DNA from: Microbispora sp. H11081
GTDB lineage: Bacteria > Actinomycetota > Actinomycetes > Streptosporangiales > Streptosporangiaceae
Assembly: GCF_012999535.1 (NCBI RefSeq)
Contig: NZ_JABBWV010000002.1
Coordinates: forward strand, 868,001 to 932,000
DNA: 64,000 nt
Direction of reading: 5' to 3'
Shown: piece after piece, positions 1 to 64,000 of the stretch
How positions within the stretch are numbered: the stretch's first letter is position 1
How the letters are laid out: the number at the start of each line of letters is the position of its first letter
The notes under the pieces: generated by a model
Databases searched by the model: none
What the model saw: only the letters and a program-made list of their open reading frames with translations
Told to the model about the DNA's origin: nothing
Made by a program: the position numbers and the translations under genes

Positions 1-257
1 ACGCTGCCTTCTCTCATCCGAAAGGTCCGACACCCCGTACCTGTCCGGACCCGCCAGATAGTTTCATCCCGATTTCCGGCAACATTTGGCTGTCCCGCAT
101 GTCGGTGACCGCGATCTTCAGGATCTCGTGCGGGCGATGTCCACAGCGCGCCGCCTCCGTGTCACCTCCACGGCCGCGGCCCTGATGGTGAGATCGAGCG
201 AAAGGGGACCCCGCGCGAACGGCCAAGGTCCGCGGGGGCCTGCTCGGCACAGGTTCC
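1..257. other. Non-coding end of window, no gene recognised
   Basis: Short open frames exist on both strands here, but none has a ribosome binding site, a recognisable domain or a convincing reading frame. An inverted repeat (CCCCGCG at 209-215 and CGCGGGG at 231-237, 15-nt loop) lies just past the end of the leftward gntR gene and could act as its terminator. No T-tract follows. Confidence 0.4.
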
Positions 258-1013
258 TCAGCTGGTGGCGCCCCAGGTGAGAGAGATGCCGGTGGCGGCG
301 CGTTCGGTGCGGATCTCCATCATGCTGCCGAGGATGGTGGCATGGTCGGACACCACGGGGGTGCCGTCGAGCGTGTAGGTGACCCGGCCGCTGACCAGCA
401 CCGGGCTGCCCTGCGGTTCCTGGAGGTGGCGGGCGGCGACGGGGTCGAGCAGACCCGGCCTGACCACCTCGGACGCGCGGGCGACCGTCACTCCCGCGTC
501 GGCGAGGGCCGTGTAAAGGGAGACGGCGGTGAAGTCGCGGTCGCGGATCTCGTCGGCCGCCGGCCGGCGTACCCAGGACACCTGGTGCACGGCGGGACGT
601 CCCGCGAACTCGCGGACCCGCTCAAGCCGCAGGGCGGTGTCGCCGGGCCGCAGCCGCAGCTCCGTGGCGATCCGGGCGGGAGCTCGGCGCATCGCCCGCC
701 CGGCCACCGCCGTCCGCACGTCGTGGCCCTGTTTGCGCAGGTCGTCGACGAGGCTGCGGAGCGAGTCGAGCTGGTACGCGAGATGGGGCGGGGCGACGAA
801 CGTGCCCTTGCCGGGCTGCTGCACGATCAGTCTCTCGTCGCTGAGCTGCCGCAACGCCTGGCGCAGCGTCATGAGGGTCACCCCGTAGGAGGCGCTCAGC
901 TCGCGTTGCGGCGGAAGCGCCTCCCCGGGGGCGTAGTGTCCCGACCGGATCTTCGCGGCGAGGTCGGCGGCGATGGCGCGGTATCTCGCCTCGTGCCCGG
1001 CGTCGGGGGTCAT
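258..1013 (-). CDS. GntR/HutC-family transcriptional regulator with UTRA domain
   Basis: Encodes 251 residues. Residues about 8-75 form a GntR winged helix (ELSASYGVTLMTLRQALRQL is the recognition helix region), and residues about 95-240 form a UTRA effector domain (LRLRPGDTALRLERVR, then the VSGRVTYTLDGTPV strands). UTRA regulators usually bind a small sugar, amino-acid-like or cofactor ligand. The start ATG overlaps the trpA stop (ATGA), so it is the third gene of a trpB-trpA-gntR operon and probably autoregulates that operon through the paired sites at 3042-3071. That a GntR protein rather than a trp attenuator controls a trpBA pair is inferred from position alone. The ligand is unknown. 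Confidence 0.9.
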   Translation of the reverse strand: MTPDAGHEARYRAIAADLAAKIRSGHYAPGEALPPQRELSASYGVTLMTLRQALRQLSDERLIVQQPGKGTFVAPPHLAYQLDSLRSLVDDLRKQGHDVRTAVAGRAMRRAPARIATELRLRPGDTALRLERVREFAGRPAVHQVSWVRRPAADEIRDRDFTAVSLYTALADAGVTVARASEVVRPGLLDPVAARHLQEPQGSPVLVSGRVTYTLDGTPVVSDHATILGSMMEIRTERAATGISLTWGATS

Positions 1014-1821
1014 CGTGGTCGGTCACACTCCTGGTCGAGGGCCCGCCGCAGGGACGTGAGGAAGGCCCGCAGGTCGTCCGGCCCGGCCCCGTCGAGCACC
1101 CGCCGCATGACCGCGGCGCCGACCACCACGCCGTCGGCGTGCCGGCGGGCCTCGCGTGCCTGGTCCGGGGTGGAGATGCCGAATCCTAGCAAGACCGGCC
1201 GGTCGGTGACGCGCCTGATCCGCTCGGTGAGCTCCGCCGCCGAATCGGCGAGGGCGGCCCGCTCGCCGGTGGTGCCCATCAGCGACACCGCGTAGACGAA
1301 TCCGCGGCTGCGGCGCGCGATCTCCGCGAGCCGCGGCTCCGGGGTCGCGGGCGAGGCCAGCAGGGCCGGCTCGACGCCGGCGGCCTCTGCCGCCCCCGTC
1401 AGCTCCTCCGCCTCGTGCACCGGCAGGTCGGGCACGATCAGGCCGCCGACGCCGGCCTGGCGCAGGGCGGCGCAGAACACCTCGGGGCCGTCGTGCAGCA
1501 CGAGGTTGTAGTAGGTGCTGACGACCAGCGGCACGCCCAGGTCGGGCAGGCGGGACAGGTCGGCGAGGATCCGGCGGGGGCTCGCCCCCCGGGCCAGTGC
1601 GATGTCGCTCGCCTGCTGGATGGTGACGCCGTCCAGCGTGGGGTCGGAGAAGGGCAGGCCGACCTCAATGGCGTCCGCCCCGGCGTCGGCGAACGCCCGC
1701 AGGTAGTCCGTCCAGCCGGGCGTGATCCCCCCGGTGACGTACGGCATGAGCAGCCCGCGGCCGGTGTCCCTGCGGGCCCGCAGGTGGCCTTCGACCGCGC
1801 CCGCGGTCACGGTCGCGTCCG

Positions 1822-1825
<4 letters not shown>
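1010..1825 (-). CDS. trpA: Tryptophan synthase alpha chain
   Basis: Encodes 271 residues, the usual family length. TrpA cleaves indole-3-glycerol phosphate to indole, which is channelled to TrpB. The catalytic acid pair is present: Glu54 in [11 protein letters not shown] and Asp65 in the following DGVTIQ. The phosphate-binding end is also recognisable ([13 protein letters not shown] and [13 protein letters not shown]). The start is the GTG that overlaps the trpB stop as GTGA. An open frame continues upstream through trpB, but its sequence there is a trpB shadow. No trpE, trpD or trpC lies in the window, so this is either a displaced or an additional trpBA pair. Confidence 0.95.
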
Positions 1826-3027
<1,202 letters not shown>

Positions 3028-3041
3028 GACACACTCCGATC

Positions 3042-3071
3042 GTTCTATAACGCTGAGAAGAGTTCTATAAC
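3042..3071. promoter_or_regulatory. Paired GTTCTATAAC operator before trpB
   Basis: The decamer GTTCTATAAC occurs at 3042-3051 and again at 3062-3071, exactly 20 bp (two helical turns) apart. Each copy is a near-palindrome (GTTnTAnAAC). The pair lies 15-45 bp upstream of the trpB start, in a position to overlap its promoter. The obvious candidate binder is the GntR protein encoded at the end of the same operon. This is inferred from geometry only. Confidence 0.6.
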
Positions 3072-3239
3072 AGTGAGTGTGACACGGACAGCGGGAAAGC
3101 ACCACCACCTCGCGGTCGGAGGCGCGCGAACACGGTCCCTGAGCAGCGGGCGCGGTCCGGCGCCGACGACCGATCAGAAATCCGCCGCCGCACCGTCAGT
3201 TCTGTCAGCCCTCTCGCACCGGTGGAAGGATTGACGACC

Positions 3240-4247
3240 ATGACCGACGCCAGACGGCCGGGCGCCGACGAGGCCACGTTCATCGCGGCGGTCCGCGCGG
3301 AGGATCCCGCGCGGTTCGCGCTGCTGACCGAGCGCCACCGGCGCGAGCTGCAGGTGCACTGCTACCGGATGCTCGCGAACTACGAGGATGCCCAGGACAT
3401 GACGCAGGAGACGTTCCTGCGAGCGTGGAACAAGCGGGAGTCGTTCAAGGGCCATGCGGCCCTGCGGACCTGGCTGTACCGGATCGCGACGAACGCCTGC
3501 CTCGACTTCCTGGAGAAGCGCAACGACCGCACACCCGTGCCGTCCGGGCTGCCGGACCCCGGCTCCGAGCTGCCGTACCTGCAGCCGTACCCCGACTGGA
3601 TGCTCCCCGAGGACCCGCAGGAGTCGGTGGTGGCGCGGGAAACGATCGAGCTGGCGTTCATCGTCGCCGTCCAGCACCTTCCGCCCCGGCAGCGGGCGGC
3701 GTTCATCCTGCGCGACGTACTCGGCTGGCCGGCGTCGAAAGCCGCCGACGCCCTCCAACTGACCGTCGCATCGGTGACCAGCGCGCTGCAGCGGGCCCGC
3801 GTGACAATGCGCGAGCGACTGCCCGACCGCCGCCTCGACTGGCGGAGCCCCGCCACCCACGAGCTGTCGAACGACGAGCGCGGTGTGGTGAAGTCGTATA
3901 TCGACGCCCACGAGCGCAACGACCTCGACGGGCTGGTGTCCCTGCTGCGCGACGACCTGCGCTTCGCGATGCTGCCCGATCCGGGCACAGTGATCGTGAC
4001 GGCCGAGGACGCGGTGGACGGCTGGGTCTCCAATGGACTCTTCCAGCGCGGCTACGACGACTGGCGCTGTGTCACCACGACGGTCAACCGCATGCCCACC
4101 GCCGTGCTGTACCTCCGCACCCCCGACGACCCGGCGTACCGGCTGTTCACCATCGCGGTCCTGCACATCGTCGACGGGAAGATCGCCGAGCTCACCGGAT
4201 TCGACGCCGCCGACAAACCATGGCTGGGCCTGCCCCCGACACTCTGA
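3240..4247 (+). CDS. ECF sigma factor with SnoaL-like C-terminal domain (SigG/SigJ type)
   Basis: Encodes 335 residues. Region sigma2 spans about residues 15-90 (YRMLANYEDAQDMTQETFLRAW) and sigma4 about 135-190 (LPPRQRAAFILRDVLGWPASKAA). The linker carries the WMLPEDPQESVVARETIELAF segment typical of long ECF factors (split here only in description). A SnoaL/NTF2-like domain fills about 205-330 and in this family modulates sigma activity in place of a separate anti-sigma factor. ATG 3240 is preferred over the in-frame GTG at 3222 because GGAAGGA ends nine bases upstream of it. It is divergent from trpB and convergent with the RibD-like gene. No membrane anti-sigma gene is nearby, as expected for this class. 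Confidence 0.92.
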   Translation: MTDARRPGADEATFIAAVRAEDPARFALLTERHRRELQVHCYRMLANYEDAQDMTQETFLRAWNKRESFKGHAALRTWLYRIATNACLDFLEKRNDRTPVPSGLPDPGSELPYLQPYPDWMLPEDPQESVVARETIELAFIVAVQHLPPRQRAAFILRDVLGWPASKAADALQLTVASVTSALQRARVTMRERLPDRRLDWRSPATHELSNDERGVVKSYIDAHERNDLDGLVSLLRDDLRFAMLPDPGTVIVTAEDAVDGWVSNGLFQRGYDDWRCVTTTVNRMPTAVLYLRTPDDPAYRLFTIAVLHIVDGKIAELTGFDAADKPWLGLPPTL

Positions 4248-4260
4248 TCAGACGAATCCC

Positions 4261-4291
4261 CGTCGCCGACGCGGCGCACGGGCCGGCGACG
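4261..4291. terminator. Candidate bidirectional terminator hairpin
   Basis: CGTCGCCG at 4261-4268 pairs perfectly with CGGCGACG at 4284-4291 across a 15-nt loop. It sits between the convergent sigma-factor and reductase genes. There is no T-run. Confidence 0.4.
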
Positions 4292-4318
4292 CCGGCGGGG
4301 CGTCCTCATGCCCGGAGT

Positions 4319-4882
4319 TCATCGCCTCGTCTCGTACCGGGTCAGTATCACGCCGCCGGGAAACGTCCGCGTCTCCACCAGGTTCAGGTTCACCCAGCTG
4401 TCCAGGGCCGTGAAGAACGGCGTGCCGCCGCCCAGCAACGCCGGTGCGGTGACCAGCACGTACTCGTCGATCAGCCCGGCCCGCATGGCCGCTGCGGCAA
4501 GCGTGGCGCCGCCGATGTCCATGGGGCCGCCGTCCTCGGCCCTGAGCCGGGCGATCTCGGTGACCGCGTCACCGGTGACCAGGCGGGTGTTCCAGTCGAC
4601 CGTGCTGATCGTCGAGGAGAACACCACCTTCGGCATGTCCCGCCAGCGGCGGGCGTACTCGATCTCCGCCGGTGTGGCGCCGGGTTGCCGGTCGGCGGTC
4701 GGCCAGTGGGAGCTCATCGTCTCCCACAGTCTGCGCCCGTACAGTGCCAGGTCGGTCGCTCCCACCCGGTCGGACCACCACTGGAACAGCTCGTTGTTCG
4801 GCACGCTCCAGCCGAGGTCGTCGCCGGGCGCGGCGATGTAGCCGTCCAGGCTCAGGTTCATGGCGAAGATCAGTTTCCGCAT
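4319..4882 (-). CDS. RibD C-terminal / dihydrofolate-reductase-fold family protein
   Basis: Encodes 187 residues beginning MRKLIFAMNLSLDGYIA, the standard opening of stand-alone RibD_C (DHFR-like) proteins, with the later GGATLAAAAMRAGLIDEYVLV and LLGGGTPFF motifs that build the NADPH site. True substrates of these stand-alone reductases are mostly unknown, so folate or riboflavin metabolism should not be assumed. ATG 4882 is used because GGAAGG stands eight bases upstream; an in-frame start 45 bases earlier lacks such a site. It runs convergent to the sigma gene and lies just downstream of the merR gene on the same strand. Confidence 0.88.
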   Translation of the reverse strand: MRKLIFAMNLSLDGYIAAPGDDLGWSVPNNELFQWWSDRVGATDLALYGRRLWETMSSHWPTADRQPGATPAEIEYARRWRDMPKVVFSSTISTVDWNTRLVTGDAVTEIARLRAEDGGPMDIGGATLAAAAMRAGLIDEYVLVTAPALLGGGTPFFTALDSWVNLNLVETRTFPGGVILTRYETRR

Positions 4883-4938
4883 CGTGTCAGCCTTCCGTGA
4901 GTCGATCTCACACGTACAGACGGGCACGGCGCGGAAAC

Positions 4939-5349
4939 CTAATCGGTTCGATCCGCGGCCGAGTCGTCGAGCGCGGCGAGCGCACGGCTCATGACATCGG
5001 GCGGGGCCGCGGCGATGACGTCGTCGAGTGCGTCCCGGGACGCCCGCAGGTCTGTGATCGACTGCGTGATCCTGTCTCGTTCCCGGTGCAGATCGGCGAG
5101 CAGGTCCGAGCAGGTGGGGATCAGCCGGTCGCCGTCATCGCGGAGGCAGGGGAGGATTGTGGCGATGGTGGAGGTGTTCAGTCCGGCGGCCAAGAGGCTG
5201 CGGATTCGGCGGACGGTGCCGATGTCCGCGTCGCCGTATTCCCGGTAACCGCTGGGGCGCCGCTCGGGATGCAGCAGGCCCTGCTCCTCGTAGTAGCGCA
5301 AAAGGCGCTCGTGTACGCCGGTCCGTCGTGACAGTTCGCCGATGCGCAT
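4939..5349 (-). CDS. MerR-family transcriptional regulator
   Basis: Encodes 136 residues. The N-terminus MRIGELSRRTGVHERLLRYY is the MerR helix-turn-helix, followed by the GLLHPERRPSGYREY wing. The C-terminal half (about 75-130) is a dimerising coiled coil ending in an acidic tail. Only one Cys is seen in the effector region (PTCSD), so metal sensing is unlikely and an organic ligand is more plausible. It is divergent from the MFS exporter at 5430 with only 80 bp between them, and that gap contains a textbook MerR operator inside a stretched promoter. It is expected to activate the exporter when ligand is bound. Confidence 0.92.
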   Translation of the reverse strand: MRIGELSRRTGVHERLLRYYEEQGLLHPERRPSGYREYGDADIGTVRRIRSLLAAGLNTSTIATILPCLRDDGDRLIPTCSDLLADLHRERDRITQSITDLRASRDALDDVIAAAPPDVMSRALAALDDSAADRTD

Positions 5350-5390
5350 AGCCCTCCCTGGCCCCGCCGCGAGGAAGTCGCCGACGCGAC

Positions 5391-5421
5391 TTGACTCTCA
5401 CATCTATGTGAGACTTTAGCG
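5391..5421 (+). promoter_or_regulatory. MerR-type promoter and operator of the MFS gene
   Basis: A -35 box TTGACT (5391-5396) is followed by the perfect inverted repeat TCTCACAT-CT-ATGTGAGA (5396-5413), which fills the spacer. A -10-like TTAGCG at 5416-5421 gives a 19-bp spacer, the over-long spacing that MerR activators correct by DNA twisting. The start codon of the exporter (5430) would fall almost at the transcript start, so the mRNA may be leaderless. Confidence 0.7.
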
Positions 5422-5429
5422 TCCTCTCC

Positions 5430-6614
5430 ATGAGAAGGACTTTCGCGACGCTCGCCGCCCTGTCCGTGAGCGTCTTCGTCCTGGGGACGTCGGAATACCT
5501 GATCTCCGGGCTGCTGCCCCAGGTCGGAGCCGACCTGAAGGTGTCGGTGGGCGCGGCCGGGCAGGCGGTCACCGTTTACGCGCTCGGTGTTGTGGTCGGT
5601 GGGCCCGTCGTGGCCATGCTGAACGCCAGAATGCCCCGCAAAGGGCTCGCGCTCGGTCTGATGCTGCTCTTCGCGGCGGGCAGCGCGATCTGCGCTCTGG
5701 CCTCCTCCTACGAACTGCTGCTGGCAGGGCGCCTGGTCTCTTCGTTCAGCCACGCCGCCTTCCTCGCCCTGGCCCTGGTGATGGCGACCAGCGTGGTGCC
5801 GCCGGACAAGACCGCCACGGCGATCTCCACGGTCGCCTCCGGCTTCACCGTGGCGACCCTGCTCGGTGTGCCTCTGGGCGCGCTGCTGGGAGAGAGCGCC
5901 GGATGGCGCGCCCCCTTCGCCGTCCTGACCGCACTGGCGTTGGCGGGCGTTGCATTGCTCGCAGCCGTCCTGCCCAAGCAGCCGGCCCCGGCCGCGAGGC
6001 TGCGGGACGAAGTCCGGGTGGTGACCCGCCGCCCGGTCCTGCTGGCCATCGCCACCACCGTGGTCGGATTCTCCGGCGTCGCCGCGGTGTTCACCTACAT
6101 CGCCCCGCTGCTCACGCGCGTGTCGGGCTTCTCCCCCACCGCGGTCTCGGGGCTCCTGCTCGCGTACGGAGCGGGCAGCTTTCTGGGCAACCTCATCGCC
6201 GGCCGGCTCACCGACAGGTCCCTGAGCGCCACCGTGCGCGGTGTGTTCGGCGGGCTGACCGGGGTGCTCTTCCTCTTTCCGTTCGCCGCCGCCTGGCGGC
6301 CGTCCGCGGTAGCGGCGGTCTTGGTGCTCGGCCTGCTCGCCACCGCCACCATCGCGCCCTTGCAGGGGCTCATCCTGCGGCACGCGGGCGATGCCCCCAC
6401 GCTGGCCGTCTCCGCCAACGTGGGGGCCTTCAACCTCGGCGCGGCCGCCGGCTCGGTCATCGGTGGTGTCATCGTCTCGGCAGGCGCCCTGCGCTGGACC
6501 GGTCTGGCCGGCGCGGTGCTGAGCCTGGCCGGTCTGGCCCTGACCTACCTCGTCCTGCCCCGTACGCCCTCGGTCGCGCGGCCGGCCGGAGACGACGTCC
6601 GGGCCCTCACCTGA
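5430..6614 (+). CDS. MFS drug/metabolite efflux transporter (DHA1, Cml/AraJ-like)
   Basis: Encodes 394 residues with about twelve hydrophobic segments. The N-terminal LGTSEYLISGLLPQVGADL motif and the loop NARMPRKG (motif A region) are typical of the DHA1 proton antiporters that include chloramphenicol and arabinose exporters. It lies under a MerR-controlled promoter divergent from merR, which supports a role in ligand-induced export. No SD stands before ATG 5430, consistent with a leaderless transcript. The substrate cannot be read from the sequence. It overlaps no neighbour and converges with the tetR gene downstream. Confidence 0.9.
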   Translation: MRRTFATLAALSVSVFVLGTSEYLISGLLPQVGADLKVSVGAAGQAVTVYALGVVVGGPVVAMLNARMPRKGLALGLMLLFAAGSAICALASSYELLLAGRLVSSFSHAAFLALALVMATSVVPPDKTATAISTVASGFTVATLLGVPLGALLGESAGWRAPFAVLTALALAGVALLAAVLPKQPAPAARLRDEVRVVTRRPVLLAIATTVVGFSGVAAVFTYIAPLLTRVSGFSPTAVSGLLLAYGAGSFLGNLIAGRLTDRSLSATVRGVFGGLTGVLFLFPFAAAWRPSAVAAVLVLGLLATATIAPLQGLILRHAGDAPTLAVSANVGAFNLGAAAGSVIGGVIVSAGALRWTGLAGAVLSLAGLALTYLVLPRTPSVARPAGDDVRALT

Positions 6615-6648
6615 CTCGCCACCGATCCGTCTCCCAAGCACGCGACCG

Positions 6649-7218
6649 TCAGCAGAGGGACGTGGACGCCTGCACGTCGTCGAGTGCCTGCCGCGCGATC
6701 TCGCTGAAGTCGTCGCCGGTGGCCGTCCGGCTCCAGCGTTCGAAGGCGATGGTGGAGGCGAGCGCGCCGAGTTCCGCGGCCACGCGGGCGGTCAGGTCGG
6801 GAACGCCGCGCTGTCTGAGCGCGTCGGTCATCGACGCGATGAGGGCGAGGTTCTTCAGCGCTTCGCGTTCCCGCAGTTCGGGATTGGCGGCGATCACCGC
6901 CTGCCTGCGGGCGATGAACTCGCGGCGTGCCGGCGTGAAGACCTCCCTGCCGGCCGCGTCCAGCGCGTGGGCGACCGCTTCCAGCGGGGTGGCGGTGGCC
7001 GGGGCCGCGGCTATCGCCTCGACGAGCAGCCCGTCCATCGCGCCGCCGCCGAACAGCACTTCCCGCTTGTCCTGGAAGTGCCGGAAGAAGGTGCTCTTCC
7101 CCAGCCCCGCCCGCTGCGCGATGTCGATCACGGTCGTGTTCTCGTAACCGCGCTCGGCGAACAGGTCGAGGGCGGCGTGCGCGAGCCGTTCTGCCGCGTT
7201 CGGTTCCCAACGAGCCAT
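6649..7218 (-). CDS. TetR-family transcriptional repressor
   Basis: Encodes 189 residues. The HTH spans about residues 10-55 (AALDLFAERGYENTTVIDIA and GLGKSTFFRHFQDK), and the C-terminal all-helical ligand domain follows. ATG 7218 (MARWEPN) is preferred because the longer frame upstream runs through the operator and the divergent promoter. It faces the NADP oxidoreductase gene, and two related palindromes lie in the shared intergenic region, so it probably represses both itself and the oxidoreductase in response to an electrophile or quinone-like ligand. The ligand is inferred only. Confidence 0.92.
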   Translation of the reverse strand: MARWEPNAAERLAHAALDLFAERGYENTTVIDIAQRAGLGKSTFFRHFQDKREVLFGGGAMDGLLVEAIAAAPATATPLEAVAHALDAAGREVFTPARREFIARRQAVIAANPELREREALKNLALIASMTDALRQRGVPDLTARVAAELGALASTIAFERWSRTATGDDFSEIARQALDDVQASTSLC

Positions 7219-7232
7219 GGGCAGAAGTGTAC

Positions 7233-7291
7233 GGGACTTGGTCCCATGCACCTGTGCTACGGTGATGACCGCAGTGATGAGACAAAGTCCC
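7233..7291. promoter_or_regulatory. Twin TetR operators (GGGACTTGGTCCC / GAGACAAAGTCCC)
   Basis: The palindrome GGGACTTGGTCCC lies at 7233-7245 and the related GAGACAAAGTCCC at 7279-7291, with centres 46 bp apart, between tetR and the oxidoreductase. The shared half-site is GGGAC/GTCCC with a 3-nt spacer. One copy is beside each divergent gene, as expected when one TetR protein controls both. Confidence 0.6.
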
Positions 7292-7372
7292 ATCACTGGC
7301 CCTGCGAGGCGGCGAAGGCCTGGTCACGCCGTGACAGGGCCGCACAGGAAAGCGATGAAGGGGACGAGCGAA

Positions 7373-8308
7373 GTGAAGCGGATCCAATACCACGAGTACG
7401 GCGGGCCGGAAGTGATGCGGCTCGAAGACTTCGAGCCGGCGCCGCTCGGCGCGGAAGAGGTCCTGGTCAGGGTGCGCGCGGCGGCGGCCAATCCGATGGA
7501 CTTCGGGATCCGCGCCGGCCGCATGAAGCATGTGACCGGTCGCCGATTCCCGCGCGCGATGGGCTATGACTTCGCGGGCGTCGTCGAGGCGGTCGGCGAC
7601 CGCGTCACCCGGCTGCGCGTCGGCGACGAAGTGCTCGGCGGGACGTCGATCAAGGAGGCGGGCGCGTTCGCCGACGTGGTCGTCGCCCACGAGAAGGGCA
7701 TCGTGAACAAGCCGGGGAACCTCTCGTTCGAGGACGCCGCCGGGATCCCGACGGTCGGGATCACCGCTTTGCAGGCCCTGATGACGAAGGGAAAGCTACA
7801 GCCGGGCCAGTCCGTTTTCGTTCACAGCTGCCTCGGCGGAGTCGGCCGCTCCGCCGTGCAACTCGCCCTCGCGCACCAGGCCACGGTCGCGGGGAGCTGC
7901 CGCGCCACCGCCCGATCCGAAGCGCGTGACCTCGGCATCGACCCGGTCGTCGACTTCGACTTCGACCCCGCCTCGCTCGCCGGACGGTTCGACCTCGTCG
8001 TCATCACCGCCGGCGCCCTCCCGGTCAAGGCCGCGCGGACGATACTCAAGCCCGGCGGCCGCATCGTCAGTATCCTGCCCACCCCGTCGAACCTCGCGAG
8101 AAGCGCCCTGCCGGGGCCGTTCCACACCCTGATCGCGCGGCCGGTCACGAAGGACCTCGAAGAGGTCGCCCGAGCCGCCGGCCGGGGAACGCTGCGGCTG
8201 CCGATCGCCCGCACCGTCCCGCTCTCGCAAGCCATCCCGGCGCTCACCGAGTTCGAGCGCAAAGCCACCGGCAAGCGAGGCAAGCTGATCATCACGCCAG
8301 GAGGATGA
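7373..8308 (+). CDS. NADP-dependent medium-chain oxidoreductase (zinc-less, quinone reductase-like)
   Basis: Encodes 311 residues starting (M)KRIQYHEYGGPEVMRLEDFEP, typical of the MDR superfamily. The GroES-like part covers about 1-120 with AANPMDFGIRAGRMK and GYDFAGVVEAVGDRVTRLRVGD. The Rossmann part contains VHSCLGGVGRSAVQLA. No structural-zinc Cys cluster is seen, which fits quinone/enoyl reductases of the family. The GTG at 7373 has AAGGGGA eight bases upstream and matches family N-termini; an ATG at 7355 is a possible alternative. It is divergent from tetR and presumably its target. Confidence 0.9.
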   Translation: MKRIQYHEYGGPEVMRLEDFEPAPLGAEEVLVRVRAAAANPMDFGIRAGRMKHVTGRRFPRAMGYDFAGVVEAVGDRVTRLRVGDEVLGGTSIKEAGAFADVVVAHEKGIVNKPGNLSFEDAAGIPTVGITALQALMTKGKLQPGQSVFVHSCLGGVGRSAVQLALAHQATVAGSCRATARSEARDLGIDPVVDFDFDPASLAGRFDLVVITAGALPVKAARTILKPGGRIVSILPTPSNLARSALPGPFHTLIARPVTKDLEEVARAAGRGTLRLPIARTVPLSQAIPALTEFERKATGKRGKLIITPGG

Positions 8309-8342
8309 CGCGCGAACACCGGCGCTCAACCGCAGACGGGCG

Positions 8343-9539
8343 TCACGGCCCCGGCGGCGGTTCCGCGGCCTCCCTGCCCAGCCGGAGCTCGGCGGCGACC
8401 GCGCGTTCGCGCAGCTGGGCCGCCTCGGCCCTGGCCACGTCGAGTTGCGCGCGCAGGTCCGCCAGCCTGGCCCGCTCCAGCGTCAGCTCCGCCTGGATCT
8501 TCTCCCGCTCGGCGGCGGCGGCCCGGGCGTCCTGCCCCGCCCGGGCGGCCTCCGTACCGGCGGCGGCGGCGCGCGCCTCGGCCTGCGCCGCCTCCGCGCG
8601 CAGCCGGGCGGCCTCTGCCACGGCCTGTTCGCGGGCGGCCTCCGCCGTCTCGGCCCTGGCCAGCACCCGGTCGCGCTCGTCGTGGGCCTGCGCCACGGCC
8701 CGGTCGCGTTCGGCTTCCACCCGGGCGACCGAGCGGTCACGTTCTGCCTCGGCCGCCTGGGCCCGCGCCAGCGCGCCGGCGCTGGCCTGCTCGGCCTCCC
8801 GGTGCGCGCGGCGGGCCAGTTCGGCCTCCGCGCGCGCCTCCCGCGCCTCGGTCTGAGCCGTGTCGCGTTCCCCGGCAGCCTGCTCGGCCTGCTCCCGCGC
8901 CAGGCGGACGTCGGCCTCCGCCTGGTCCACCCGCTCGGCGAGTTCGCGTACGGCCTGCTCGCGGGCGGCTTCGGCGATCTCGGCCCGGCGGGTGGCCTGG
9001 TCGGCCTCCTGCCTGGCCCGGCGTTCGGTGCTCGCGGCCTCCCGCAGCGCGGCCAGAGCCTGCTCGCGGGCGGTCTCCGCGTCGGCGAAGGCCGTGTCGC
9101 GCTCGGTATAGGCCTCCTCCATCCGGCGGCGGGACTCCTCGGCCTCCCTGCGGGCCTCGTCGGCGGCCTCGCGGGCCAGCCGCACCTGCTCCAGCGCCTG
9201 CTCGCGCTCGGCCCGGGCGATGGCGACGCTCGTGTGCGCCTCGGCCTGGACCGCGCTCAGCTTCGCCTCCACCCCGGCCGGGCTCAGCTCCTGGGCCAGC
9301 ACCAGCGCCAGCGGCTCGATCGCCGCCGCCATGCCCTTCTCCATGCGCTCGTACAGGTCCTCCACCCGCGCCAGCGCGCCCTCCAGGCCCGGCGTGGCAC
9401 GGCGGATCTCCCGCTCCCTCTTGGCCGCCGCCTGGCAGTCCCCGTCCGGGCAGTACTCCCGCGGCCTGCCCCGCCGTACCGGCTGCTCGATGGGCGCGCC
9501 GCAGTGCTTGCAGGCGGTGGTGGTCACAGGGGTCGTCAC
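8343..9539 (-). CDS. Long coiled-coil protein with Cys-rich N-terminal motif (KfrA-like architecture)
   Basis: Encodes 398 residues. Residues 10-35 contain CKHCG and, 17 residues on, CPDGDC, a likely zinc-binding module with a basic linker RRGRPRE. From about residue 90 to 385 the protein is almost uninterrupted Ala/Glu/Arg heptads, i.e. a very long coiled coil. The family is not recognised with certainty. The arrangement of a small nucleic-acid-binding head plus long coiled coil recalls plasmid KfrA proteins, but no KfrA motif is claimed. A perfect AT-rich palindrome 20 bp before the GTG start may be its own operator. The gene stands alone, convergent with the oxidoreductase. Confidence 0.75.
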   Translation of the reverse strand: MTTPVTTTACKHCGAPIEQPVRRGRPREYCPDGDCQAAAKREREIRRATPGLEGALARVEDLYERMEKGMAAAIEPLALVLAQELSPAGVEAKLSAVQAEAHTSVAIARAEREQALEQVRLAREAADEARREAEESRRRMEEAYTERDTAFADAETAREQALAALREAASTERRARQEADQATRRAEIAEAAREQAVRELAERVDQAEADVRLAREQAEQAAGERDTAQTEAREARAEAELARRAHREAEQASAGALARAQAAEAERDRSVARVEAERDRAVAQAHDERDRVLARAETAEAAREQAVAEAARLRAEAAQAEARAAAAGTEAARAGQDARAAAAEREKIQAELTLERARLADLRAQLDVARAEAAQLRERAVAAELRLGREAAEPPPGP

Positions 9540-9558
9540 AGCGGCTCAGCCTACCCAT

Positions 9559-9590
9559 TTTCTAATTTTCTGGAAATAGAAAATTAGAAA
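9559..9590. promoter_or_regulatory. Perfect AT-rich palindrome upstream of the coiled-coil gene
   Basis: TTTCTAATTTTCT (9559-9571) and its exact reverse complement (9578-9590) flank a 6-nt spacer. The element is AT-rich in a roughly 70% GC context and lies 20 bp before the leftward start at 9539. It could be an operator overlapping the promoter, or an extruding hairpin. The 9591-9731 stretch beyond it holds no gene that can be supported. Confidence 0.55.
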
Positions 9591-9731
9591 CAGTGATCCG
9601 TTGCGCAACGCGACGACACGGATCACTTGGGAGATGGGTAATTCTCGCAAGCTATCTGAACCGGGTGGTGCCGCCTCAGCGGCCACCCCTTTCGAGATCC
9701 TCGAGACGGCTCTATGGCCGTGGTGGCCGGC

Positions 9732-11558
9732 TTAAAGAGTCGCGGTCACGGGACGGCGGCCGCCAAGGTGGGCGGGAACAGAGGTGAGCGCCACTATCGC
9801 GAGCACGGTTGCCAGCACGAGGGCGATCAGCTGCCAGGGCGCGGGAAGCGTGGCCTTGTCGCTGTCGCCGCCGGCGATCGTGTTGATTGCGGCGAGCAGC
9901 GCCCAGCCTCCCGGGAAGATCCCCAGGACGGCGCCGAGGAGCGTGGGCAGCACCTGCGCGGTGGCCAGGGCGGCGGTCACTTGCTGGGGGGTGGCGCCGA
10001 GGGCGCGGGCCAGAGCCGCCGCATGCCGGTTGTCGAGCACCGTCGCCCAGGTGATGACGATGGCGTTGACCGCCGCCAGGGAGAGCAGGACGACCGTCCA
10101 GACGAGCAGCACGTGCCGCAGCACCGCCACCTGAGCTTCGGTGTATGCGCCGGTGCCTGGCTGGTCGCCGAGGAAGGCGTTGAGCACCAGCAGGACGTAC
10201 ATCCCGCTGACCGTGACCGCGATGCTGACCACGCCCAGCACCACCCGTCGCGGCCGGCGGGCGGCGACCCGCAGAGCGAGCAGCAGCGGTACGGGCAGTC
10301 GCGCCGACAGACTGATCAGCCAACCGGTGCGGCGAGGTGGGCGTGCCGCGTCGGCCAGCGCGCTGACGGTGCTGGAGCGGGCCGCGCGCACGGCCGGAAC
10401 AGCGGTCGCCACGACCGCGACGCCGAGTGCCACGGCGGTCACCAGACCGATCGTGGACCAGGTCAACGACGCCGTCCCCGCACCGCCGACGAGGCCGGCA
10501 CTGGACTCGGTGAGCAACGGAGCGGTCAGCGCTCCGATCGTCAGCCCGGCCGCAGCCGCGACGACGGCCACAAGGAGGTACTGCGCGAGTAGCACGGCAG
10601 CGACCAGGCCCGGTGTGCCGCCGACTGCTTTCAGCAACCCGATACGCCTGGTCTGATCGGCCATCCGCCCGCCGACCAGCACCGAAAGACTGGCCACGGC
10701 GAGCAGGCCGAGCAGCCAGGCGCCGATCAGCAGCAGGATCTGGGAGTCTCGGGCCAGGTCGGTGGCGTCGGCGAGAATACTCTCCCAGGTCTGCATGGGC
10801 ATGGCGCCGCCGTGATCGCCGCTGTTCCGGTCGACGAATGCCTGGGCCTCGTCCGGGTCGGCCAGCTTCAGGTTCATCACGTATGACAGGGAGCTTTGGT
10901 CCGAGGCGAGGCTCAGCACGTCCGCCTCGGTGAGCCAGGCCAGCCCGGGATTGTGCAGCAACCCTGCCGGCAGTTCCCGGTCGTCGGGAATAGCGCCGTT
11001 GATGCAGCCGGCCGAGACGATGCAGGACGCCCCGGGATGGGGCGGCATGGCGGCGGTGATCGCGACGCCGACGACCTGGAAGGACCTACCGCCCAGTGTG
11101 ACGGAGTCTCCGACGCCCACATCGAGCGAGTCGGCGAAGGCGGCCTCGAGCACCACGCCGCCGTCGCTGACCCAACTGCCCTGGGTCACCGCGGGCTGAT
11201 CGACCGCCGCGATAGCGGCGTCGCGGCCCATGGTCTGGACATCCGCCGTCCGGCCGGACGCCTCGAGCTTCCCCGCGATGACGGGGTACGGTCCGCTGTG
11301 CTCGGTGACGCCGGAGGCGGTGGCCAGTTTCCCGAGCTCCGCGAGGTCGTCGGCCTGGCCGGCGTTGGCGACCACGTCGGGTCCGTTGGTCGCCGCCCGG
11401 GTGCTCTGGTACGGGTCGCCGGCCGCGTCGCGCAGGACGAGCCCGAGCGTCAGCGTTGTGGTGGCGGCCAGGATGGCGAGCAACAGAAGCGCGGCCTCGG
11501 TGCGGCGACGCTGGAGGTCTCGCAGGGCCAGGCGGACCACGAGGAGGACGCGGCCCAT
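9732..11558 (-). CDS. FtsX-type ABC transporter permease
   Basis: Encodes 608 residues. It has an N-terminal TM helix (ALLLLAILAATTTLTLGLVL, residues about 22-42), a large extracellular domain (about 45-275), then three TM helices around 280-390, and a second FtsX core at about 420-600. This is the MacB/BceB-like layout of exporters for peptides and antibiotics, or of mechanotransmission pumps. Its gene starts 5 bp after the ATPase gene ends, so the two form an operon. Divergent from it is an OmpR/histidine-kinase pair, the usual partner in peptide-antibiotic sensing modules. Confidence 0.9.
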   Translation of the reverse strand: MGRVLLVVRLALRDLQRRRTEAALLLLAILAATTTLTLGLVLRDAAGDPYQSTRAATNGPDVVANAGQADDLAELGKLATASGVTEHSGPYPVIAGKLEASGRTADVQTMGRDAAIAAVDQPAVTQGSWVSDGGVVLEAAFADSLDVGVGDSVTLGGRSFQVVGVAITAAMPPHPGASCIVSAGCINGAIPDDRELPAGLLHNPGLAWLTEADVLSLASDQSSLSYVMNLKLADPDEAQAFVDRNSGDHGGAMPMQTWESILADATDLARDSQILLLIGAWLLGLLAVASLSVLVGGRMADQTRRIGLLKAVGGTPGLVAAVLLAQYLLVAVVAAAAGLTIGALTAPLLTESSAGLVGGAGTASLTWSTIGLVTAVALGVAVVATAVPAVRAARSSTVSALADAARPPRRTGWLISLSARLPVPLLLALRVAARRPRRVVLGVVSIAVTVSGMYVLLVLNAFLGDQPGTGAYTEAQVAVLRHVLLVWTVVLLSLAAVNAIVITWATVLDNRHAAALARALGATPQQVTAALATAQVLPTLLGAVLGIFPGGWALLAAINTIAGGDSDKATLPAPWQLIALVLATVLAIVALTSVPAHLGGRRPVTATL

Positions 11559-11563
11559 TCCGG

Positions 11564-12310
11564 TCAGTCCTCCAGCCCGGCGAGCACGCCGACCTGACCG
11601 GTGGTGCCGCCGGTCAGCCGGCTCTCGTCCACGAGCGCGCCGTCGCGCATCGAGAACTTCCTGTCTGCGGTGGCCGCGATCCGCGCGTCGTGGGTGACGA
11701 TGACCAGCGTTTGCCCCGACTCGTGCAGGTCCTTGAAGAGCTGGAGGACGTCCAAGGTGGCGGCGCTGTCCAGGTTTCCGGTCGGTTCGTCAGCGAGGAC
11801 GACCAGCGGCTCGTTGCTCAGCGCCCGGGCGACCGCGACCCGCTGCCGCTGGCCGCCGGAGAGCGCGGAGGGCAGGAACCGCGCCCGGCCGGCGAGCCCG
11901 AGCTGATCCAGCAGCTCCTCCGCGCGCCGCCGTGCGACCCGCGGCGAGCGTCCGGCCAGCAGCGCCGCCAGCTCGACGTTTTCCACGGCGGTGAGCTCCT
12001 CCAGCAGGTGGAAGGACTGGAAGACGTAGCTGACGTCGGTCCGCCGCATCCCGGCCAGGGCCTTCTCGCTGATGTTGTCGATGCGCCGGTCGTTCAGCCA
12101 CACCTCTCCAGCCGAGGGCCGATCCAGCCCGCCGAGCAGGTGCAGCAGCGTCGACTTTCCGCAGCCGCTCGGTCCCATGATCGCTACCATCTCCCCCGTG
12201 CTGACGTCGAGATCGACGCCGTCGACGGCGCGCACCAATCCTCCCCCTTCGCCGTGCTCCTTCCTTAGCCCGCGGGCGCTCAGTACGGGCGTGCCGGCGG
12301 TATTGCTCAC
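11564..12310 (-). CDS. ABC transporter ATP-binding protein (MacB/LolD type)
   Basis: Encodes 248 residues with all the NTPase motifs: Walker [11 protein letters not shown]-loop YVFQSFHLL, signature [15 protein letters not shown], Walker [13 protein letters not shown] and H-loop VTHD. The EPTGNLD form is typical of the ATPases paired with FtsX-type permeases. The start is GTG 12310, preceded by AAGGAG at six bases. A longer frame upstream is not supported by a ribosome site. It is co-transcribed with the permease at 11558. Confidence 0.93.
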
Positions 12311-12441
12311 GATCCACTCCTTCGATGGGTCCACTCTCAAGCGGGAGCACGATGCCTTCGGCGGGGCCGCCACCAGGACGGCCGCACAGAGGGCTCTGAT
12401 CATGGCCGCTAGCGTGGCCTGAAGCGGCTTACACGGTCGTG

Positions 12442-12453
12442 AACGGATCCGTT
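12442..12453. promoter_or_regulatory. Palindrome AACGGATCCGTT between the ABC and two-component genes
   Basis: This perfect 12-bp palindrome lies in the 180-bp divergent region, 38 bp before the response-regulator start. It is a candidate operator for that regulator or another factor. OmpR-family proteins more often use direct repeats, so confidence is low. Confidence 0.35.
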
Positions 12454-12490
12454 AACGCCACTGAGACTCCGGTTCCAGTAGGAATGTCGG

Positions 12491-13144
12491 ATGCGGATTC
12501 TGGTGGCCGAAGACGAACGAGATCTGGCTGATCTCGTGGCGGTGGGGTTGCGCCGCCATGCCATGGCCGTCGACGTGGTGTACGACGGGGCCGCCGCGGT
12601 GGAGCGGCTGGCGGTGCACGACTACGACGTTCTCGTGCTGGACCGGGACCTGCCTGAGATCCACGGCGACCTCGTGTGCAGTGAGCTGGTGGCGCGCGGG
12701 AGCCGTACGCGGATCCTGATGTTGACGGCGGCGGCGTCGGTGCCGGAGCGAGTCGCGGGTCTCGGGATGGGGGCCGACGACTACCTGCCCAAACCTTTTG
12801 ACTACACCGAGCTGGTCGCACGAGTGCAGGCGCTGGGGCGGCGCAGCCAGTCGCAGGTGCCACCGGTGCTGACGCGGCACGGGATCGTGCTCGACAGGCA
12901 CCGGCTGCAGGCCTCGCGGGACGGGCGGCACCTGCATCTGTCACTCAAGGAGTTCGCCGTCCTGGAGGTGCTGATGAGGGCGGACGGCGGGGTCGTGAGC
13001 TCCGAACGGCTGCTTGAAGAGGCCTGGGACGAGAACGCCGATCCGTTCAGCACGGTGGTGCGGGTCCTGGTCAGCCGCCTGCGGGCCAAGCTGGGGGACC
13101 CGCCGTGCATTCAGACCGTTCCTGGCGCGGGATACCTGCTGTGA
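12491..13144 (+). CDS. OmpR-family response regulator
   Basis: Encodes 217 residues. The receiver domain (about 1-115) has the acidic pocket EDE, the phosphorylatable Asp in VLVLDRDLPE (about residue 51), Thr in MLTA and Lys in YLPKPF. The winged-helix output domain (about 125-215) has SLKEFAVLEVLM and the RVLVSRLRAKLG recognition helix. The stop overlaps the kinase start (GTGA). It is divergent from an FtsX-type ABC exporter that it probably controls. Confidence 0.95.
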   Translation: MRILVAEDERDLADLVAVGLRRHAMAVDVVYDGAAAVERLAVHDYDVLVLDRDLPEIHGDLVCSELVARGSRTRILMLTAAASVPERVAGLGMGADDYLPKPFDYTELVARVQALGRRSQSQVPPVLTRHGIVLDRHRLQASRDGRHLHLSLKEFAVLEVLMRADGGVVSSERLLEEAWDENADPFSTVVRVLVSRLRAKLGDPPCIQTVPGAGYLL

Positions 13145-14235
13145 CGACGATCCGGGTACGGCTCACGCTGATCTACTCCGGACTGTTCCTACTCACCTCG
13201 GTTGTGCTGCTGGTCACGGTCAACCTCCTGCTGCGTCGGACGCTGGACGCGCGGATCGGCCGGCTGTCCGGCGGAGGGGCGGCGCCGCCCCGGGGCGTGC
13301 CGAACGATCGGCTGCCACAGCTGCCCCAACTGGTGAACACCGTGATCGGCTACCAGTGGCAGGTGACCGTGCTGACGGTCGGGGCCCTGACACTGGTCTC
13401 GTTGGCCGTCGGGTGGTTGCTCGCCGGGCGGATCCTGCGGCCCATCCACCGGATCACCGCCACCGCGCAGCGGCTGTCCCTGTCGACACTGCACGAACGG
13501 ATCGCGCTCGCCGGGCCGAAGGACGAGCTGAAGGAACTGGCCGACACCTTCGACGCGATGCTCGACCGGCTCGAACGCTCCGTCGAGGGGCAGCGGCGGT
13601 TCATCGCGAACGCTTCCCACGAGTTGCGGACTCCGCTGGCCGTCCAGCGGGCGGCGATCGAGATCGGGCTTCCCGAGGACGTCGGCGAGATCCGCGGCAC
13701 GCTCCTGCGCCACAACCGCCGCGCGGAGAACCTCATCGACGCCTTGCTGGTCCTGGCCCAGGCGGAACACGGCCTGGACAACAGGAGTCCGGTGGCGGTG
13801 GACCAGGTGGTACGGCGCGTCCTGGCGGAAAGAGATGCGGACGGCGTCAGTGTGACGGGGCAGGCAGAGCCGTTCGTCGTCGATGGGGACCCTGTCCTGC
13901 TGAGCCGGCTCGTCACCAACCTCCTCGACAACGCGGTCCGCTACAACCATCCCGGCGGAACCGTTGAGGTAACGCTCTCTCATGGGGTTCTGGCGGTCCG
14001 TAACACCGGCCCGCACGTGCCCCAGGAACGTTTCGGCGACCTCTTCAAGCCCTTCCGACGGCTCCACACGACTCCTGGACAGGGCGCCGGGCTCGGATTG
14101 TCGATCGTCGCGGCGATCGCGAAGGCCCACGGGGCCGACGTACGAGCGAACCCCAACCCGGGCGGCGGGCTGGAGCTCGTCGTGGTTTTCGCGAGATCGG
14201 AAGATGCATCCCCTGCAGGAGGAACAGCGGACTGA
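13141..14235 (+). CDS. Sensor histidine kinase
   Basis: Encodes 364 residues. Two TM helices (about residues 8-28 and 77-100) flank a short extracytoplasmic loop of roughly 50 residues, then come HAMP (about 100-150), HisKA with FIANASHELRTPLAVQRAAIE around residue 160 (His is the phospho-acceptor), and a HATPase domain with NLLDNAVRYN and GAGLGLSIV. The short sensor loop resembles intramembrane-sensing kinases that work with ABC exporters. The GTG start at 13141 overlaps the regulator stop. An upstream ATG at 13105 would lie inside the regulator gene and is rejected. Confidence 0.94.
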   Translation: MTTIRVRLTLIYSGLFLLTSVVLLVTVNLLLRRTLDARIGRLSGGGAAPPRGVPNDRLPQLPQLVNTVIGYQWQVTVLTVGALTLVSLAVGWLLAGRILRPIHRITATAQRLSLSTLHERIALAGPKDELKELADTFDAMLDRLERSVEGQRRFIANASHELRTPLAVQRAAIEIGLPEDVGEIRGTLLRHNRRAENLIDALLVLAQAEHGLDNRSPVAVDQVVRRVLAERDADGVSVTGQAEPFVVDGDPVLLSRLVTNLLDNAVRYNHPGGTVEVTLSHGVLAVRNTGPHVPQERFGDLFKPFRRLHTTPGQGAGLGLSIVAAIAKAHGADVRANPNPGGGLELVVVFARSEDASPAGGTAD

Positions 14236-14450
14236 CCCCCGAGCAGTACGCCGCGGTGATGGACCGCTGGACCACCGCAGCCGCGGCCACCTGGAACCGG
14301 CACCTGTCCGCTCTGGTCTCCTTCACCACCTGGGCCCAGCGCCGAGAACTGCTCGTCGCCAACCCGGCCTGCGCCCGGAGCGCCGCAAGCCCGCCCGCCG
14401 CGGCGACCGCGCTATCCCGCATCGAAGACCTCGACCGGGTAACTCGTCGT
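14232..14450 (+). pseudogene. Tyrosine-recombinase (integrase) N-terminal remnant
   Basis: Overlapping the kinase stop, a frame reads LTPEQYAAVMDRWTTA, ATWNRHLSALVSFTTWAQRR and ELLVANPA, which resembles the SAM-like core-binding domain of phage-type integrases. A frameshift near 14375 moves the continuation (RRKPARRGDRAIP) into another frame, and the catalytic domain is absent. This is a decayed fragment and suggests a former mobile-element junction at this point. Confidence 0.6.
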
Positions 14451-14466
14451 CGTGTGAAAGGCCCGA

Positions 14467-15702
14467 CTATCTCTGCTCGGGAGTCAGGACGTTTCGGGTC
14501 CGGTCCCCGCTCCAGGCCGCTTCGAGGATCGCGGTCAGGCTGTCGGTGTCGGTCGGGCCCGGATGGTTCTGGATCAGGCGGGTGACGCCACTGGCCATCT
14601 CCGCGAAGCGCGGGAGGTCGGCGCGTGCCACGCCGATGTCCGCCAGGCTGCTGGGGATGCCGATGTCGGCGAGGAGCCGGTCGAGCCAGGTGAGGAACAT
14701 GTCCGCGGCCTCGGCATCCGAGGCGCCGGTCACGTCGAGCCCGCACACCCGGGCGAGGATGGCCAGCCGGTCGCTGATGGCGTCCTTGGCCGCGTCCAGC
14801 GCGTAGGGCAGCAGCAGCCCGACGCCCAGGCCGTGCGGCGTATGGGTGGCTGCGCCGATGGGGTACTGCAGGGCGTGCGGAGCCGCGTTGCCGGCGTGGG
14901 AGAACGCGAGCCCGGCCAGCATGGACCCGTAGGACATGTCCGCGCGGGCGTCCTTGTCGCCTCCGTCCCTGACGACATTGGGCAGGCTGCGGGCGATCCG
15001 CTCCGCGGCCAGGAGCGCGTAGTGATCGGTGACCGGGTTGCGGCCGAGGAAGACCTGCTCCACCGTGTCGCGCGGTCCGTACGCCCGGGGTCGCGCGGTG
15101 TAGCTCTCCACCGCGTGACAGAACGCGTCGATGCCGGAGTGGGCGCTGACGGTCGCAGGGCAGGTGTAGGTGAGCTCGGGGTCGACGATGGCGAAGTCGG
15201 GCACGATGTGGACGCTGGAGACCCCGACCTTCAGCTCGCGGTCCGGGTCGGTCAGCACCGAGACGGGCGTGAGCTCTGAGCCGGTGCCTGACGTCGTCGG
15301 GACCGCGACGAGAGGAATCGTCGGCCCCGGCACCCTCGACTCGCCGTAGAAGTCGCGCGGCGTCCCACCGTGGCACCGGATGACGCCGACGATCTTGGCG
15401 AGGTCGATCACCGTGCCACCCCCGATGGCGAGGATCACGTCGGCGTCCACCTCCGCGGCGGCCGAGACGGCCAGGTCGACATCGGAGAGCGGCACGTCCG
15501 GAGTCGCGTCGGCGAACACCCCGACGACCGCCACCTTCTCCCGTACGGCGGCCACGATCTCGGCCACGCCCGGCTGCTCCAGAAGAACCCGGTCGGTCAC
15601 GATGAGGACGCGCGAGCCACACTCGGCCACCACTCGTGGGATGTTCTGCGCGACCCCTTCGCCCACAATCAGCTGGCGTGGTCCGCGGACGGTCTCAAGC
15701 AT
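14467..15702 (-). CDS. Iron-containing alcohol dehydrogenase
   Basis: Encodes 411 residues. The nucleotide loop ILAIGGGTVIDLAKIVG (about 93-109) and PTTSGTGSELTPVSV are those of group III Fe-dependent dehydrogenases. Metal ligands are expected in VSAHSGIDAFCHAVESY and HALQYPIGAATHTPHG, both present. It oxidises or reduces an alcohol/aldehyde pair. Its place after an aldehyde dehydrogenase and a CUT1 sugar transporter suggests use of an imported alcohol, polyol or glycol. The ATG follows the stop of the 67-residue ORF by one base, indicating tight coupling. Confidence 0.92.
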   Translation of the reverse strand: MLETVRGPRQLIVGEGVAQNIPRVVAECGSRVLIVTDRVLLEQPGVAEIVAAVREKVAVVGVFADATPDVPLSDVDLAVSAAAEVDADVILAIGGGTVIDLAKIVGVIRCHGGTPRDFYGESRVPGPTIPLVAVPTTSGTGSELTPVSVLTDPDRELKVGVSSVHIVPDFAIVDPELTYTCPATVSAHSGIDAFCHAVESYTARPRAYGPRDTVEQVFLGRNPVTDHYALLAAERIARSLPNVVRDGGDKDARADMSYGSMLAGLAFSHAGNAAPHALQYPIGAATHTPHGLGVGLLLPYALDAAKDAISDRLAILARVCGLDVTGASDAEAADMFLTWLDRLLADIGIPSSLADIGVARADLPRFAEMASGVTRLIQNHPGPTDTDSLTAILEAAWSGDRTRNVLTPEQR

Positions 15703-15703
15703 G

Positions 15704-15907
15704 TCAGTGCCTCTCTGGAACGTCGGCGGTGATTTGCTGGGCGGACGGCCAGGTCACGTGCGAGACCGGGACGGCGTCGCCATGGTTGGCTGCCGGGTGG
15801 CGCAGGCGCGCGCCGGGCTCCCGGACTCGGTCGCGCCCGGGCGCCCACGGGTCCATCGCGATGAAGACGTCGCCCTTGGCGGGCGCCCGGAGCAGCGGAC
15901 CGGTCAC
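15704..15907 (-). CDS. Small protein of 67 residues, unknown, between ALDH and ADH genes
   Basis: The GTG start overlaps the aldehyde dehydrogenase stop (GTGA), and the TGA stop is one base before the alcohol dehydrogenase ATG. Third codon positions are overwhelmingly G/C, like the real genes around it. The product has no TM segment, no Cys pair and no recognised domain (it begins MTGPLLRAPAKGDVF). Coupling on both sides favours a real gene. It could instead be the remainder of a larger deleted gene. Function is unknown. Confidence 0.5.
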   Translation of the reverse strand: MTGPLLRAPAKGDVFIAMDPWAPGRDRVREPGARLRHPAANHGDAVPVSHVTWPSAQQITADVPERH

Positions 15908-17364
15908 GGTAGGTCGATCGCCGCGTAGGTGACGTCGAGGTACTCGAGGATGCCCTCGTGCGACCCCTCCTTGCCGATCCCCGACTGCTTCACGCCTCCG
16001 AACGGAGCAGACGGGTCCGAGATGAGGCCACGGTTGATGCCGACCATCCCCGTCTCCAGCCCTTCGGTGAACCGGAGCGCCCGCTGGAGGTCACGGGTGA
16101 AGACATATCCGACCAGGCCGTGCTCGGTGTCGTTGGCCTTCGCGATCACCTCGTCGTCGGACGTGAACGAGATGATCGGCGCCACCGGGCCGAAGATCTC
16201 CTCCTCGAGGATCCGCGCGTCTTCTGGCACGTCGACGAGGACCGTAGGCGGGTAGAAGTGGCCGGGCCCATCAAGACGTTCGCCGCCCACCACGACACGG
16301 GCGCCGCGATCGACCGCGTCGGCGACCAGCTCGTCGATCTTGGCGACCGAGGGCTCGTCGATCAACGCGCCGACGTCCACGCCGTCGTCGAGACCATGGC
16401 CCACCGAGAGCGCGGCCATCCGCTCGGCGAAGCGCGCCGTGAACTCCTCGCGCACCGGCTCCTCGACGTAGATTCGGTTCGCCGCGATGCAGGACTCCCC
16501 TATGTTGCGCATCTTGGCCACCATGGCGCCGTTGAGCGCGACGTCCAGGTCCGCGTCCGCGCACACGATCAGGGCCGCGTTGCCGCCCAGTTCCATCGAG
16601 GTGCGCAGCACGTTGTCCGCCGCCTGGCGTAGCAGCACGCGCCCGACCTCGGTCGACCCGGTGAACGAGAGCTTGCGGGTCCGACGGTCGGCCAGCAGCG
16701 CTGAGACCACCTCGCCGGAACGCTTGGTCGTCACGACGTTGACGACGCCCGGGGGAACGCCGACCTCCTCCATGATGCGGGCCAGGAACAGCATGGTGAG
16801 CGGCGTCTGGGCCGCCGGCTTGGTGATCGTCGTGCAGCCCGCCGCCAGCGCAGGAGCGATCTTGCGGGCGCCCATGGCCAACGGGAAGTTCCAGGGCGTC
16901 ACGAAGACGCACGGCCCGACCGGCTTCGGCACGGTGAGGATGCGATAGCCACCACCGGGAGCGGTGTTGTAGCGCCCCTCGATGCGCACCGCCTCCTCGG
17001 CGAACCAACGGAAGAACTCGGCGCCGTAGGCCACCTCTGCCCGAGCCTCGGCGAGCGGCTTGCCCATCTCGAGCGTTATCAGCCGGGCGACCTCCTCGGA
17101 CCGCTCGGTCAGTGCCCGGTACGTCGCGGTCAGCAGCTCTGACCGTTTGCGCGGCGGGGTCGTCGCCCACTCCGCCATCGCCTTGCTCGCCACGTCCAGA
17201 GCGGCGAGCCCGTCGGCGACGCCGGCGTCCGCCACCTCGGCGATGGTCTTGCCGGTGGCCGGGTCCTCGACGGCGAAGGTGGCTCCGCTGGCGGCGTCGC
17301 GCCAGGCGTCGCCGATCCGCAGCCGACGGTGCTCGGGGGCCAGGACGTTCATGGGGTCAGTCAA
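15904..17364 (-). CDS. NAD(P)-dependent aldehyde dehydrogenase (succinate-semialdehyde dehydrogenase-like)
   Basis: Encodes about 486 residues. Catalytic Cys lies in IGESCIAANR, the general-base Glu in SMELGGNA, and the cofactor region in FVTPWNFPLAMGARKIAPALAAG with FTGSTEVGR. The sequence style (TSMELGGNAALIVCADADLD) is close to GabD2/SSADH enzymes. A TTG start at 17364 is chosen because GGAGG stands seven bases before it; the ATG four codons later (17352) is the alternative. A long upstream frame extension has no support. It is the first enzyme gene after the ATPase genes, separated by about 300 bp, and is coupled downstream to the small ORF and the Fe-dehydrogenase. Confidence 0.9.
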   Translation of the reverse strand: MTDPMNVLAPEHRRLRIGDAWRDAASGATFAVEDPATGKTIAEVADAGVADGLAALDVASKAMAEWATTPPRKRSELLTATYRALTERSEEVARLITLEMGKPLAEARAEVAYGAEFFRWFAEEAVRIEGRYNTAPGGGYRILTVPKPVGPCVFVTPWNFPLAMGARKIAPALAAGCTTITKPAAQTPLTMLFLARIMEEVGVPPGVVNVVTTKRSGEVVSALLADRRTRKLSFTGSTEVGRVLLRQAADNVLRTSMELGGNAALIVCADADLDVALNGAMVAKMRNIGESCIAANRIYVEEPVREEFTARFAERMAALSVGHGLDDGVDVGALIDEPSVAKIDELVADAVDRGARVVVGGERLDGPGHFYPPTVLVDVPEDARILEEEIFGPVAPIISFTSDDEVIAKANDTEHGLVGYVFTRDLQRALRFTEGLETGMVGINRGLISDPSAPFGGVKQSGIGKEGSHEGILEYLDVTYAAIDLP

Positions 17365-17670
17365 AGCGTCGCCTCCTGTGATGTTCTTGGTGATGTCCTG
17401 CGTGACCTCGGCGATCGCGCCACGCGCGTCGGCGAACGGGTCACACGACCTCGTCGGGACCGAGGTCGCCGAAGCGGGTCGGAAGCGGCCTTGGCCCTGA
17501 CCGCAGGGCGACGCCCCGCGCCACCGATCGCCTTGTCCGGCCATGGCCGCTTCGGCGTCGTCAGGCCGTGCTCACCGGTGACGGTCCGCCGAGGCTCGAT
17601 CGCCACGTGCGGGCGCCTGCTGACGTCGCCGCCCTGTGCGGTTACCTCCCGGGGGCTACCTCCTGGGCGG
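17365..17670. other. Intergenic region between ALDH and ABC ATPase genes
   Basis: This is 306 bp between two leftward genes. It contains a near-tandem tract around 17645-17685 (GGGGGCTACCTCC, GGGCGGCTACCTCC) and presumably the promoter for the dehydrogenase genes. No gene is supported here. The gap implies the dehydrogenases can be transcribed separately from the transporter. Confidence 0.35.
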
Positions 17671-18744
17671 CTACCTCCCGGCCTCGGACAGCGCCAGCCC
17701 GGTGCCCGCGTCGAACAGGTGCGCACGGTCCAGGTCGACCGTGACATGCAGCCGCTCGCCCGGCGTACCGGTGACGGTGGGCCGGGCCTTGACCTTGATG
17801 ATCTCCGTGCCCACTCGGACGTCGACCACCGTTCGGTCGCCGAGCGGCTCAAGCCCGTAGAGCTCACCCGCCAGCGACGCGTCCCCGCGCTGCTCGACGG
17901 ACAGGTCCTCTGAGCGCAGCCCCAGCATCAGCGGACGACCGTCCTCAGCCGTGGTCCAGCGGGGCCGCGGCAGCGTCCAGCCGTCCCCGATCAGACGATC
18001 TCCCTCGGCGCGGCAGGCGAGCAGGCTGATCGGCGGGCTCCCGACGAAGCCCGCGACCCACTGGTTGGCCGGGCGCTCGTACACCTCTGTCGGCGTTCCG
18101 ACCTGTTGCACCTTCCCCTCCTTGATGACCGCGACCTGGTCGGCCATGGACAGGGCCTCGACCTGGTCGTTGGTCACGTAGATGAAGGTTCCCCCGAGGC
18201 TCCGGTGGATGCGGGTGAGCTCGGTGCGCATCTCGACGCGGAGCTTGAGGTCGAGGTTCGTCAGCGGCTCGTCCATGAGGAACGCGCGCGGGCTGCGGAC
18301 CAGCGCCCGGGCCAGGGCGACACGTTGCATCTCCCCGCCCGACATCTGCGCGGGACGACGCTGCAACAGGCGTTCGATGTGCAGCAGGTTCGACATCCGC
18401 TCGACGGCGGCGGCGATCTCGCTCGAAGAGCAGCGGCGTGCCCGCAGCGGCGACGCGATGTTCTCGTACGCCGTGAGCCGCGGGTAGAGGGCGTAGCTCT
18501 GGAAGACCATGGCCAGGTCGCGTGCGGCCGGGGGGTCACCGGTCGCGTCCTTCCCGTCCAGGTGCACCGACCCGGCGTCGAGCTTCTCAAGGCCGGCGAT
18601 CGCTCGCAGGGTCGTCGTCTTGCCTGCCCCGGAGGGCCCGAGCACGACGAAGAACGAGCCGTCCGGCACGTCCAGCGTCACCCCGTCCAGGGCCTGGACC
18701 TTACCGAAGGACTTGCGCAGCCCTTCCACTGCCACGGTTCCCAT
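17671..18744 (-). CDS. CUT1-family ABC ATP-binding protein with Asn in the H-loop
   Basis: Encodes 357 residues. It has a Walker A GPSGAGKTT, Q-loop VFQSYALYP, signature MSGGEMQRVALARAL, Walker B FLMDEPLTNLD and a C-terminal TOBE/OB regulatory domain (about 240-357). The switch histidine is replaced: the H-loop reads IYVTNDQVEA (codon AAC near 18168), whereas the neighbouring ATPase has YVTHDQVEA. If real, ATP hydrolysis at the site contributed by this residue is probably weak, giving an asymmetric heterodimer. Transporters with two distinct CUT1 ATPases are known for polyols and glycerol. Its ATG overlaps the stop of the second ATPase gene (TGATG). Confidence 0.92.
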   Translation of the reverse strand: MGTVAVEGLRKSFGKVQALDGVTLDVPDGSFFVVLGPSGAGKTTTLRAIAGLEKLDAGSVHLDGKDATGDPPAARDLAMVFQSYALYPRLTAYENIASPLRARRCSSSEIAAAVERMSNLLHIERLLQRRPAQMSGGEMQRVALARALVRSPRAFLMDEPLTNLDLKLRVEMRTELTRIHRSLGGTFIYVTNDQVEALSMADQVAVIKEGKVQQVGTPTEVYERPANQWVAGFVGSPPISLLACRAEGDRLIGDGWTLPRPRWTTAEDGRPLMLGLRSEDLSVEQRGDASLAGELYGLEPLGDRTVVDVRVGTEIIKVKARPTVTGTPGERLHVTVDLDRAHLFDAGTGLALSEAGR

Positions 18745-19811
18745 CAGGCCACCAGCTCTTCCGTGCTCACGTCGTAGACCGGCGGCGGCCCGCCGGTGTG
18801 CCGCAGCCCGACCGGTGCGTCAGCGGCGAAACGGACAGTCGGTGGCATCCGAACCCGTACTTCGCGCTGGCCGCCGTGGTCGACCACGTAGATGATCTCG
18901 TCGCCCAGCCACTCCGCCGAGACCACGCGGGCCGCGACCGAGCGTTCCGCCCCCTGCTCTGTGACTTCCAGCGCCTCCGGCCGGACGCCCGCGACCAGGC
19001 GACGGTCGCGCGGCAGGCCTGGCGGTGGGGCGAGGGTCAGCCCGCCCTGACTGCGCAGCTTCCCGTCGGCCACCTCCACCTCGATCAGGTTCATCGGCGG
19101 GGAGCCGATGAACGCGGCGCAGAAAAGACTCGCCGGACGGTCGTAGACCTCCAGCGGCGTGCCGATCTGCTCGACGCGCCCCTTGTTGAGGATGGCGATC
19201 CTGTGACCGAGCGACATCGCCTCGACCTGGTCATGGGTGACGTAGACCATCGTCGTCCCCAGCTCCCCCTGCAGGTGCTTGATCTCCGTGCGCATGTCCG
19301 CACGCAGCTCCGCGTCCAGGTTGGTGAGGGGTTCGTCCATGAGGAACGCGCGCGGTCGCCGCACCAGGGCGCGAGCGAGCGCGACGCGCTGCTGCTCGCC
19401 ACCGGACAGCCGGTGCGGTCGCCGGTCCAGGAGCGGACCGAGCCGCATCAGCCGGGCGGCCTCGTCGACCCGCTCCTGCACCTCCGACTTGGGCAGGCCC
19501 TCGGCCCGCAGCGGGAACGCCAGGTTGTCGCGGGTCTTCAGATGCGGGTACAGAGCGTAGAACTGGAACACCATGGCGATGTCGCGCTCGGCCGGCGGCA
19601 GGTCGTTGACCAGCGTGTCGCCGATGCGGATGTCGCCCGTCGTCTGCCTCTCCAAACCGGCAATGGCCCGCAGTGTGGTCGTCTTGCCGCAGCCCGAAGG
19701 GCCGAGCATCACGAACAGCTCGCCGTCGCGGATGGACAGGTCCACGTGTTCGACCGCGACCGTCCCGTCCGGGTAGCGCTTGTGCAGGGCGGTCACCTCG
19801 ATGCCCGCCAT
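18744..19811 (-). CDS. CUT1-family ABC ATP-binding protein (canonical)
   Basis: Encodes 355 residues. All motifs are intact: GPSGCGKTT, MVFQFYALYP, LSGGEQQRVALARAL, FLMDEPLTNLDAELR and YVTHDQVEAMS. A C-terminal regulatory (TOBE-like) domain follows from about residue 240. It is the likely hydrolysing partner of the N-loop ATPase encoded immediately downstream. The start ATG shares one base with the stop of permease 2. An open frame continues upstream across the permease gene, but that part is a shadow. Confidence 0.93.
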   Translation of the reverse strand: MAGIEVTALHKRYPDGTVAVEHVDLSIRDGELFVMLGPSGCGKTTTLRAIAGLERQTTGDIRIGDTLVNDLPPAERDIAMVFQFYALYPHLKTRDNLAFPLRAEGLPKSEVQERVDEAARLMRLGPLLDRRPHRLSGGEQQRVALARALVRRPRAFLMDEPLTNLDAELRADMRTEIKHLQGELGTTMVYVTHDQVEAMSLGHRIAILNKGRVEQIGTPLEVYDRPASLFCAAFIGSPPMNLIEVEVADGKLRSQGGLTLAPPPGLPRDRRLVAGVRPEALEVTEQGAERSVAARVVSAEWLGDEIIYVVDHGGQREVRVRMPPTVRFAADAPVGLRHTGGPPPVYDVSTEELVA

Positions 19812-20722
19812 CAGCGTCGCACCGCCCCGAGCGTCACACCGGCGACGAGGTGCTTGCGCACCAGGTAGGCGAAGATGAGCACCGGCAGGGCGAACACCAG
19901 GGAGGCGGCGGCCACGAGACCCCAGTCCACAGTGGTTCCACCGATGAGGCCGGCGATGGCGGGTGGGGCCGTCCGCACGCCGTCGCTGGAGGTGAGGAAG
20001 ATGGCGAACACGAACTCGTTCCACGAGAAGATGAGTGCGAAGACCGCCGTCGCGGCGATCCCGGGCAGGAGCAGGGGAAGGGTGAACCGCCAGAACGCCT
20101 GCAAACGGGTGTAACCGTCGAGCATGGCGGCATCCTCGTACTCCGAGGGCACCTCGTCGACGAACCCCTTCATCATCCAGATCGTGAACGGGACGTTGAA
20201 CGCGGCGTAGATGAGGATCAGGCCCAGCTTGGAGTCGATGAGTCCGACTTGGCGGTACATGAGGAAGATCGGGATCACGACCACCACAGGCGGCATGAAA
20301 CGGGTGGACAGGATGAAGAACAGCTGGTCCTTCTTGGCCTTCACGGAGAAGCGTGAATAGGCCCAGGCCGCCGGGACACCCAGCACGGTGGCCAGCGCCG
20401 TGGAGACCCCGGCGACAAGGACGGAGTTGAGGAACGCCGCGGACAAGGCCGAGCGACCGCCGCCCGGAGCGACGAACACGTCCTTGAAATGGTCCATGGT
20501 GACCGTGAAGTTGAAGAACTTGGCCGGGATGGCGTAGACGTCCCGGTTCTCCTTGATGGACGTCTCGATCATCCACAGCACCGGGAACAGCATCACGACG
20601 GCCAGCACGGTCAGTAGCACGACCTCCAGCACGGAGCGGCCCCGGCCACCGAGGCGGCGCGCGGAGGGCGTGCGATCCCGGGCAGGACCTGTGGCCACGG
20701 CCTCGTCGACGGAGACGGCCAT
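19811..20722 (-). CDS. CUT1 ABC transporter permease (MalG-type)
   Basis: Encodes 303 residues with six TM helices. The EAA loop is near the C-terminal third: EYEDAAMLDGYTRLQAFWRF followed by LPLLLPGIAATAVFAL. MalG-type features include the N-terminal cytoplasmic tail, VLEVVLLTVLAVVMLFPVLW and the end KHLVAGVTLGAVRR. It couples to both neighbours by overlapping start and stop codons. Confidence 0.94.
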   Translation of the reverse strand: MAVSVDEAVATGPARDRTPSARRLGGRGRSVLEVVLLTVLAVVMLFPVLWMIETSIKENRDVYAIPAKFFNFTVTMDHFKDVFVAPGGGRSALSAAFLNSVLVAGVSTALATVLGVPAAWAYSRFSVKAKKDQLFFILSTRFMPPVVVVIPIFLMYRQVGLIDSKLGLILIYAAFNVPFTIWMMKGFVDEVPSEYEDAAMLDGYTRLQAFWRFTLPLLLPGIAATAVFALIFSWNEFVFAIFLTSSDGVRTAPPAIAGLIGGTTVDWGLVAAASLVFALPVLIFAYLVRKHLVAGVTLGAVRR

Positions 20723-21672
20723 CAGTCCTCCTTGAGCTTGTTGAGGTAGCGCAGGTAGAGCTGCGTGAGGATGATGACGATGAGGACCATGAGGATCCCG
20801 TACGCCGAGGCGGTTCCGGTGTTGAAGCCCAGGAACGCGACCTTGTAGACGTGGAACGACAACGTCTCCGTGGAGACCCCCGGACCTCCGCTGGTGAGGA
20901 TGTAGACGAGGTCGAACAGCCGGAAGGCCTCGATGGCCCTGAACAGCACGGCGATGAGGAGCAGCGGCCACACCAGCGGAAGAGTGATGGTGCGGAACCG
21001 GAACCACTCGGACGCCCGGTCGATCGAGGCGGCCTCGTACAGGTACTTGGGGACCGCGGTGAGGCCGGCGAGCGCGATGAGCATGATGAACGGCGTCCAC
21101 TGCCACGTGTCGACCACGATCAGGGAGAACAACGCCGTCTGCTGCCGGGTGAGCCACTCCACCTGTCCCAGGCCGAGCGAGCCGAGCATGCTGTTGATCA
21201 CGCCGAACTGCGCGTCGAGCATGAACCGCCAGAACAATCCCACCACGACCGGCGACAGCATCATCGGAATAAGGAACAGCGTGGTCAGCAGTCCTCGCCC
21301 GCGCGTACGCCGTGAGATCAGGTAGGCGATGGTGAAACCGAGCACGGTCTGCAGGGTGACCGCGCCGACCACGTAGATCAACGTGGTCAAGGCCCTCAGG
21401 TGGACCTGCTCCGAAGCCAGGATGGCGGTGTAGTTCCCGAACCAGACGAAATGGGCGGGCCCCCCGCGGGTGGCCGAGTAGTCGGTGAACGACAGGTACA
21501 ACGCCCACAGCAACGGGAACACCGACATCGCGAGCAACAGCAGCAACGCCGGAGAGATGAAGGCCACGGCGAGCCAGCGGTCGCTCAAGTGGCGGGACCT
21601 GCCCGGTGCAGGCGGCGTCGCGGACGCCGCCTGCCCGGGGTGGTCCGTCGTCAGAGAGACGGGGTCACTCAC
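20722..21672 (-). CDS. CUT1 ABC transporter permease (MalF/UgpA-type)
   Basis: Encodes 316 residues with six TM helices, the first at about 33-55 (AVAFISPALLLLLAMSVFPL). The EAA motif reads YLYEAASIDRASEWFRFRTI followed by TLPLVWPLLL. The GTG start overlaps the binding-protein stop as GTGA. It forms the membrane channel with the MalG-type permease. Confidence 0.94.
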   Translation of the reverse strand: MSDPVSLTTDHPGQAASATPPAPGRSRHLSDRWLAVAFISPALLLLLAMSVFPLLWALYLSFTDYSATRGGPAHFVWFGNYTAILASEQVHLRALTTLIYVVGAVTLQTVLGFTIAYLISRRTRGRGLLTTLFLIPMMLSPVVVGLFWRFMLDAQFGVINSMLGSLGLGQVEWLTRQQTALFSLIVVDTWQWTPFIMLIALAGLTAVPKYLYEAASIDRASEWFRFRTITLPLVWPLLLIAVLFRAIEAFRLFDLVYILTSGGPGVSTETLSFHVYKVAFLGFNTGTASAYGILMVLIVIILTQLYLRYLNKLKED

Positions 21673-23093
21673 AGTCCGCCGCCGCCCTTTTGGCTGCTGG
21701 AGTCGAGCACGGCCTGCTGCTCCTTTGCGATGTCGTTGAGCGCGTCCTGCGGACTCTTCGCGCCGTTGAGAGCCGCGTTGACGTTGGTGTTCTCAATGTC
21801 GATGAGGCGCGCGTACTCGGGGACGTTCCACATGTCCCGCATCCGCGAGACCGAGTCGGCGTACACCTTGTTGAACGGCCCGGCGTTGAGGAACTCGGGC
21901 GACTCCAGGGCGTCCGTACGCGCCGGCACGCCACCGGCCGCGGCCCACTTCTTCTGGATGTCCGCCTGCTCGAACCACTTCATGAAGTTCAGCGCCTCCG
22001 CCTGCTTCTCCTCGGAGGAGTAGGCCGAGACGTGCATCCCCATGCCGCCGAGAGGCACCAGGTTCGTCTTCTGGCTCGGCAGGGTGGCGAAGCCCAGCTT
22101 GCTGAGAATCTCCTCCTTTGTGGTGCCGAGCGTCGACTCCTTCGGGTCGAGCAGGGCGCCGCTCGCGGCGATCCAGTTGAACGCGATGCACGCCTTGCCC
22201 TGGGCGACCGCCGCGTTCACCTCGTCGATGAACCAGTTGCCGGAGCCCTTGGCGGTCAGCGGCTTCATCTTGTTGACCAGGACGTCCATCGCCTCCTGGC
22301 CCGCAGCGTCGTTGAGGACGCCCTCGATCTTGCGCGACTTGGCGTCCCAGAGGTTGCCGCCGTAGACGCCGTTGACCGTGTTGTAGGTCACGGCCGCGGC
22401 GTCGGAGCCGTTGGCCTGGTGGAAAGCCAGTCCGCTGACGCCGGGGTTGTCCGTCTGGCACTTCTCGGCGACGGAGATCATCTCGTCCCAGGTCTGCGGC
22501 GGCGTGTCGCCGATCAGATCCTTGCGGTAGATCATCGTCCAGGTGTCGCCGAGCAGCGGCAGGCCGTACAGGCTGGCGTTCTCGTCACGCTTCCCGGTCT
22601 CCGCCTGGGGGAACTGGCCGTAGGCCGCCAGGAGGTACGGGTTGTAGGCGTCGACTTCGATGTTCTGCTTGACGAAGTCGGTGATGTCGAGGATGTTGCC
22701 GTTCGTCACGGCCTCGCCGATGTGCTGCGAGTCCAGAATCGGGATGTCGAAGTCGGTCTTGTGCGCTGCGAACTGGGTGAACATCGCGTCGTGCCAGTTC
22801 GCGTTCGGCACGGTGTTGACCTTGATGGTCACGTTCGGCCGTTCCTTGGTGTACTCCGCGTTCGCGAAGGTCTCCAGGGCGTGGGCGGGGGGCCAGTCGA
22901 ACCAGATGAAGCTGAGGGTCAGCGGGTCCTTGGTCAGCTCCGGGATGGTCGCAGGCGCCTTGGGGGCGCTCGCATTCGTGCCCTCGTCCCCCCCGCAAGC
23001 CGCCATGGAGGTGACCACCAACATGGCCGCCGCCGCAAGTTGCGCCGTTCTACGGGGAACGGACAGTCGTCCGCTTCGCTTCGGATACCGCAT
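21669..23093 (-). CDS. Extracellular sugar-binding lipoprotein (family 1, CUT1)
   Basis: Encodes 474 residues. The signal sequence has basic residues at 4-15, a hydrophobic stretch at about 18-29 and the lipobox SMAAC with Cys33, so it is a lipid-anchored binding protein. The mature part shows the family-1 fold markers (GDTWTMIYRKDLIGDTPPQTWDEM and an AGGVPARTDALESPEFL C-terminal region). The ligand is unknown; pairing with Fe-ADH and ALDH genes suggests a polyol, sugar alcohol or related compound. It is the first gene of the leftward transport operon and is divergent from the FCD regulator. Confidence 0.93.
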   Translation of the reverse strand: MRYPKRSGRLSVPRRTAQLAAAAMLVVTSMAACGGDEGTNASAPKAPATIPELTKDPLTLSFIWFDWPPAHALETFANAEYTKERPNVTIKVNTVPNANWHDAMFTQFAAHKTDFDIPILDSQHIGEAVTNGNILDITDFVKQNIEVDAYNPYLLAAYGQFPQAETGKRDENASLYGLPLLGDTWTMIYRKDLIGDTPPQTWDEMISVAEKCQTDNPGVSGLAFHQANGSDAAAVTYNTVNGVYGGNLWDAKSRKIEGVLNDAAGQEAMDVLVNKMKPLTAKGSGNWFIDEVNAAVAQGKACIAFNWIAASGALLDPKESTLGTTKEEILSKLGFATLPSQKTNLVPLGGMGMHVSAYSSEEKQAEALNFMKWFEQADIQKKWAAAGGVPARTDALESPEFLNAGPFNKVYADSVSRMRDMWNVPEYARLIDIENTNVNAALNGAKSPQDALNDIAKEQQAVLDSSSQKGGGGL

Positions 23094-23461
23094 CTTCTTG
23101 CCTGCTTTCTGAGTGGGGGGCTCTGGAGCCTTACTGCGCGCTTCGCCGAGCAGTTGCTTGGGGGGTGTTAAGGCGTGTTGCCGGCTGTCGCAGGGGCTGA
23201 CCCGCAGACCGGCGTCACGAGTACGCCGCGACGTAATGGGGCTTCTAGCAGCCGAGAGGTCCTGCGGCCCTTGTGTGGCCCGGTGACGAACCGAATAGGA
23301 CCTCGAGCATGCTCATAGGAGCTCCAACTGATCGAAGCGGAGCGATGGCGGGCGGTTTCGCAATGGGTGGAGGATGGCTGGCATCCGCCACCTTTCCTAT
23401 ACGATCCGAGTGGGGGCGTCAACATCCCGCAGCGTTGCGACCGATGTCAACAGGTTCCCGT
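23094..23461. promoter_or_regulatory. Divergent control region, partly duplicated at 31.5 kb
   Basis: These 368 bp separate the binding-protein gene and the FCD regulator. From about 23181 to 23438 the sequence is recognisably repeated near 31461-31718. The best conserved block is GCATCCGCCACCTTTCCTAT followed by ACGATCCGAG, with a -10-like TATACG at 23399-23404. Conservation in both copies suggests this block is the regulator-gene promoter and possibly its operator. Confidence 0.5.
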
Positions 23462-24232
23462 ATGCCTAAGAAAGGACCTCACGTCAGGATGGACGACGAA
23501 GTGATGATCGCGCGGCGCCGTGGGGCCATGACGGGCGGAACGCCGCGGGGAAGATCTCGCGGCCGGCTTGCCGACGAGGTGTACGACACGCTGCTCGGAC
23601 AGCTGATGTCGCTGAGGATCGAGCCCGGCTCCCGCGTCACGATCGATGTCCTGGCGCGAGAGCTGGGGGTCTCGCAGACGCCGATCCGAGACGCTCTGAA
23701 CCGCATGGAGGCCGAGGGCCTGGTCGTTCGTGTGCCCCATGCCGGCTATCGCATTCCCCCCCAGATCACCCGCCAGCGATTCGAGGACATGCTTGAGCTC
23801 CGCCTGCTCCTCGAGCCGGCGGCGGCGCGCAGATCCGCGGAACGCGCATCGTTGAAGCAGGTGGAAGGCCTGCGGCGAATGCTGGATGAGATGGCGGAGC
23901 TGGAGGGGGGCGACGGGCTCATGGCCTACGGCGCCTTCGGGCTGCGCGACGCCGCCTTTCACGATCTCGTCGCCCTGAGCGCGGAGAACCAGGTCATCCG
24001 CGAAGCGCTCGCCCGCCTGCACACGCACGTGCACCTGTTCCGGCTTCTCCACGACACCCAGGTCACTCACTTGGCCATGGCCGAGCACGAAGCGGTTCTG
24101 GCCGCGATCGCCGCACGTGACCCCGACGCCGCCGCCTACGCCATGCGCCGGCACATCCTGCTGTCCGGCGAGCGGTTCCGGCGATTGTTCGACGAGGTCA
24201 AGGGCGCTGACGGAATGGCGGTAAAGGCTTGA
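23462..24232 (+). CDS. FCD-domain GntR-family transcriptional regulator
   Basis: Encodes 256 residues. The GntR winged helix spans about 37-100 (ELGVSQTPIRDALNRMEAEG) and the all-helical FCD ligand domain about 105-245, with probable metal/ligand His residues in the FHDLV, HEAVL and MRRHI helices (AAFHDLVALS, AEHEAVLAAI, AYAMRRHILLS). FCD regulators sense organic acids and sugar acids. The start at 23462 is the first convincing ATG, but downstream ATGs (23489, 23528) are possible. It is divergent from the transporter operon and likely controls it. Its second copy at 31.6 kb is a pseudogene. Confidence 0.9.
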   Translation: MPKKGPHVRMDDEVMIARRRGAMTGGTPRGRSRGRLADEVYDTLLGQLMSLRIEPGSRVTIDVLARELGVSQTPIRDALNRMEAEGLVVRVPHAGYRIPPQITRQRFEDMLELRLLLEPAAARRSAERASLKQVEGLRRMLDEMAELEGGDGLMAYGAFGLRDAAFHDLVALSAENQVIREALARLHTHVHLFRLLHDTQVTHLAMAEHEAVLAAIAARDPDAAAYAMRRHILLSGERFRRLFDEVKGADGMAVKA

Positions 24233-24318
24233 CGGGTGGGCCGGGCCGAGGAATGCTGACTCAACCGGATCAGATCCGATCGGATTCATCTCAACCGCCC
24301 CAGATCGAGGAGAAGTAG

Positions 24319-24888
24319 GTGCCTAGAGCACTGCTCCTTACCGGCGACGCCGCCGAGGAGCTCGACACCATGTATCCCTACTACCGCGTGCAGGAGGGGG
24401 GCTGGGACGTCGACGTCGCGTCACGGACGATGCGTGACGTTCAGCTGGTCATCCACGAGTTCGACCCCAACTCCGACGCCTATGTGGAGAAGAACGGCCG
24501 CAAGCTGCCGGTCGACGTGCCCTGGGCCGAGGTCGACGTCGAGCGCTATGACGCTCTCATCATCCCCGGGGGACGCGCCCCGGAGTGGATCCGGGTCGAC
24601 CCCGACGTCAGGCGGATCACCGAGCATTTCTTCGCGCGCAACCTCCCGATCGCGCTGGTGTGCCACGGCGCGCAGGTGCCGGCCGTGTACGGGCTGCTGA
24701 AGGGCCGGAAGACGGCGTGCTTCCCTCCCATCACCGGTGACATGGAGAACGCGGGCGCTACCGTCATCGACGCTCCGGACGTCGTGGACGGCAACCTCGT
24801 CTCCTGCCGCGGATGGCCCGACATGCCGCAGTTCGGCCGGGTGATGATGGAAGTCTTCTCCAAGTCCATCAACTCCGCATCGGCATGA
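24319..24888 (+). CDS. DJ-1/PfpI family protein, copy A
   Basis: Encodes 189 residues, starting at GTG with GAGGAG upstream. The nucleophile elbow is ALVCHGAQV with Cys115 and His116, as in PfpI/YhbO proteins (deglycase or protease-like, also annotated as glutamine-amidotransferase-like). The IIPGGRAPEWIR segment is typical. Context (binding protein, dehydrogenases) might suggest handling of reactive carbonyls, but that is only inference. It is encoded a second time at 31986-32555 with an identical protein sequence. Confidence 0.9.
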   Translation: MPRALLLTGDAAEELDTMYPYYRVQEGGWDVDVASRTMRDVQLVIHEFDPNSDAYVEKNGRKLPVDVPWAEVDVERYDALIIPGGRAPEWIRVDPDVRRITEHFFARNLPIALVCHGAQVPAVYGLLKGRKTACFPPITGDMENAGATVIDAPDVVDGNLVSCRGWPDMPQFGRVMMEVFSKSINSASA

Positions 24889-24894
24889 GCACAC

Positions 24895-25170
24895 CTGGCC
24901 GGGCTCGGTGACTCGATCCTGGCCAACCTGTTCAACCCGCGAGTGATCGTCATCGGAGGCTGTTTCGCCTCGCTGGCCCAGTGGCTGCTGCCACACGCAC
25001 AAGACCAGCTGCAACGGCTCGTGGTAGCCGCTCCAGCCGCCCAGTACCGATTCGTCGCCTCCAGGCTCGGCTTCGGCGCCGCCTCCCGTGGCGCGGCGAG
25101 CGTGGAGATCAACCACATCATCGACGACCCGACCATGATCATGGGTTTACCCAGGCCGGCACCATACTGA
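24895..25170 (+). pseudogene. C-terminal remnant of a ROK-family protein
   Basis: An open frame of 91 codons after the DJ-1 gene reads LAGLGDSILANLFNPRVIVI, GGCFASLAQWLLP, then YRFVASRLGFGAASRGAA, matching the C-terminal end of ROK transcriptional repressors/sugar kinases (the GLGDxxLANLFNPxxIVLGG pattern). The DNA-binding and kinase halves are absent, and the fragment starts exactly at the end of repeat copy A. It is a truncation made by the rearrangement. Confidence 0.7.
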
Positions 25171-25258
25171 CGGCCCCACAGACCTGGAGATGGCACCCTC
25201 CAGCAACCGCAATATCCGGTATCGCCAAGTGGCAACAAGCGTGGCGGCGCGCGCCTTG

Positions 25259-25279
25259 CCTGACCTCCCCCCAGTCAGG
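25259..25279 (+). promoter_or_regulatory. Hairpin next to the ThuA/GSDH ribosome site
   Basis: CCTGAC (25259-25264) can pair with GTCAGG (25274-25279). The right arm overlaps the AGGAAGG Shine-Dalgarno of the gene at 25290, so folding could limit translation. It is short and may be chance. Confidence 0.3.
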
Positions 25280-25289
25280 AAGGTTTTTC

Positions 25290-28200
25290 ATGTCACCGCA
25301 TCATCGAACGTGGGCCAGGCTGCTCGACGCAGCCCCGCCAGAAAACAGACGACGCCCGAGACGTCGCACCGCGACCACGATGGCCTTGGCCCTCATCGCC
25401 CCTTTCATCACGCTCCTCGCGACCCCGGTGAGCTCCGAGGCCGCCACGGCGGCCTCGGCGGCCAAGCCCGATTTCAAGGTGCTCGTGGTGCGCAGCACCC
25501 AGAACGCAGTGTCGTCGGCCGGCCTGGACGCGATCCGGAATGCGGCCAAAACCGGTGATTTCACGGTCGTGGCGCCCGCGCCCGCTGGCGTGGGCTCCCA
25601 TTTCACGGAGAAGAAGCTGGAGCAGTACCGCGCGGTCGTGTTCTTGGACACGGGTGTCGCGAGCCCGCTCACGGACGCGCAACGCGCGAACTTCGAGAGC
25701 TACTTCCGCAAGGGCGGCGGCTTCGTCGGCGTCGGCTCGGCGGTCGAGACCGACGAGTCCTGGTCGTTCCTGACCGACCTCCTGGGGACGCGTGCGTCCG
25801 GCAGGACCGACGTGCAATCGGCAGACGTGAAGGTCGCCGACCGCGTCCACGACGCGAGCAAGGATCTGCCGCAGTTCTGGTCGCGGACCGACAACTGGTA
25901 CAACTTCACGAAGAACGTCCGCGGTGTGTCACACGTCCTCGCCACCGTCGTCGAGGACCCGTTCGGGCCGCAGCCGCAGGGCGCCGACCTCGACGGGATC
26001 GCCGGGGGCACGATGGGCGCCGATCACCCGGTCTCGTGGTGTAAGGACTTCCAGGGCGGCCGCTCGTTCTACACCGGCCTGGGCAACACGGCCGCGAGCT
26101 TCGACGCCGGCCTCACCAAGCACCTCAAGGGCGCGATCGGCTGGGCCGCGGGCCAGGCCGACCCGGTCTACAGCGACTGCGGCGCGACCGTGCTGGCCAA
26201 CTACCAGCAGACGAAGATCGGCTCGCCGCCGAACCTGCAGGAGCCGATCGGCTTCGACCAGCTGCCGGACGGCCGCGTTCTGCAGACGGACCGCCTCGGC
26301 TCGCTGCGCATGCACGACTCGACCACGGGCGTCACCACGGTCGTCGCCAACTTCGCCGACACGAGCCTGCCGATGACGCAGCAGATCTACTCCGCGGGCG
26401 AGGACGGGCTCTATGGCCCGGCGGTCGACGCCAACTTCGCGACCAACAAGTGGGTCTACCTCTACTACTCGCCGAAGCAGGTCACCGACGTCAAGCTGAG
26501 CGACGGATCGGTCGTCACCCAGACCACGCCGAACACCAATCCGCCGAACGTGGCGGCGTCCAAGACCGCGTGGGATCCGTACGTGGGCTACTTCCAGCTC
26601 AGCCGCTTCAAGTTCGTCGACGCCACCGACAGCACGCCGGCGCACCTCGACATGGGCTCCGAGCAGCAGATCATGCGCGTGCCGGTCAACCGCCAGGAGT
26701 GCTGCCACGTCGGGGGCGACATCGACTTCGACAAGCACGGCAACCTCTGGTTGGTCACCGGCGATGACACGCCCGCGGGCGGCATCAACGCCGGCGGCTA
26801 CGGGCCGTTCAACTCGCAGAAGACCGACGAGCAGCAGACCGTGCGCGTCACCAACGCGACGGGCGGCACGTTCACGCTGACCTTCGATGGCCAGACGACG
26901 CAGCCGATCGCGTGGAACGCGGATCGCGATGCGATCGACGCGGCGCTCGAGGCGCTCCCGAACATCGAGGCGGATGAGATCCAGACCAGCGGCGGCCCGG
27001 TCAACACCTCGAACGTCAACGTGTTCTTCCGCCGCGGCAAGCAGCAGTCCGATCAGCCGCAGATCACCGCCGACGGCGCCGGCCTGACCGGCACCGCCAC
27101 GCCGGCGATCGCCACCAACACGGCGCAGGCGGGCGGCTGGTATCAGCGGCTCACCGGTGACGCACGCCGCACCGCGCTGAACACCAACGACCTGCGCGGC
27201 AAGGTGCTGCGGATCAAGGTCAAGGACGGCAACATCTCCGCCGCCGACGCCAACAAGGTCAACTTGGGCTCCGGCACGGGCGCCTACTCGATCCCGTCGG
27301 GCAATCTGTTCCCGCTGGTCGCGGGCGCGCCGCAGGACAAGACGCGGCCGGAGGTCTACGCGATGGGTTTCCGCAACCCGTTCCGGATCCAGGTCGACGA
27401 GAACGACGTGGCCTACGTCGGCGACTACTCGCCCGACGCCCAGACACCGCAGCGCTCGCGCGGCCCGTCGGGCACCGGCCGCTACGAGATCGTGCGCAAG
27501 CCGTCCAACTACGGCTGGCCGACGTGCTACAAGCGCGACCTCGCGTACTACGAGTGGAACTTCCACGAGTTCGCGCCCGGCACCACCACCGCGGGCACGC
27601 CGCTGAACAACCCGGCTCAGAAGTTCGACTGCGACGGGCCGACGCAGCGCAACGACTCGCTGTGGAACATTGAGGGCGGTCCGACGGTCGAGCCGGGCCT
27701 GAGGGACGTCCCGCCGGTCACCGACCCGGACATCTGGTACTCCTACCGCGACAACAACACGAGCACGCCGCTCGGCACCCCGTGCGAGGCCGGCTACGCG
27801 CCGACCCCGGGCCCGATCGCGCCCGGCTCGACGACCGAATGCCCGCGGCTGTTCCCCGAGCTCTACACCGGCGGCGTCGGTCCGCACGGGGTCACGAAGT
27901 ACCACTACGACCCGGAGAACCCGAACCCCAACAAGTTCCCGCCGTACTACGACGACTCGGTGATCATCAGCGAGTGGACGCAGGACACGCTGCGCGAGGT
28001 CAAGCTCGACAAGCAGACCAACCACGTCCAGAAGATCAACAACTTCCTGGATTGCGGCAGCCGTGCGAACGCCGGGGCAGGCAGGTTCAAGTTCGAGTGC
28101 GACAACCCGATGGACTTGCAGTTCGGTTCTGACGGCGCGTTCTACCTGCTGACCTACGGCAACGGGTTCAACGTCATCAGCCCCGACGCGGGCATGTACA

Positions 28201-29246
28201 AGTGGGAGTACGTCAAGGGCAAGCGCGCGCCGAAGGCCGTGCTCACCACGGACCGCACCGATGGCGGGACGCCGCTGACCGTGAACTTCTCCAGCGCCGG
28301 CTCGCTGGATGAGGATCCCGGGGACTCGATCCGCTACGAGTGGAACTTCGGCGACGGCTCGGCGATCGAGACCGACCCGAACCCGGCACACACCTACACG
28401 CAGTCCGGCCGCTACACGGCCGTGCTGACCGTGCTCGACTCGTCCGGCCAGCACACCTCGACCAGCACCGTGATCACCGTGGGCAACACGAGCCCGAAGG
28501 TGGTCGTCAATACCCCGGTGGAGGGCGGGACGTTCGAGTTCGGCGACGACATCCCGTTCTCGGTCACGGTCACCGACCCCGAGGACGGGACGGTGAATTG
28601 CTCTGAGGTGCAGGTGACGTTCGTGCTCGCCCACGACGAGCACGGCCACGCCGAGGAGTCCGTCAACGGCTGCTCTGGCGTGCTCCACACGATCGCCGAC
28701 GACGCCTCACACGGCGGCAACGTCTCCGGCGTGATCCAGGCCCGCTACACCGACCACGGCGGTCCGGGCGGCGTCCCAGCGCTGACCACGACCGGCCAGC
28801 ACCAGATCCGCCAGAAGCACCAGGAGGTGGAGTTCGTCGTCAGCCAGTCCGGCACCAACACGGCGACCAACACCGACGGCGGCGCCGGCGTGCACCGTGG
28901 CAGCCTGGGCTCGGGCGACTGGCTCCAGCTCAACGGCCCATTCAACCTGACCAACATCGATTCGGTCACGTTCCGCGTGGCGGACGCGGCGAACAACCGC
29001 ACGCCCGGGTCGCCGCTGGCGGCGATCGAGGTCCGTCAGGACTCGATCAACGGACCGATCCTGACGACGGCCAACCTCGTGTCCACCGGCGGGACGGGAA
29101 CCTGGACGAGCCAGACGTTCCCGGTCTCGATGTCCGGGACGCATGAGCTTTTCCTGGTGTTCCGCTCGGTCACGGGTGGCTCCACGGGCGGCAACCTGTT
29201 CAACCTCAACTGGGCCGAGTTCGTCGGCACGGGCGTCGGCAGCTAG
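25290..29246 (+). CDS. Secreted multidomain protein: ThuA-like, glucose/sorbosone dehydrogenase, PKD, CBM-like
   Basis: Encodes 1318 residues. A signal peptide occupies about 1-52 (basic RRRPRRRTATT then a hydrophobic core, ending near SSEAATA). A ThuA-like domain follows (about 63-295: KVLVVRS, GGGFVGVGSAVETD, ADHPVSWCKDFQGGRSFYTGLG). The glucose/sorbosone dehydrogenase beta-propeller runs about 305-965, with the QECCHVGGDIDFD and LWLVTGDDT motifs and VYAMGFRNPFRI. It is interrupted at about 515-612 by an inserted domain (GTFTLTFDGQTTQPIAWN). A PKD domain (about 977-1050, YEWNFGDGS), an Ig-like part and a C-terminal lectin/CBM6-like domain complete it. Start chosen by AGGAAGG upstream. It probably degrades or oxidises an external glycan or sugar; the substrate is unknown. 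It is co-directional with a second ThuA protein 39 bp downstream. Confidence 0.88.
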   Translation: MSPHHRTWARLLDAAPPENRRRPRRRTATTMALALIAPFITLLATPVSSEAATAASAAKPDFKVLVVRSTQNAVSSAGLDAIRNAAKTGDFTVVAPAPAGVGSHFTEKKLEQYRAVVFLDTGVASPLTDAQRANFESYFRKGGGFVGVGSAVETDESWSFLTDLLGTRASGRTDVQSADVKVADRVHDASKDLPQFWSRTDNWYNFTKNVRGVSHVLATVVEDPFGPQPQGADLDGIAGGTMGADHPVSWCKDFQGGRSFYTGLGNTAASFDAGLTKHLKGAIGWAAGQADPVYSDCGATVLANYQQTKIGSPPNLQEPIGFDQLPDGRVLQTDRLGSLRMHDSTTGVTTVVANFADTSLPMTQQIYSAGEDGLYGPAVDANFATNKWVYLYYSPKQVTDVKLSDGSVVTQTTPNTNPPNVAASKTAWDPYVGYFQLSRFKFVDATDSTPAHLDMGSEQQIMRVPVNRQECCHVGGDIDFDKHGNLWLVTGDDTPAGGINAGGYGPFNSQKTDEQQTVRVTNATGGTFTLTFDGQTTQPIAWNADRDAIDAALEALPNIEADEIQTSGGPVNTSNVNVFFRRGKQQSDQPQITADGAGLTGTATPAIATNTAQAGGWYQRLTGDARRTALNTNDLRGKVLRIKVKDGNISAADANKVNLGSGTGAYSIPSGNLFPLVAGAPQDKTRPEVYAMGFRNPFRIQVDENDVAYVGDYSPDAQTPQRSRGPSGTGRYEIVRKPSNYGWPTCYKRDLAYYEWNFHEFAPGTTTAGTPLNNPAQKFDCDGPTQRNDSLWNIEGGPTVEPGLRDVPPVTDPDIWYSYRDNNTSTPLGTPCEAGYAPTPGPIAPGSTTECPRLFPELYTGGVGPHGVTKYHYDPENPNPNKFPPYYDDSVIISEWTQDTLREVKLDKQTNHVQKINNFLDCGSRANAGAGRFKFECDNPMDLQFGSDGAFYLLTYGNGFNVISPDAGMYKWEYVKGKRAPKAVLTTDRTDGGTPLTVNFSSAGSLDEDPGDSIRYEWNFGDGSAIETDPNPAHTYTQSGRYTAVLTVLDSSGQHTSTSTVITVGNTSPKVVVNTPVEGGTFEFGDDIPFSVTVTDPEDGTVNCSEVQVTFVLAHDEHGHAEESVNGCSGVLHTIADDASHGGNVSGVIQARYTDHGGPGGVPALTTTGQHQIRQKHQEVEFVVSQSGTNTATNTDGGAGVHRGSLGSGDWLQLNGPFNLTNIDSVTFRVADAANNRTPGSPLAAIEVRQDSINGPILTTANLVSTGGTGTWTSQTFPVSMSGTHELFLVFRSVTGGSTGGNLFNLNWAEFVGTGVGS

Positions 29247-29285
29247 CGAACCCGTCCGTACAGCGGCAAGAGAGAGAAGACACTC

Positions 29286-31328
29286 ATGCGAAGAAGATTT
29301 CGCAAATCGGCAGTGGTCGCCTGCGTGACGGCGGCCGCACTCATCCCCACGGCACCGTCGTGGGCAGAGGAAACGACACCGCCGACGATCAACGTGGCGA
29401 CGCTGTCGCCCTCTGCGCCGACCGGCCAGAACAACTGGTACGTCGGCTCGGTGACGCTGAACATGTCGGCGACCGACGACGTCGGCATCGCCAAGTTCCA
29501 GTACTCGCTCAACGGCGGCGCCGCCTACATCGACGTGCCCGTCGCGGGGGCGCCGGCGTCGGCCACGGCGTCGGCGGTGATCACGCAGGAGGGCAACACC
29601 AGCGTCCGGTACCGCGCGGTCGACACGTCCGGAAACGTCGCGGCGTTCCGCTCGATCTCGGTCCGGATCGACACGCGCGCGCCGGTCGCATCGTACCCGG
29701 CGATCACCGACGGTCACGTCGGTCACGTCGCCACACTCATCCCGACGCGCACGGACCCCGCCCCCGCCTCGGGCGGAGTGGCTGTGCTGAACATGTACCT
29801 CGACGGCAAGCTGGTCCCGCCGTTGCCGGTGCAGACCTCCGACCTGTCGCTCGGCGTGCACACGCTCGCGGTGCAGCTCTCTGACGCTGCTTCCAACAGC
29901 GCGAAGTACACGCAGACGTTCATCGTGACGACATCGTTCGCGGACGTCGGCACGCTGATCGGCCGGTTCGTGACCGCCGGCAGCGTCCCGGCGGAGGTCG
30001 GCGCGGCGCTCCAGGCCAAGCTCGACGAGGCGAAGGCGCTCGCCGACGCCGATTCGGCCAAGCAGGCGAGCAAGGTCATGAACGAGTTCGTCTCGCTCGC
30101 CAACAGCCAGATCAGGCCCGGCTCGGCCCGCAGCACACTCGTGGGCGATGCGCGTTACCTGATCGACCAGCTCAAGGGCCGGCTCGCGCCGGAGCCCGCG
30201 ACGGGCCTCGAGTCTGAGCCCGCGGAGGGTCCGAAGTTCATCCCGGACCCGGTGCTCGCCCCGCTCCCGCACAACCCGGACGCCGACTACAACGTCCTGG
30301 TCTTCTCCAGGACAACGGGCTTCCGGCACGACCACATCCCGCACACCGTGGCCGCGATCCAGAAGCTCGGCATCGAGCGCAACTTCAACGTCGACGTCTA
30401 CGACCCGCAACTCTCGACCGTCACGCTGCCCACGAGCCCGTTCCTGAGCCTCGACACGCTCAAGAAGTACGACACGATCGTCTTCGAGTCCAACGTCGGG
30501 CACCCGGGCCCGCTCAATGCGATCACCGAGCAGCCGAACTTCGAGGCCTACATGAACCAGGGAGGCGGCTATGTCGGCATCCACGGCGCCGCCGACTCGT
30601 TCGAGATCCGCACCTGGCCGTGGTACGGCAACCTCGTCGGTGGGTTCTTCACCAACCATCCGAGCGGCCAGAACGGGTTCGGCCAGTGCGGCAGCTGCAT
30701 CCACGCCGAGGTGGTGACCGAGGACAACACGCACCCGGCGACCGCGCATCTCCCTGCCAAGTGGATGACGGTCGACGAGCTCTACAACTTCGACCGCAAC
30801 ATGCGGGCCGACGTGCACACGCTGCTGAGCCTCAACGAGGACAGCTACCAGCGCAGCCTCAACAGCGGCAACGCGGCCACCAACCCGCTGCGGCTGATGA
30901 ACGGAGACCACCCGATCGCGTGGTGCCAGAACTGGGGCGGTGGCAAGGCGTTCTCGAACATCCTCGGCCACTTCCGGACGCATTACTACGACGACTCGTT
31001 CATGCGGATCATCCTCGGCGGGATCGAGACGACCGCCGGCCGGACGGCCGCCAACTGCTCGTCCTACCGCGAGACCAGCCTGCTGATCGAGGCCAACCGA
31101 GCGGCCGGGCTACTGACCGCGGACGCCGCGGACGCCGCCGATGCCGCCCTGGACATCGCGCGGAACAGCTACCTGGCAACCAACTACACCACCGCCATCC
31201 CGGCGCTGAACTCGATCGTCGCCCTGGCTAACAACAAGGCCTCCGGCGACGCTGCGGCGCGTTCCGAGCTCGCGCGGCAGGCGCGCGAGCTGCGGGAGTG
31301 GATGCAGAACCTCAACCGCAACCGCTGA
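29286..31328 (+). CDS. Secreted ThuA-domain protein with Ig-like and FIMAH-like repeats
   Basis: Encodes 680 residues. A signal peptide lies at 1-27 (ending APSWAEE). Two Ig-like bacterial domains (about 33-220) are followed by a helical FIMAH-like region (about 225-305, GRFVTAGSVPAEVGAALQAK), the ThuA/trehalose-utilisation domain (about 330-590: YNVLVFSRTTGFRHDHIP, YVGIHGAADS, MNGDHPIAWCQNWGGGKAF) and a second FIMAH-like helical end (about 605-680). FIMAH regions often mediate protein-protein contacts. It probably works outside the cell with the upstream ThuA/GSDH protein, encoded 39 bp earlier in a likely operon. Confidence 0.87.
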   Translation: MRRRFRKSAVVACVTAAALIPTAPSWAEETTPPTINVATLSPSAPTGQNNWYVGSVTLNMSATDDVGIAKFQYSLNGGAAYIDVPVAGAPASATASAVITQEGNTSVRYRAVDTSGNVAAFRSISVRIDTRAPVASYPAITDGHVGHVATLIPTRTDPAPASGGVAVLNMYLDGKLVPPLPVQTSDLSLGVHTLAVQLSDAASNSAKYTQTFIVTTSFADVGTLIGRFVTAGSVPAEVGAALQAKLDEAKALADADSAKQASKVMNEFVSLANSQIRPGSARSTLVGDARYLIDQLKGRLAPEPATGLESEPAEGPKFIPDPVLAPLPHNPDADYNVLVFSRTTGFRHDHIPHTVAAIQKLGIERNFNVDVYDPQLSTVTLPTSPFLSLDTLKKYDTIVFESNVGHPGPLNAITEQPNFEAYMNQGGGYVGIHGAADSFEIRTWPWYGNLVGGFFTNHPSGQNGFGQCGSCIHAEVVTEDNTHPATAHLPAKWMTVDELYNFDRNMRADVHTLLSLNEDSYQRSLNSGNAATNPLRLMNGDHPIAWCQNWGGGKAFSNILGHFRTHYYDDSFMRIILGGIETTAGRTAANCSSYRETSLLIEANRAAGLLTADAADAADAALDIARNSYLATNYTTAIPALNSIVALANNKASGDAAARSELARQARELREWMQNLNRNR

Positions 31329-31656
31329 CCCGTTCACGCGGCGGGGGCGGTGGATCGCCGCTCCCGCCGCGCTGACGCTGTAGCGCACCACTATCGCGGA
31401 TTCATGCACGGCCTTCTCATGATCACCAACGAAACATCGGTAGGTGCCGCACGTGACCCATCCGGGCTGTCGCGGGCGCCGCCCCACAGACCGGGCCTCA
31501 CGATTACGCCGCGCCGTACTGGGTCTTCAGTCAGTCGAGAAGTCCTTCGGTCCTTGTGCGGCCCGGTGGCGAACCGAGCAGGACGTCGAGCCTGCTCATA
31601 GGAGCTCCGACTGATCGAAGCGGAGCGATGGCGGGCGGTTCCGCAGTGGGTGGAGG

Positions 31657-31899
31657 ATGGCCGACATCCGCCACCTTTCCTATACGATCCGAGTGGGGCG
31701 TCAGCATTCCGCAGCGTTGGCGCAGATGGCCGAGTGGGGCTTCGACGGGTCGGCCCCGGGTGCTGCCGCTGTATACGGCGTTGGTGATGGTTGTGTTCGC
31801 ATTACGGCCGACGCCGCCGCCTACGCCATGCGCCGGCACATCCTGCTGTCCGGCGAGACCAGGGACGCGGACGCGGAAGGAATGGCGGTAAAGGCTTGA
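31657..31899 (+). pseudogene. Remnant of the duplicated FCD regulator
   Basis: An 80-codon frame begins in the former upstream region and ends with the true C-terminus of the regulator: DAAAYAMRRHILLSGE and then GMAVKA, as in copy A. The DNA-binding domain and most of the FCD domain are gone, and a second small replacement lies at about 31858-31877. It is non-functional as a repressor. Whether the 80-residue peptide is made is unknown. Confidence 0.75.
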
Positions 31900-31985
31900 C
31901 GGGCGGGCCGTGCCGAGGAATGCTGACTCAACCGGATCAGATCCGATCGGATTCATCTCAACCGCCCCAGATCGAGGAGAAGTAG

Positions 31986-32555
31986 GTGCCTAGAGCACTG
32001 CTCCTTACCGGCGACGCCGCCGAGGAGCTCGACACCATGTATCCCTACTACCGCGTGCAGGAGGGGGGCTGGGACGTCGACGTCGCGTCGCGGACGATGC
32101 GTGACGTTCAGCTGGTCATCCACGAGTTCGACCCCAACTCCGACGCCTATGTGGAGAAGAACGGCCGCAAGCTGCCGGTCGACGTGCCCTGGGCCGAGGT
32201 CGACGTCGAGCGCTATGACGCTCTCATCATCCCCGGGGGGCGCGCCCCGGAGTGGATCCGGGTCGACCCCGACGTCAGGCGGATCACCGAGCATTTCTTC
32301 GCGCGCAACCTCCCGATCGCGCTGGTGTGCCACGGCGCGCAGGTGCCGGCCGTGTACGGGCTGCTGAAGGGCCGGAAGACGGCGTGCTTCCCTCCCATCA
32401 CCGGTGACATGGAGAACGCGGGCGCTACCGTCATCGACGCTCCGGACGTCGTGGACGGCAACCTCGTCTCCTGCCGCGGATGGCCCGACATGCCGCAGTT
32501 CGGCCGGGTGATGATGGAAGTCTTCTCCAAGTCCATCAACTCCGCATCGGCATGA
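31986..32555 (+). CDS. DJ-1/PfpI family protein, copy B
   Basis: Encodes 189 residues identical to the copy at 24319. The DNA differs only at two synonymous sites that I found (one near codon 36, one in the PGG codons). The same GTG start and GAGGAG site are kept. In this copy the gene is followed by an alpha/beta hydrolase starting 19 bp later, probably the ancestral arrangement or a new fusion of transcripts. Confidence 0.9.
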   Translation: MPRALLLTGDAAEELDTMYPYYRVQEGGWDVDVASRTMRDVQLVIHEFDPNSDAYVEKNGRKLPVDVPWAEVDVERYDALIIPGGRAPEWIRVDPDVRRITEHFFARNLPIALVCHGAQVPAVYGLLKGRKTACFPPITGDMENAGATVIDAPDVVDGNLVSCRGWPDMPQFGRVMMEVFSKSINSASA

Positions 32556-32574
32556 GCACACCCGACGTGTCCCG

Positions 32575-33384
32575 GTGACGGCACTTCGGACCGTCACAGT
32601 CGACGGCTCTCCCGTCCACGTCCTGGAGAGCGGCACCGGGCCCGCGGTGCTGATGCTGCACGGCTCCGGACCCGGTACGACCGGATCCGGCGCCTGGGCG
32701 GCGACGGCGCAGGCGCTGGGCACCTCCTGGCGCCTGGTCGCTCCTGACCAGGCGGGGTTCGGCCGCACACCGATCCCGGCCGGCTCCAGGGGTGGGCTCC
32801 GGCTGTGGACGGAGCAGGCCGCGGGCCTGATGGACGCTCTCGGTGTCGAGCGCTACGCCGTGGTGGGCCACTCCATGGGTGGTGCCGTGGCGCTGGCGCT
32901 GGCGGCCGCGCGCCCCGAGCAGGTCACCCATGTCGTGGCGGTCTCGACGATGGGCGCCCCCGGGGCGCCGCTGTCCGCCGACCTCGACGCGGTCTGGGCC
33001 GCCCCCGCCGGCCATCTCGGGGCACGAGACATGCTGGGTCGCCTCGTCTTCGACCAGTCGCTCGTGACCGAGTCGGCCGTCGCCGCCCGTGCGGCCGCGA
33101 TGCAGGAGGGAGCGGCCGCGTACGCGTCGTTGTTCCCTCCGCCCAGGGCACGGTGGGCCGACGACCTCACCCTCTCGGCGGAAACGCTGGCAGGGATCCG
33201 CGCGCCCGTGCTGCTCGTCCACGGCGCCGAGGACCGAGTCACCCCGCTCGGGACGGCGGCCCTGCCCCTGCTGGAACACCTGGCCGATGTTCGTCTGCAC
33301 GTGTTCGGCCGGTGCGGGCACGTGCCGGCACTCGAGCACCCGCAGGACTTCAGGCGGCTCCTGTCGTGCTTCCTCGGCCGGTGA
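32575..33384 (+). CDS. Alpha/beta hydrolase (meta-cleavage-product hydrolase-like)
   Basis: Encodes 269 residues. The oxyanion segment LMLHGSGPGTTGSGAW resembles meta-cleavage product (HMS/HOPDA) hydrolases. The triad is visible: Ser100 in VVGHSMGGA, Asp in LLVHGAEDRVTPL, and His in FGRCGHVPALEHP. GTG start at 32575, 19 bp after the DJ-1 stop, with no strong SD, so coupling is likely. The substrate is unknown; a C-C or ester hydrolase is possible. Confidence 0.88.
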   Translation: MTALRTVTVDGSPVHVLESGTGPAVLMLHGSGPGTTGSGAWAATAQALGTSWRLVAPDQAGFGRTPIPAGSRGGLRLWTEQAAGLMDALGVERYAVVGHSMGGAVALALAAARPEQVTHVVAVSTMGAPGAPLSADLDAVWAAPAGHLGARDMLGRLVFDQSLVTESAVAARAAAMQEGAAAYASLFPPPRARWADDLTLSAETLAGIRAPVLLVHGAEDRVTPLGTAALPLLEHLADVRLHVFGRCGHVPALEHPQDFRRLLSCFLGR

Positions 33385-33427
33385 CGAAGTCGCCGATCGC
33401 CGCGACAGGCCGCAGCGCCTGCTCAAG

Positions 33428-33660
33428 GTGATCAGCAGTCGGCGCCCTCCCCGAGACCCGAGCCATGACGAGGCGGTGGCCGAGGTCACCGCCCGACATG
33501 GTCGCATCGACGTCCTCCTGATCAACGCCGATGTGGCCAGGCCGGTGCCGTGGAGGAACCGGCGGGGCCGAGCAGCGGACCGGGTGAGGTCCGCTGCTCG
33601 GCCCCGCCGCGCTGACCCGCGCCGCCCTCCCCCGCCTGCCGAACGCCGGAGTCGGGGCCG
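33428..33660 (+). pseudogene. Short-chain dehydrogenase (SDR) debris
   Basis: One frame reads AVAEVTARHGRIDVLLINADVARP (split by me at 20 residues or fewer when quoted: EVTARHGRIDVLLINADVA), the SDR NNAG region with the NNAG itself altered to INAD. A second frame from about 33609 reads ALTRAALPRLPNAGV, the SDR helix that normally follows about 40 residues later. The catalytic YxxxK part is absent and a terminator hairpin separates the two pieces. The gene is dead. Confidence 0.6.
33561..33608 (+). terminator. Very strong hairpin terminator upstream of the RiPP operon
   Basis: Two perfect 21-bp arms (33561-33581 and 33588-33608, left arm starting GGCGGGGCCGAGC) flank the 6-nt loop GGGTGA. No T-tract follows, as is common in high-GC actinomycetes. 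It insulates the RiPP operon from the hydrolase/DJ-1 transcript. Confidence 0.7.
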
Positions 33661-33704
33661 GGATCCTACACGGAAAGGGCTGCACAAAAAAGATCAACAC
33701 ATAC

Positions 33705-33735
33705 TTTACTTAATTGTCATTCGATCTTAATATCG
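33705..33735 (+). promoter_or_regulatory. Promoter of the thiopeptide-type operon with AT-rich near-palindrome
   Basis: In a conspicuously AT-rich block (about 33684-33741), TTTACT (33705-33710) and TAATAT (33728-33733) are 17 bp apart and fit a -35/-10 pair. Transcription would then start at or next to the ATG at 33742, giving a leaderless mRNA. The near-palindrome CGATCTTAATATCG (33722-33735) covers the -10 box and may bind a further regulator. Confidence 0.5.
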
Positions 33736-33741
33736 AAAACT

Positions 33742-35682
33742 ATGGGAGCGCTCCCACACGCCGATACGGCGATGCGGCCGCGATTGCGGGACGACGTTCG
33801 GTTCGTCGAATGCCCCGAGGGGGTGTACGTCCACAGCGACTACGGATCGTGCACGCTGCGGGGGCGTCAGGCGTACGCCTGGCTGAGCAGGCTGGCTCCG
33901 GTGCTGACCGGACGGCACAGCCTGGCGGAGCTGACCGCGCAGTTGCCGGACGACAAGCGCGACATGGTCGAGGGCCTGGTGGGCCGGCTGGCGGAGCAGC
34001 GGTTCGTCGTCGACGCCCGGCAGGTGCGGCCCCACGGCCTGACCGAGGCCGAGTTGCGCACGTACGCGGAGGAGATCGCCTTTATCGGCTACGTGCTCGA
34101 CTCCCCCGAGTGGCGGTTCGAGCGGCTCCGCCGCTCCCGGCTGATCCTCGCGGGCGACGGTCCACTGCTGGTGGCGCTCCTTGAGGCGTGCGCCGGGTCG
34201 GGCTGGCAGCGGATCACCGTCATATGCCCCGATACGGAGGCGGTCGCCCAGGCCGCGGACCGCGCCCGCCGCGATCCGGATCAGGAGATACACGCCATTT
34301 CCGCCGAGGACCAGCACCGCGCCCTCACCCGGGACGCGGACGTCGTCCTCCACATCGGCACGGACATCGACACCCTCGTGACGAGCGCCCGCGCCTGCGA
34401 GGCGGCCGGAGTCGTCCTGGGGCAGGCCCTCGTCCGCCCCGCGGAGGTGTGGCTCGGCCAGGTCGGCAGGCCCTCGGCGACGGCTGCCGAGTCGGGCTGG
34501 CACCGGCTGGCCGCCCTGCCCGCCGCGACCCCGCCCCACTCCGGCGAGGACTGGCTGACGGGCCCGGTGCCCGCGGTGGTGGCCTCCATGCTGGCCCTGG
34601 CCTGTTTCTCCCACCTGACCGGCCTCGACGCCGTCGGCACGAGCCAGAAGCTCCAGCTCACCCGCGTCGATCTGCGCAACCTCGACACCGTCCCGCACCG
34701 GTTCGTCCCCCATCCCCGCGCGGTCGCCCGTACGGCCGTCCCGCGCGCCGAGGCGGTGCTGGACACGGTGCGGTCACTGTCGGCGGGCGTCTCGGTCGAC
34801 GCGGGGGAACTGCTCGACCGGACGAAGGACGTGGTCGACTCCCGGCTGGGCATCCTCGGCATGCTGGACGAACAAGGACTGGCGCAGACCCCGCTGTCCG
34901 TCTGCCTGGCGACCGTCTCCGACCCGTTCGGGGCGCTGCCCCGCTGGGCACCGCCTCCGCGGGTCGCCGGGTGGGGCGAGGACCGGCGGACGGCACGGCT
35001 GCGCTGCCTGCTCGCCGCGCTCGCCACGTACGGCGTGCTCGCCGCCGGGCCGGCCGGACGCGCCGACGGGGAGGACGTCCTGTGGGGGGTCGAACTGCCG
35101 GACGGCCGGCCGCGCCCGGTGCCCGCGGCCGCCCTGCGCCTCACCGGGGCCGGGGCACTCCAGGCCGCCGACGGCGCGGGGGCGGGGTTGAGCTGGGCCG
35201 AGGCGGTCGCCGCCGGGCTGCGGACCCACTGCGAAACCCTGCTGGCCGCGCGCCTGCGGCAGGACCCGGCGGCGGGCGTGCCGGTCGATCTCACCGCCGG
35301 CGCGCTGGAGCGGCAGCTCACGCTGGCCGGCGAGCGACCGGACGTGCGCGACCACACATCCGTCCTCGGCGTGCCCGCCCTGTCTTTCAGCGTTCCCGGC
35401 GAGCCGGTCCTCGTGTCGGCCGCGGCCACCGCACCGGCCGCGCTGCGGGACGGACTGGAACGGCTGCTGCTGCGCTGGCAGTCCCGGGCCGAAGGGCAGA
35501 GCGCCTACGCCGCGGCCCGTCCCCTCTGGGCACCCGAAGGGGACCCCGCTGAGGCCGTGCGGTTGATGGCGGGCGCGTTGTGCGCGGCCGGCAGGGTGCC
35601 GGTCGCGGTGCCGCTCGGCGGTGATCCCGAGGCTTCGCGGCTGCTTCCCTACGTCACACAGGTCGTGCTCCTTGAGGGCTGA
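33742..35682 (+). CDS. Thiopeptide-type Ocin-ThiF-like protein (E1-like partner of YcaO)
   Basis: Encodes 646 residues. Residues about 10-110 look like the winged-helix/RRE region that grips leader peptides (YGSCTLRGRQAYAWLSRLAP). About 115-260 is an E1/ThiF-like Rossmann part with degenerate nucleotide loop (LILAGDGPLLVALLEACAGS). The remainder resembles the TbtF-type partner proteins of thiopeptide azole synthetases. It is expected to recruit the precursor to the YcaO enzyme encoded next. The ATG at 33742 has no SD and fits the leaderless promoter; Met11 (33772) is an alternative start that would place the operator in the leader. Confidence 0.8.
   Translation: MGALPHADTAMRPRLRDDVRFVECPEGVYVHSDYGSCTLRGRQAYAWLSRLAPVLTGRHSLAELTAQLPDDKRDMVEGLVGRLAEQRFVVDARQVRPHGLTEAELRTYAEEIAFIGYVLDSPEWRFERLRRSRLILAGDGPLLVALLEACAGSGWQRITVICPDTEAVAQAADRARRDPDQEIHAISAEDQHRALTRDADVVLHIGTDIDTLVTSARACEAAGVVLGQALVRPAEVWLGQVGRPSATAAESGWHRLAALPAATPPHSGEDWLTGPVPAVVASMLALACFSHLTGLDAVGTSQKLQLTRVDLRNLDTVPHRFVPHPRAVARTAVPRAEAVLDTVRSLSAGVSVDAGELLDRTKDVVDSRLGILGMLDEQGLAQTPLSVCLATVSDPFGALPRWAPPPRVAGWGEDRRTARLRCLLAALATYGVLAAGPAGRADGEDVLWGVELPDGRPRPVPAAALRLTGAGALQAADGAGAGLSWAEAVAAGLRTHCETLLAARLRQDPAAGVPVDLTAGALERQLTLAGERPDVRDHTSVLGVPALSFSVPGEPVLVSAAATAPAALRDGLERLLLRWQSRAEGQSAYAAARPLWAPEGDPAEAVRLMAGALCAAGRVPVAVPLGGDPEASRLLPYVTQVVLLEG
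33743..33756. promoter_or_regulatory. CebR/LacI-type operator TGGGAGCGCTCCCA
   Basis: This is a perfect 14-bp palindrome, identical to the published CebR box of Streptomyces. It overlaps the start codon of the first RiPP gene, just downstream of the predicted -10 box. A LacI-family repressor bound here would block initiation. No LacI gene lies in the window, so the regulator must act from elsewhere. Confidence 0.65.
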
Positions 35683-37645
35683 GAACGCGCCGGCGAGCGC
35701 GCTCACCGAGTCACCGTCCTTCGTGACCGTGCTGGGAACCGGCAGGCTGGGCGCCGCGATCCGCGCGGCCGTCACGGCTCGGGGACCCGCCGGTCCTGGC
35801 GGCGGAGCGATCGTCGTCGCGAGCGACGCCGACGACGCCCGGCCGTATCCCTCCGTGGCCCGCCGCGCGGCCGAGCGGGGTGTGCCGTGGCTGCCGGTCC
35901 GGGTCGACGCCGGCTGGGTGCTGGTCGGCCCGGCGGCACGCCCGCCGCTGCCGGGCTGCCCGACCTGCGTCGAGCGGCGGCGCAGGGGCAACCGGCTCGA
36001 CGCGCTGGGGCGTGACGCGCTGCGTGAGCGGTACGGCACGGAGCTGGACACCCGGCCCTGCGCCCTCCTCACGCCGCTCGTCGCGAATGCGGTCGCGGCA
36101 CTGGTGGCCGACGAGGTGGACCGGCTGCGGCGCGACCCCGCGTCCGCGCGGACCACGGGCGCGCTGCTCAGGATGCACGTGCCGACCGGGATGGTGCGCC
36201 GCCATCCGTTCCTGCCCGACCCGCTCTGCCCGGACTGCGGTGACCGGCCGGACGACGGGCCCGGCGCCGGCCGCTACGTCCCCGCGCCCGCGCCCAAACC
36301 GCATCCGGGGGCGTTCAGGGTCGGCGGCATCAGCGGCAGGGCCGGGGAGCTGGAGGGGCGGTTCGTCGACGCAGAGACCGGAATCGTGCAGGCACTGGTC
36401 GCGGAGGAGCGCGGCGGCAGCGCCATGGCGGTCGCCCGGCTCAGCCCCGCGCGCACCACGCACGAGAGCCACCACGGGTACGGACGCAGCAACGACTTCG
36501 CCTCGGCGCGGGCGACCGCGGTCGCCGAGGCGCTGGAGCGGATCGCCGGCATCCATCCGCGCGGACGGCGGACCGTCGTGCGCGCCGCGTACGACGACGT
36601 CGCCGGCCATGCACTCGACCCGAGGACGCTGGGCCTCTACCCCGACGGCTGGTACGACCGGCCCGGCTTCTGGTTCACCCGCTTCCGGCCGGAGCGGCCC
36701 ACGTCGTGGGTGTGGGCGTACTCGTTCCAGCGGGACGAGCCGGTTCTGGTGCCGGAGAGCTACGCCTACTTCGGCCCTCGGCCGGAGGAGGACCGCGGGT
36801 TCGCCTACGAGTGCTCCAACGGGTGCGCCCTCGGCGGCCACCCCGCCGAGGCGATCCTGCACGGCCTGCTCGAGGTGGCCGAGCGGGACGCGTTCCTCAC
36901 CACGTGGTACGCCCGGATGCCCATCCCCCGCGTCGACCTGGCGTCGGCGTCCGACCGGCGCATCCCCATGATCGCCCAGCGCGTACGGGATCGGCTGGGC
37001 TACGAGGTGCACGCGTTCGCCGCCATGCTTGAGCAGCGGGTGCCGGTGTTCTGGGTGATGGCCGTCGAGGCGACCGGACGACCCGACCGGCCGCGGGCGC
37101 TGTGCGGAACCGCCGCCGATCTGACGCCCGAGCGTGCGCTGCGCCGGGCGCTCGACGACCTCGGCCCGATGCTGGCGGGGCACATCGAGAGGTACGACCC
37201 GGTGGAGGCGGCCAGGCTGGCGACCGACCCGGAGAAGGTGCGGCTCCTGGAGCACCATCCTCTGCTCTACGGTCACCCGGAGGCGTTCGGGCGGCTGGGC
37301 TTCCTGCCGGTCGACGGGCCCGCCCTGACGGTGGCGGAGGTCACGGCCCGGCTCGGCTGGCCGGAGCACGACGACCTCACCGCGGACCTCGCCGAACTGG
37401 CCGGGCGCTACCTGGCGAGCGGCCTCGACGTGATCGCCGTCGACATCACCTCCGCCGAGGCCCGGGCGGGCGGCTTCGCCGCCGCGAAGGTCATCGTGCC
37501 GGGGGCGATGCCGATGACGTTCGGGCACCGCTACCGGCGCGTCCACGGCCTGCCGCGGCTGCTGTCCCTGCCCCGGCTGCTCGGCTACCGGGACGACGAC
37601 CTGCGGCCCGAGGACCTCAACCCGCACCCCCATCCTTTCCCATGA
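35672..37645 (+). CDS. YcaO cyclodehydratase (TbtG-type) forming azolines
   Basis: Encodes about 657 residues. An N-terminal domain carries two CxxC pairs, CPTC near residue 97 and CPDC near 186, probably a structural zinc site. The YcaO domain follows from about 230 (YGRSNDFASARATAVAEALE is the ATP-binding region, then HGLLEVAERDAF). The C-terminus NPHPHPFP is the proline-rich tail that reaches into the active site of azoline-forming YcaO enzymes. It converts Cys (or Ser/Thr) of the precursor to azolines using ATP. The start is uncertain: TTG 35672 overlaps the previous stop by 11 bases; GTG codons at 35722 and 35728 are alternatives. Its stop overlaps the SagB ATG (ATGA). Confidence 0.9.
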   Translation: MRAENAPASALTESPSFVTVLGTGRLGAAIRAAVTARGPAGPGGGAIVVASDADDARPYPSVARRAAERGVPWLPVRVDAGWVLVGPAARPPLPGCPTCVERRRRGNRLDALGRDALRERYGTELDTRPCALLTPLVANAVAALVADEVDRLRRDPASARTTGALLRMHVPTGMVRRHPFLPDPLCPDCGDRPDDGPGAGRYVPAPAPKPHPGAFRVGGISGRAGELEGRFVDAETGIVQALVAEERGGSAMAVARLSPARTTHESHHGYGRSNDFASARATAVAEALERIAGIHPRGRRTVVRAAYDDVAGHALDPRTLGLYPDGWYDRPGFWFTRFRPERPTSWVWAYSFQRDEPVLVPESYAYFGPRPEEDRGFAYECSNGCALGGHPAEAILHGLLEVAERDAFLTTWYARMPIPRVDLASASDRRIPMIAQRVRDRLGYEVHAFAAMLEQRVPVFWVMAVEATGRPDRPRALCGTAADLTPERALRRALDDLGPMLAGHIERYDPVEAARLATDPEKVRLLEHHPLLYGHPEAFGRLGFLPVDGPALTVAEVTARLGWPEHDDLTADLAELAGRYLASGLDVIAVDITSAEARAGGFAAAKVIVPGAMPMTFGHRYRRVHGLPRLLSLPRLLGYRDDDLRPEDLNPHPHPFP

Positions 37646-39282
37646 CGCGCCCCATCGGCACCGACGAAGGAAGCGAGGCGGACCGGATGCACGGCAGCAC
37701 GGCGACGAGCGCGCCGGGTGACGCCACGCGCCGCTACCTGGCCGCGATGCGGGACCGGGGCCCGCTGTCGGTCGACTGGGCGAACGCCCCGACCCGGCAC
37801 AAGCGCTATCCGGGGGCCGAGCGCGTCGCCCTGCCCTGGGCCACCCGGGACGACACCCCACTCGGCCTGGTCGGCGAGTTGCTGCGGGAACTGCTCGGCA
37901 TGGCCAGGGTGGTGTGGTTCCATCCGATGGACGACGTCGGCGACCCGCTGGGGGAGCCGCCCATGTTCCTCCTCGGCCGCCCGGCGCCGTCGGGTGGCGG
38001 GCTCTACCCGATCGAGGCGTACGTCGTGGCCGGGGAGCGCCGCGTGCCCGGCCTGCCCGCCGCCCTGTACCACTACGACCCCGTCCACCACGCGCTGGAA
38101 CGCGTGCGGGAGGGCGACCACGCCCCGGCTCTCGCCGGCCTGGTCGCGGACGCGCGGGACCCGGACGTCACGGTCGTGCTGTCGGCGGTGTTCTGGCGGT
38201 CGATGTTCAAGTACGGCGACTTCGGCTACCGCCTGATGTGCCAGGAGACCGGTGTGCTCATCGCCCAGGCGCTCGCCGTCGCCGGACGGCTGCGCGTGGC
38301 GGGCCGGGCGCACCTGCGGTTCCCGGACGAGGAGGTCGACCGCCTGCTGGGGCTCGACGGCGCGCGGGAGGCCGCGATGGCCGTGCTCACGTTCACGCTG
38401 CCCCGAGCGCACGACTCCCTCGCCGGCCGCCGGGAAGCCCCGGGGACCGGGGAGGCGATCGCGGAGGCGGCCGAGGAGACGGTCGCGGAGAGCATGCCGC
38501 TCCCCCTGCCGATGCCCGACGGCCCGGCCGCCGCGCTGCACCGGACGAGTAAGGCCGGCGGCGCCGCGTCATCGTCCTCCTCCACCCGGCTGAGGCCCGC
38601 CCCTCCCCCGGGGATCGGCCCGGCCATCCCCGTCCCTGAGCCGGAGCCCGTGTGCCTGGCGGCGGGGGTGCCGCGCCGCGCGTCCCCGCCGGCCGGTTAC
38701 CGCCCGGTCCCCCTGCGGGCGGGTGAGCTCGGCGCCGTCCTGGCTGCCGCGGGCGGTGGTTACCCCGCCGACCTGCCCGGGGCCGGGACGGGACTCGCGG
38801 CGACCGCCTTGTGCCTGCTGGCCCTGCGGGTGCACGGGCTGCCCCCCGGCGCGTACTGGTATGACCACGACCGGCGGGTGCTGCACGAGGCCGCCGGCCG
38901 GGACCCGGTGCCCGCGATGGCGGCCGGGCGCCTGCTGGGCAACACCCGGGCCGCCCTGCGCGGAGCGGCCGCCGTACTCGTGCCGATGGGCGATCCCCTG
39001 GCGGGCGCCGGCGTCTTCGGCGACCGCTGGTATCGCCTTCAGCAGGCCGAGGCGGGCCTGGCCGTCCAGCGGGCGGCGCTGGCCGCCGCCGCCCTCGGCC
39101 TGGCCGCGCGCATCCACTCCGACGGCGCGAACGACACCACCGACGAGGTGCTCGGGATCGCCGGAACTCCGCTGCGGAGCCTGTCCTTCCTGGCGATGGG
39201 CACGCCCCTGACCAGCGGGCCCCTCGTGGCCCGCGGGATCCCGGCCGGTTCGCACGAGGAGGTGAGGCCCGCCACAGGATGA
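37642..39282 (+). CDS. SagB/TbtE-type azoline dehydrogenase (FMN nitroreductase family)
   Basis: Encodes 546 residues. The first half (about 1-270) has the SagB opening HKRYPGAERVALPW, RPAPSGGGLYPIEAYVV and a RSMFKYGDFGYRLMCQETGV helix typical of FMN dehydrogenases that oxidise azolines to azoles. A low-complexity linker (about 295-340, many Pro/Ser) joins a second nitroreductase-like half (GLAATALCLLALRVHGLPPG, then FGDRWYRLQQAEAGL). Duplicate-type architecture is seen in thiopeptide dehydrogenases. ATG overlaps the YcaO stop. Presence of this gene means azoles, not just azolines, are expected. Confidence 0.85.
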   Translation: MTRPIGTDEGSEADRMHGSTATSAPGDATRRYLAAMRDRGPLSVDWANAPTRHKRYPGAERVALPWATRDDTPLGLVGELLRELLGMARVVWFHPMDDVGDPLGEPPMFLLGRPAPSGGGLYPIEAYVVAGERRVPGLPAALYHYDPVHHALERVREGDHAPALAGLVADARDPDVTVVLSAVFWRSMFKYGDFGYRLMCQETGVLIAQALAVAGRLRVAGRAHLRFPDEEVDRLLGLDGAREAAMAVLTFTLPRAHDSLAGRREAPGTGEAIAEAAEETVAESMPLPLPMPDGPAAALHRTSKAGGAASSSSSTRLRPAPPPGIGPAIPVPEPEPVCLAAGVPRRASPPAGYRPVPLRAGELGAVLAAAGGGYPADLPGAGTGLAATALCLLALRVHGLPPGAYWYDHDRRVLHEAAGRDPVPAMAAGRLLGNTRAALRGAAAVLVPMGDPLAGAGVFGDRWYRLQQAEAGLAVQRAALAAAALGLAARIHSDGANDTTDEVLGIAGTPLRSLSFLAMGTPLTSGPLVARGIPAGSHEEVRPATG

Positions 39283-39307
39283 CGCCGTGCCCTCCGGCGC
39301 ACGGCCC

Positions 39308-39337
39308 GTACGGCAAGCGGAAAACAGTACGGCAAGC
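39308..39337. promoter_or_regulatory. Direct repeat GTACGGCAAGC x2 before the precursor gene
   Basis: The undecamer occurs at 39308-39318 and 39327-39337, 19 bp apart, in the 85-bp gap upstream of the precursor. It could be a regulator site for an internal promoter. Spacing near two helical turns supports this weakly. Confidence 0.4.
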
Positions 39338-39367
39338 AGTGACATTTCCCGAAAAAGGAGACGCACC

Positions 39368-39547
39368 ATGTCCAACGACAGCCTGAAGCTCGACCTGCGC
39401 GGCCTCGACGTCGACTCCATCGACGTGCTGTCCGCCGACTCCATCGTGGCGGAGGGCCACGGCGCCGTCGAGACGGGCGCCTCCTCCGCCGCCGGCTACT
39501 GCTCCTCCTACCTGTCGGCCACCAGCTGCTGGACTCCCGAGGCGTAA
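39368..39547 (+). CDS. Thiopeptide-like precursor peptide (59 residues)
   Basis: Starts at ATG 39368 with AAGGAG nine bases before it. Residues 1-38 form an acidic, Leu/Asp-rich leader (KLDLRGLDVDSIDVLSADS) that ends GHGAVETGA, very like the GHGMTEVGA end of thiomuracin/GE2270-type leaders. Cleavage after Ala38 would leave a 21-residue core beginning Ser39-Ser40 and containing GYCSSYLSATSCW then TPEA. It has six Ser, two Thr and only two Cys (Cys45, Cys54), unlike Cys-rich canonical thiopeptides. Modification by the encoded enzymes should give two thiazoles, several dehydroalanines and a pyridine-type crosslink. It is followed by a hairpin, suggesting a more abundant short transcript. Confidence 0.88.
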   Translation: MSNDSLKLDLRGLDVDSIDVLSADSIVAEGHGAVETGASSAAGYCSSYLSATSCWTPEA

Positions 39548-39628
39548 GCCACGCGGCGCCCGGGCCGCGAGCCTCGGGCGGCGATCAGGACCGGTGACCC
39601 CGACGGGCCGCCGGTGAGATGAGCAGCA

Positions 39629-39665
39629 GGGCCGAGGGCGCCCACGGCACGGGCGCCCTCGGCCC
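39629..39665 (+). terminator. Attenuator-like hairpin between precursor and LanB genes
   Basis: Perfect 15-bp arms, GGGCCGAGGGCGCCC at 39629-39643 and its complement at 39651-39665, with a 7-nt loop. It lies 82 bp after the precursor stop and ends 15 bp before the AGGAG of the LanB gene. Partial termination here would raise precursor over enzyme levels. Confidence 0.6.
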
Positions 39666-39694
39666 CCGGCGACCCACACGAGGAGCGCGTTCCT

Positions 39695-42319
39695 TTGACT
39701 CATCTGGCGCACGCCGCCCCCGTCACCGAGAGCGGCGGTCCCGCACGGCTCGCCGGTCGAGATTATGCCGTGTCGCCGATCTTCGCGGTACGCGTCGCGG
39801 GCCTGCCCCTGGCCGGGCTCGACCGGCTGCGCTGCACCCGCACCTGGGAGGTCGTGGACGAGCTCGCGGACGTCTCGGCGTGGCTGCGGCGGGAGGGCGC
39901 CGACCTGTCCGGCCCGCTGCACGACGTGATCGGCGGAACGGGGGCGGGCGCCCGCAAGGCGGGGCTGGTCGCCCTGCGGCGCGCGGTGTTCACCGGACGC
40001 CGGCCGTCCGGCCGGGCCGTCTCCGCCGAGGTGATGGCCGCTCTCCCCCGGGACCTGGCCGAGCGGGTCAGGGAGTGGACCGCACGCAGGGACCACGCCG
40101 ACACGCTGCGTGCCGCGCTGCCCGCCCTGCTGGCGGAGGAGACCCGGGAGAAGACGGCGTTGCTGCGCGAGGTGGTGGCCGACCCCGCCTTCCGGCGCGG
40201 ACTCGCCCTGGGCAGCCCGGTGCTGGCCGCCCGCCTCGACGCGTGGCTCGCGGGTCCGGCGGACCGCCCGCCGGACCGGCAGGAGCTGCTGCGCCTGGCC
40301 AGGTACGTCGCCAGGGCGACGGTCAAGACCAGCCCGTACGCCACGTTCACCCTCAGCGGCCTCGGCCAGTGGACGGCGGGCGGGCCCGCGGTGCGAAGCG
40401 GCGGCGAGCCGTCCTGGCAGGTCGTCGCCGAGCTCGACCGGGCGGTCCTGCGCCCGCTGTGGTCGGCGCTCACGCGGCACCGGGCCGTGCGCGAGCGGGC
40501 GCGGCTGCGGGTCAACCCGTCGGCGGCCGACGACGGGAGCCGGATCTGGTTCCTCGGTCCCGGAGCCGACGAGCCGCTGTCGAGCGTGGCCGCCGGCCCC
40601 GCCGTGCGCCAGGCCCTCGACTGGGTCCGGGGGCGGCCCTTCCCCACCCTCGTCGATGCGCCGGGGATCGAGCCGCTGGTCGACGCGGGGCTGCTGGAGC
40701 TGGTCCCGCCGTACGACGAGCAGGCGGCCGACCCGGTGAGCCTGCTGGCGTCCTGGCTCGCCGAGGGCCGGGAGGCGGCGCCGCACGCGGCGGCGGTCGC
40801 CAGGATCGCCGGAGCAGTGCGGGAGGCCGCCCATGACGCCTCACCCCGCGTGCCGCACGAGGGGACCGCGGATCCCGCCGCCGTAGCGCGGGAGGCGCTG
40901 GTGGAGGTGCTGCCGGCCGGGTCGTCGCTGCCCGACAGGAACCTGCTCTGGCACAGCGCCGTCATCCCCGGCGTAGCGGGACGGCTGAACGCGACGGCCT
41001 GGCGGCCCGTGTTCGACGACCTCGACGCCGTACGCCGCGTGCTGGGCCTGTTCGATCCCGACCTGCCCGTCAAGATCGCGGCCACCGCCTTCTTCCTCGA
41101 TCTGCACGGCCCAGGCGCCCGGATCCCCGCCCTGGACTTCTACCGCCGGATCCACTCCGGAGCGCCGGGGGCGGGCGGCGCGCTGCTGCGCGGGATGCTG
41201 CGCAACCCCGTCGCCGTCCCCCGCGCGGTGCCCGGAGAGGAGCCCCCGCCCGGCCTGCGCGAGCTGTCCGAGCTGCGGCGGGGGTTCTGGGAGCTGATGG
41301 GGGCCGGGCCCTCGGCGCGGGAGGCGACGGTCCAGGTCGCCGCCGCCCGCCTGGCCGAGGTGGCCGCCTCGTGGCCGCGCTTCGTCCAGCCACCCGGGTC
41401 GGTCTGCTGTTACCTGCAGGCCGTGTCCGACGGGCCGGACGGGGTGCGCGCCGTCGTCAACTCGGTCTCCGCCGGGTACGGCCGGGGGCTGTCGCGGCTG
41501 CACCGGCTGGTCGCCCTGGCCGGAGGGGAGGTCCCGCCCGCCACGGAGCTGCGGGCCGACCAGGGTGACGTGCTGGTGGCGGAGTGCCGTGGACTCGTGG
41601 GCGGCGGGCTCAACGTGCGCCCCGCGACGGCCGACCTCGCCCTCGACTACCCCTTCGCGCCGGGGGACGACGACCTGCCGCCCCTCGCGCCCGCGCGTCT
41701 GGCGGTCGGCTACGACGCCGGGCGCGACCGGCTGGCGCTCCTCGACGGACAGGGCCGCGCCGTCCGGCCGGTCCACCTGGGGATGACCGCCCAGCACTGG
41801 CTGCCGCCTTGGCTGCAGTTCCTCGTACGGACCTTCGGCGAGCCGTCCACGGCCATGGTGCCGGGCTGGGTCTTCCGTACGCGCGGCGACGTGCCGGCCG
41901 AGGGCGAGGTGGAGCGGTGGCCGCGGATGGACGTCGGGCGGGTGACGCTCGCCCGTGCGGCCTGGCGGCTGCGGGCCGGCGACTTTCCCGTGCCCGCCAA
42001 GGGCGAAGGCGAGGCCGCCTACCTGCCGCGGCTCGCCGGGTGGCTGGCGACGCACGGCGTTCCCCGCCGCTTCTTCGCCCGGGTGGTCGGCCTCGGCGAC
42101 GGCCTCCTGGTCGGGCTGCTGAGCAAGGACCGCAAGCCGATGTACGTCGACGTCACCGACACGCTGCTGCTGGCCGGGTTCGTGCGCTCACTGCGCGACC
42201 CCGGATCGCTCGTGGTGCTGGAGGAGGCCCTGCCCGACCCGGCCGACGCCCCCCTGTACGGCACAGGGAGACGGGTCACCGAGTACGTCGTCCAGCTGTC
42301 GGCGAGGCCGGTCCGATGA
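39695..42319 (+). CDS. LanB glutamylation protein (TbtB-type lantibiotic dehydratase, N-terminal part)
   Basis: Encodes 874 residues. The family signature ARATVKTSPYATFTLSGLG (about 205-224) and the repeated RxNPS-type strands (RLRVNPSAADDGSRIW) belong to the Lant_dehydr_N glutamylation domain, which adds glutamate from Glu-tRNA to Ser/Thr of the precursor. The elimination domain is a separate protein encoded next, the split arrangement typical of thiopeptides and goadsporin-type pathways. TTG start at 39695 with AGGAG nine bases before. Its stop overlaps the next ATG (ATGA). Confidence 0.88.
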   Translation: MTHLAHAAPVTESGGPARLAGRDYAVSPIFAVRVAGLPLAGLDRLRCTRTWEVVDELADVSAWLRREGADLSGPLHDVIGGTGAGARKAGLVALRRAVFTGRRPSGRAVSAEVMAALPRDLAERVREWTARRDHADTLRAALPALLAEETREKTALLREVVADPAFRRGLALGSPVLAARLDAWLAGPADRPPDRQELLRLARYVARATVKTSPYATFTLSGLGQWTAGGPAVRSGGEPSWQVVAELDRAVLRPLWSALTRHRAVRERARLRVNPSAADDGSRIWFLGPGADEPLSSVAAGPAVRQALDWVRGRPFPTLVDAPGIEPLVDAGLLELVPPYDEQAADPVSLLASWLAEGREAAPHAAAVARIAGAVREAAHDASPRVPHEGTADPAAVAREALVEVLPAGSSLPDRNLLWHSAVIPGVAGRLNATAWRPVFDDLDAVRRVLGLFDPDLPVKIAATAFFLDLHGPGARIPALDFYRRIHSGAPGAGGALLRGMLRNPVAVPRAVPGEEPPPGLRELSELRRGFWELMGAGPSAREATVQVAAARLAEVAASWPRFVQPPGSVCCYLQAVSDGPDGVRAVVNSVSAGYGRGLSRLHRLVALAGGEVPPATELRADQGDVLVAECRGLVGGGLNVRPATADLALDYPFAPGDDDLPPLAPARLAVGYDAGRDRLALLDGQGRAVRPVHLGMTAQHWLPPWLQFLVRTFGEPSTAMVPGWVFRTRGDVPAEGEVERWPRMDVGRVTLARAAWRLRAGDFPVPAKGEGEAAYLPRLAGWLATHGVPRRFFARVVGLGDGLLVGLLSKDRKPMYVDVTDTLLLAGFVRSLRDPGSLVVLEEALPDPADAPLYGTGRRVTEYVVQLSARPVR

Positions 42320-43350
42320 CGGCGACGCGGACGGATGACGGCGAGCAGGATGGAGGCCGCTGGGTCAGCGCCCACCTGTTCCACTTCGGCGACCTCGACG
42401 CCCTGGTCACCGGTGTCGTGGACCCGGTCGTACGGGAACTGGTCGCGGACGGTACCGCGCGTGGCCGTTTCTTCCTCCGCTACTGGGAGGGCGGCCAGCA
42501 TGTGCGGCTGCGGCTTGAGGTGCCCGACCCCTCGCGGGTCTCCCGCGTTCACCGCCTCGTGCGCGAGCGGGCGGCGGCCCACTTCGCCGCGCACCCCTCT
42601 CCCCCGGTCGACCTGGAGGCGTACCGCGCGTTCGCGGCGACCGTCGCCCGGGGCGAGCGGCGCGAGCGGTACGACGACCGCCTGCGCCCCGCCGACTCGG
42701 TGGAGTTCGTCGCCTACCGGCCCGAGCACGCGGCCTACGGTGACGCGGCCTGCGTCGAGGCCGCCGAGCGGCACTTCACGGTGTCGAGCACGCTCGCGCT
42801 CGACGTGCTGAGAGCGGGAGCGCTGATGGAGCAGCGCGCCGCCATCGGGCTCGCCGCGCTCACCATCGCGCTGGCGGCCTGCGAGCCCGACCTGCTCACC
42901 GCCGCGCGCGCGTTCGCGGAGACCCTCGGGGAGGCGGACCGGCGGCCCGAGATTCCCGGCGGGGAGGACGACTGGCTGCGCCGCGGCGACGCCGTGCTCG
43001 CCCAGACCCGCGCGCTGTGGGATCTGCCGAACCGAGCTGATCCGCATGACTGCGACGGCGGCCTGCTCGGCATGTGGGCGTCGTCGGTGCGCGCCCTGCG
43101 CGACGACCTCGACGCGCTGCACGCCGCAGGCAGGTGCGGGCCGTCCGACTCGGGCTCGCCGCACGCCTTCCTCGCGACCGCAGTGCCGCCCGAGCGTCGC
43201 ACGGTGCCGCTGATCCTGCTGCGATGCGCCCATCTGTTCCACAACCGGCTGGGGCTGCGCGCGGGAACCGAGCATCACGTGTCCTTCCTCGTCGCCCGCG
43301 CCCTCACCGACCTCGCCGGCCTGGCCGGCTCCCGGAGGTGGTCCCCCTGA
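42316..43350 (+). CDS. LanB elimination protein (TbtC-type, SpaB_C family)
   Basis: Encodes 344 residues. The start region VSAHLFHFGDLDALV and RFFLRYWEGGQHVRLRLEV is the standard SpaB_C opening with the basic residues that handle glutamylated substrates. The end LLRCAHLFHNRLGLRAGTEH keeps the conserved His/Asn-Arg segment. It removes glutamate to leave dehydroalanine/dehydrobutyrine. Assigned to elimination rather than cycloaddition because it is closer to canonical SpaB_C and comes straight after the glutamylation protein. The assignment between this and the next gene is inference. Confidence 0.78.
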   Translation: MTATRTDDGEQDGGRWVSAHLFHFGDLDALVTGVVDPVVRELVADGTARGRFFLRYWEGGQHVRLRLEVPDPSRVSRVHRLVRERAAAHFAAHPSPPVDLEAYRAFAATVARGERRERYDDRLRPADSVEFVAYRPEHAAYGDAACVEAAERHFTVSSTLALDVLRAGALMEQRAAIGLAALTIALAACEPDLLTAARAFAETLGEADRRPEIPGGEDDWLRRGDAVLAQTRALWDLPNRADPHDCDGGLLGMWASSVRALRDDLDALHAAGRCGPSDSGSPHAFLATAVPPERRTVPLILLRCAHLFHNRLGLRAGTEHHVSFLVARALTDLAGLAGSRRWSP

Positions 43351-44501
43351 CCGGCTCGCCCACGCAGGACGCCCCGATCTGGCACTGCGTCCACGTCTAC
43401 TACCACGCCCCCGACAAGGACGGGCTGCTGCTCGACGCCGTACGCCCCCTGCTGGAAGGACTTCGCGGCCAGGTGGAGGCGGCGTACGTGCTGCGGCACT
43501 GGAGGCAGGGCCCCCACGTGCGGATCAACGTCAAGGCGACGCCCCGGCTGTGGGAGGAGGTCGTGCGCCCGCGCGTCGACCAGGTCGTCGGGGCCTACCT
43601 GCGCGAGCATCCCTCCACGACCGTGCTCGACCCGGACGAGAGTCTGACGCGGCACCGACTGCTCGCCGTACGCGAGCAGGAGCACGGGCCGCTCACCCCG
43701 TGGCCACCCGACAACTCCATCCGCGACGCGCCGTACGACTCCCGGCGGCACGTCCTCGGCAGCGACGAGGCGGTAGACCTGCTCACCTCGTTCTACGCCG
43801 AGAGCACGCCACTGCTGTTCGCCATGCTCGACCATGTCCGCGGGGGTGCTGACAGCAAACTGGGCCTGGCGCTGACCCTCATGCTGACCGTCGCGCACAC
43901 CTCACACCCCATCACCCGCAGCTACCTCTCCTACCGGATGCACGCGGAGGGCTTCATCACCTGGGCGGCCGACCCCGAGGCCACCCGGGCCGCCTTCGAG
44001 CGCGACTTCCGTGAGCGGCGCGAGGCACTGACAGCGCGAGTGCGGGACGTCGTCGCCGCGCTCGACGACCCGGCTCACCCGGCCGCCCCGCCCGCGCCGT
44101 TCGCGCGGGACTGGGCGGCGCTGCTGGAGCGGTACCGCGCCCGGGCGGGCGCCCTGATCGACGACGGCCGGCTGGTCCAGCCGACGACCCGGCCGGGCGA
44201 GACGTTCGAGGCGAAACTCGGCGACCTGCCGGTGCCGCAGCGCGAACCGAACGAGCTCCAGCGCCTGATCTTCGACAGTCAGGCCTACCACGAGGCGGTC
44301 TTCGCCGACCCCGGCTTCCTCCGCTATCGGGTGCTGCTCAACTACACCTACCTGCACCTCACCCGGATGGGCCTGACCCCGCTCGACAGGTTCCGCATGT
44401 GCCACCTGCTGGCCGACGCGGTCGAGGACGTCTACGGCCTGTCCGCCCTCGACGCGCTCCGGCGGTTCGCCGCCGCGAAGGAGACTCGCCCCGGAGGGTG
44501 A
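43338..44501 (+). CDS. Pyridine-synthase-type protein (TbtD/TclM-like, formal [4+2] cycloaddition)
   Basis: Encodes about 387 residues, homologous in outline to SpaB_C but divergent: HCVHVYYHAPDKDGLLLDAV at the start, RHWRQGPHVRINVKA, PWPPDNSIRDAPYDSR, and the C-terminal LNYTYLHLTRMGLTPLDRF segment. These are features I associate with thiopeptide pyridine synthases, which join two dehydroalanines and expel the leader. The start is unclear: GTG 43338 overlaps the previous gene by 13 bases and its GGAG is too close; a CTG at 43347 would form a CTGA overlap with GGAGG eight bases upstream. It is the last gene of the operon. Confidence 0.75.
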   Translation: MVPLTGSPTQDAPIWHCVHVYYHAPDKDGLLLDAVRPLLEGLRGQVEAAYVLRHWRQGPHVRINVKATPRLWEEVVRPRVDQVVGAYLREHPSTTVLDPDESLTRHRLLAVREQEHGPLTPWPPDNSIRDAPYDSRRHVLGSDEAVDLLTSFYAESTPLLFAMLDHVRGGADSKLGLALTLMLTVAHTSHPITRSYLSYRMHAEGFITWAADPEATRAAFERDFRERREALTARVRDVVAALDDPAHPAAPPAPFARDWAALLERYRARAGALIDDGRLVQPTTRPGETFEAKLGDLPVPQREPNELQRLIFDSQAYHEAVFADPGFLRYRVLLNYTYLHLTRMGLTPLDRFRMCHLLADAVEDVYGLSALDALRRFAAAKETRPGG

Positions 44502-44516
44502 CACCGGTGAAGGTCG

Positions 44517-44533
44517 CGACTCCACACGAGTCG
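44517..44533 (+). terminator. Short hairpin after the RiPP operon
   Basis: CGACTC and GAGTCG with a 5-nt loop lie 16 bp past the last RiPP stop. This is a weak candidate; the operon also faces the convergent gene ending at 44640. Confidence 0.3.
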
Positions 44534-44639
44534 AGCGCAGGTCAAGACCCCGGGGTGGCCCTACCGTCGACCGTCGGGCGTGGCGAGGAAAGGGATGCGG
44601 CGCGGCTCAGTGCGGCCCAGCGCGGTCGACCGCTCGGCG

Positions 44640-47114
44640 TCAGGCACCCGGTCTGGGCAGTTCCTCCTCGATCGCGGCGAACAGCTCCCGGGCGGTCCTG
44701 ATCCTCGTCGCCCCTTCGGCCGATGCGACCTCGGCCATCGTCTCGGCCTCACCGTCCTCCGCACTGTCCTTGTCTCGGGCCTCCTCTTTCTTCGGGGCGG
44801 TCTCCTCGCCTCGAACCGGGACCGCATCGGGCTTGGTGACCGCTTCGCCGCTCTCGGCCGGAACCACCCCGGCTATCGTGTTGGCGATCTTCTTCGTCAG
44901 CGACACGTCGATGCTCTTCGCGAGGTTCTCGCTGAGACCGGCCGCCGCGAACACCACCCGCAACTCCGCCCGCGACACCCCGTCGAAGTCACCGAACCAG
45001 TTGTTGGGCAGCCGTCCGCAGTGCCGGTGCAGCAGGGCCAGTCGCGGCAGGCCGTACCTGCGCAGGGTCGGCGTGCGCTCCGCCAGCAGAAGTGTCCGCA
45101 GGATCAGCGCCTCGATGTCGCGGCCCTGGGCAGCCAGGTCTCGGCCCGTCCACCACTGGCCCCGCAGCGCCACCCAGATCGCCTGCGGCCAAGCCGACGG
45201 CCCCCGGTCCCGCTTCGCCCGGGACGGCACCCGCGGCCTGGACGGCCGGCTGATGACCCGGCCCGCAGCCGCGTCCCACAACTCGGCGAACCGGGCGGCC
45301 AGGTCCCTGTCCCGCTCCACCCATTTCTCGGTCGGCAGGTCCGAGGCGCGCATCAGCTCCAGCTCCCGGGTGGACGAGAGGCGCAAATATCGTTCAAGCT
45401 CCCGGAATCTGCGGCGGAACCACCTCGACCCCATCCGCCGCGACCACATCGAGTACGCCCACGAGCCGACCACGCCCAGGGCCAGCGCCGCGAGGATACC
45501 CCAGGCGCCGACCCCCAGCATTCCGCCCGACATGAAGTACGCGTCGACCGGCCAGTGGTGGACCTCCGTGAAGAAGTCCATGAACGTCAGCACGGTGAAA
45601 GCACCCACTGTGATGCTCAGCCCGAACCCGGCCCGCTGCAACACGTCGAGCTCCCGGACCCGTCGTTCGTCGAAGGCGAACGTCATGGAGTCGAGCAGGT
45701 TCTTGTACTGCTCGGTCGCCCGGTCCGCCACGTCTCCCGCCCGCTCTCCGAACCGCTTGTGGTCGCGGAGGTGGCCGGCGTCGTCCAGCGCCTCGCGCAC
45801 CCCCCGGCCCGCCCAGCCGAGCGTCGCCGCGAACCGTTCGTCGGCCAGATGCTCCAGCCGCTCGAGCCGGCTCACCCGTTCGTCGACGTGACTGGCGACG
45901 TCGGCGAGGTCCGCCATGCCCTGCAGCAACGTCAGGTGGATCAGCTCCACGGCCCGATGCGCCCGGTTCAACCTGGTCCAGCGCCGGATCGGCAGATGGG
46001 TGGCCACCCCGTCCCACAGTGTCCCCATCGTGCGCGCGGCATGCTGGTAGATCATGGCGTGCTCACGCCAGACCTCCAGCTGGTCGCGGATGTCGTTGCC
46101 GACGGCGGCCAGTGCCTCCAGCGTGAGCAGCCCCACCACCGCCGACCGTAACCGCCCGCTCACGACAGTTCCGTTCACATGCGCCGTGTCCGGCAGCACC
46201 ACATAGCACTCACGCACCGTCCGGCTGTGCGGCCGGTCAGAGCCCTCGGAGGCGTCCGCGCCGCTCAGGAGGAGATCGGCTTCGTCGTCGCCGACCGGTC
46301 GCCGGGCGGAGACCACACAGACGTCAGCGCTGCTCAGGGGTGGAGTGACGTCGTCGTCGCCGACCAGCCGCCGCAGCAGGGAACGCCTCGTCTCCCTGCG
46401 GGACGGGTCGGCCCCGTGCATCGCCTCGTACAGTTCGCGCGCCGAGTGCAATTCCTGGGAGCCGCGGACGACATCGCTTTCCCTGGCGATCCAGAACTCC
46501 GGCGCCTCGTACTCCCGGACGGTGTCCTGCTCCAGCTTCCTGAAGTGGTCCCCCACGTGCCTGCGCGCCTGCCGCTCGTAGTCCACGAACCATTCGTGCC
46601 AGGTCGGGGCGCCCTCCTCCGGTAACGCCCAGCCCCCGGCTGCCTCTGGCACCCATACCGGGTCCCCGACCCAGAAGCTGACGCCGATGAACATCGTCCG
46701 CGAACTCCAGCGGTTGCGGAACTGGATGTCGAACAGGATCCACGGCTTTCTGCCCTCCCCCACCTGCCGGAACGGTTCCACCTGATGGTCGGGGTGGATG
46801 AGGATGTGGTACCACTCAAGGCGGTCGGCCACGTCCAGGTAACCGATCTCGATCTCCCGGTTCGCCTGGTCGATCTTCGCGTTGCCCTCGGCGAGCTTGG
46901 TCAGGGCGTCGGCTCCGGTCCGCCACCTGACGTTGTCGAGCAGGCCGTCCGGTGAGGTCGCCAGCCACACCCTGGGCTCCGTGCCGTCGCTCGATTCGAG
47001 CAGTTTCCTGATGATGCGGTCCTCCGCCTCACCGCCGCCCTGCTGCCACTTGCGCCATTCGCGCCAGTATGTGACTAGATAGACCAGCTGTAAGGATGAT
47101 TCCGAATTCTGCAT
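44640..47114 (-). CDS. Large two-TM protein of unknown function
   Basis: Encodes 824 residues. The N-terminal 500 residues look cytosolic and Trp-rich (for example LVTYWREWRKWQQGGGE and PTWHEWFVDYERQARRHVG). Residues about 350-500 are helical and partly coiled. Two TM helices follow at about 508-530 (GFGLSITVGAFTVLTFMDFF) and 545-568 (GAWGILAALALGVVGSWAYS), then a basic region and an acidic Lys/Glu-rich tail. The layout (large soluble head, helical stalk, two late TM helices) is CorA-like in topology, but no GxN signature is seen. I do not recognise the family. It is convergent with the RiPP operon; a link to self-protection is possible but unsupported. Confidence 0.7.
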   Translation of the reverse strand: MQNSESSLQLVYLVTYWREWRKWQQGGGEAEDRIIRKLLESSDGTEPRVWLATSPDGLLDNVRWRTGADALTKLAEGNAKIDQANREIEIGYLDVADRLEWYHILIHPDHQVEPFRQVGEGRKPWILFDIQFRNRWSSRTMFIGVSFWVGDPVWVPEAAGGWALPEEGAPTWHEWFVDYERQARRHVGDHFRKLEQDTVREYEAPEFWIARESDVVRGSQELHSARELYEAMHGADPSRRETRRSLLRRLVGDDDVTPPLSSADVCVVSARRPVGDDEADLLLSGADASEGSDRPHSRTVRECYVVLPDTAHVNGTVVSGRLRSAVVGLLTLEALAAVGNDIRDQLEVWREHAMIYQHAARTMGTLWDGVATHLPIRRWTRLNRAHRAVELIHLTLLQGMADLADVASHVDERVSRLERLEHLADERFAATLGWAGRGVREALDDAGHLRDHKRFGERAGDVADRATEQYKNLLDSMTFAFDERRVRELDVLQRAGFGLSITVGAFTVLTFMDFFTEVHHWPVDAYFMSGGMLGVGAWGILAALALGVVGSWAYSMWSRRMGSRWFRRRFRELERYLRLSSTRELELMRASDLPTEKWVERDRDLAARFAELWDAAAGRVISRPSRPRVPSRAKRDRGPSAWPQAIWVALRGQWWTGRDLAAQGRDIEALILRTLLLAERTPTLRRYGLPRLALLHRHCGRLPNNWFGDFDGVSRAELRVVFAAAGLSENLAKSIDVSLTKKIANTIAGVVPAESGEAVTKPDAVPVRGEETAPKKEEARDKDSAEDGEAETMAEVASAEGATRIRTARELFAAIEEELPRPGA

Positions 47115-47460
47115 TGAGACCCACCCCTATTCACCCTCTCCAAGAGAGATGATCGACGGGATGGAACGGTTGACGCGACGTACAGTAACAATCCCATCAC
47201 GCTGCTATCTGTGGCGATATGTCCCTTAATTTCCGGCGAACCGCCTGAATCGGCGCATGACCCATGGAAGTGCTTCAAGAGTTTCCGCTGGCAGAGGGCG
47301 TTATGTCGCGCGAATTCAGGACGATATATCCATTACACCCGCACCGCATCTGGCGTTATCAGTCGCGAAAGAGATCGGGCCGAATGGGGCTACGAAGGGG
47401 AACACCCTCCAGACCTGTTCGATCCACTGCAGATCAACTTTCCCACGGAGCGACGCCTGG
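47115..47460. other. Intergenic region, somewhat AT-richer, no gene supported
   Basis: 346 bp between two leftward genes. It is visibly less GC-rich than its surroundings (for example ACGATATATCCATTACAC near 47320). Overlapping short frames exist in all phases, without ribosome sites or recognisable domains. It must hold the promoter of the 44640-47114 gene. Confidence 0.4.
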
Positions 47461-48333
47461 TCAGGCCGGCACGGACCGCACAATGGCGGCCACCTCGTCC
47501 ACCACCGCACGCGTGGGCCGCTGGCACACCAGCCACGTCGTCATCACGGCGTGCGGGAGCTCCTGTACGGGCTGCCAGCGCCAACCGGGCAGCCTCAGCG
47601 CGGCGACGTGCGAGGCGACCAGCGCGGCGTCGGACCGTGTCGCCTGCGCGCAGGCCAGGACGTGTTCAGTGAACTGGGCGAACCGCCAGTGCGGCCGGAC
47701 GCCGGCGGCCAGCACGGCCGCCGTGACACTCTCAGGTGCGGGCTCGCGTTCCCGGGCGTGCACGAGCACCCGGAGAGCGTGCAGGTCACCGATCCGGTAG
47801 CAGGCCTCGTCGGCCAGTGGATGACCCGGCCGCACCGCCAGCCCGAGCATCTCCCGGCGCAACAACCATGAGGCGTGGTGGCCGGGTGGCCGCTGATGAA
47901 CCAGGCACAGATCGAGCCTGCCCTCGTGGAGCAGCCGGAGCTGATCGAAGCTCGTAGCCTCCACGTAGCTCAGCTCGGCGTGGGGCAGCGTGGTGTCCAC
48001 CGCCTCGACGACGGAGGACAACCAGGGCCCTGGCGTCGCGGGTGGCACACCGATGGAGACCACCTGCCGCGCCCGCGCCGCTTCCGAGACGACCTCCTGC
48101 GTAGCCGCGGCCAGGCCCAGAATCTGTCTGGCGTGCTGCAGCAGCGCCTCTCCGCTCGGTGTCAGCCGCGCCCCTCGAGACGTACGCTCGAACAACCGCT
48201 GGCCGAGCCGCCGTTCCAGGTCCATGATCTGCCGGCTCAGCGACGGTTGCGAGACCAGCAGACGCCGGGCGGCCCGGTAGAACGAGCCCTCCTCCGCCAC
48301 CGCGACGAAGTATCGCAGGTGCCGAAGCTCCAC
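47461..48333 (-). CDS. LysR-family transcriptional regulator
   Basis: Encodes 290 residues. The HTH spans about 1-60 (MELRHLRYFVAVAEEGSFYR and SQPSLSRQIMDLERRLG) and the effector-binding domain about 90-290 (GRLDLCLVHQRPP). It is divergent from the nitroreductase gene with 177 bp between them, the classic LysR arrangement, and probably controls it. Confidence 0.93.
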   Translation of the reverse strand: MELRHLRYFVAVAEEGSFYRAARRLLVSQPSLSRQIMDLERRLGQRLFERTSRGARLTPSGEALLQHARQILGLAAATQEVVSEAARARQVVSIGVPPATPGPWLSSVVEAVDTTLPHAELSYVEATSFDQLRLLHEGRLDLCLVHQRPPGHHASWLLRREMLGLAVRPGHPLADEACYRIGDLHALRVLVHAREREPAPESVTAAVLAAGVRPHWRFAQFTEHVLACAQATRSDAALVASHVAALRLPGWRWQPVQELPHAVMTTWLVCQRPTRAVVDEVAAIVRSVPA

Positions 48334-48430
48334 AGTCTCTCCTCACCCGTCCGCTCGGCGCTATGCCCGCGGAACATAGCAGAGGTGCCGAGAAAGACGT
48401 GGACTGTGAGGTATATCCGGCCCTGTACTT

Positions 48431-48450
48431 GTGTCGACACCTATGTCGAC
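48431..48450. promoter_or_regulatory. Candidate LysR operator GTGTCGACAC plus half-site
   Basis: The perfect palindrome GTGTCGACAC (48431-48440) is followed by the partial repeat ATGTCGAC (48443-48450). Both sit in the middle of the lysR/nitroreductase divergent region. Confidence 0.45.
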
Positions 48451-48510
48451 GGCCATCGATGATGGCGACCTGTCCGAACAGGACGGGCCACCGGCCCACC
48501 AGGAGTGACC

Positions 48511-49188
48511 ATGTCCCGGCCTGAAACGCACCGGCTCACGCTGGACCTCACCACGGACGAACTGCTCTCCACCACCCGCGCGGTGCGGCGCAGGCTTGAT
48601 GTGACCAGGCCGGTCCCGCGCGAGGTGCTCCTCGACTGCACCCGCCTGGCCCAGCAGGCCCCCAACGGACGCAACCGGCAGCGCTGGGACTTCGTCTTCG
48701 TCACCGACCCCGCCCAGCGGCGCGCCCTGGCCGACCTCTGGCGCCGCGGCCTGGTCGATCCCACCGCCCCGCAGCACCACGACGGCCCCGCCCGCCATGC
48801 CTTCACCGCGCAGTCGGGCTGGCAGGCGATCGCCGACAGCCTGAACCATCTCTTCGACATCCTGGATCAGGTCCCCGTCCTGATGGTGCCCTGCATCCAG
48901 GTCGGATCACGGGCGGAACTCGACGATCCGGCGACGCAGGCCGGCACCTGGGGGTCGGTGCTGCCCGCCGTGTGGAGTTTCATGCTGGCCGCGCGCAGCC
49001 GTGGGCTCGGCACCGTGTGGACCACCCCGCATCTCAACTACGAACGCCAGGCGGCCACGCTCCTCGGCCTGCCGTACGAGACGACCGTTCAGTGCGCGCT
49101 GATCCCCGTCGCCTGGACGATCGGCACGCAGTTCAGGCCCGCTCGCCGCGTCCCGGTCACCGAGGTCGTGCACTGGGACCGCTGGTAG
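48511..49188 (+). CDS. Nitroreductase-family FMN protein
   Basis: Encodes 225 residues. RAVRRRLDVTRPVPREVLLD near residue 25 and CTRLAQQAPNGRNRQRWDFV are the FMN-phosphate and ring-binding motifs, and GTWGSVLPAVWSFMLAARSR the dimer helix. Such enzymes reduce nitro compounds or quinones with NAD(P)H. ATG 48511 is preferred over GTG 48505 because AGGAG is five bases upstream of it. Divergent from lysR. Confidence 0.9.
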   Translation: MSRPETHRLTLDLTTDELLSTTRAVRRRLDVTRPVPREVLLDCTRLAQQAPNGRNRQRWDFVFVTDPAQRRALADLWRRGLVDPTAPQHHDGPARHAFTAQSGWQAIADSLNHLFDILDQVPVLMVPCIQVGSRAELDDPATQAGTWGSVLPAVWSFMLAARSRGLGTVWTTPHLNYERQAATLLGLPYETTVQCALIPVAWTIGTQFRPARRVPVTEVVHWDRW

Positions 49189-49204
49189 ACGAGGTCCTCG
49201 ACAG

Positions 49205-51607
49205 TCACGGCGTGCCGAGGTCGGCGACGTCGGCCGGTCTCCGGGCCGGGAGGGGGAAGGTGCGGCTGTCGCCGCGCCGGAGCCGGGCGTGGTGGCCGTG
49301 CACCACGAAATCCAGGGCGGTCGGGCCGTCATCGGCCCGGGTGATCCGTACGCGGGTGGGGTCCGCGTCGACGGCGAGTTCCCCGCCTCGGTAGCGGAGG
49401 CACAGCGACAACGTGGTGAGCTGCTCGGGCAGCACCGGGTTCAGGTGCAGGCCGTCGGGCCGCGCCGCGAGGTCGAGGTAGCAGCGCTGCACCAGGTCCA
49501 GCGTGCCGGCCATGGCGCCCAGGTGGACCCCCTCGGCGGTGGTCCCTCCCTGTACGTCGGTGATGTCGCCGGTCAGCGTCTCGGTGAAGAACCGCCATGA
49601 GCCGGTGCGGTCCGATCGTGCCAGCACCCAGGCGTGCACCACGGCGCTGAGGGTCGAGCCGTGGCAGGTGCGGGAGAGGTAGTAGCGGATGGTGCGGCGG
49701 GTCAGGCCGGGCGCCGCCGGATAGCCCAGCCGGTCGAGGATCTGCCGCACCTCCCGGGCCGTGAGCAGGTAGAACAGCATGAGCACGTCGGCCTGCTTGG
49801 ACGCCCGGTAGCGGTTGGGACTGTCGTCGCCGGCCTCCAGCGCCCGGTCCAGCCGCCGTACGCCGCGGTAACGATCCCAGTCCAGCTCCGCCAGGTGCTC
49901 GTACCCGGTGAACTGGCTGATGACGCCGTCGTGGAAGTCCACGCGCATCCGCCGGGTGATCTCCTCCCAGCGCTCGGTCTCCACGTCCGTCAGGCCGAGC
50001 CGGCGGCGCAGGTCCTCCCGTGCGCGCCGCGGCATCAGGTCGAGCGCCTGGCGGGCGCGGAGCAGCAGCCACACCGTCATGATGTTGGTGTAGGCGTTGT
50101 TGTCCAGGCCGGGTGACTCCCCACCGGGGTAGCCGTCGTGGTACTCGTCCGGCCCCATCACGCCCTGGATCTCGTACCGGCCCGAGACGGGGTTGAGCCG
50201 GGCCAGCGAGGAGAAGAAGCGGGCGATCTCGACCAGAAGGCAGGCGCCCGTCCCGGCCAGGAACTCCATGTCGCCGGTGATCGCGTAGTGCTGCCAGGCG
50301 TTGTAGGCGATGGCGAGCCCGACGTGCCGCTGCAGGCGGGTGTGGTCGGGCGTCCACCGGCCGGAGCGGGGATTGAGGTGGAACCGCGGGGTCTCGTCGC
50401 GGCCGTCGCTGCCGCTCTGCCAGGGGAACATCGCCCCGCGCAGGCCGGCGGCGCGGGCGGCGGCGCGGGCCTCCGGCAGCCGCCGCAGACGGTAGCGCAG
50501 AGCCCCGCGTGCGATCTCGGGGAACCGCAGGGTCAGCCAGGGCAGCACGAACAGTTCGTCCCAGAACACGTGTCCCCGGTACGCCTCGCCGTGCAGCCCG
50601 CGGGCGGGCACGCCCACGTCCAGATCGGCGCTGTGCGGTGACAGGGCCTGCAGCAGGTGGAGGGTGTCCAGGCGGATGTCCCGCTGGACGTGCGGGCCCG
50701 TCACCTCAAGCCGGGCCCGTTCCCACAGGTCACGCCAGGCGATCTCGTGCCGGTGCAGCAGCGCGCCGAACCCGGGGGCGAGGGCGGCCCGCCGCAGCGC
50801 GGCCGAGGTCGCGTCGGCGATCGCGTGATCCCGCGACGTGGTGAGCGCGACCGTCTTGACGACCTTGACGGGATGGCCTCGTTCCAGGCGCAGCACGTGT
50901 GTCTGCGTGACGTGGTCGTCGTGCGGTTCGACGTCGGGGCCGTCGACGTTCTCCGGGAAGGTGTCGGCCCGCGAGGCCAGGACGACCTCGACACCGGCGG
51001 ACCGGGTCCGTGCCCGAAGCCAGGTCAGGCGTCCTTCGGTCCCGGTCGCGTGCCGCGTCAGATGGTCGCCGCGCAGTTCGCGGTATCGGGCCACTCCCCC
51101 GTTGACCACTCGGCCGTCCAGCCCGGAGCGTACGCGCAGAGGGCCCGACCAGTTCTCGGCCGTGAAGGTCGTCTCCAGAGCGGCCAGGTAGGGGTCGGCC
51201 ATGGACACCAGACGGCGTTGCCGCACCGACGTCACGCGTCCCTCGGCGTCACGGAAGCGGATCAGCCGGTGCAGGACGGCGTGGCGCATGTCCAGCTCCT
51301 GCCGATACCGGAGCAGGTCGGCCGTGCCGGGGAGAAACCAGTCAGAGCCGGGGGTCGCGAACGTCAGGGGCAGCCAGTTCGGCAGGTTGACCATGTCCTC
51401 GCTGGTCAGTTCGTGACCCGCGACGTCGGAGGTGAGCCGGTCGTAGCAGCCGGCGACATACGTGCCCGGGTAGTGGACGGCGTCTGCCCCGGCTTCGGGC
51501 GCCGCGCCTCGCGTGGCGAACCGGCCGTTGCCGAGCGTGCACAGGGCCTCGCGCAGTCCCTCGTGACCTGGATCGAAGCCCTCGTAAACCAGTGACCACG
51601 GGTTCAC
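49205..51607 (-). CDS. Glycoside hydrolase family 65 protein (trehalose/maltose/kojibiose phosphorylase-like)
   Basis: Encodes 800 residues, the full GH65 length. An N-terminal beta-sandwich (about 1-270) precedes the (alpha/alpha)6 barrel. The catalytic acid is the Glu in IQGVMGPDEYHDG (about residue 487). GHVFWDELFVLPWLTLRFPE and YRASKQADVLMLFYLLT are typical GH65 segments. GH65 enzymes act on alpha-glucosides, mostly by phosphorolysis; the exact disaccharide is not readable. No beta-phosphoglucomutase gene is adjacent. The nearby stress and PEP-synthase genes suggest use in storage-carbohydrate turnover. Confidence 0.92.
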   Translation of the reverse strand: MNPWSLVYEGFDPGHEGLREALCTLGNGRFATRGAAPEAGADAVHYPGTYVAGCYDRLTSDVAGHELTSEDMVNLPNWLPLTFATPGSDWFLPGTADLLRYRQELDMRHAVLHRLIRFRDAEGRVTSVRQRRLVSMADPYLAALETTFTAENWSGPLRVRSGLDGRVVNGGVARYRELRGDHLTRHATGTEGRLTWLRARTRSAGVEVVLASRADTFPENVDGPDVEPHDDHVTQTHVLRLERGHPVKVVKTVALTTSRDHAIADATSAALRRAALAPGFGALLHRHEIAWRDLWERARLEVTGPHVQRDIRLDTLHLLQALSPHSADLDVGVPARGLHGEAYRGHVFWDELFVLPWLTLRFPEIARGALRYRLRRLPEARAAARAAGLRGAMFPWQSGSDGRDETPRFHLNPRSGRWTPDHTRLQRHVGLAIAYNAWQHYAITGDMEFLAGTGACLLVEIARFFSSLARLNPVSGRYEIQGVMGPDEYHDGYPGGESPGLDNNAYTNIMTVWLLLRARQALDLMPRRAREDLRRRLGLTDVETERWEEITRRMRVDFHDGVISQFTGYEHLAELDWDRYRGVRRLDRALEAGDDSPNRYRASKQADVLMLFYLLTAREVRQILDRLGYPAAPGLTRRTIRYYLSRTCHGSTLSAVVHAWVLARSDRTGSWRFFTETLTGDITDVQGGTTAEGVHLGAMAGTLDLVQRCYLDLAARPDGLHLNPVLPEQLTTLSLCLRYRGGELAVDADPTRVRITRADDGPTALDFVVHGHHARLRRGDSRTFPLPARRPADVADLGTP

Positions 51608-51710
51608 CGCAGCTCCTCTCGGATCTGCCCCGGTCGATCCGAGTGGGGTCCGGACAGTGCTCGGCCCCCCGATGGCGGGTCATCGCGGCGCCTCCCGGGT
51701 CGGCGCCGCG

Positions 51711-51998
51711 TTACGTCTCGGCCGTGTCCCCCGCTTCCCCGGTCCGGGAATGCTCCTCGATAAGGCCGAGAGTGTCCTGCTCGTTACGGTGCCGGATCAC
51801 TCTGTTGATCGCCTCGATCATCTCCTGCCTGGTGTAGGCGCCCTCCGGGATCTCGTTCAGGTGCGCGAGCATGTCGGCGGTCAGGTGCAGACGCGCCGAC
51901 GCGTTCGCGTAGACATCCCGGACCGCGACCGTTTCACGTTCGCGGTATACCTCGTCGAGCACCTGCCGCATCTCGTCCTGGAAAACGTGACTGGGCAT
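51711..51998 (-). CDS. Small acidic-helical protein of unknown function
   Basis: Encodes 95 residues from ATG 51998 (MPSHVFQDEMRQVLDEVYRE), predicted all-helical with no TM segment. A longer frame upstream translates basic, Ser/Pro-rich sequence over the PEP-synthase promoter and is rejected as a start. Upstream on the coding strand are GGGGGTGG and a CAAGGACCAGG motif (52014-52024) also found before the gene at 63529. The family is not recognised. Confidence 0.65.
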   Translation of the reverse strand: MPSHVFQDEMRQVLDEVYRERETVAVRDVYANASARLHLTADMLAHLNEIPEGAYTRQEMIEAINRVIRHRNEQDTLGLIEEHSRTGEAGDTAET

Positions 51999-52185
51999 CT
52001 CGCGTATCCACCCCCTGGTCCTTGGCTCCGTACCCACGGACCGGTGTGATTTCACTTCGACTGGACGAGCCTCCGGCAGGGCGGGACGTTCGTCCACGGG
52101 CAGAAGACCAAGTTCCCTACCTCGCCGGCTGCGCGAGGCACAGGGTGGGAGGGACTTCCGTAGCCGACATGTAGCGGGGTGGGCC

Positions 52186-54618
52186 ATGTCGCGGTTGGTC
52201 AAGTGGTTCGCCGAGCTGGGCCGGACGGACGTCGGCCTCGTGGGCGGCAAGAACGCGGGCCTGGGGGAACTGACGCGCAACCTGGCCCGAGCGGGGGTTC
52301 GCGTGCCGGAGGGCTTCGCCCTCACCGCCGAGGCGTATCACCGGTTCATCCAGGTGAACGGGCTGAACGAAGTGATCGCGGAGCACATCGGCCGCCTGCA
52401 CGGGGGGACTGATCTGCCGGATGTCGGCCATGCGATACGGGACGCCATCCTGGCGGCTGAACTTCCGGCGGAGGTCACGGCAGCCGTCGAGCAGGCGTAC
52501 GGTGAGCTGGCCGATCGCCTGTGCACCATCGACCCGGACGTCGCGGTGCGGAGCAGCGCGACCGCGGAAGACCTGCCGGAGGCCAGCTTCGCCGGGCAGT
52601 TGGAGAGTTTCCTCAACGTCAGCGGAGCGGCGGCGTTGCTCGGCGCCTGTCTTCGCTGTTACGCGTCCCTGTTCACCGACCGGGTGATCAGTTACCGGGA
52701 GGACAGCGGGTTCGGTCACCTGGACGTCGCCCTGTCGGTGGGGGTGCAGCGCATGGTCCGCTCCGACCTGGGCGCCGCCGGAGTGATGTTCTCGATCGAC
52801 ACCGAAACCGGTTTCCCCCGCTCGGTTCTGATCAACGCCTCCTGGGGGCTGGGCGAGACGGTGGTCGGCGGCAGGGTGGATCCCGACGAGTACGTGGTGT
52901 TCAAGCCGCTCCTTGGCGACCCGGGCCTGTTTCCCATCGTGTCGAAGGCCCGGGGGCGGAAGGAACGCAAGGTGGTCTATGACGCCGCGGGAGGAACCCG
53001 CCAGCTCGACACCACGGAGGATGAGGCGGTTCGCTACGCGCTGGACGACGAGGAGATCCTGCTGCTGGCCCGTTGGGCCACCACGGTGGAGGACCACTAC
53101 GGCACCCCGATGGACATGGAATGGGGCAAGGACGGCAGGACCGGCGAGATCTTCCTCGTCCAGGCCCGCCCGGAGACCGTCCAGAGGCGCCGGGAGGCGT
53201 CGCTGCTGCGCACCTACCGCATCCGCGACGCCGGTGAGCCGCTGGTGAAGGGGCTGGCCATCGGAGACGCGATAGCGGCAGGGCCGGTGTGCAACCTGAC
53301 CAGCGCGGCGGAGATCGACCGGTTCGTGGACGGATCGGTGCTCGTCACCAAGATCACCGACCCCGACTGGGAGCCGATCATGAAAAGGGCCGCGGCGATC
53401 GTCACCGACCACGGCGGCCGCACGTCCCACGCGGCCATCGTCAGCCGCGAGCTCGGCGTCCCCGCGATCATCGGCACCGGCGACGCGACCGCCCTGCTCG
53501 GTGACGGCATGACGGTGACCGTATCCTGCGCGGAGAGCGACGAGGGCTTCGTCTATGAGGGCCTGCGCGACTACGAGGACGAGGAGATCAGCCTGGAGAA
53601 CATCCCGGCCACCACGACCAGGGTCATGCTCAACCTGGCCAACCCCGCCGCGGCCTTCCGCTGGTGGCGACTGCCCGCCGACGGCGTCGGCCTGGCCCGG
53701 ATGGAGTTCATCGTCAACAACCACGTCAAGATCCACCCCATGGCCCTCGTGCACCCCGGCCGCGTCGAGGAGGACGCCCGCCGCAGGATCACCGAGCTCA
53801 CCCGCGGCTACGACGACCTGACGGAGTACTTCGTCGAGCGGCTGGCCCACGGCATCGCCCGCATCGCCGCCTCCCGCTGGCCCGACCCGGTGATCGTACG
53901 AATGAGCGACTTCAAGACCAACGAGTACGCGCGGCTCGTCGGCGGGCGGCGGTTCGAACCCCACGAGGAGAACCCGATGCTCGGGTGGCGCGGGGCAAGC
54001 CGCTACTACACGGAGGGGTACCGGGAGGGCTTCGCCCTCGAATGCCGCGCCGTCCGCCGGGTGCGGGAGCGTATCGGACTCACCAACGTCATCGTGATGA
54101 TCCCGTTCTGCCGTACGGTCGAGGAGGCCGACCGGGTCCTGCGGGTCATGGCCGAGGAGAACCTGGGGCGAGGCCGAGGCGGCCTGGAGGTCTACGCCAT
54201 GGCCGAGATCCCGGCCAACATCATCCTGGCCGAGGAGTTCGCCGACCGCTTCGACGGGTTCTCCATCGGCAGCAACGACCTCACCCAGCTCACCCTCGGG
54301 GTCGACCGGGACTCCGCCGAGCTGGCGCACCTGTTCGACGAACGCAATCCCGCCCTCACCCGCAGCATCGAGCACCTCATCTCGGCCGCGCACGCGAAGA
54401 GGCGCAAGGTCGGGCTCTGCGGGCAACGGCCCAGCGACGACCCGGACTTCGCCCGGTTCCTGGTCGAGGCGGGCATCGACTCGATCTCCGTCGCACCCGA
54501 CAGCTTCTTCTCGGTGAAGGAGAACGTCGCCGCGGCCGAGCGTGGACAGGAACGCCGGGAACCTGCCCCTGAACCTGCCCCGGCAGTCCGCGGAGCGCAG
54601 TCGTGGCCGCCGGCCTGA
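52186..54618 (+). CDS. ppsA: Phosphoenolpyruvate synthase
   Basis: Encodes 810 residues. The N-terminal ATP-grasp domain (about 1-340) opens VGLVGGKNAGLGELTRNLA and contains AVRSSATAEDLPEASFAGQ. The phosphohistidine is His415 in GGRTSHAAIVSRELGVPAI. The PEP-binding TIM barrel carries MEFIVNNHVKIHP and the active-site Cys745 in GLCGQRPSDDPDF. It makes PEP from pyruvate and ATP for gluconeogenesis or anaplerosis. It sits in a block with hibernation-factor and CBS genes, as in DosR-type dormancy regions of actinomycetes. Confidence 0.93.
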   Translation: MSRLVKWFAELGRTDVGLVGGKNAGLGELTRNLARAGVRVPEGFALTAEAYHRFIQVNGLNEVIAEHIGRLHGGTDLPDVGHAIRDAILAAELPAEVTAAVEQAYGELADRLCTIDPDVAVRSSATAEDLPEASFAGQLESFLNVSGAAALLGACLRCYASLFTDRVISYREDSGFGHLDVALSVGVQRMVRSDLGAAGVMFSIDTETGFPRSVLINASWGLGETVVGGRVDPDEYVVFKPLLGDPGLFPIVSKARGRKERKVVYDAAGGTRQLDTTEDEAVRYALDDEEILLLARWATTVEDHYGTPMDMEWGKDGRTGEIFLVQARPETVQRRREASLLRTYRIRDAGEPLVKGLAIGDAIAAGPVCNLTSAAEIDRFVDGSVLVTKITDPDWEPIMKRAAAIVTDHGGRTSHAAIVSRELGVPAIIGTGDATALLGDGMTVTVSCAESDEGFVYEGLRDYEDEEISLENIPATTTRVMLNLANPAAAFRWWRLPADGVGLARMEFIVNNHVKIHPMALVHPGRVEEDARRRITELTRGYDDLTEYFVERLAHGIARIAASRWPDPVIVRMSDFKTNEYARLVGGRRFEPHEENPMLGWRGASRYYTEGYREGFALECRAVRRVRERIGLTNVIVMIPFCRTVEEADRVLRVMAEENLGRGRGGLEVYAMAEIPANIILAEEFADRFDGFSIGSNDLTQLTLGVDRDSAELAHLFDERNPALTRSIEHLISAAHAKRRKVGLCGQRPSDDPDFARFLVEAGIDSISVAPDSFFSVKENVAAAERGQERREPAPEPAPAVRGAQSWPPA

Positions 54619-54645
54619 GTGCCGGCGTCCCAGCGGGGACGCCGG

Positions 54646-55452
54646 TCAGCCGCTGGGCGTGATGAGTCCGTAGTGGCCGTCGTAGCGGTGGTAGACGACG
54701 TTGCCCCGGCCCGTCCGCCTGTCGGCGAAGAACACGAAGGGCAGACCGCTCGTCTCAAGCCGGGCCGTGGCCTCCTCCAGTGTGTGAACCGGTGCGGGCG
54801 TGGTGCTGACGGTGAGCGGTACGGACACCGGGCCCAGACGATCGGGACGGGGCGACACCTGCGCCAGCCGGTATCCCTCTCCGCTGCGGTAGATGACGCT
54901 GTCCTGCCCGGTGTCCACCTCCCGGAACAGGTGGAAGTCGTAGTCGAGCTGCTCCATGTCGAAGGCGGCCTCGTCCGGGGTCGCCCAGGCGAGTTCGTAC
55001 GCCTTGTGCCGTACGACCTGCCGCTCGCCGGGTGGTCGGGGGAAGTGGGGCAGCGGGTGGCGAGGCGGGCTCGAACGCCGCCACTCCTGGTCGACGTCCA
55101 GGGGATATCCCCCGCGCAGGTCCTCCCAGTCCCGGGACGTACGGCGCAGCCGGACCCGGAGCCTGTCCTCCAGGAGGCGGATGGCCTGGTGCATGTGCTC
55201 GCCGACCGCCTGGGCCCGGACGAGCCGACCGTTCACGTCGAGGTTGGCCTGGGCGACGCAGGGACGGGGGACGGCCGGGTCGGCCGAGACGCCGAGCTTC
55301 ACCCGGGCGTAGAGCACCGGTTCGTGCGCGAGCGCGGTGAGGCCCGCGACCGTCTCGCGGGCCTCGTCGGCCGAACCGGCCGGGACCGATCCTCTGGTCT
55401 CCACCTGTACCTCGGAAGGATCGAGCGCGCTCCCCGGAGAACGGCGGTCCAT
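54646..55452 (-). CDS. Long ribosome hibernation factor (RafS-like) with two C-terminal domains
   Basis: Encodes 268 residues. Residues about 12-105 form an S30AE-type ribosome-binding domain. Two copies of the S30AE C-terminal domain follow: AYELAWATPDEAAFDMEQLD with FHLFREVDTG (about 150-200), and VHTLEEATARLETSGLPFVF with YHRYDGHYGLI (about 220-265). The tandem C-domain layout is that of the DosR-controlled RafS of mycobacteria. It stabilises or stalls ribosomes in stationary phase or hypoxia. Its start region faces the CBS gene on the same strand. Confidence 0.85.
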   Translation of the reverse strand: MDRRSPGSALDPSEVQVETRGSVPAGSADEARETVAGLTALAHEPVLYARVKLGVSADPAVPRPCVAQANLDVNGRLVRAQAVGEHMHQAIRLLEDRLRVRLRRTSRDWEDLRGGYPLDVDQEWRRSSPPRHPLPHFPRPPGERQVVRHKAYELAWATPDEAAFDMEQLDYDFHLFREVDTGQDSVIYRSGEGYRLAQVSPRPDRLGPVSVPLTVSTTPAPVHTLEEATARLETSGLPFVFFADRRTGRGNVVYHRYDGHYGLITPSG

Positions 55453-55552
55453 ACCCGGTCACCTCCGCCATCGGCCGCGTCGTCGGCCTGGTTCCAGCCT
55501 GCACCGCGTCATCGAGCGCAACTCCGGTCAGCGGAGGTGCGGCCGCCGCCGG

Positions 55553-55987
55553 TCAGTCGAGCGCGTAGACGCGGTGGACGAACTCCGCGAGCTTGCTGTC
55601 CGGCAACTCCTTGGCCAGATCGGCCTCGCTGATGATGCCGACCAGACGATGACGCGCGATCACAGGCAGGCGCTTGATGTGGTGCTCCTCCATCGCGAAC
55701 AGCGCCTCCTCCACGCTGGCGTCGGCATCGACCCACACCAGGCCACGGGCCAGTTCGCCGGCGGTCGTCCGGTCGATGTCCATGCCGTGCGCGCAGCACT
55801 TGACCACGATGTCGCGGTCGGTGATGATCCCCTTGAGCCGGTCGTCGTCCCCGCAGATGGGCAGCGCACCGACTCCCAGGTCGGCCATCATCTGCGTGGC
55901 GGTACGCAGCGTTTCGTGTTCACCGATGCACTGAACGCCTTCGTGCATCACGTCCCGTGCCTTCTTGCCCATATCCGTTACGCTCAT
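55553..55987 (-). CDS. CBS-domain protein (Hrp1-like)
   Basis: Encodes 144 residues with two CBS motifs: residues about 9-65 ([20 protein letters not shown], then [12 protein letters not shown]) and 75-135 ([19 protein letters not shown], then GIISEADLA). Stand-alone CBS pairs bind adenosyl ligands; the mycobacterial homologue Hrp1 is hypoxia-induced. ATG 55987 is chosen with GGGGG five bases upstream rather than GTG 56002, which lacks a site. It lies 100 bp upstream of the hibernation-factor gene on the same strand. Confidence 0.9.
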
Positions 55988-56043
55988 CGGTGCCCCCGAC
56001 ACACTCGATGACTCGCGTCCCGGCCCTTATACCCACCCTGGCC

Positions 56044-56190
56044 ATGAGCATCAGCCGACGCCATCTCGGCATTGCCATCGTGCGGCAGTACGAGCGAGGT
56101 GTGGTGTTCCGGCTCGGCAGGGTCCGCGACGTCCGCGATCCCGGTGTGCGGTTCATGATCCCCCTGGTCGACCGCATGCCGAAGGTGACA
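56044..56190 (+). pseudogene. SPFH/band-7 (slipin) N-terminal remnant
   Basis: The frame from ATG 56044 reads [19 protein letters not shown] and [18 protein letters not shown], clearly the start of a stomatin/slipin family protein, then breaks off into unrelated sequence after about 49 codons. The rest of the roughly 250-residue family protein is missing. Confidence 0.75.
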
Positions 56191-56363
56191 CCTTGGCCCT
56201 GGTCTACGACGTGTCACACAACCTGGCCAAGGTGAAGAACACGACGGGAAGCGCCTGTGCCTGCCGCGTCCAGAGCCGCCACCAGGCCGCGTACTCCACC
56301 AGAGGACGGGAACTGCGGACGTGGCTGGAGGGCCGGGGCATCGCCGTGCGCGGATCCTCGTGA
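56190..56363 (+). pseudogene. RtcB RNA-ligase remnants
   Basis: In a different frame directly after the slipin fragment, [15 protein letters not shown] matches the RtcB metal-binding segment (YDVSHNxAKVE), and TRGRELRTWLEGRGIAVRGSS (quoted part: RGRELRTWLEGRGIAVRGSS) matches the RtcB C-terminus. The about 100 or more residues normally between them are gone. Two dead gene fragments are fused end to end, indicating a deletion at this site. Confidence 0.65.
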
Positions 56364-56535
56364 CTCACCGTCGTCCAGCACTTCCTGTCCGATCCGCGCA
56401 TTGCCCCTATCTGTGGGTAAGGACGCCAGGTAGAGGGTGAACAGCGAGATGCCTGATCAATTATTCCCGGACGAGGTGCGGCCTGGACCCGGAGCCAGAC
56501 GGTCGAGGCGAGCAACCGCGCATGAGGACGGACCT

Positions 56536-57561
56536 ATGGCTGGAAAGAAGAGCGCGCGGGCCGAGTCGCATCGGGACCTGTTGCGCCAGATGCTGCGCGT
56601 CAGGCGGTTCGAGGAACGCTGTGTCGAGCTGTACAGCGGCGAGAAGATCCGCGGATTCATGCACCTCTACATCGGGGAGGAGGCGGTGGCCGCGGGCGTC
56701 TGCCACGCGCTGGCCACGGACGACGTGGTCGTCTCCACCTACCGGGAACACGGGCACGCGCTCATCCGCGGAGTGCCCGCCTCAACGATCATGGCCGAGA
56801 TGTACGGCAAGGTCACGGGGTGCAGCCGGGGGCGCGGCGGCTCGATGCACATCTTCGACGTCGCCCGCCGCTTCTACGGCGGCAATGCGATCGTCGGCGG
56901 CGGACTTCCCCTGGCGATCGGGCTCGCCCTCGCCGACAAACTGCGGGACCGCAACCGGCTGACCGTGTGTTTCTTCGGCGACGGCGCCATGGCCGAGGGC
57001 GAGTTCCACGAATGCCTCAATCTCGCGGCGCTCTGGCGGCTGCCGGTGCTGTTCGCCTGCGAGAACAACCTCTACGCGATGGGCACCGCGCTGGCCAAGT
57101 CCCACGCCCAGACCGATCTGGCCCTTCGCGCGGCGGGATACGGCGTCGCGGCGTGGCAGGTGGACGGGATGAACGTGCTGGCGGTCGCCGACGCGGCGAC
57201 CCGGGCGGCCGAAGCGATCCGTGCCGGGGCCGGACCGTATTTCGTGGAGTTGCGCACCTACCGCTTCCGCGCCCACTCGATGTACGACCCAGACCGTTAC
57301 CGGAGCAAGGAGGAGATCGAGCAGTGGAAGAAGCGCGACCCCATCGATGCCCTCGTCGCCTCGATGAAGGCGGAACGCGAGATCACGAACGACGATCTCG
57401 CCGTGCTGGAGAAGGAGATATCAGCGGAGATCGACCAGGCCGTCGCCTTCGCTGAGCAGGCGCCGGTCGAGCCCGTGGAGGATCTCTCCCGTTTCGTCTA
57501 CAGCGAGACGCCCCTGGCGAGCGGCGGCGCGCGCGGGGGGACGGTGGAGGCGGCGTCGTGA
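56536..57561 (+). CDS. Pyruvate/2-oxo acid dehydrogenase E1 alpha subunit
   Basis: Encodes 341 residues. The TPP-binding motif [20 protein letters not shown] and ENNLYAMGT lie at about 155-190. The phosphorylation-loop-like [19 protein letters not shown] follows. Sequence style ([30 protein letters not shown]) is that of PDH/acetoin dehydrogenase E1alpha. ATG 56536 with an upstream GAGGACGGA is chosen; earlier in-frame starts at 56437 and 56449 are possible. First gene of an E1a-E1b-E2-ACP operon. Confidence 0.92.
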
Positions 57562-58535
57562 GCGCGGCGACGACCACCTATCGCGAGGCCATGCGGGAGG
57601 CGATCCGCGAGGCCCTGCGCCGCGATGACCGCGTGTTCCTGATGGGCGAGGACGTGGGCGCGTACGGGGGCTGCTTCGCGGTGAGTCTGGGCCTGCTGGA
57701 GGAATTCGGCCCCGAGCGTATCCGGGACACCCCGCTGTCGGAGGCCGCCTTCGTCGGCGCGAGCATCGGTGCGGCGCTGGGCGGGATGCGCCCCATCGTC
57801 GAGATCATGACGGTGAACTTCAGCCTGCTGGCCCTCGACCAGATCCTCAACAACGCCGCGACGCTCCTGCACATGTCGGGCGGGCAGTTGAACGTCCCGC
57901 TGGTGATCCGGATGACCACCGGAGCCGGACGGCAACTCGCCGCGCAGCATTCGCACAGCCTCGAAGGCTGGTACGCCCACATTCCGGGCCTGCGGATCCT
58001 CGCACCCGCGACGATCGAGGACGCCCGCAACATGCTCTGGCCGGCCCTGGAGGACCCCGACCCCGTACTGATCTTCGAACACGGCTCGCTGTACGGCATG
58101 TCGGGGCAGCCGCGCCCCGGCCCGGTGGACATCACCTCCGCCGCGCTCCGGCGTTCCGGCAAGGACATCACACTGATCGCCTACGGCGGCACGACCGGGA
58201 AGGCACTGGCGGCCGCCGACGCGCTCTCCGCCGAAGGCATCGAGGCGGACGTGATCGACCTGCGCGTCCTGCGCCCGCTCGACGACGCCACGATCGTGGA
58301 GTCGGTCGGCAACACGCATCGGGCCGTCATAGTGGACGAGGGGTGGCGGTCGGGCAGCCTGTCGGCCGAGATCGGCACCCGCATCGTGGAGCAGGCCTTC
58401 TACCAGTTGGACGCGCCGATCCAGCGGGTCTGCACAGCGGAGGTCCCCGTTCCCTACGCCCGCCACCTGGAGGAGGCCGCCCTCCCCCAGGTGCCGTCGA
58501 TCGTCGCCGCCGCGCGAGAGGCGGTCGCCTCATGA
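57558..58535 (+). CDS. Pyruvate/2-oxo acid dehydrogenase E1 beta subunit
   Basis: Encodes 325 residues. Typical features are [40 protein letters not shown] and the C-terminal transketolase-like domain with [23 protein letters not shown] start overlaps the E1alpha stop (GTGA), and its own stop overlaps the E2 ATG. It forms the heterotetrameric E1 with the upstream product. Confidence 0.94.
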
Positions 58536-59932
58536 ACGAGCGCGCGGAGTTCGTGATGCCTTCGCTCGGTGCGGACATGGAGTCGGGCGCGGTCGCCGAG
58601 TGGCTGGTCAAGCCAGGGGATCGGGTGCGCAAGGGTGACGTCATCGCGGTGATAGACACCGACAAGGCCACGATCGAGGTCGAGTCGTTTCACACGGGGA
58701 CGGTCGAGAGTCTCCTGGTGGGGACCGGTCGGCGGGTGCCCGTCGGTACGGCCCTCGCCGTCATCGTCGGCACCCCGCCCGCTGCCGAACCGGTGTCTCC
58801 CGAGCCGGTGCCGGCTCGGCCCCTGAGGAAGCGGGCGCGCCCACGACGGCCGACGCCGGCGCGCCTGCCGACGCCAAACGCGCCGCACGTTCCGTCACCG
58901 GTCGCCTCACCCCTGGTGCGGCATCTGGCCGAGCAACGCGGAGTGGACATCGCCCGCGTACGGGGGACGGGTCCGCACGGACGGGTGACCCGCGCGGACG
59001 TCGAGCATGTGGAGCCCCCACCGCAGGCCAAGGTCTCGCCGCGGGCCAAGGCCTCGCCGCTGGCGCGCAGGCTCGCCGCGCAGTTCGGCGTCGACCTCGC
59101 CGACGTCCACGGCACGGGGCGCGCCGGAGCGATCCGCGCCCAGGATGTGCGGGAGGCGGCCGAACGGGGTGCCGGGCCACGGCCGCCCGAGGCGGTGGAG
59201 GAGGCCGCCCGTCCGCCTGCCGAGCCGGTGGAGGTGCGAGCCGTACCGGAGGCTGACCTGGAACGCCGGCGGGAGGCGATGCGCCAGGCGATCGCGAGGG
59301 CGATGGCCAAGTCGAAACGGGAGATTCCGCACTACTACCTGAGCGCAACGGTGGACCTCACCGGCGCGCTCGCATGGTTGCGCGAGCGCAACCGCGATCT
59401 GCCGGTCTCACGTCGGCTGCTCCCCGCGGCCCTGCTCCTCAAGGCGGCCGCCCGCGCCGCCGCCGAGGTGCCGAGGTTGAACGGCTTCTGGGTCGACGAT
59501 GCCTTCGTACCCGGGAAGGCCGTGCATCTGGGGGTGGCGATCTCCCTCAAAGGCGGCGGCCTGATCGCCCCGGCCCTGCACGACGCGGCCCGCCTCGCGA
59601 TCGAGGATCTCATGGCCGCTCTGAAAGACCTGGTCTCCCGGGCGCGTACAGGGCGGCTGCGCGGTGCCGAGATGACCGAGGCCACCATCACCGTCACCAA
59701 CCTCGGTGACCAGGGAGTCGAAGCGGTGCACGGCGTCATCTACCCACCGCAGGTGGCCCTGGTGGGTTTCGGGAAGATCCTCGATCGCCCGTGGGCCGTC
59801 GACGGGCTGCTGGGCGTCCGGCCGCTGGTGACCGTCACCCTGGCCGCCGATCACCGGGCGACCGACGGCTACACCGGCGGGCGGTTCCTCGGCATCGTCG
59901 ACCGGCTACTCAACCAGCCGGAAACGCTATGA
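58532..59932 (+). CDS. Dihydrolipoamide acyltransferase E2 with two E3-binding domains
   Basis: Encodes 466 residues. A single lipoyl domain has Lys45 in [12 protein letters not shown]. After a Pro/Arg-rich linker come two peripheral-subunit-binding domains in tandem: about 126-160 ([20 protein letters not shown]) and 175-208 ([20 protein letters not shown]). The catalytic domain (about 235-466) ends with [16 protein letters not shown], carrying the active-site His/Asp. Most E2 proteins have one binding domain, so the duplication is unusual. No E3 (dihydrolipoamide dehydrogenase) gene is in the window. Confidence 0.92.
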
Positions 59933-60174
59933 CGCCGCAACAAGCCCGGGAACTCATCACGAGCGCGTTGAGCCAGGTGGCACCGGACACGGACCCGGCG
60001 GCGCTGCCGCGGGACGCCGACATCCGCGACGCCCTGGAGCTGGACTCGCTCGATTTTCTCACCTACGTGCAGACGCTGAGCGAATCCAGCGGATGCCGGA
60101 TCGAGGAGGACGACTACCCGGCCTTCGCCACCATCGCCGGCGGAGCGGACTTCCTCGCCGTCCACGCGACGTGA
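59929..60174 (+). CDS. Acyl carrier protein coupled to the dehydrogenase operon
   Basis: Encodes 81 residues. The phosphopantetheine site is Ser40 in ALELDSLDFLTYV, within a four-helix ACP-sized protein. ATG overlaps the E2 stop (ATGA), so it is translationally coupled to a 2-oxo acid dehydrogenase complex. This suggests the acyl group made by E2 may be handed to, or compete with, a carrier protein, but this is inference. The same arrangement is seen in some actinomycetes. Confidence 0.88.
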   Translation: MTPQQARELITSALSQVAPDTDPAALPRDADIRDALELDSLDFLTYVQTLSESSGCRIEEDDYPAFATIAGGADFLAVHAT

Positions 60175-60195
60175 GCAGCCGGTCCTTAATGGCTG

Positions 60196-61980
<1,785 letters not shown>

Positions 61981-62218
61981 CGCGGCCTCCTCCTCAGTTG
62001 CGCTGAGCCTCCGCTGCGGCGTGAATCTGGCTCATCACGCACCCGTAGGAGCGGAAATCCCCTCTGACACGGACGGAAAACCCGCCATCCCTGTCGGCGA
62101 GACGTCTGGACGACGGGCGGAAGGTCAGGGCCGGGCACACAGCCTGGATTTCAGCGAAGGCCACGGCGGCCTTGCCACCTTCGCGGCTGCCCGGTCTTCG
62201 CAGCCGAGGCTGGCGACC

Positions 62219-63529
62219 TCATGCGGCATGGAGCGTGAAGTGGTCGGTGAACCAGTCGCAGGCGAGGTGGGCGACCGTCTCGAGCGCTCCCGGCTCCTCG
62301 AACAGGTGCGTTGCGCCGGGAATGACCTGAAGCGAGCTTTCGCAGCGCAACCGCTCCTGGGCCGCCCGGTTGAGACCGAGCACCACGGTGTCGCGGCCTC
62401 CCACGATCAGCAGGGTGGGGGCGCGCACCTCACCGAGACGGGGCTCAGCGAGGTCAGGCCGGCCGCCGCGGGACACGATGGCCGCGATCTCCCTGCCAGG
62501 TTCGGCTGCCGCCCACAGCGCTGCCGCCGCGCCGGTGCTCGCACCGAAGTAGCCGGTCGGAAGCCCCGCCAACCTGCGCTGACAACCTACCCAGCCGGTC
62601 ACCTGGACGAGCCTGCCCGCCAGCAGCCCGATATCGAACACGTTGCCGCGGTCGATCTCCTCCTGCGCGGTGAGTAGATCGAACAGCAGCGTTCCCAGAC
62701 CCGCATGGTTGAGTGCGGTCGCGACGTACCGGTTTCGGGGGCTGTGCCGGCTGCTGCCGCTGCCGTGCACGAAAACCACGACACCTGGCGCCTTCGGAGG
62801 GACGACCAGCCGGCCGGGGAGCCGGACCGGCCCGGCGTCCACCTCCACATCCTCGGCGAGACCCTGCGGATCAGACCCTGCGGTGGCCTCATGTCGGGAC
62901 GCGGCCCGCCGCAGCAACTCGACGACCTGCTCGTCGGTGGTCTGGGAGAAATCGTGATACCAGAAGCCGATCGCGTAGAGGTGGTCGGGGACGTCAAGGC
63001 AAATCACCTCGTCGGCGTCCTCGCGCAGACTCTCGACCGTCTCCCGCGCCCCCACCGGCACCGCGAGCACCAGCCGTGAAGCGCCACGCGCGCGTGCGAC
63101 CTGGCAGGCGGCACGAGCCGTTCCCCCGGTCGCGATCCCGTCATCGACCACGATCACCGTACGGCCCGAAAGGTCCGCGGGCGGGCGGTGACCGCGGAAA
63201 CGCCGGGCCCGGCGCTCGACTTCGGCCCGCTCGCGCTCCTCCACAGCGGACATCTCCGCTTGTCTGAGATGCGCAAGCCGTACGACATCGCGGTTGACGA
63301 CGCCTACCCCACCCTCGCCGACGGCGCCGAATCCCAGCTCCGGCTGGTATGGCACCCCGAGCTTGCGCACCACGATCACGTCCAGCGGCGCGCCGAGCGT
63401 CTGGGCCACCTCGTACGCCACCGGTACCCCACCCCTGGGCAGCCCCAGGACGACCACATCCTCAGCCCCGGCACGCCGGCGCAACTCCTCGGCGAGCCGT
63501 ACCCCCGCATCATGGCGATCAAGAAACAT
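62219..63529 (-). CDS. Phosphoribosyltransferase-alpha/beta hydrolase fusion
   Basis: Encodes 436 residues. The N-terminal half (1-about 215) is a type I PRTase: LGLPRGGVPVAYEVA and the PRPP loop VIVVDDGIATGGTARAA. The C-terminal half (about 225-436) is a dienelactone-hydrolase-like domain: VVFVHGSGSSRHSPRN, nucleophile Ser in GYFGASTGAAAALW, Asp in LIVGGRDTVV and His in IPGATHLFEEPG. Such fusions are known in actinomycete stress regions; their substrate is unknown. ATG 63529 is chosen because GGGGGTGG lies just upstream. Confidence 0.88.
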   Translation of the reverse strand: MFLDRHDAGVRLAEELRRRAGAEDVVVLGLPRGGVPVAYEVAQTLGAPLDVIVVRKLGVPYQPELGFGAVGEGGVGVVNRDVVRLAHLRQAEMSAVEERERAEVERRARRFRGHRPPADLSGRTVIVVDDGIATGGTARAACQVARARGASRLVLAVPVGARETVESLREDADEVICLDVPDHLYAIGFWYHDFSQTTDEQVVELLRRAASRHEATAGSDPQGLAEDVEVDAGPVRLPGRLVVPPKAPGVVVFVHGSGSSRHSPRNRYVATALNHAGLGTLLFDLLTAQEEIDRGNVFDIGLLAGRLVQVTGWVGCQRRLAGLPTGYFGASTGAAAALWAAAEPGREIAAIVSRGGRPDLAEPRLGEVRAPTLLIVGGRDTVVLGLNRAAQERLRCESSLQVIPGATHLFEEPGALETVAHLACDWFTDHFTLHAA

Positions 63530-63583
63530 ACGCCCACCCCCGGAACCACCGCTCAAGCGGCCATTCCCCGTGACCGCACAGGG

Positions 63584-63594
63584 CCTGGTCCTTG
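63584..63594 (-). promoter_or_regulatory. CAAGGACCAGG motif shared with 52014-52024
   Basis: The same 11-mer stands 55 bp upstream of the PRTase-hydrolase start and 16 bp upstream of the small gene starting at 51998. Here it is part of the near-palindrome AGGACCAGGCCCT, loosely like GGGAC-N-GTCCC dormancy-regulator boxes. Speculative. Confidence 0.25.
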
Positions 63595-63806
63595 CGCCCA
63601 TCCGTACCCACATTCCGCCGGTGTACGGGGGCGTGCGTCCATCACTGGGGAGCGGACATCGGCCCCATACCGTCGTGGGTCACAGCGTTCCCGGCGATTT
63701 TTCGCGCACGCCGGCCGGTTGGTGGCGCTGCCGCGACGACGGCGACAGGACGGCCCGCGACTTCTCAACCGGCATACTCTCCGTCCGCGGGGTACGGCCC
63801 CGCAAC

Positions 63807-64000
63807 ATGGTGCAGGTTGTCACTCGAGAAGCTGTGCAGGATCTTGTCTCAGCCGGGCGGGCTCAGCTGGTCGAGGTGCTCCCCAGGGAGCAGTACGAGT
63901 GGGCGCACCTCCCGTCTGCCGTCAACCACCCGATGCGGGATCTCGACGACCTGTCCGCCGCCACGCTGGACAGGTCTCGGCCGATCATCGTCTACTGCCA
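63807..64000 (+). CDS. Rhodanese-domain protein, 3' end outside window
   Basis: From ATG 63807 the frame reads MVQVVTREAVQDLVSAGRAQ, then LVEVLPREQYEWAHLPSAVN and PIIVYC at the window edge, where the Cys is the probable sulfur-carrying residue. This matches single-domain rhodanese proteins. About 65 codons are visible; the rest is cut off. Confidence 0.75.
   Translation, partial: MVQVVTREAVQDLVSAGRAQLVEVLPREQYEWAHLPSAVNHPMRDLDDLSAATLDRSRPIIVYC

Follow-up and report, generated by a model that had tools for sequence, protein, structure and literature searches.

The 64,000-nucleotide stretch of DNA analyzed here (the window), from the soil bacterium Microbispora sp. H11081, carries seven intact genes at positions 33742–44501, arranged F-G-E-A-B-C-D, and sequence evidence supports reading them as a self-contained thiopeptide pathway of a distinct clade, present mainly in Streptosporangiaceae. 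The explanation favored as a whole, to which we give a probability of roughly 65%, is that this distinct-clade operon would be regulated by cellulose and would make a peptide with a 41-membered ring. For the chemistry on the core and the choice of ring partners, we infer that F would bind the leader of A, that Cys7 and Cys16 would be converted into thiazoles by G and E, and that Ser1, Ser15, and some other Ser/Thr residues would be dehydrated by B and C; D would then join Dha1 and Dha15 in a formal [4+2] cycloaddition in which the pyridine forms and the leader leaves as an amide, giving a 41-membered macrocycle with the tail thiazole-Trp-x-Pro-Glu. The regulatory part is likewise inferred, from the repressor and its inducer to the leaderless start and the role of the hairpin: a LacI repressor of the CebR/CelR type, sitting on the start of both transcription and translation, would keep the operon off until cello-oligosaccharides release it, and peptide production would thus coincide with cellulose digestion, with a hairpin after A probably keeping the precursor mRNA above the enzyme mRNA.

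All seven reading frames are open, and profile and PDB matches place their products as counterparts of TbtF, TbtG, TbtE, TbtA, TbtB, TbtC, and TbtD, as an earlier note on this DNA had proposed in describing a complete thiopeptide-type seven-gene unit. Enzymes for azole formation, Ser/Thr dehydration, and pyridine formation are each present and no tailoring gene lies inside the operon, both in agreement with that note, whereas its remark that most joints overlap is fair yet not certain, applying to three or four of the six: the overlap is 4 nt at both G/E and B/C, 13 nt at C/D with GTG 43338 as the start of D, and 11 nt at F/G only if G begins at TTG 35672, while E/A and A/B are gaps of 85 and 147 nt, respectively.

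The azole-forming set, one of the hallmarks of a thiopeptide pathway, comprises F, G, and E. F (33742–35682, plus strand) is a leader-binding ocin-ThiF-like protein of the TbtF/PbtF type, whose match to ocin_ThiF_like (TIGR03693; 1.3e-30, 106.3 bits) falls far under the model cut-off of 561.9 and is supported by a match over 86 residues (8.9e-11) to the PbtF structure 8t19, which we take to be the leader-binding RRE domain. G (35672–37645, plus strand), a YcaO cyclodehydratase of the TbtG type with the C-terminus NPHPHPFP and an uncertain start (TTG 35672 or GTG 35723), scores 322.3 bits against the SagD-type YcaO model TIGR03604 (cut-off 219.25), and E (37642–39282, plus strand), an azoline dehydrogenase of the TbtE type, scores 131 bits against the SagB-type dehydrogenase model (TIGR03605; cut-off 78.4). 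The split LanB dehydratase, a second hallmark, consists of B (39695–42319, plus strand), the glutamylation protein of the TbtB type with Lant_dehydr_N, and C (42316–43350, plus strand), the glutamate elimination protein of the TbtC type (PF14028, TIGR03891). B starts with TTG, has GAGGAG upstream, and found no NCBIfam match in the profile search; its best PDB match (6.5e-114) is 6ec7, titled 'Lantibiotic dehydratase domain protein', which is presumably TbtB. C scores 81.3 bits as Lant_dehydr_C/thiopep_ocin (cut-off 48.45), with no PDB match under 0.001. The third hallmark, a [4+2] cyclase, is D (43338–44501, plus strand), and the profile search that the earlier note had suggested for this last protein places it inside the pyridine synthases, with 502.6 bits against the TbtD_PbtD equivalog NF045556 (cut-off 325). 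D also matches the TbtD structure 5wa3 (8.6e-61), forms a clade separate from TbtD, and carries, in Tyr338, the counterpart of TbtD Tyr319, a conserved residue whose role has been described (PMC12018205).

Of the 16 main-clade genomes of the family, 14 retain the gene order and the other two are broken off at contig ends; because of the family scores and this retention of order in other genomes, a chance origin is excluded. Around the operon, a comparison of 606 ORFs of at least 70 aa under a codon-composition filter, drawn from 19 genomes or loci (four downstream only), found no common gene family, the largest cluster comprising 6 of the 19 and being scattered in position, and the second largest, that of the window's alpha/beta hydrolase, comprising four. 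A tailoring, export, or resistance gene traveling with the operon was rejected, since no flank cluster exceeds 6 of 19. Some thiopeptide clusters carry a transporter, a resistance gene, or a pathway regulator; genes of these three kinds are not common around the operon in these 19 genomes or loci. The nitroreductase of the window (48505–49188) has a 53% homolog just after D in one genome only (G131).

Precursor A (39368–39547, plus strand) is a 59-aa peptide with the layout of a thiopeptide precursor: an acidic leader (39368–39481) is followed by the core SSAAGYCSSYLSATSCWTPEA (39482–39544), which has Ser1 after the leader and, further on, a second Ser followed by Cys. The match to the thiomuracin/GE37468-family model is weak (19.6 bits, under the cut-off of 29), and the precursor clade may have been described earlier in the thiopeptide mining literature. 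The core contains two Cys, Cys7 and Cys16; in main-clade cores Ser1, Ser15, and Cys16 are invariant, and position 12 is S, T, N, or Q. Across six precursor genes, silent and non-silent changes stand at 82:97 in the leader and 41:50 in the core, with no excess of silent change.

Closure between Ser1 and Ser15, giving a 41-membered pyridine macrocycle, is the best prediction from these cores. In the alignment, Ser1 falls at the GAS position, where TbtA likewise has its Ser1, and four sister cores have, besides Ser1, one internal Ser only, inside the same Ser-Cys tail motif, so that the partner assignment is forced in those sisters. Such a ring would probably be larger than known natural thiopeptide rings, which had 26–35 members as of 2020 (PMC7210931), and it is feasible because the Laz and Mro enzymes reach 62 and 68 members, respectively, in vitro (PMC7210931, PMC9247985). 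Judged by conservation alone, other closures may be compatible with the alignment, as Ser2, Ser8, and Ser9 are likewise invariant in aligned main-clade cores; a thiopeptide pathway in which D joins S2 to S15 (38 members), S1 to S9 (23), or S1 to S8 (20) would change the ring or lengthen the tail, and it draws further support from the many ring sizes that pyritide and lactazole enzymes close in vitro (PMC9247985, PMC7210931). It is rather unlikely, however, given that the Ser-Cys-x-A-P tail does not follow Ser8 or Ser9, that the sisters with one internal Ser have the partner in the Ser-Cys tail, and that Ser1 holds the TbtA-aligned position. The mass formula used for such products, applied to a 16-residue lactazole core with two extra Dha, gives 710.208, 701.203, and 692.197 for published masses of 710.20, 701.20, and 692.20 (PMC7210931), a weak check, as the formula first gave 897.27 with a 19-residue core and the core was adjusted afterwards. 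For the predicted product of the operon, with two thiazoles assumed, the calculated series is [M+H]+ 2030.77 - n x 18.011 for n = 0–6, or 1015.89 to 961.86 as [M+2H]2+.

Among the closest known systems, thiomuracin (tbt) has homologs of all seven core genes, a split LanB, a TbtD-type pyridine synthase, and Ser1 after the GA end of the leader. In contrast to the operon, the thiomuracin locus compared (L051) has A-B-C-D before E-F-G, a core (SCNCFCYICCSCSSA) with six Cys rather than two, no CebR box, and a D belonging to another clade; the thiomuracin ring joins Ser1 to Ser10 and has 26 members. A thiomuracin-like product was rejected on core composition and the separate D clade. PbtD and PbtF of GE2270 biosynthesis (pbt) are close structural relatives of D and F, and the core SCNCVCGFCCSCSPSA of two loci (L135/L136), which we take to be that of GE2270, is Cys-rich. 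For lactazole (laz), the comparison of D covered two loci (L060/L061), whose leaders presumably resemble LazA and whose D proteins are only 28–29% identical to that of the window. The lactazole cluster is likewise compact, with a core low in Cys/Ser/Thr, a larger ring (32 members), and a Ser-Cys pair (Ser12-Cys13) at the ring junction (PMC7210931); membership in this type was rejected because E and C are separate genes, whereas LazF fuses the dehydrogenase and elimination domains (PMC7210931). Pyritide clusters (mro) have a TbtD-like pyridine synthase, and the D proteins of pyritide-type loci (L052–L055) are about 41% identical to that of the window, but these clusters lack azole genes and Cys and form rings of 14 and 17 members (PMC9247985), so that the presence of F, G, and E and of Cys7 and Cys16 led to rejection. 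A goadsporin-like linear azole peptide, a type made with a split LanB and a YcaO, was rejected on the presence of D, a pyridine synthase being absent from goadsporin biosynthesis (PMC4603692).

These comparisons bear on the proposal of a conventional antibiotic of the thiomuracin/GE2270 kind, directed at the ribosome or EF-Tu, which we regard as unlikely. While the core enzymes are homologous and D scores as TbtD/PbtD, the core has two Cys against six in thiomuracin, the predicted ring is larger, the D clade is separate, no resistance gene was noticed among the scanned window genes or is common in the flanks, and lactazole, also low in Cys/Ser/Thr, lacks antibacterial activity (PMC7210931).

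Regulation by cellulose is suggested by the start of F, where the putative CebR/CelR operator TGGGAGCGCTCCCA (33743–33756) covers positions +2 to +15 of the start codon and reproduces exactly the published CebR consensus (PMC5332605, PMC4898821), a perfect 14-bp site at the promoter, as expected of a regulon member. Of the 15 main-clade genomes in which the F start is readable, 14 have the box at an identical position, and columns +1 to +15 are invariant across those 14, which are related rather than independent, with both flanks varying; the box overlaps F codons, and part of its conservation could be at the protein level. It is absent from the F start of a Catenulispora MAG (L010), the sole main-clade genome outside the family, and of all four sister genomes, and CebR control is therefore not clade-wide. 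The genome has 15 CebR sites versus none for the reversed control, and nine of the other 14 adjoin cellulose or sugar genes (GH9, two GH6, GH48, PL8/Cip1-like, a solute-binding protein with two boxes, a LacI regulator, and an aldose epimerase). All 22 relatives searched have the box, with or without the operon, which fits a cellulose regulon, and the reversed control occurs once each in three of them. From the operator at the operon start and its copies at cellulase, sugar-binding-protein, and LacI genes, production induced by cello-oligosaccharides is predicted, and the earlier proposal of one regulated unit gains a concrete, if predicted, switch, along with an internal hairpin that had gone unmentioned.

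It is quite improbable that the palindrome is bound by another LacI regulator, or conserved merely as the protein start MGALP, with no cellulose regulation, even though LacI-family regulators have related operators, the box lies within the coding frame, the LacI gene bearing its own box (L151) is placed in the LacI family and no further, and the Catenulispora MAG and the sisters are without the box. Against this stand the exact match to the published consensus (PMC5332605), the lack of any variation in the 14 columns across 14 genomes, even at third codon positions, next to flanking codons that vary, and the nine of 14 other copies at cellulose or sugar genes.

Ahead of the CebR box, a promoter-like pair, TTTACT-17 nt-TAATAT (33705–33733, plus strand), ends 8 nt before the F ATG, and the F transcript would accordingly begin as a leaderless one. 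Such a pair, with 8–9 of 12 consensus bases, precedes the box in 14 of 14 genomes; it is the best-scoring one in a fixed search range, and in a control done afterwards, randomly chosen positions reached the same score in 3 of 2800 cases and randomly chosen ATGs in 6 of 765, and upstream stretches did so after shuffling in 100 of 2800. A sigma-70 scan of 33400–44900 returned no promoter, the proposed pair lying below its threshold. The non-ribosomal phytotoxin thaxtomin likewise comes from a specialized-metabolite cluster with CebR boxes. That cluster, in Streptomyces scabies, is under the cellulose repressor CebR (PMC5332605), with imperfect boxes and the activator TxtR, whereas the operon described here is a RiPP system whose start codon carries a single perfect box. 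This putative CebR operator on the start codon of a thiopeptide operon is a new observation here; in the collection of papers searched, none has both whole words CebR and thiopeptide (the search covered the singular form).

More broadly, and tentatively, the operon may represent an azole-poor thiopeptide clade of cellulose-degrading actinomycetes, made only on cellulose through CebR at a leaderless start, in which one enzyme family closes natural rings of about 20–41 members with the Ser-Cys tail as the landmark of the second serine, and whose products might serve competition or signaling around cellulose rather than act as classical ribosome poisons. If the explanation favored here is right, natural thiopeptide rings would extend beyond the 26–35 range (PMC7210931), a natural ring-size series would be at hand for studying how pyridine synthases choose the second serine, a thiopeptide-type ribosomal peptide pathway would be tied to the cellulose regulon, and an otherwise silent product could be switched on by cellobiose, cellulose, or cebR deletion.

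Within the operon, a conserved hairpin (39629–39665, plus strand; 15-bp stem, 7-nt loop) between A and B separates the precursor from the enzyme genes. An Rfam scan of 33000–45000 returned nothing at gathering scores. Stems of 12–17 bp, with G-U allowed, occur in all 20 listed A–B gaps (19 distinct places), compared with 33 of 1100 random windows, and three pairs are doubly changed, all from one sequence.

By itself, a complete thiopeptide operon is ordinary among actinomycetes; what is unusual in the present one is the exact operator sequence of the cellulose repressor CebR at its start, together with a predicted 41-membered, azole-poor ring within a clade of diverse ring sizes. The seven ORFs named in the earlier note, from F to D, were all found, uninterrupted, at 33742-44501, and family searches gave each an identity; the thiopeptide pathway assigned to them is virtually certain. 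F encodes an ocin-ThiF-like protein whose N-terminus is similar to the PbtF structure, G a SagD-type YcaO with the C-terminal end NPHPHPFP, E a SagB-type dehydrogenase, A a precursor of 59 residues, and C a Lant_dehydr_C/thiopep_ocin protein. The top PDB match of B (Lant_dehydr_N) is 6ec7 (6.5e-114), which we take to be TbtB; its entry bears the name lantibiotic dehydratase domain protein. D exceeds the cut-off of pyridine-synthase model NF045556 (502.6 bits vs 325) and matches PDB TbtD at 8.6e-61; its Tyr338 is the equivalent of TbtD Tyr319, described in PMC12018205 as important in pyridine formation. The overlapping joints claimed for most of the operon hold for G/E, B/C, and C/D, and for F/G only with one choice of start codon, while A is separated by gaps from both neighbouring genes.

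A search of genome contigs with D gave 13 loci, nine of which have matches to every gene in the order F-G-E-A-B-C-D (counting L006-L008, whose stretch starts within F). Elsewhere, the operon is truncated by a contig end (L009), the gene set is present with a divergent A (L013), D alone remains, shortened (L014, Thermocatellispora, sharing a contig with L050), or C persists together with a D that has an internal TAG, the other operon genes being gone from the stretch (L015, Bailinhaonella, sharing a contig with L057). Among 341 family genomes, 20 matched a profile of A at E <= 0.001, 16 of them at E <= 1.5e-29 and four weakly (G288, G300, G106, and G304, hereafter the sisters); the 16, plus Catenulispora MAG L010, which has a core of the same type, constitute the main clade. 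The same profile matched 2/15 genomes within the genus and 3/394 in a class sample, every one from the family. A broader precursor profile matched 41 of the 341 family genomes and, in a phylum sample, 1/396, the source genome itself; among ten loci inspected from the 21 extra genomes, nine carry precursors of other thiopeptide-like kinds, thiomuracin and GE2270 cores among them, and at L131 no precursor was found by the filter used. The full gene order is present in 14 of the 16 main-clade family genomes, the operon being interrupted by contig ends in G246 and G223. Sisters G288 and G300 retain this order, G106 has two A genes, both 5' of F, and in G304 the operon is divided between contigs C3 (A-B-C-D) and C2 (F-G-E). 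On G106 contig C52 (L100, ~16584-17878), fragments of F, E, and B surround a third precursor, SCGGIVNSCIKAEFDELA; this is a decayed second operon copy, about 33 kb from the intact one. No gene family common to the flanks was found among 606 flank ORFs of 19 genomes or loci, the largest cluster being represented in six of the 19.

In a tree of 35 D proteins, which omits partial L059 and the C outgroup, the window D falls in a 22-row clade (support 100/99) separate from TbtD (L051), pyritide-type D (L052-L055), and L060/L061; the fork linking the TbtD group with this clade is weak (83/87), with long branches flagged. The pyritide-type clusters, three of the four coming from genomes of the window's genus, have cores such as SGAWTSRTSWLV; F, G, and E were not found in the stretches searched.

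The 14-base TGGGAGCGCTCCCA at 33743-33756, beginning at base 2 of the F start codon, is the consensus published for the cellulose-utilisation repressor CebR, alias CelR (PMC5332605, PMC4898821). Of the 15 main-clade genomes with a readable F start, 14 carry it at an identical position (G000, G003, G268, G211, G219, G236, G129, G131, G206, G226, G232, G370, G245, and G017), the exception being the Catenulispora MAG; G246 and G223, in which the sequence ends before F, lie outside this count. Columns +1 to +15 are identical in all 14, vs one column between -60 and -1 and none between +16 and +45. The four sisters have no box at F, and none was found in thiomuracin locus L051, L046, or L048. Across the source genome the pattern has 15 sites and its reversed control none. 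Nine of the 14 other sites adjoin GH9, GH6 (two genes), GH48, a PL8 or Cip1-like pair, a solute-binding protein with two boxes, an aldose epimerase, and a LacI regulator. The neighbours of the other five are MscL, an ATPase-domain gene, an unassigned ORF, and two gene pairs, E1 dehydrogenase/NRPS and TauD/NRPS. The pattern recurs in 22/22 relatives searched, with 1-20 copies each, and the reversed control once each in three. LacI gene L151 has a CebR box of its own, and its top PDB match, 5ysz (6.3e-71), carries a family-level name only and is presumably CelR of Thermobifida fusca. We predict, with a probability of about 85%, that the operon is under CebR control.

Nonomuraea soli (L107/L011) has a second perfect CebR box in the operon, inside F, about 1800 nt past its start. 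Perfect boxes at L140 (G000:C12:365431) and L147 (G000:C23:292895) adjoin genes with NRPS condensation domains, and G003 and G011 have boxes whose spacing resembles that around 365431; further metabolite clusters may share the CebR switch.

Upstream of F in all 14 box genomes, a best-of search found a promoter-like pair with a spacing of 16-18 nt, ending 6-8 nt before the ATG and matching 8-9 of 12 consensus bases. Equal scores were obtained at 3/2800 random positions and in 100/2800 shuffles of the same upstream stretches, and a stricter promoter scan did not report the pair. Its closeness to the ATG suggests that the operon mRNA is probably leaderless, in which case the repressor would occupy the transcription start.

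The gap between A and B in the window contains the hairpin GGGCCGAGGGCGCCC-ACGGCAC-GGGCGCCCTCGGCCC. In 20/20 stretches, drawn from 19 distinct places as L013 and L080 coincide (G106 precursors left out), the 150 nt after A include a stem of 12-17 pairs, with G-U counted as a pair, vs 33/1100 random 150-nt windows of these loci and 3/500 single-base shuffles of the window gap. When the 11 of 20 hairpins with equal stem and loop lengths (six distinct rows) were aligned, 3/14 pairs were changed on both sides, all owed to a single sequence, L077; this count was matched by 4/500 shuffles and lost when the pairing was slid. The chances are about even that the hairpin acts as a partial terminator or stabiliser favouring precursor mRNA.

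Main-clade cores are of the types SSxxGYCSSYL[S/T]A[T/M]SCW[A/T]PE (with N12 in the Catenulispora variant), SSAMGYCSSYMQANSCWAPEA, and SSYSPYCSSYMQACSCW[V/A]PEQ, the last carrying a third Cys. Ser1, Ser2, Cys7, Ser8, Ser9, Ser15, Cys16, and Trp17 are invariant, and position 12, being S, T, N, or Q, is thereby excluded as universal ring partner. Four sister cores are informative because their serines are few: Ser1 and Ser12 are the sole serines of SCGHEFTRPCGSCGAPHDGELDEF and SCGAFCICATISCQAPVAE, SCGHREVGFPHCGSCRAPYDGEHDES has Ser1, Ser14, and a terminal Ser, and the core adjoining the G106 operon remnant has Ser1 and Ser8. In 4/4 the inner Ser precedes Cys, like Ser15 of the window core; two further G106 cores, SSVSSAPSCIKAEFDDPI and SSSTSSFGSCLKAEFDDPI, also have Ser-Cys but contain several Ser, leaving the partner ambiguous. 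Ring atoms were computed as 3(n-1)-1, which fits pyritide A1 (Ser1/Ser6, 14 members; PMC9247985) and lactazole (Ser1/Ser12, 32 members; PMC7210931). By this formula the informative sisters would have 32, 32, 38, and 20 members, and Ser1-Ser15 closure, the likely one for the window core judging from these comparisons, 41. According to a 2020 statement in PMC7210931, known thiopeptides all have 26 to 35 members; no later statement on this range was found, and in the literature collection searched there was no paper on a 41-membered thiopeptide and no match to four core fragments. With two thiazoles assumed, the predicted product has [M+H]+ 2030.77, less 18.011 per further dehydration.

Elsewhere in the window, two DJ-1/PfpI genes (24319-24888 and 31986-32555) are identical at 568/570 bases, with identity extending 74 bases upstream and 7 downstream, and enclose two ThuA-domain genes (24981-31328); the arrangement suggests that a duplication or insertion took place recently. 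Stretch L085 of G003 also has one PfpI copy, in the opposite orientation to the operon. The 824-aa protein encoded at 44640-47114 (-), in which membrane segments seem to be present on inspection by eye, had no Pfam or NCBIfam match and was not found in the 30 relatives searched. A G131 nitroreductase immediately 3' of D (L089:4442-5086) shares 53% identity with the window nitroreductase at 48505-49188, and this nitroreductase is present in 2/19 flanks only.
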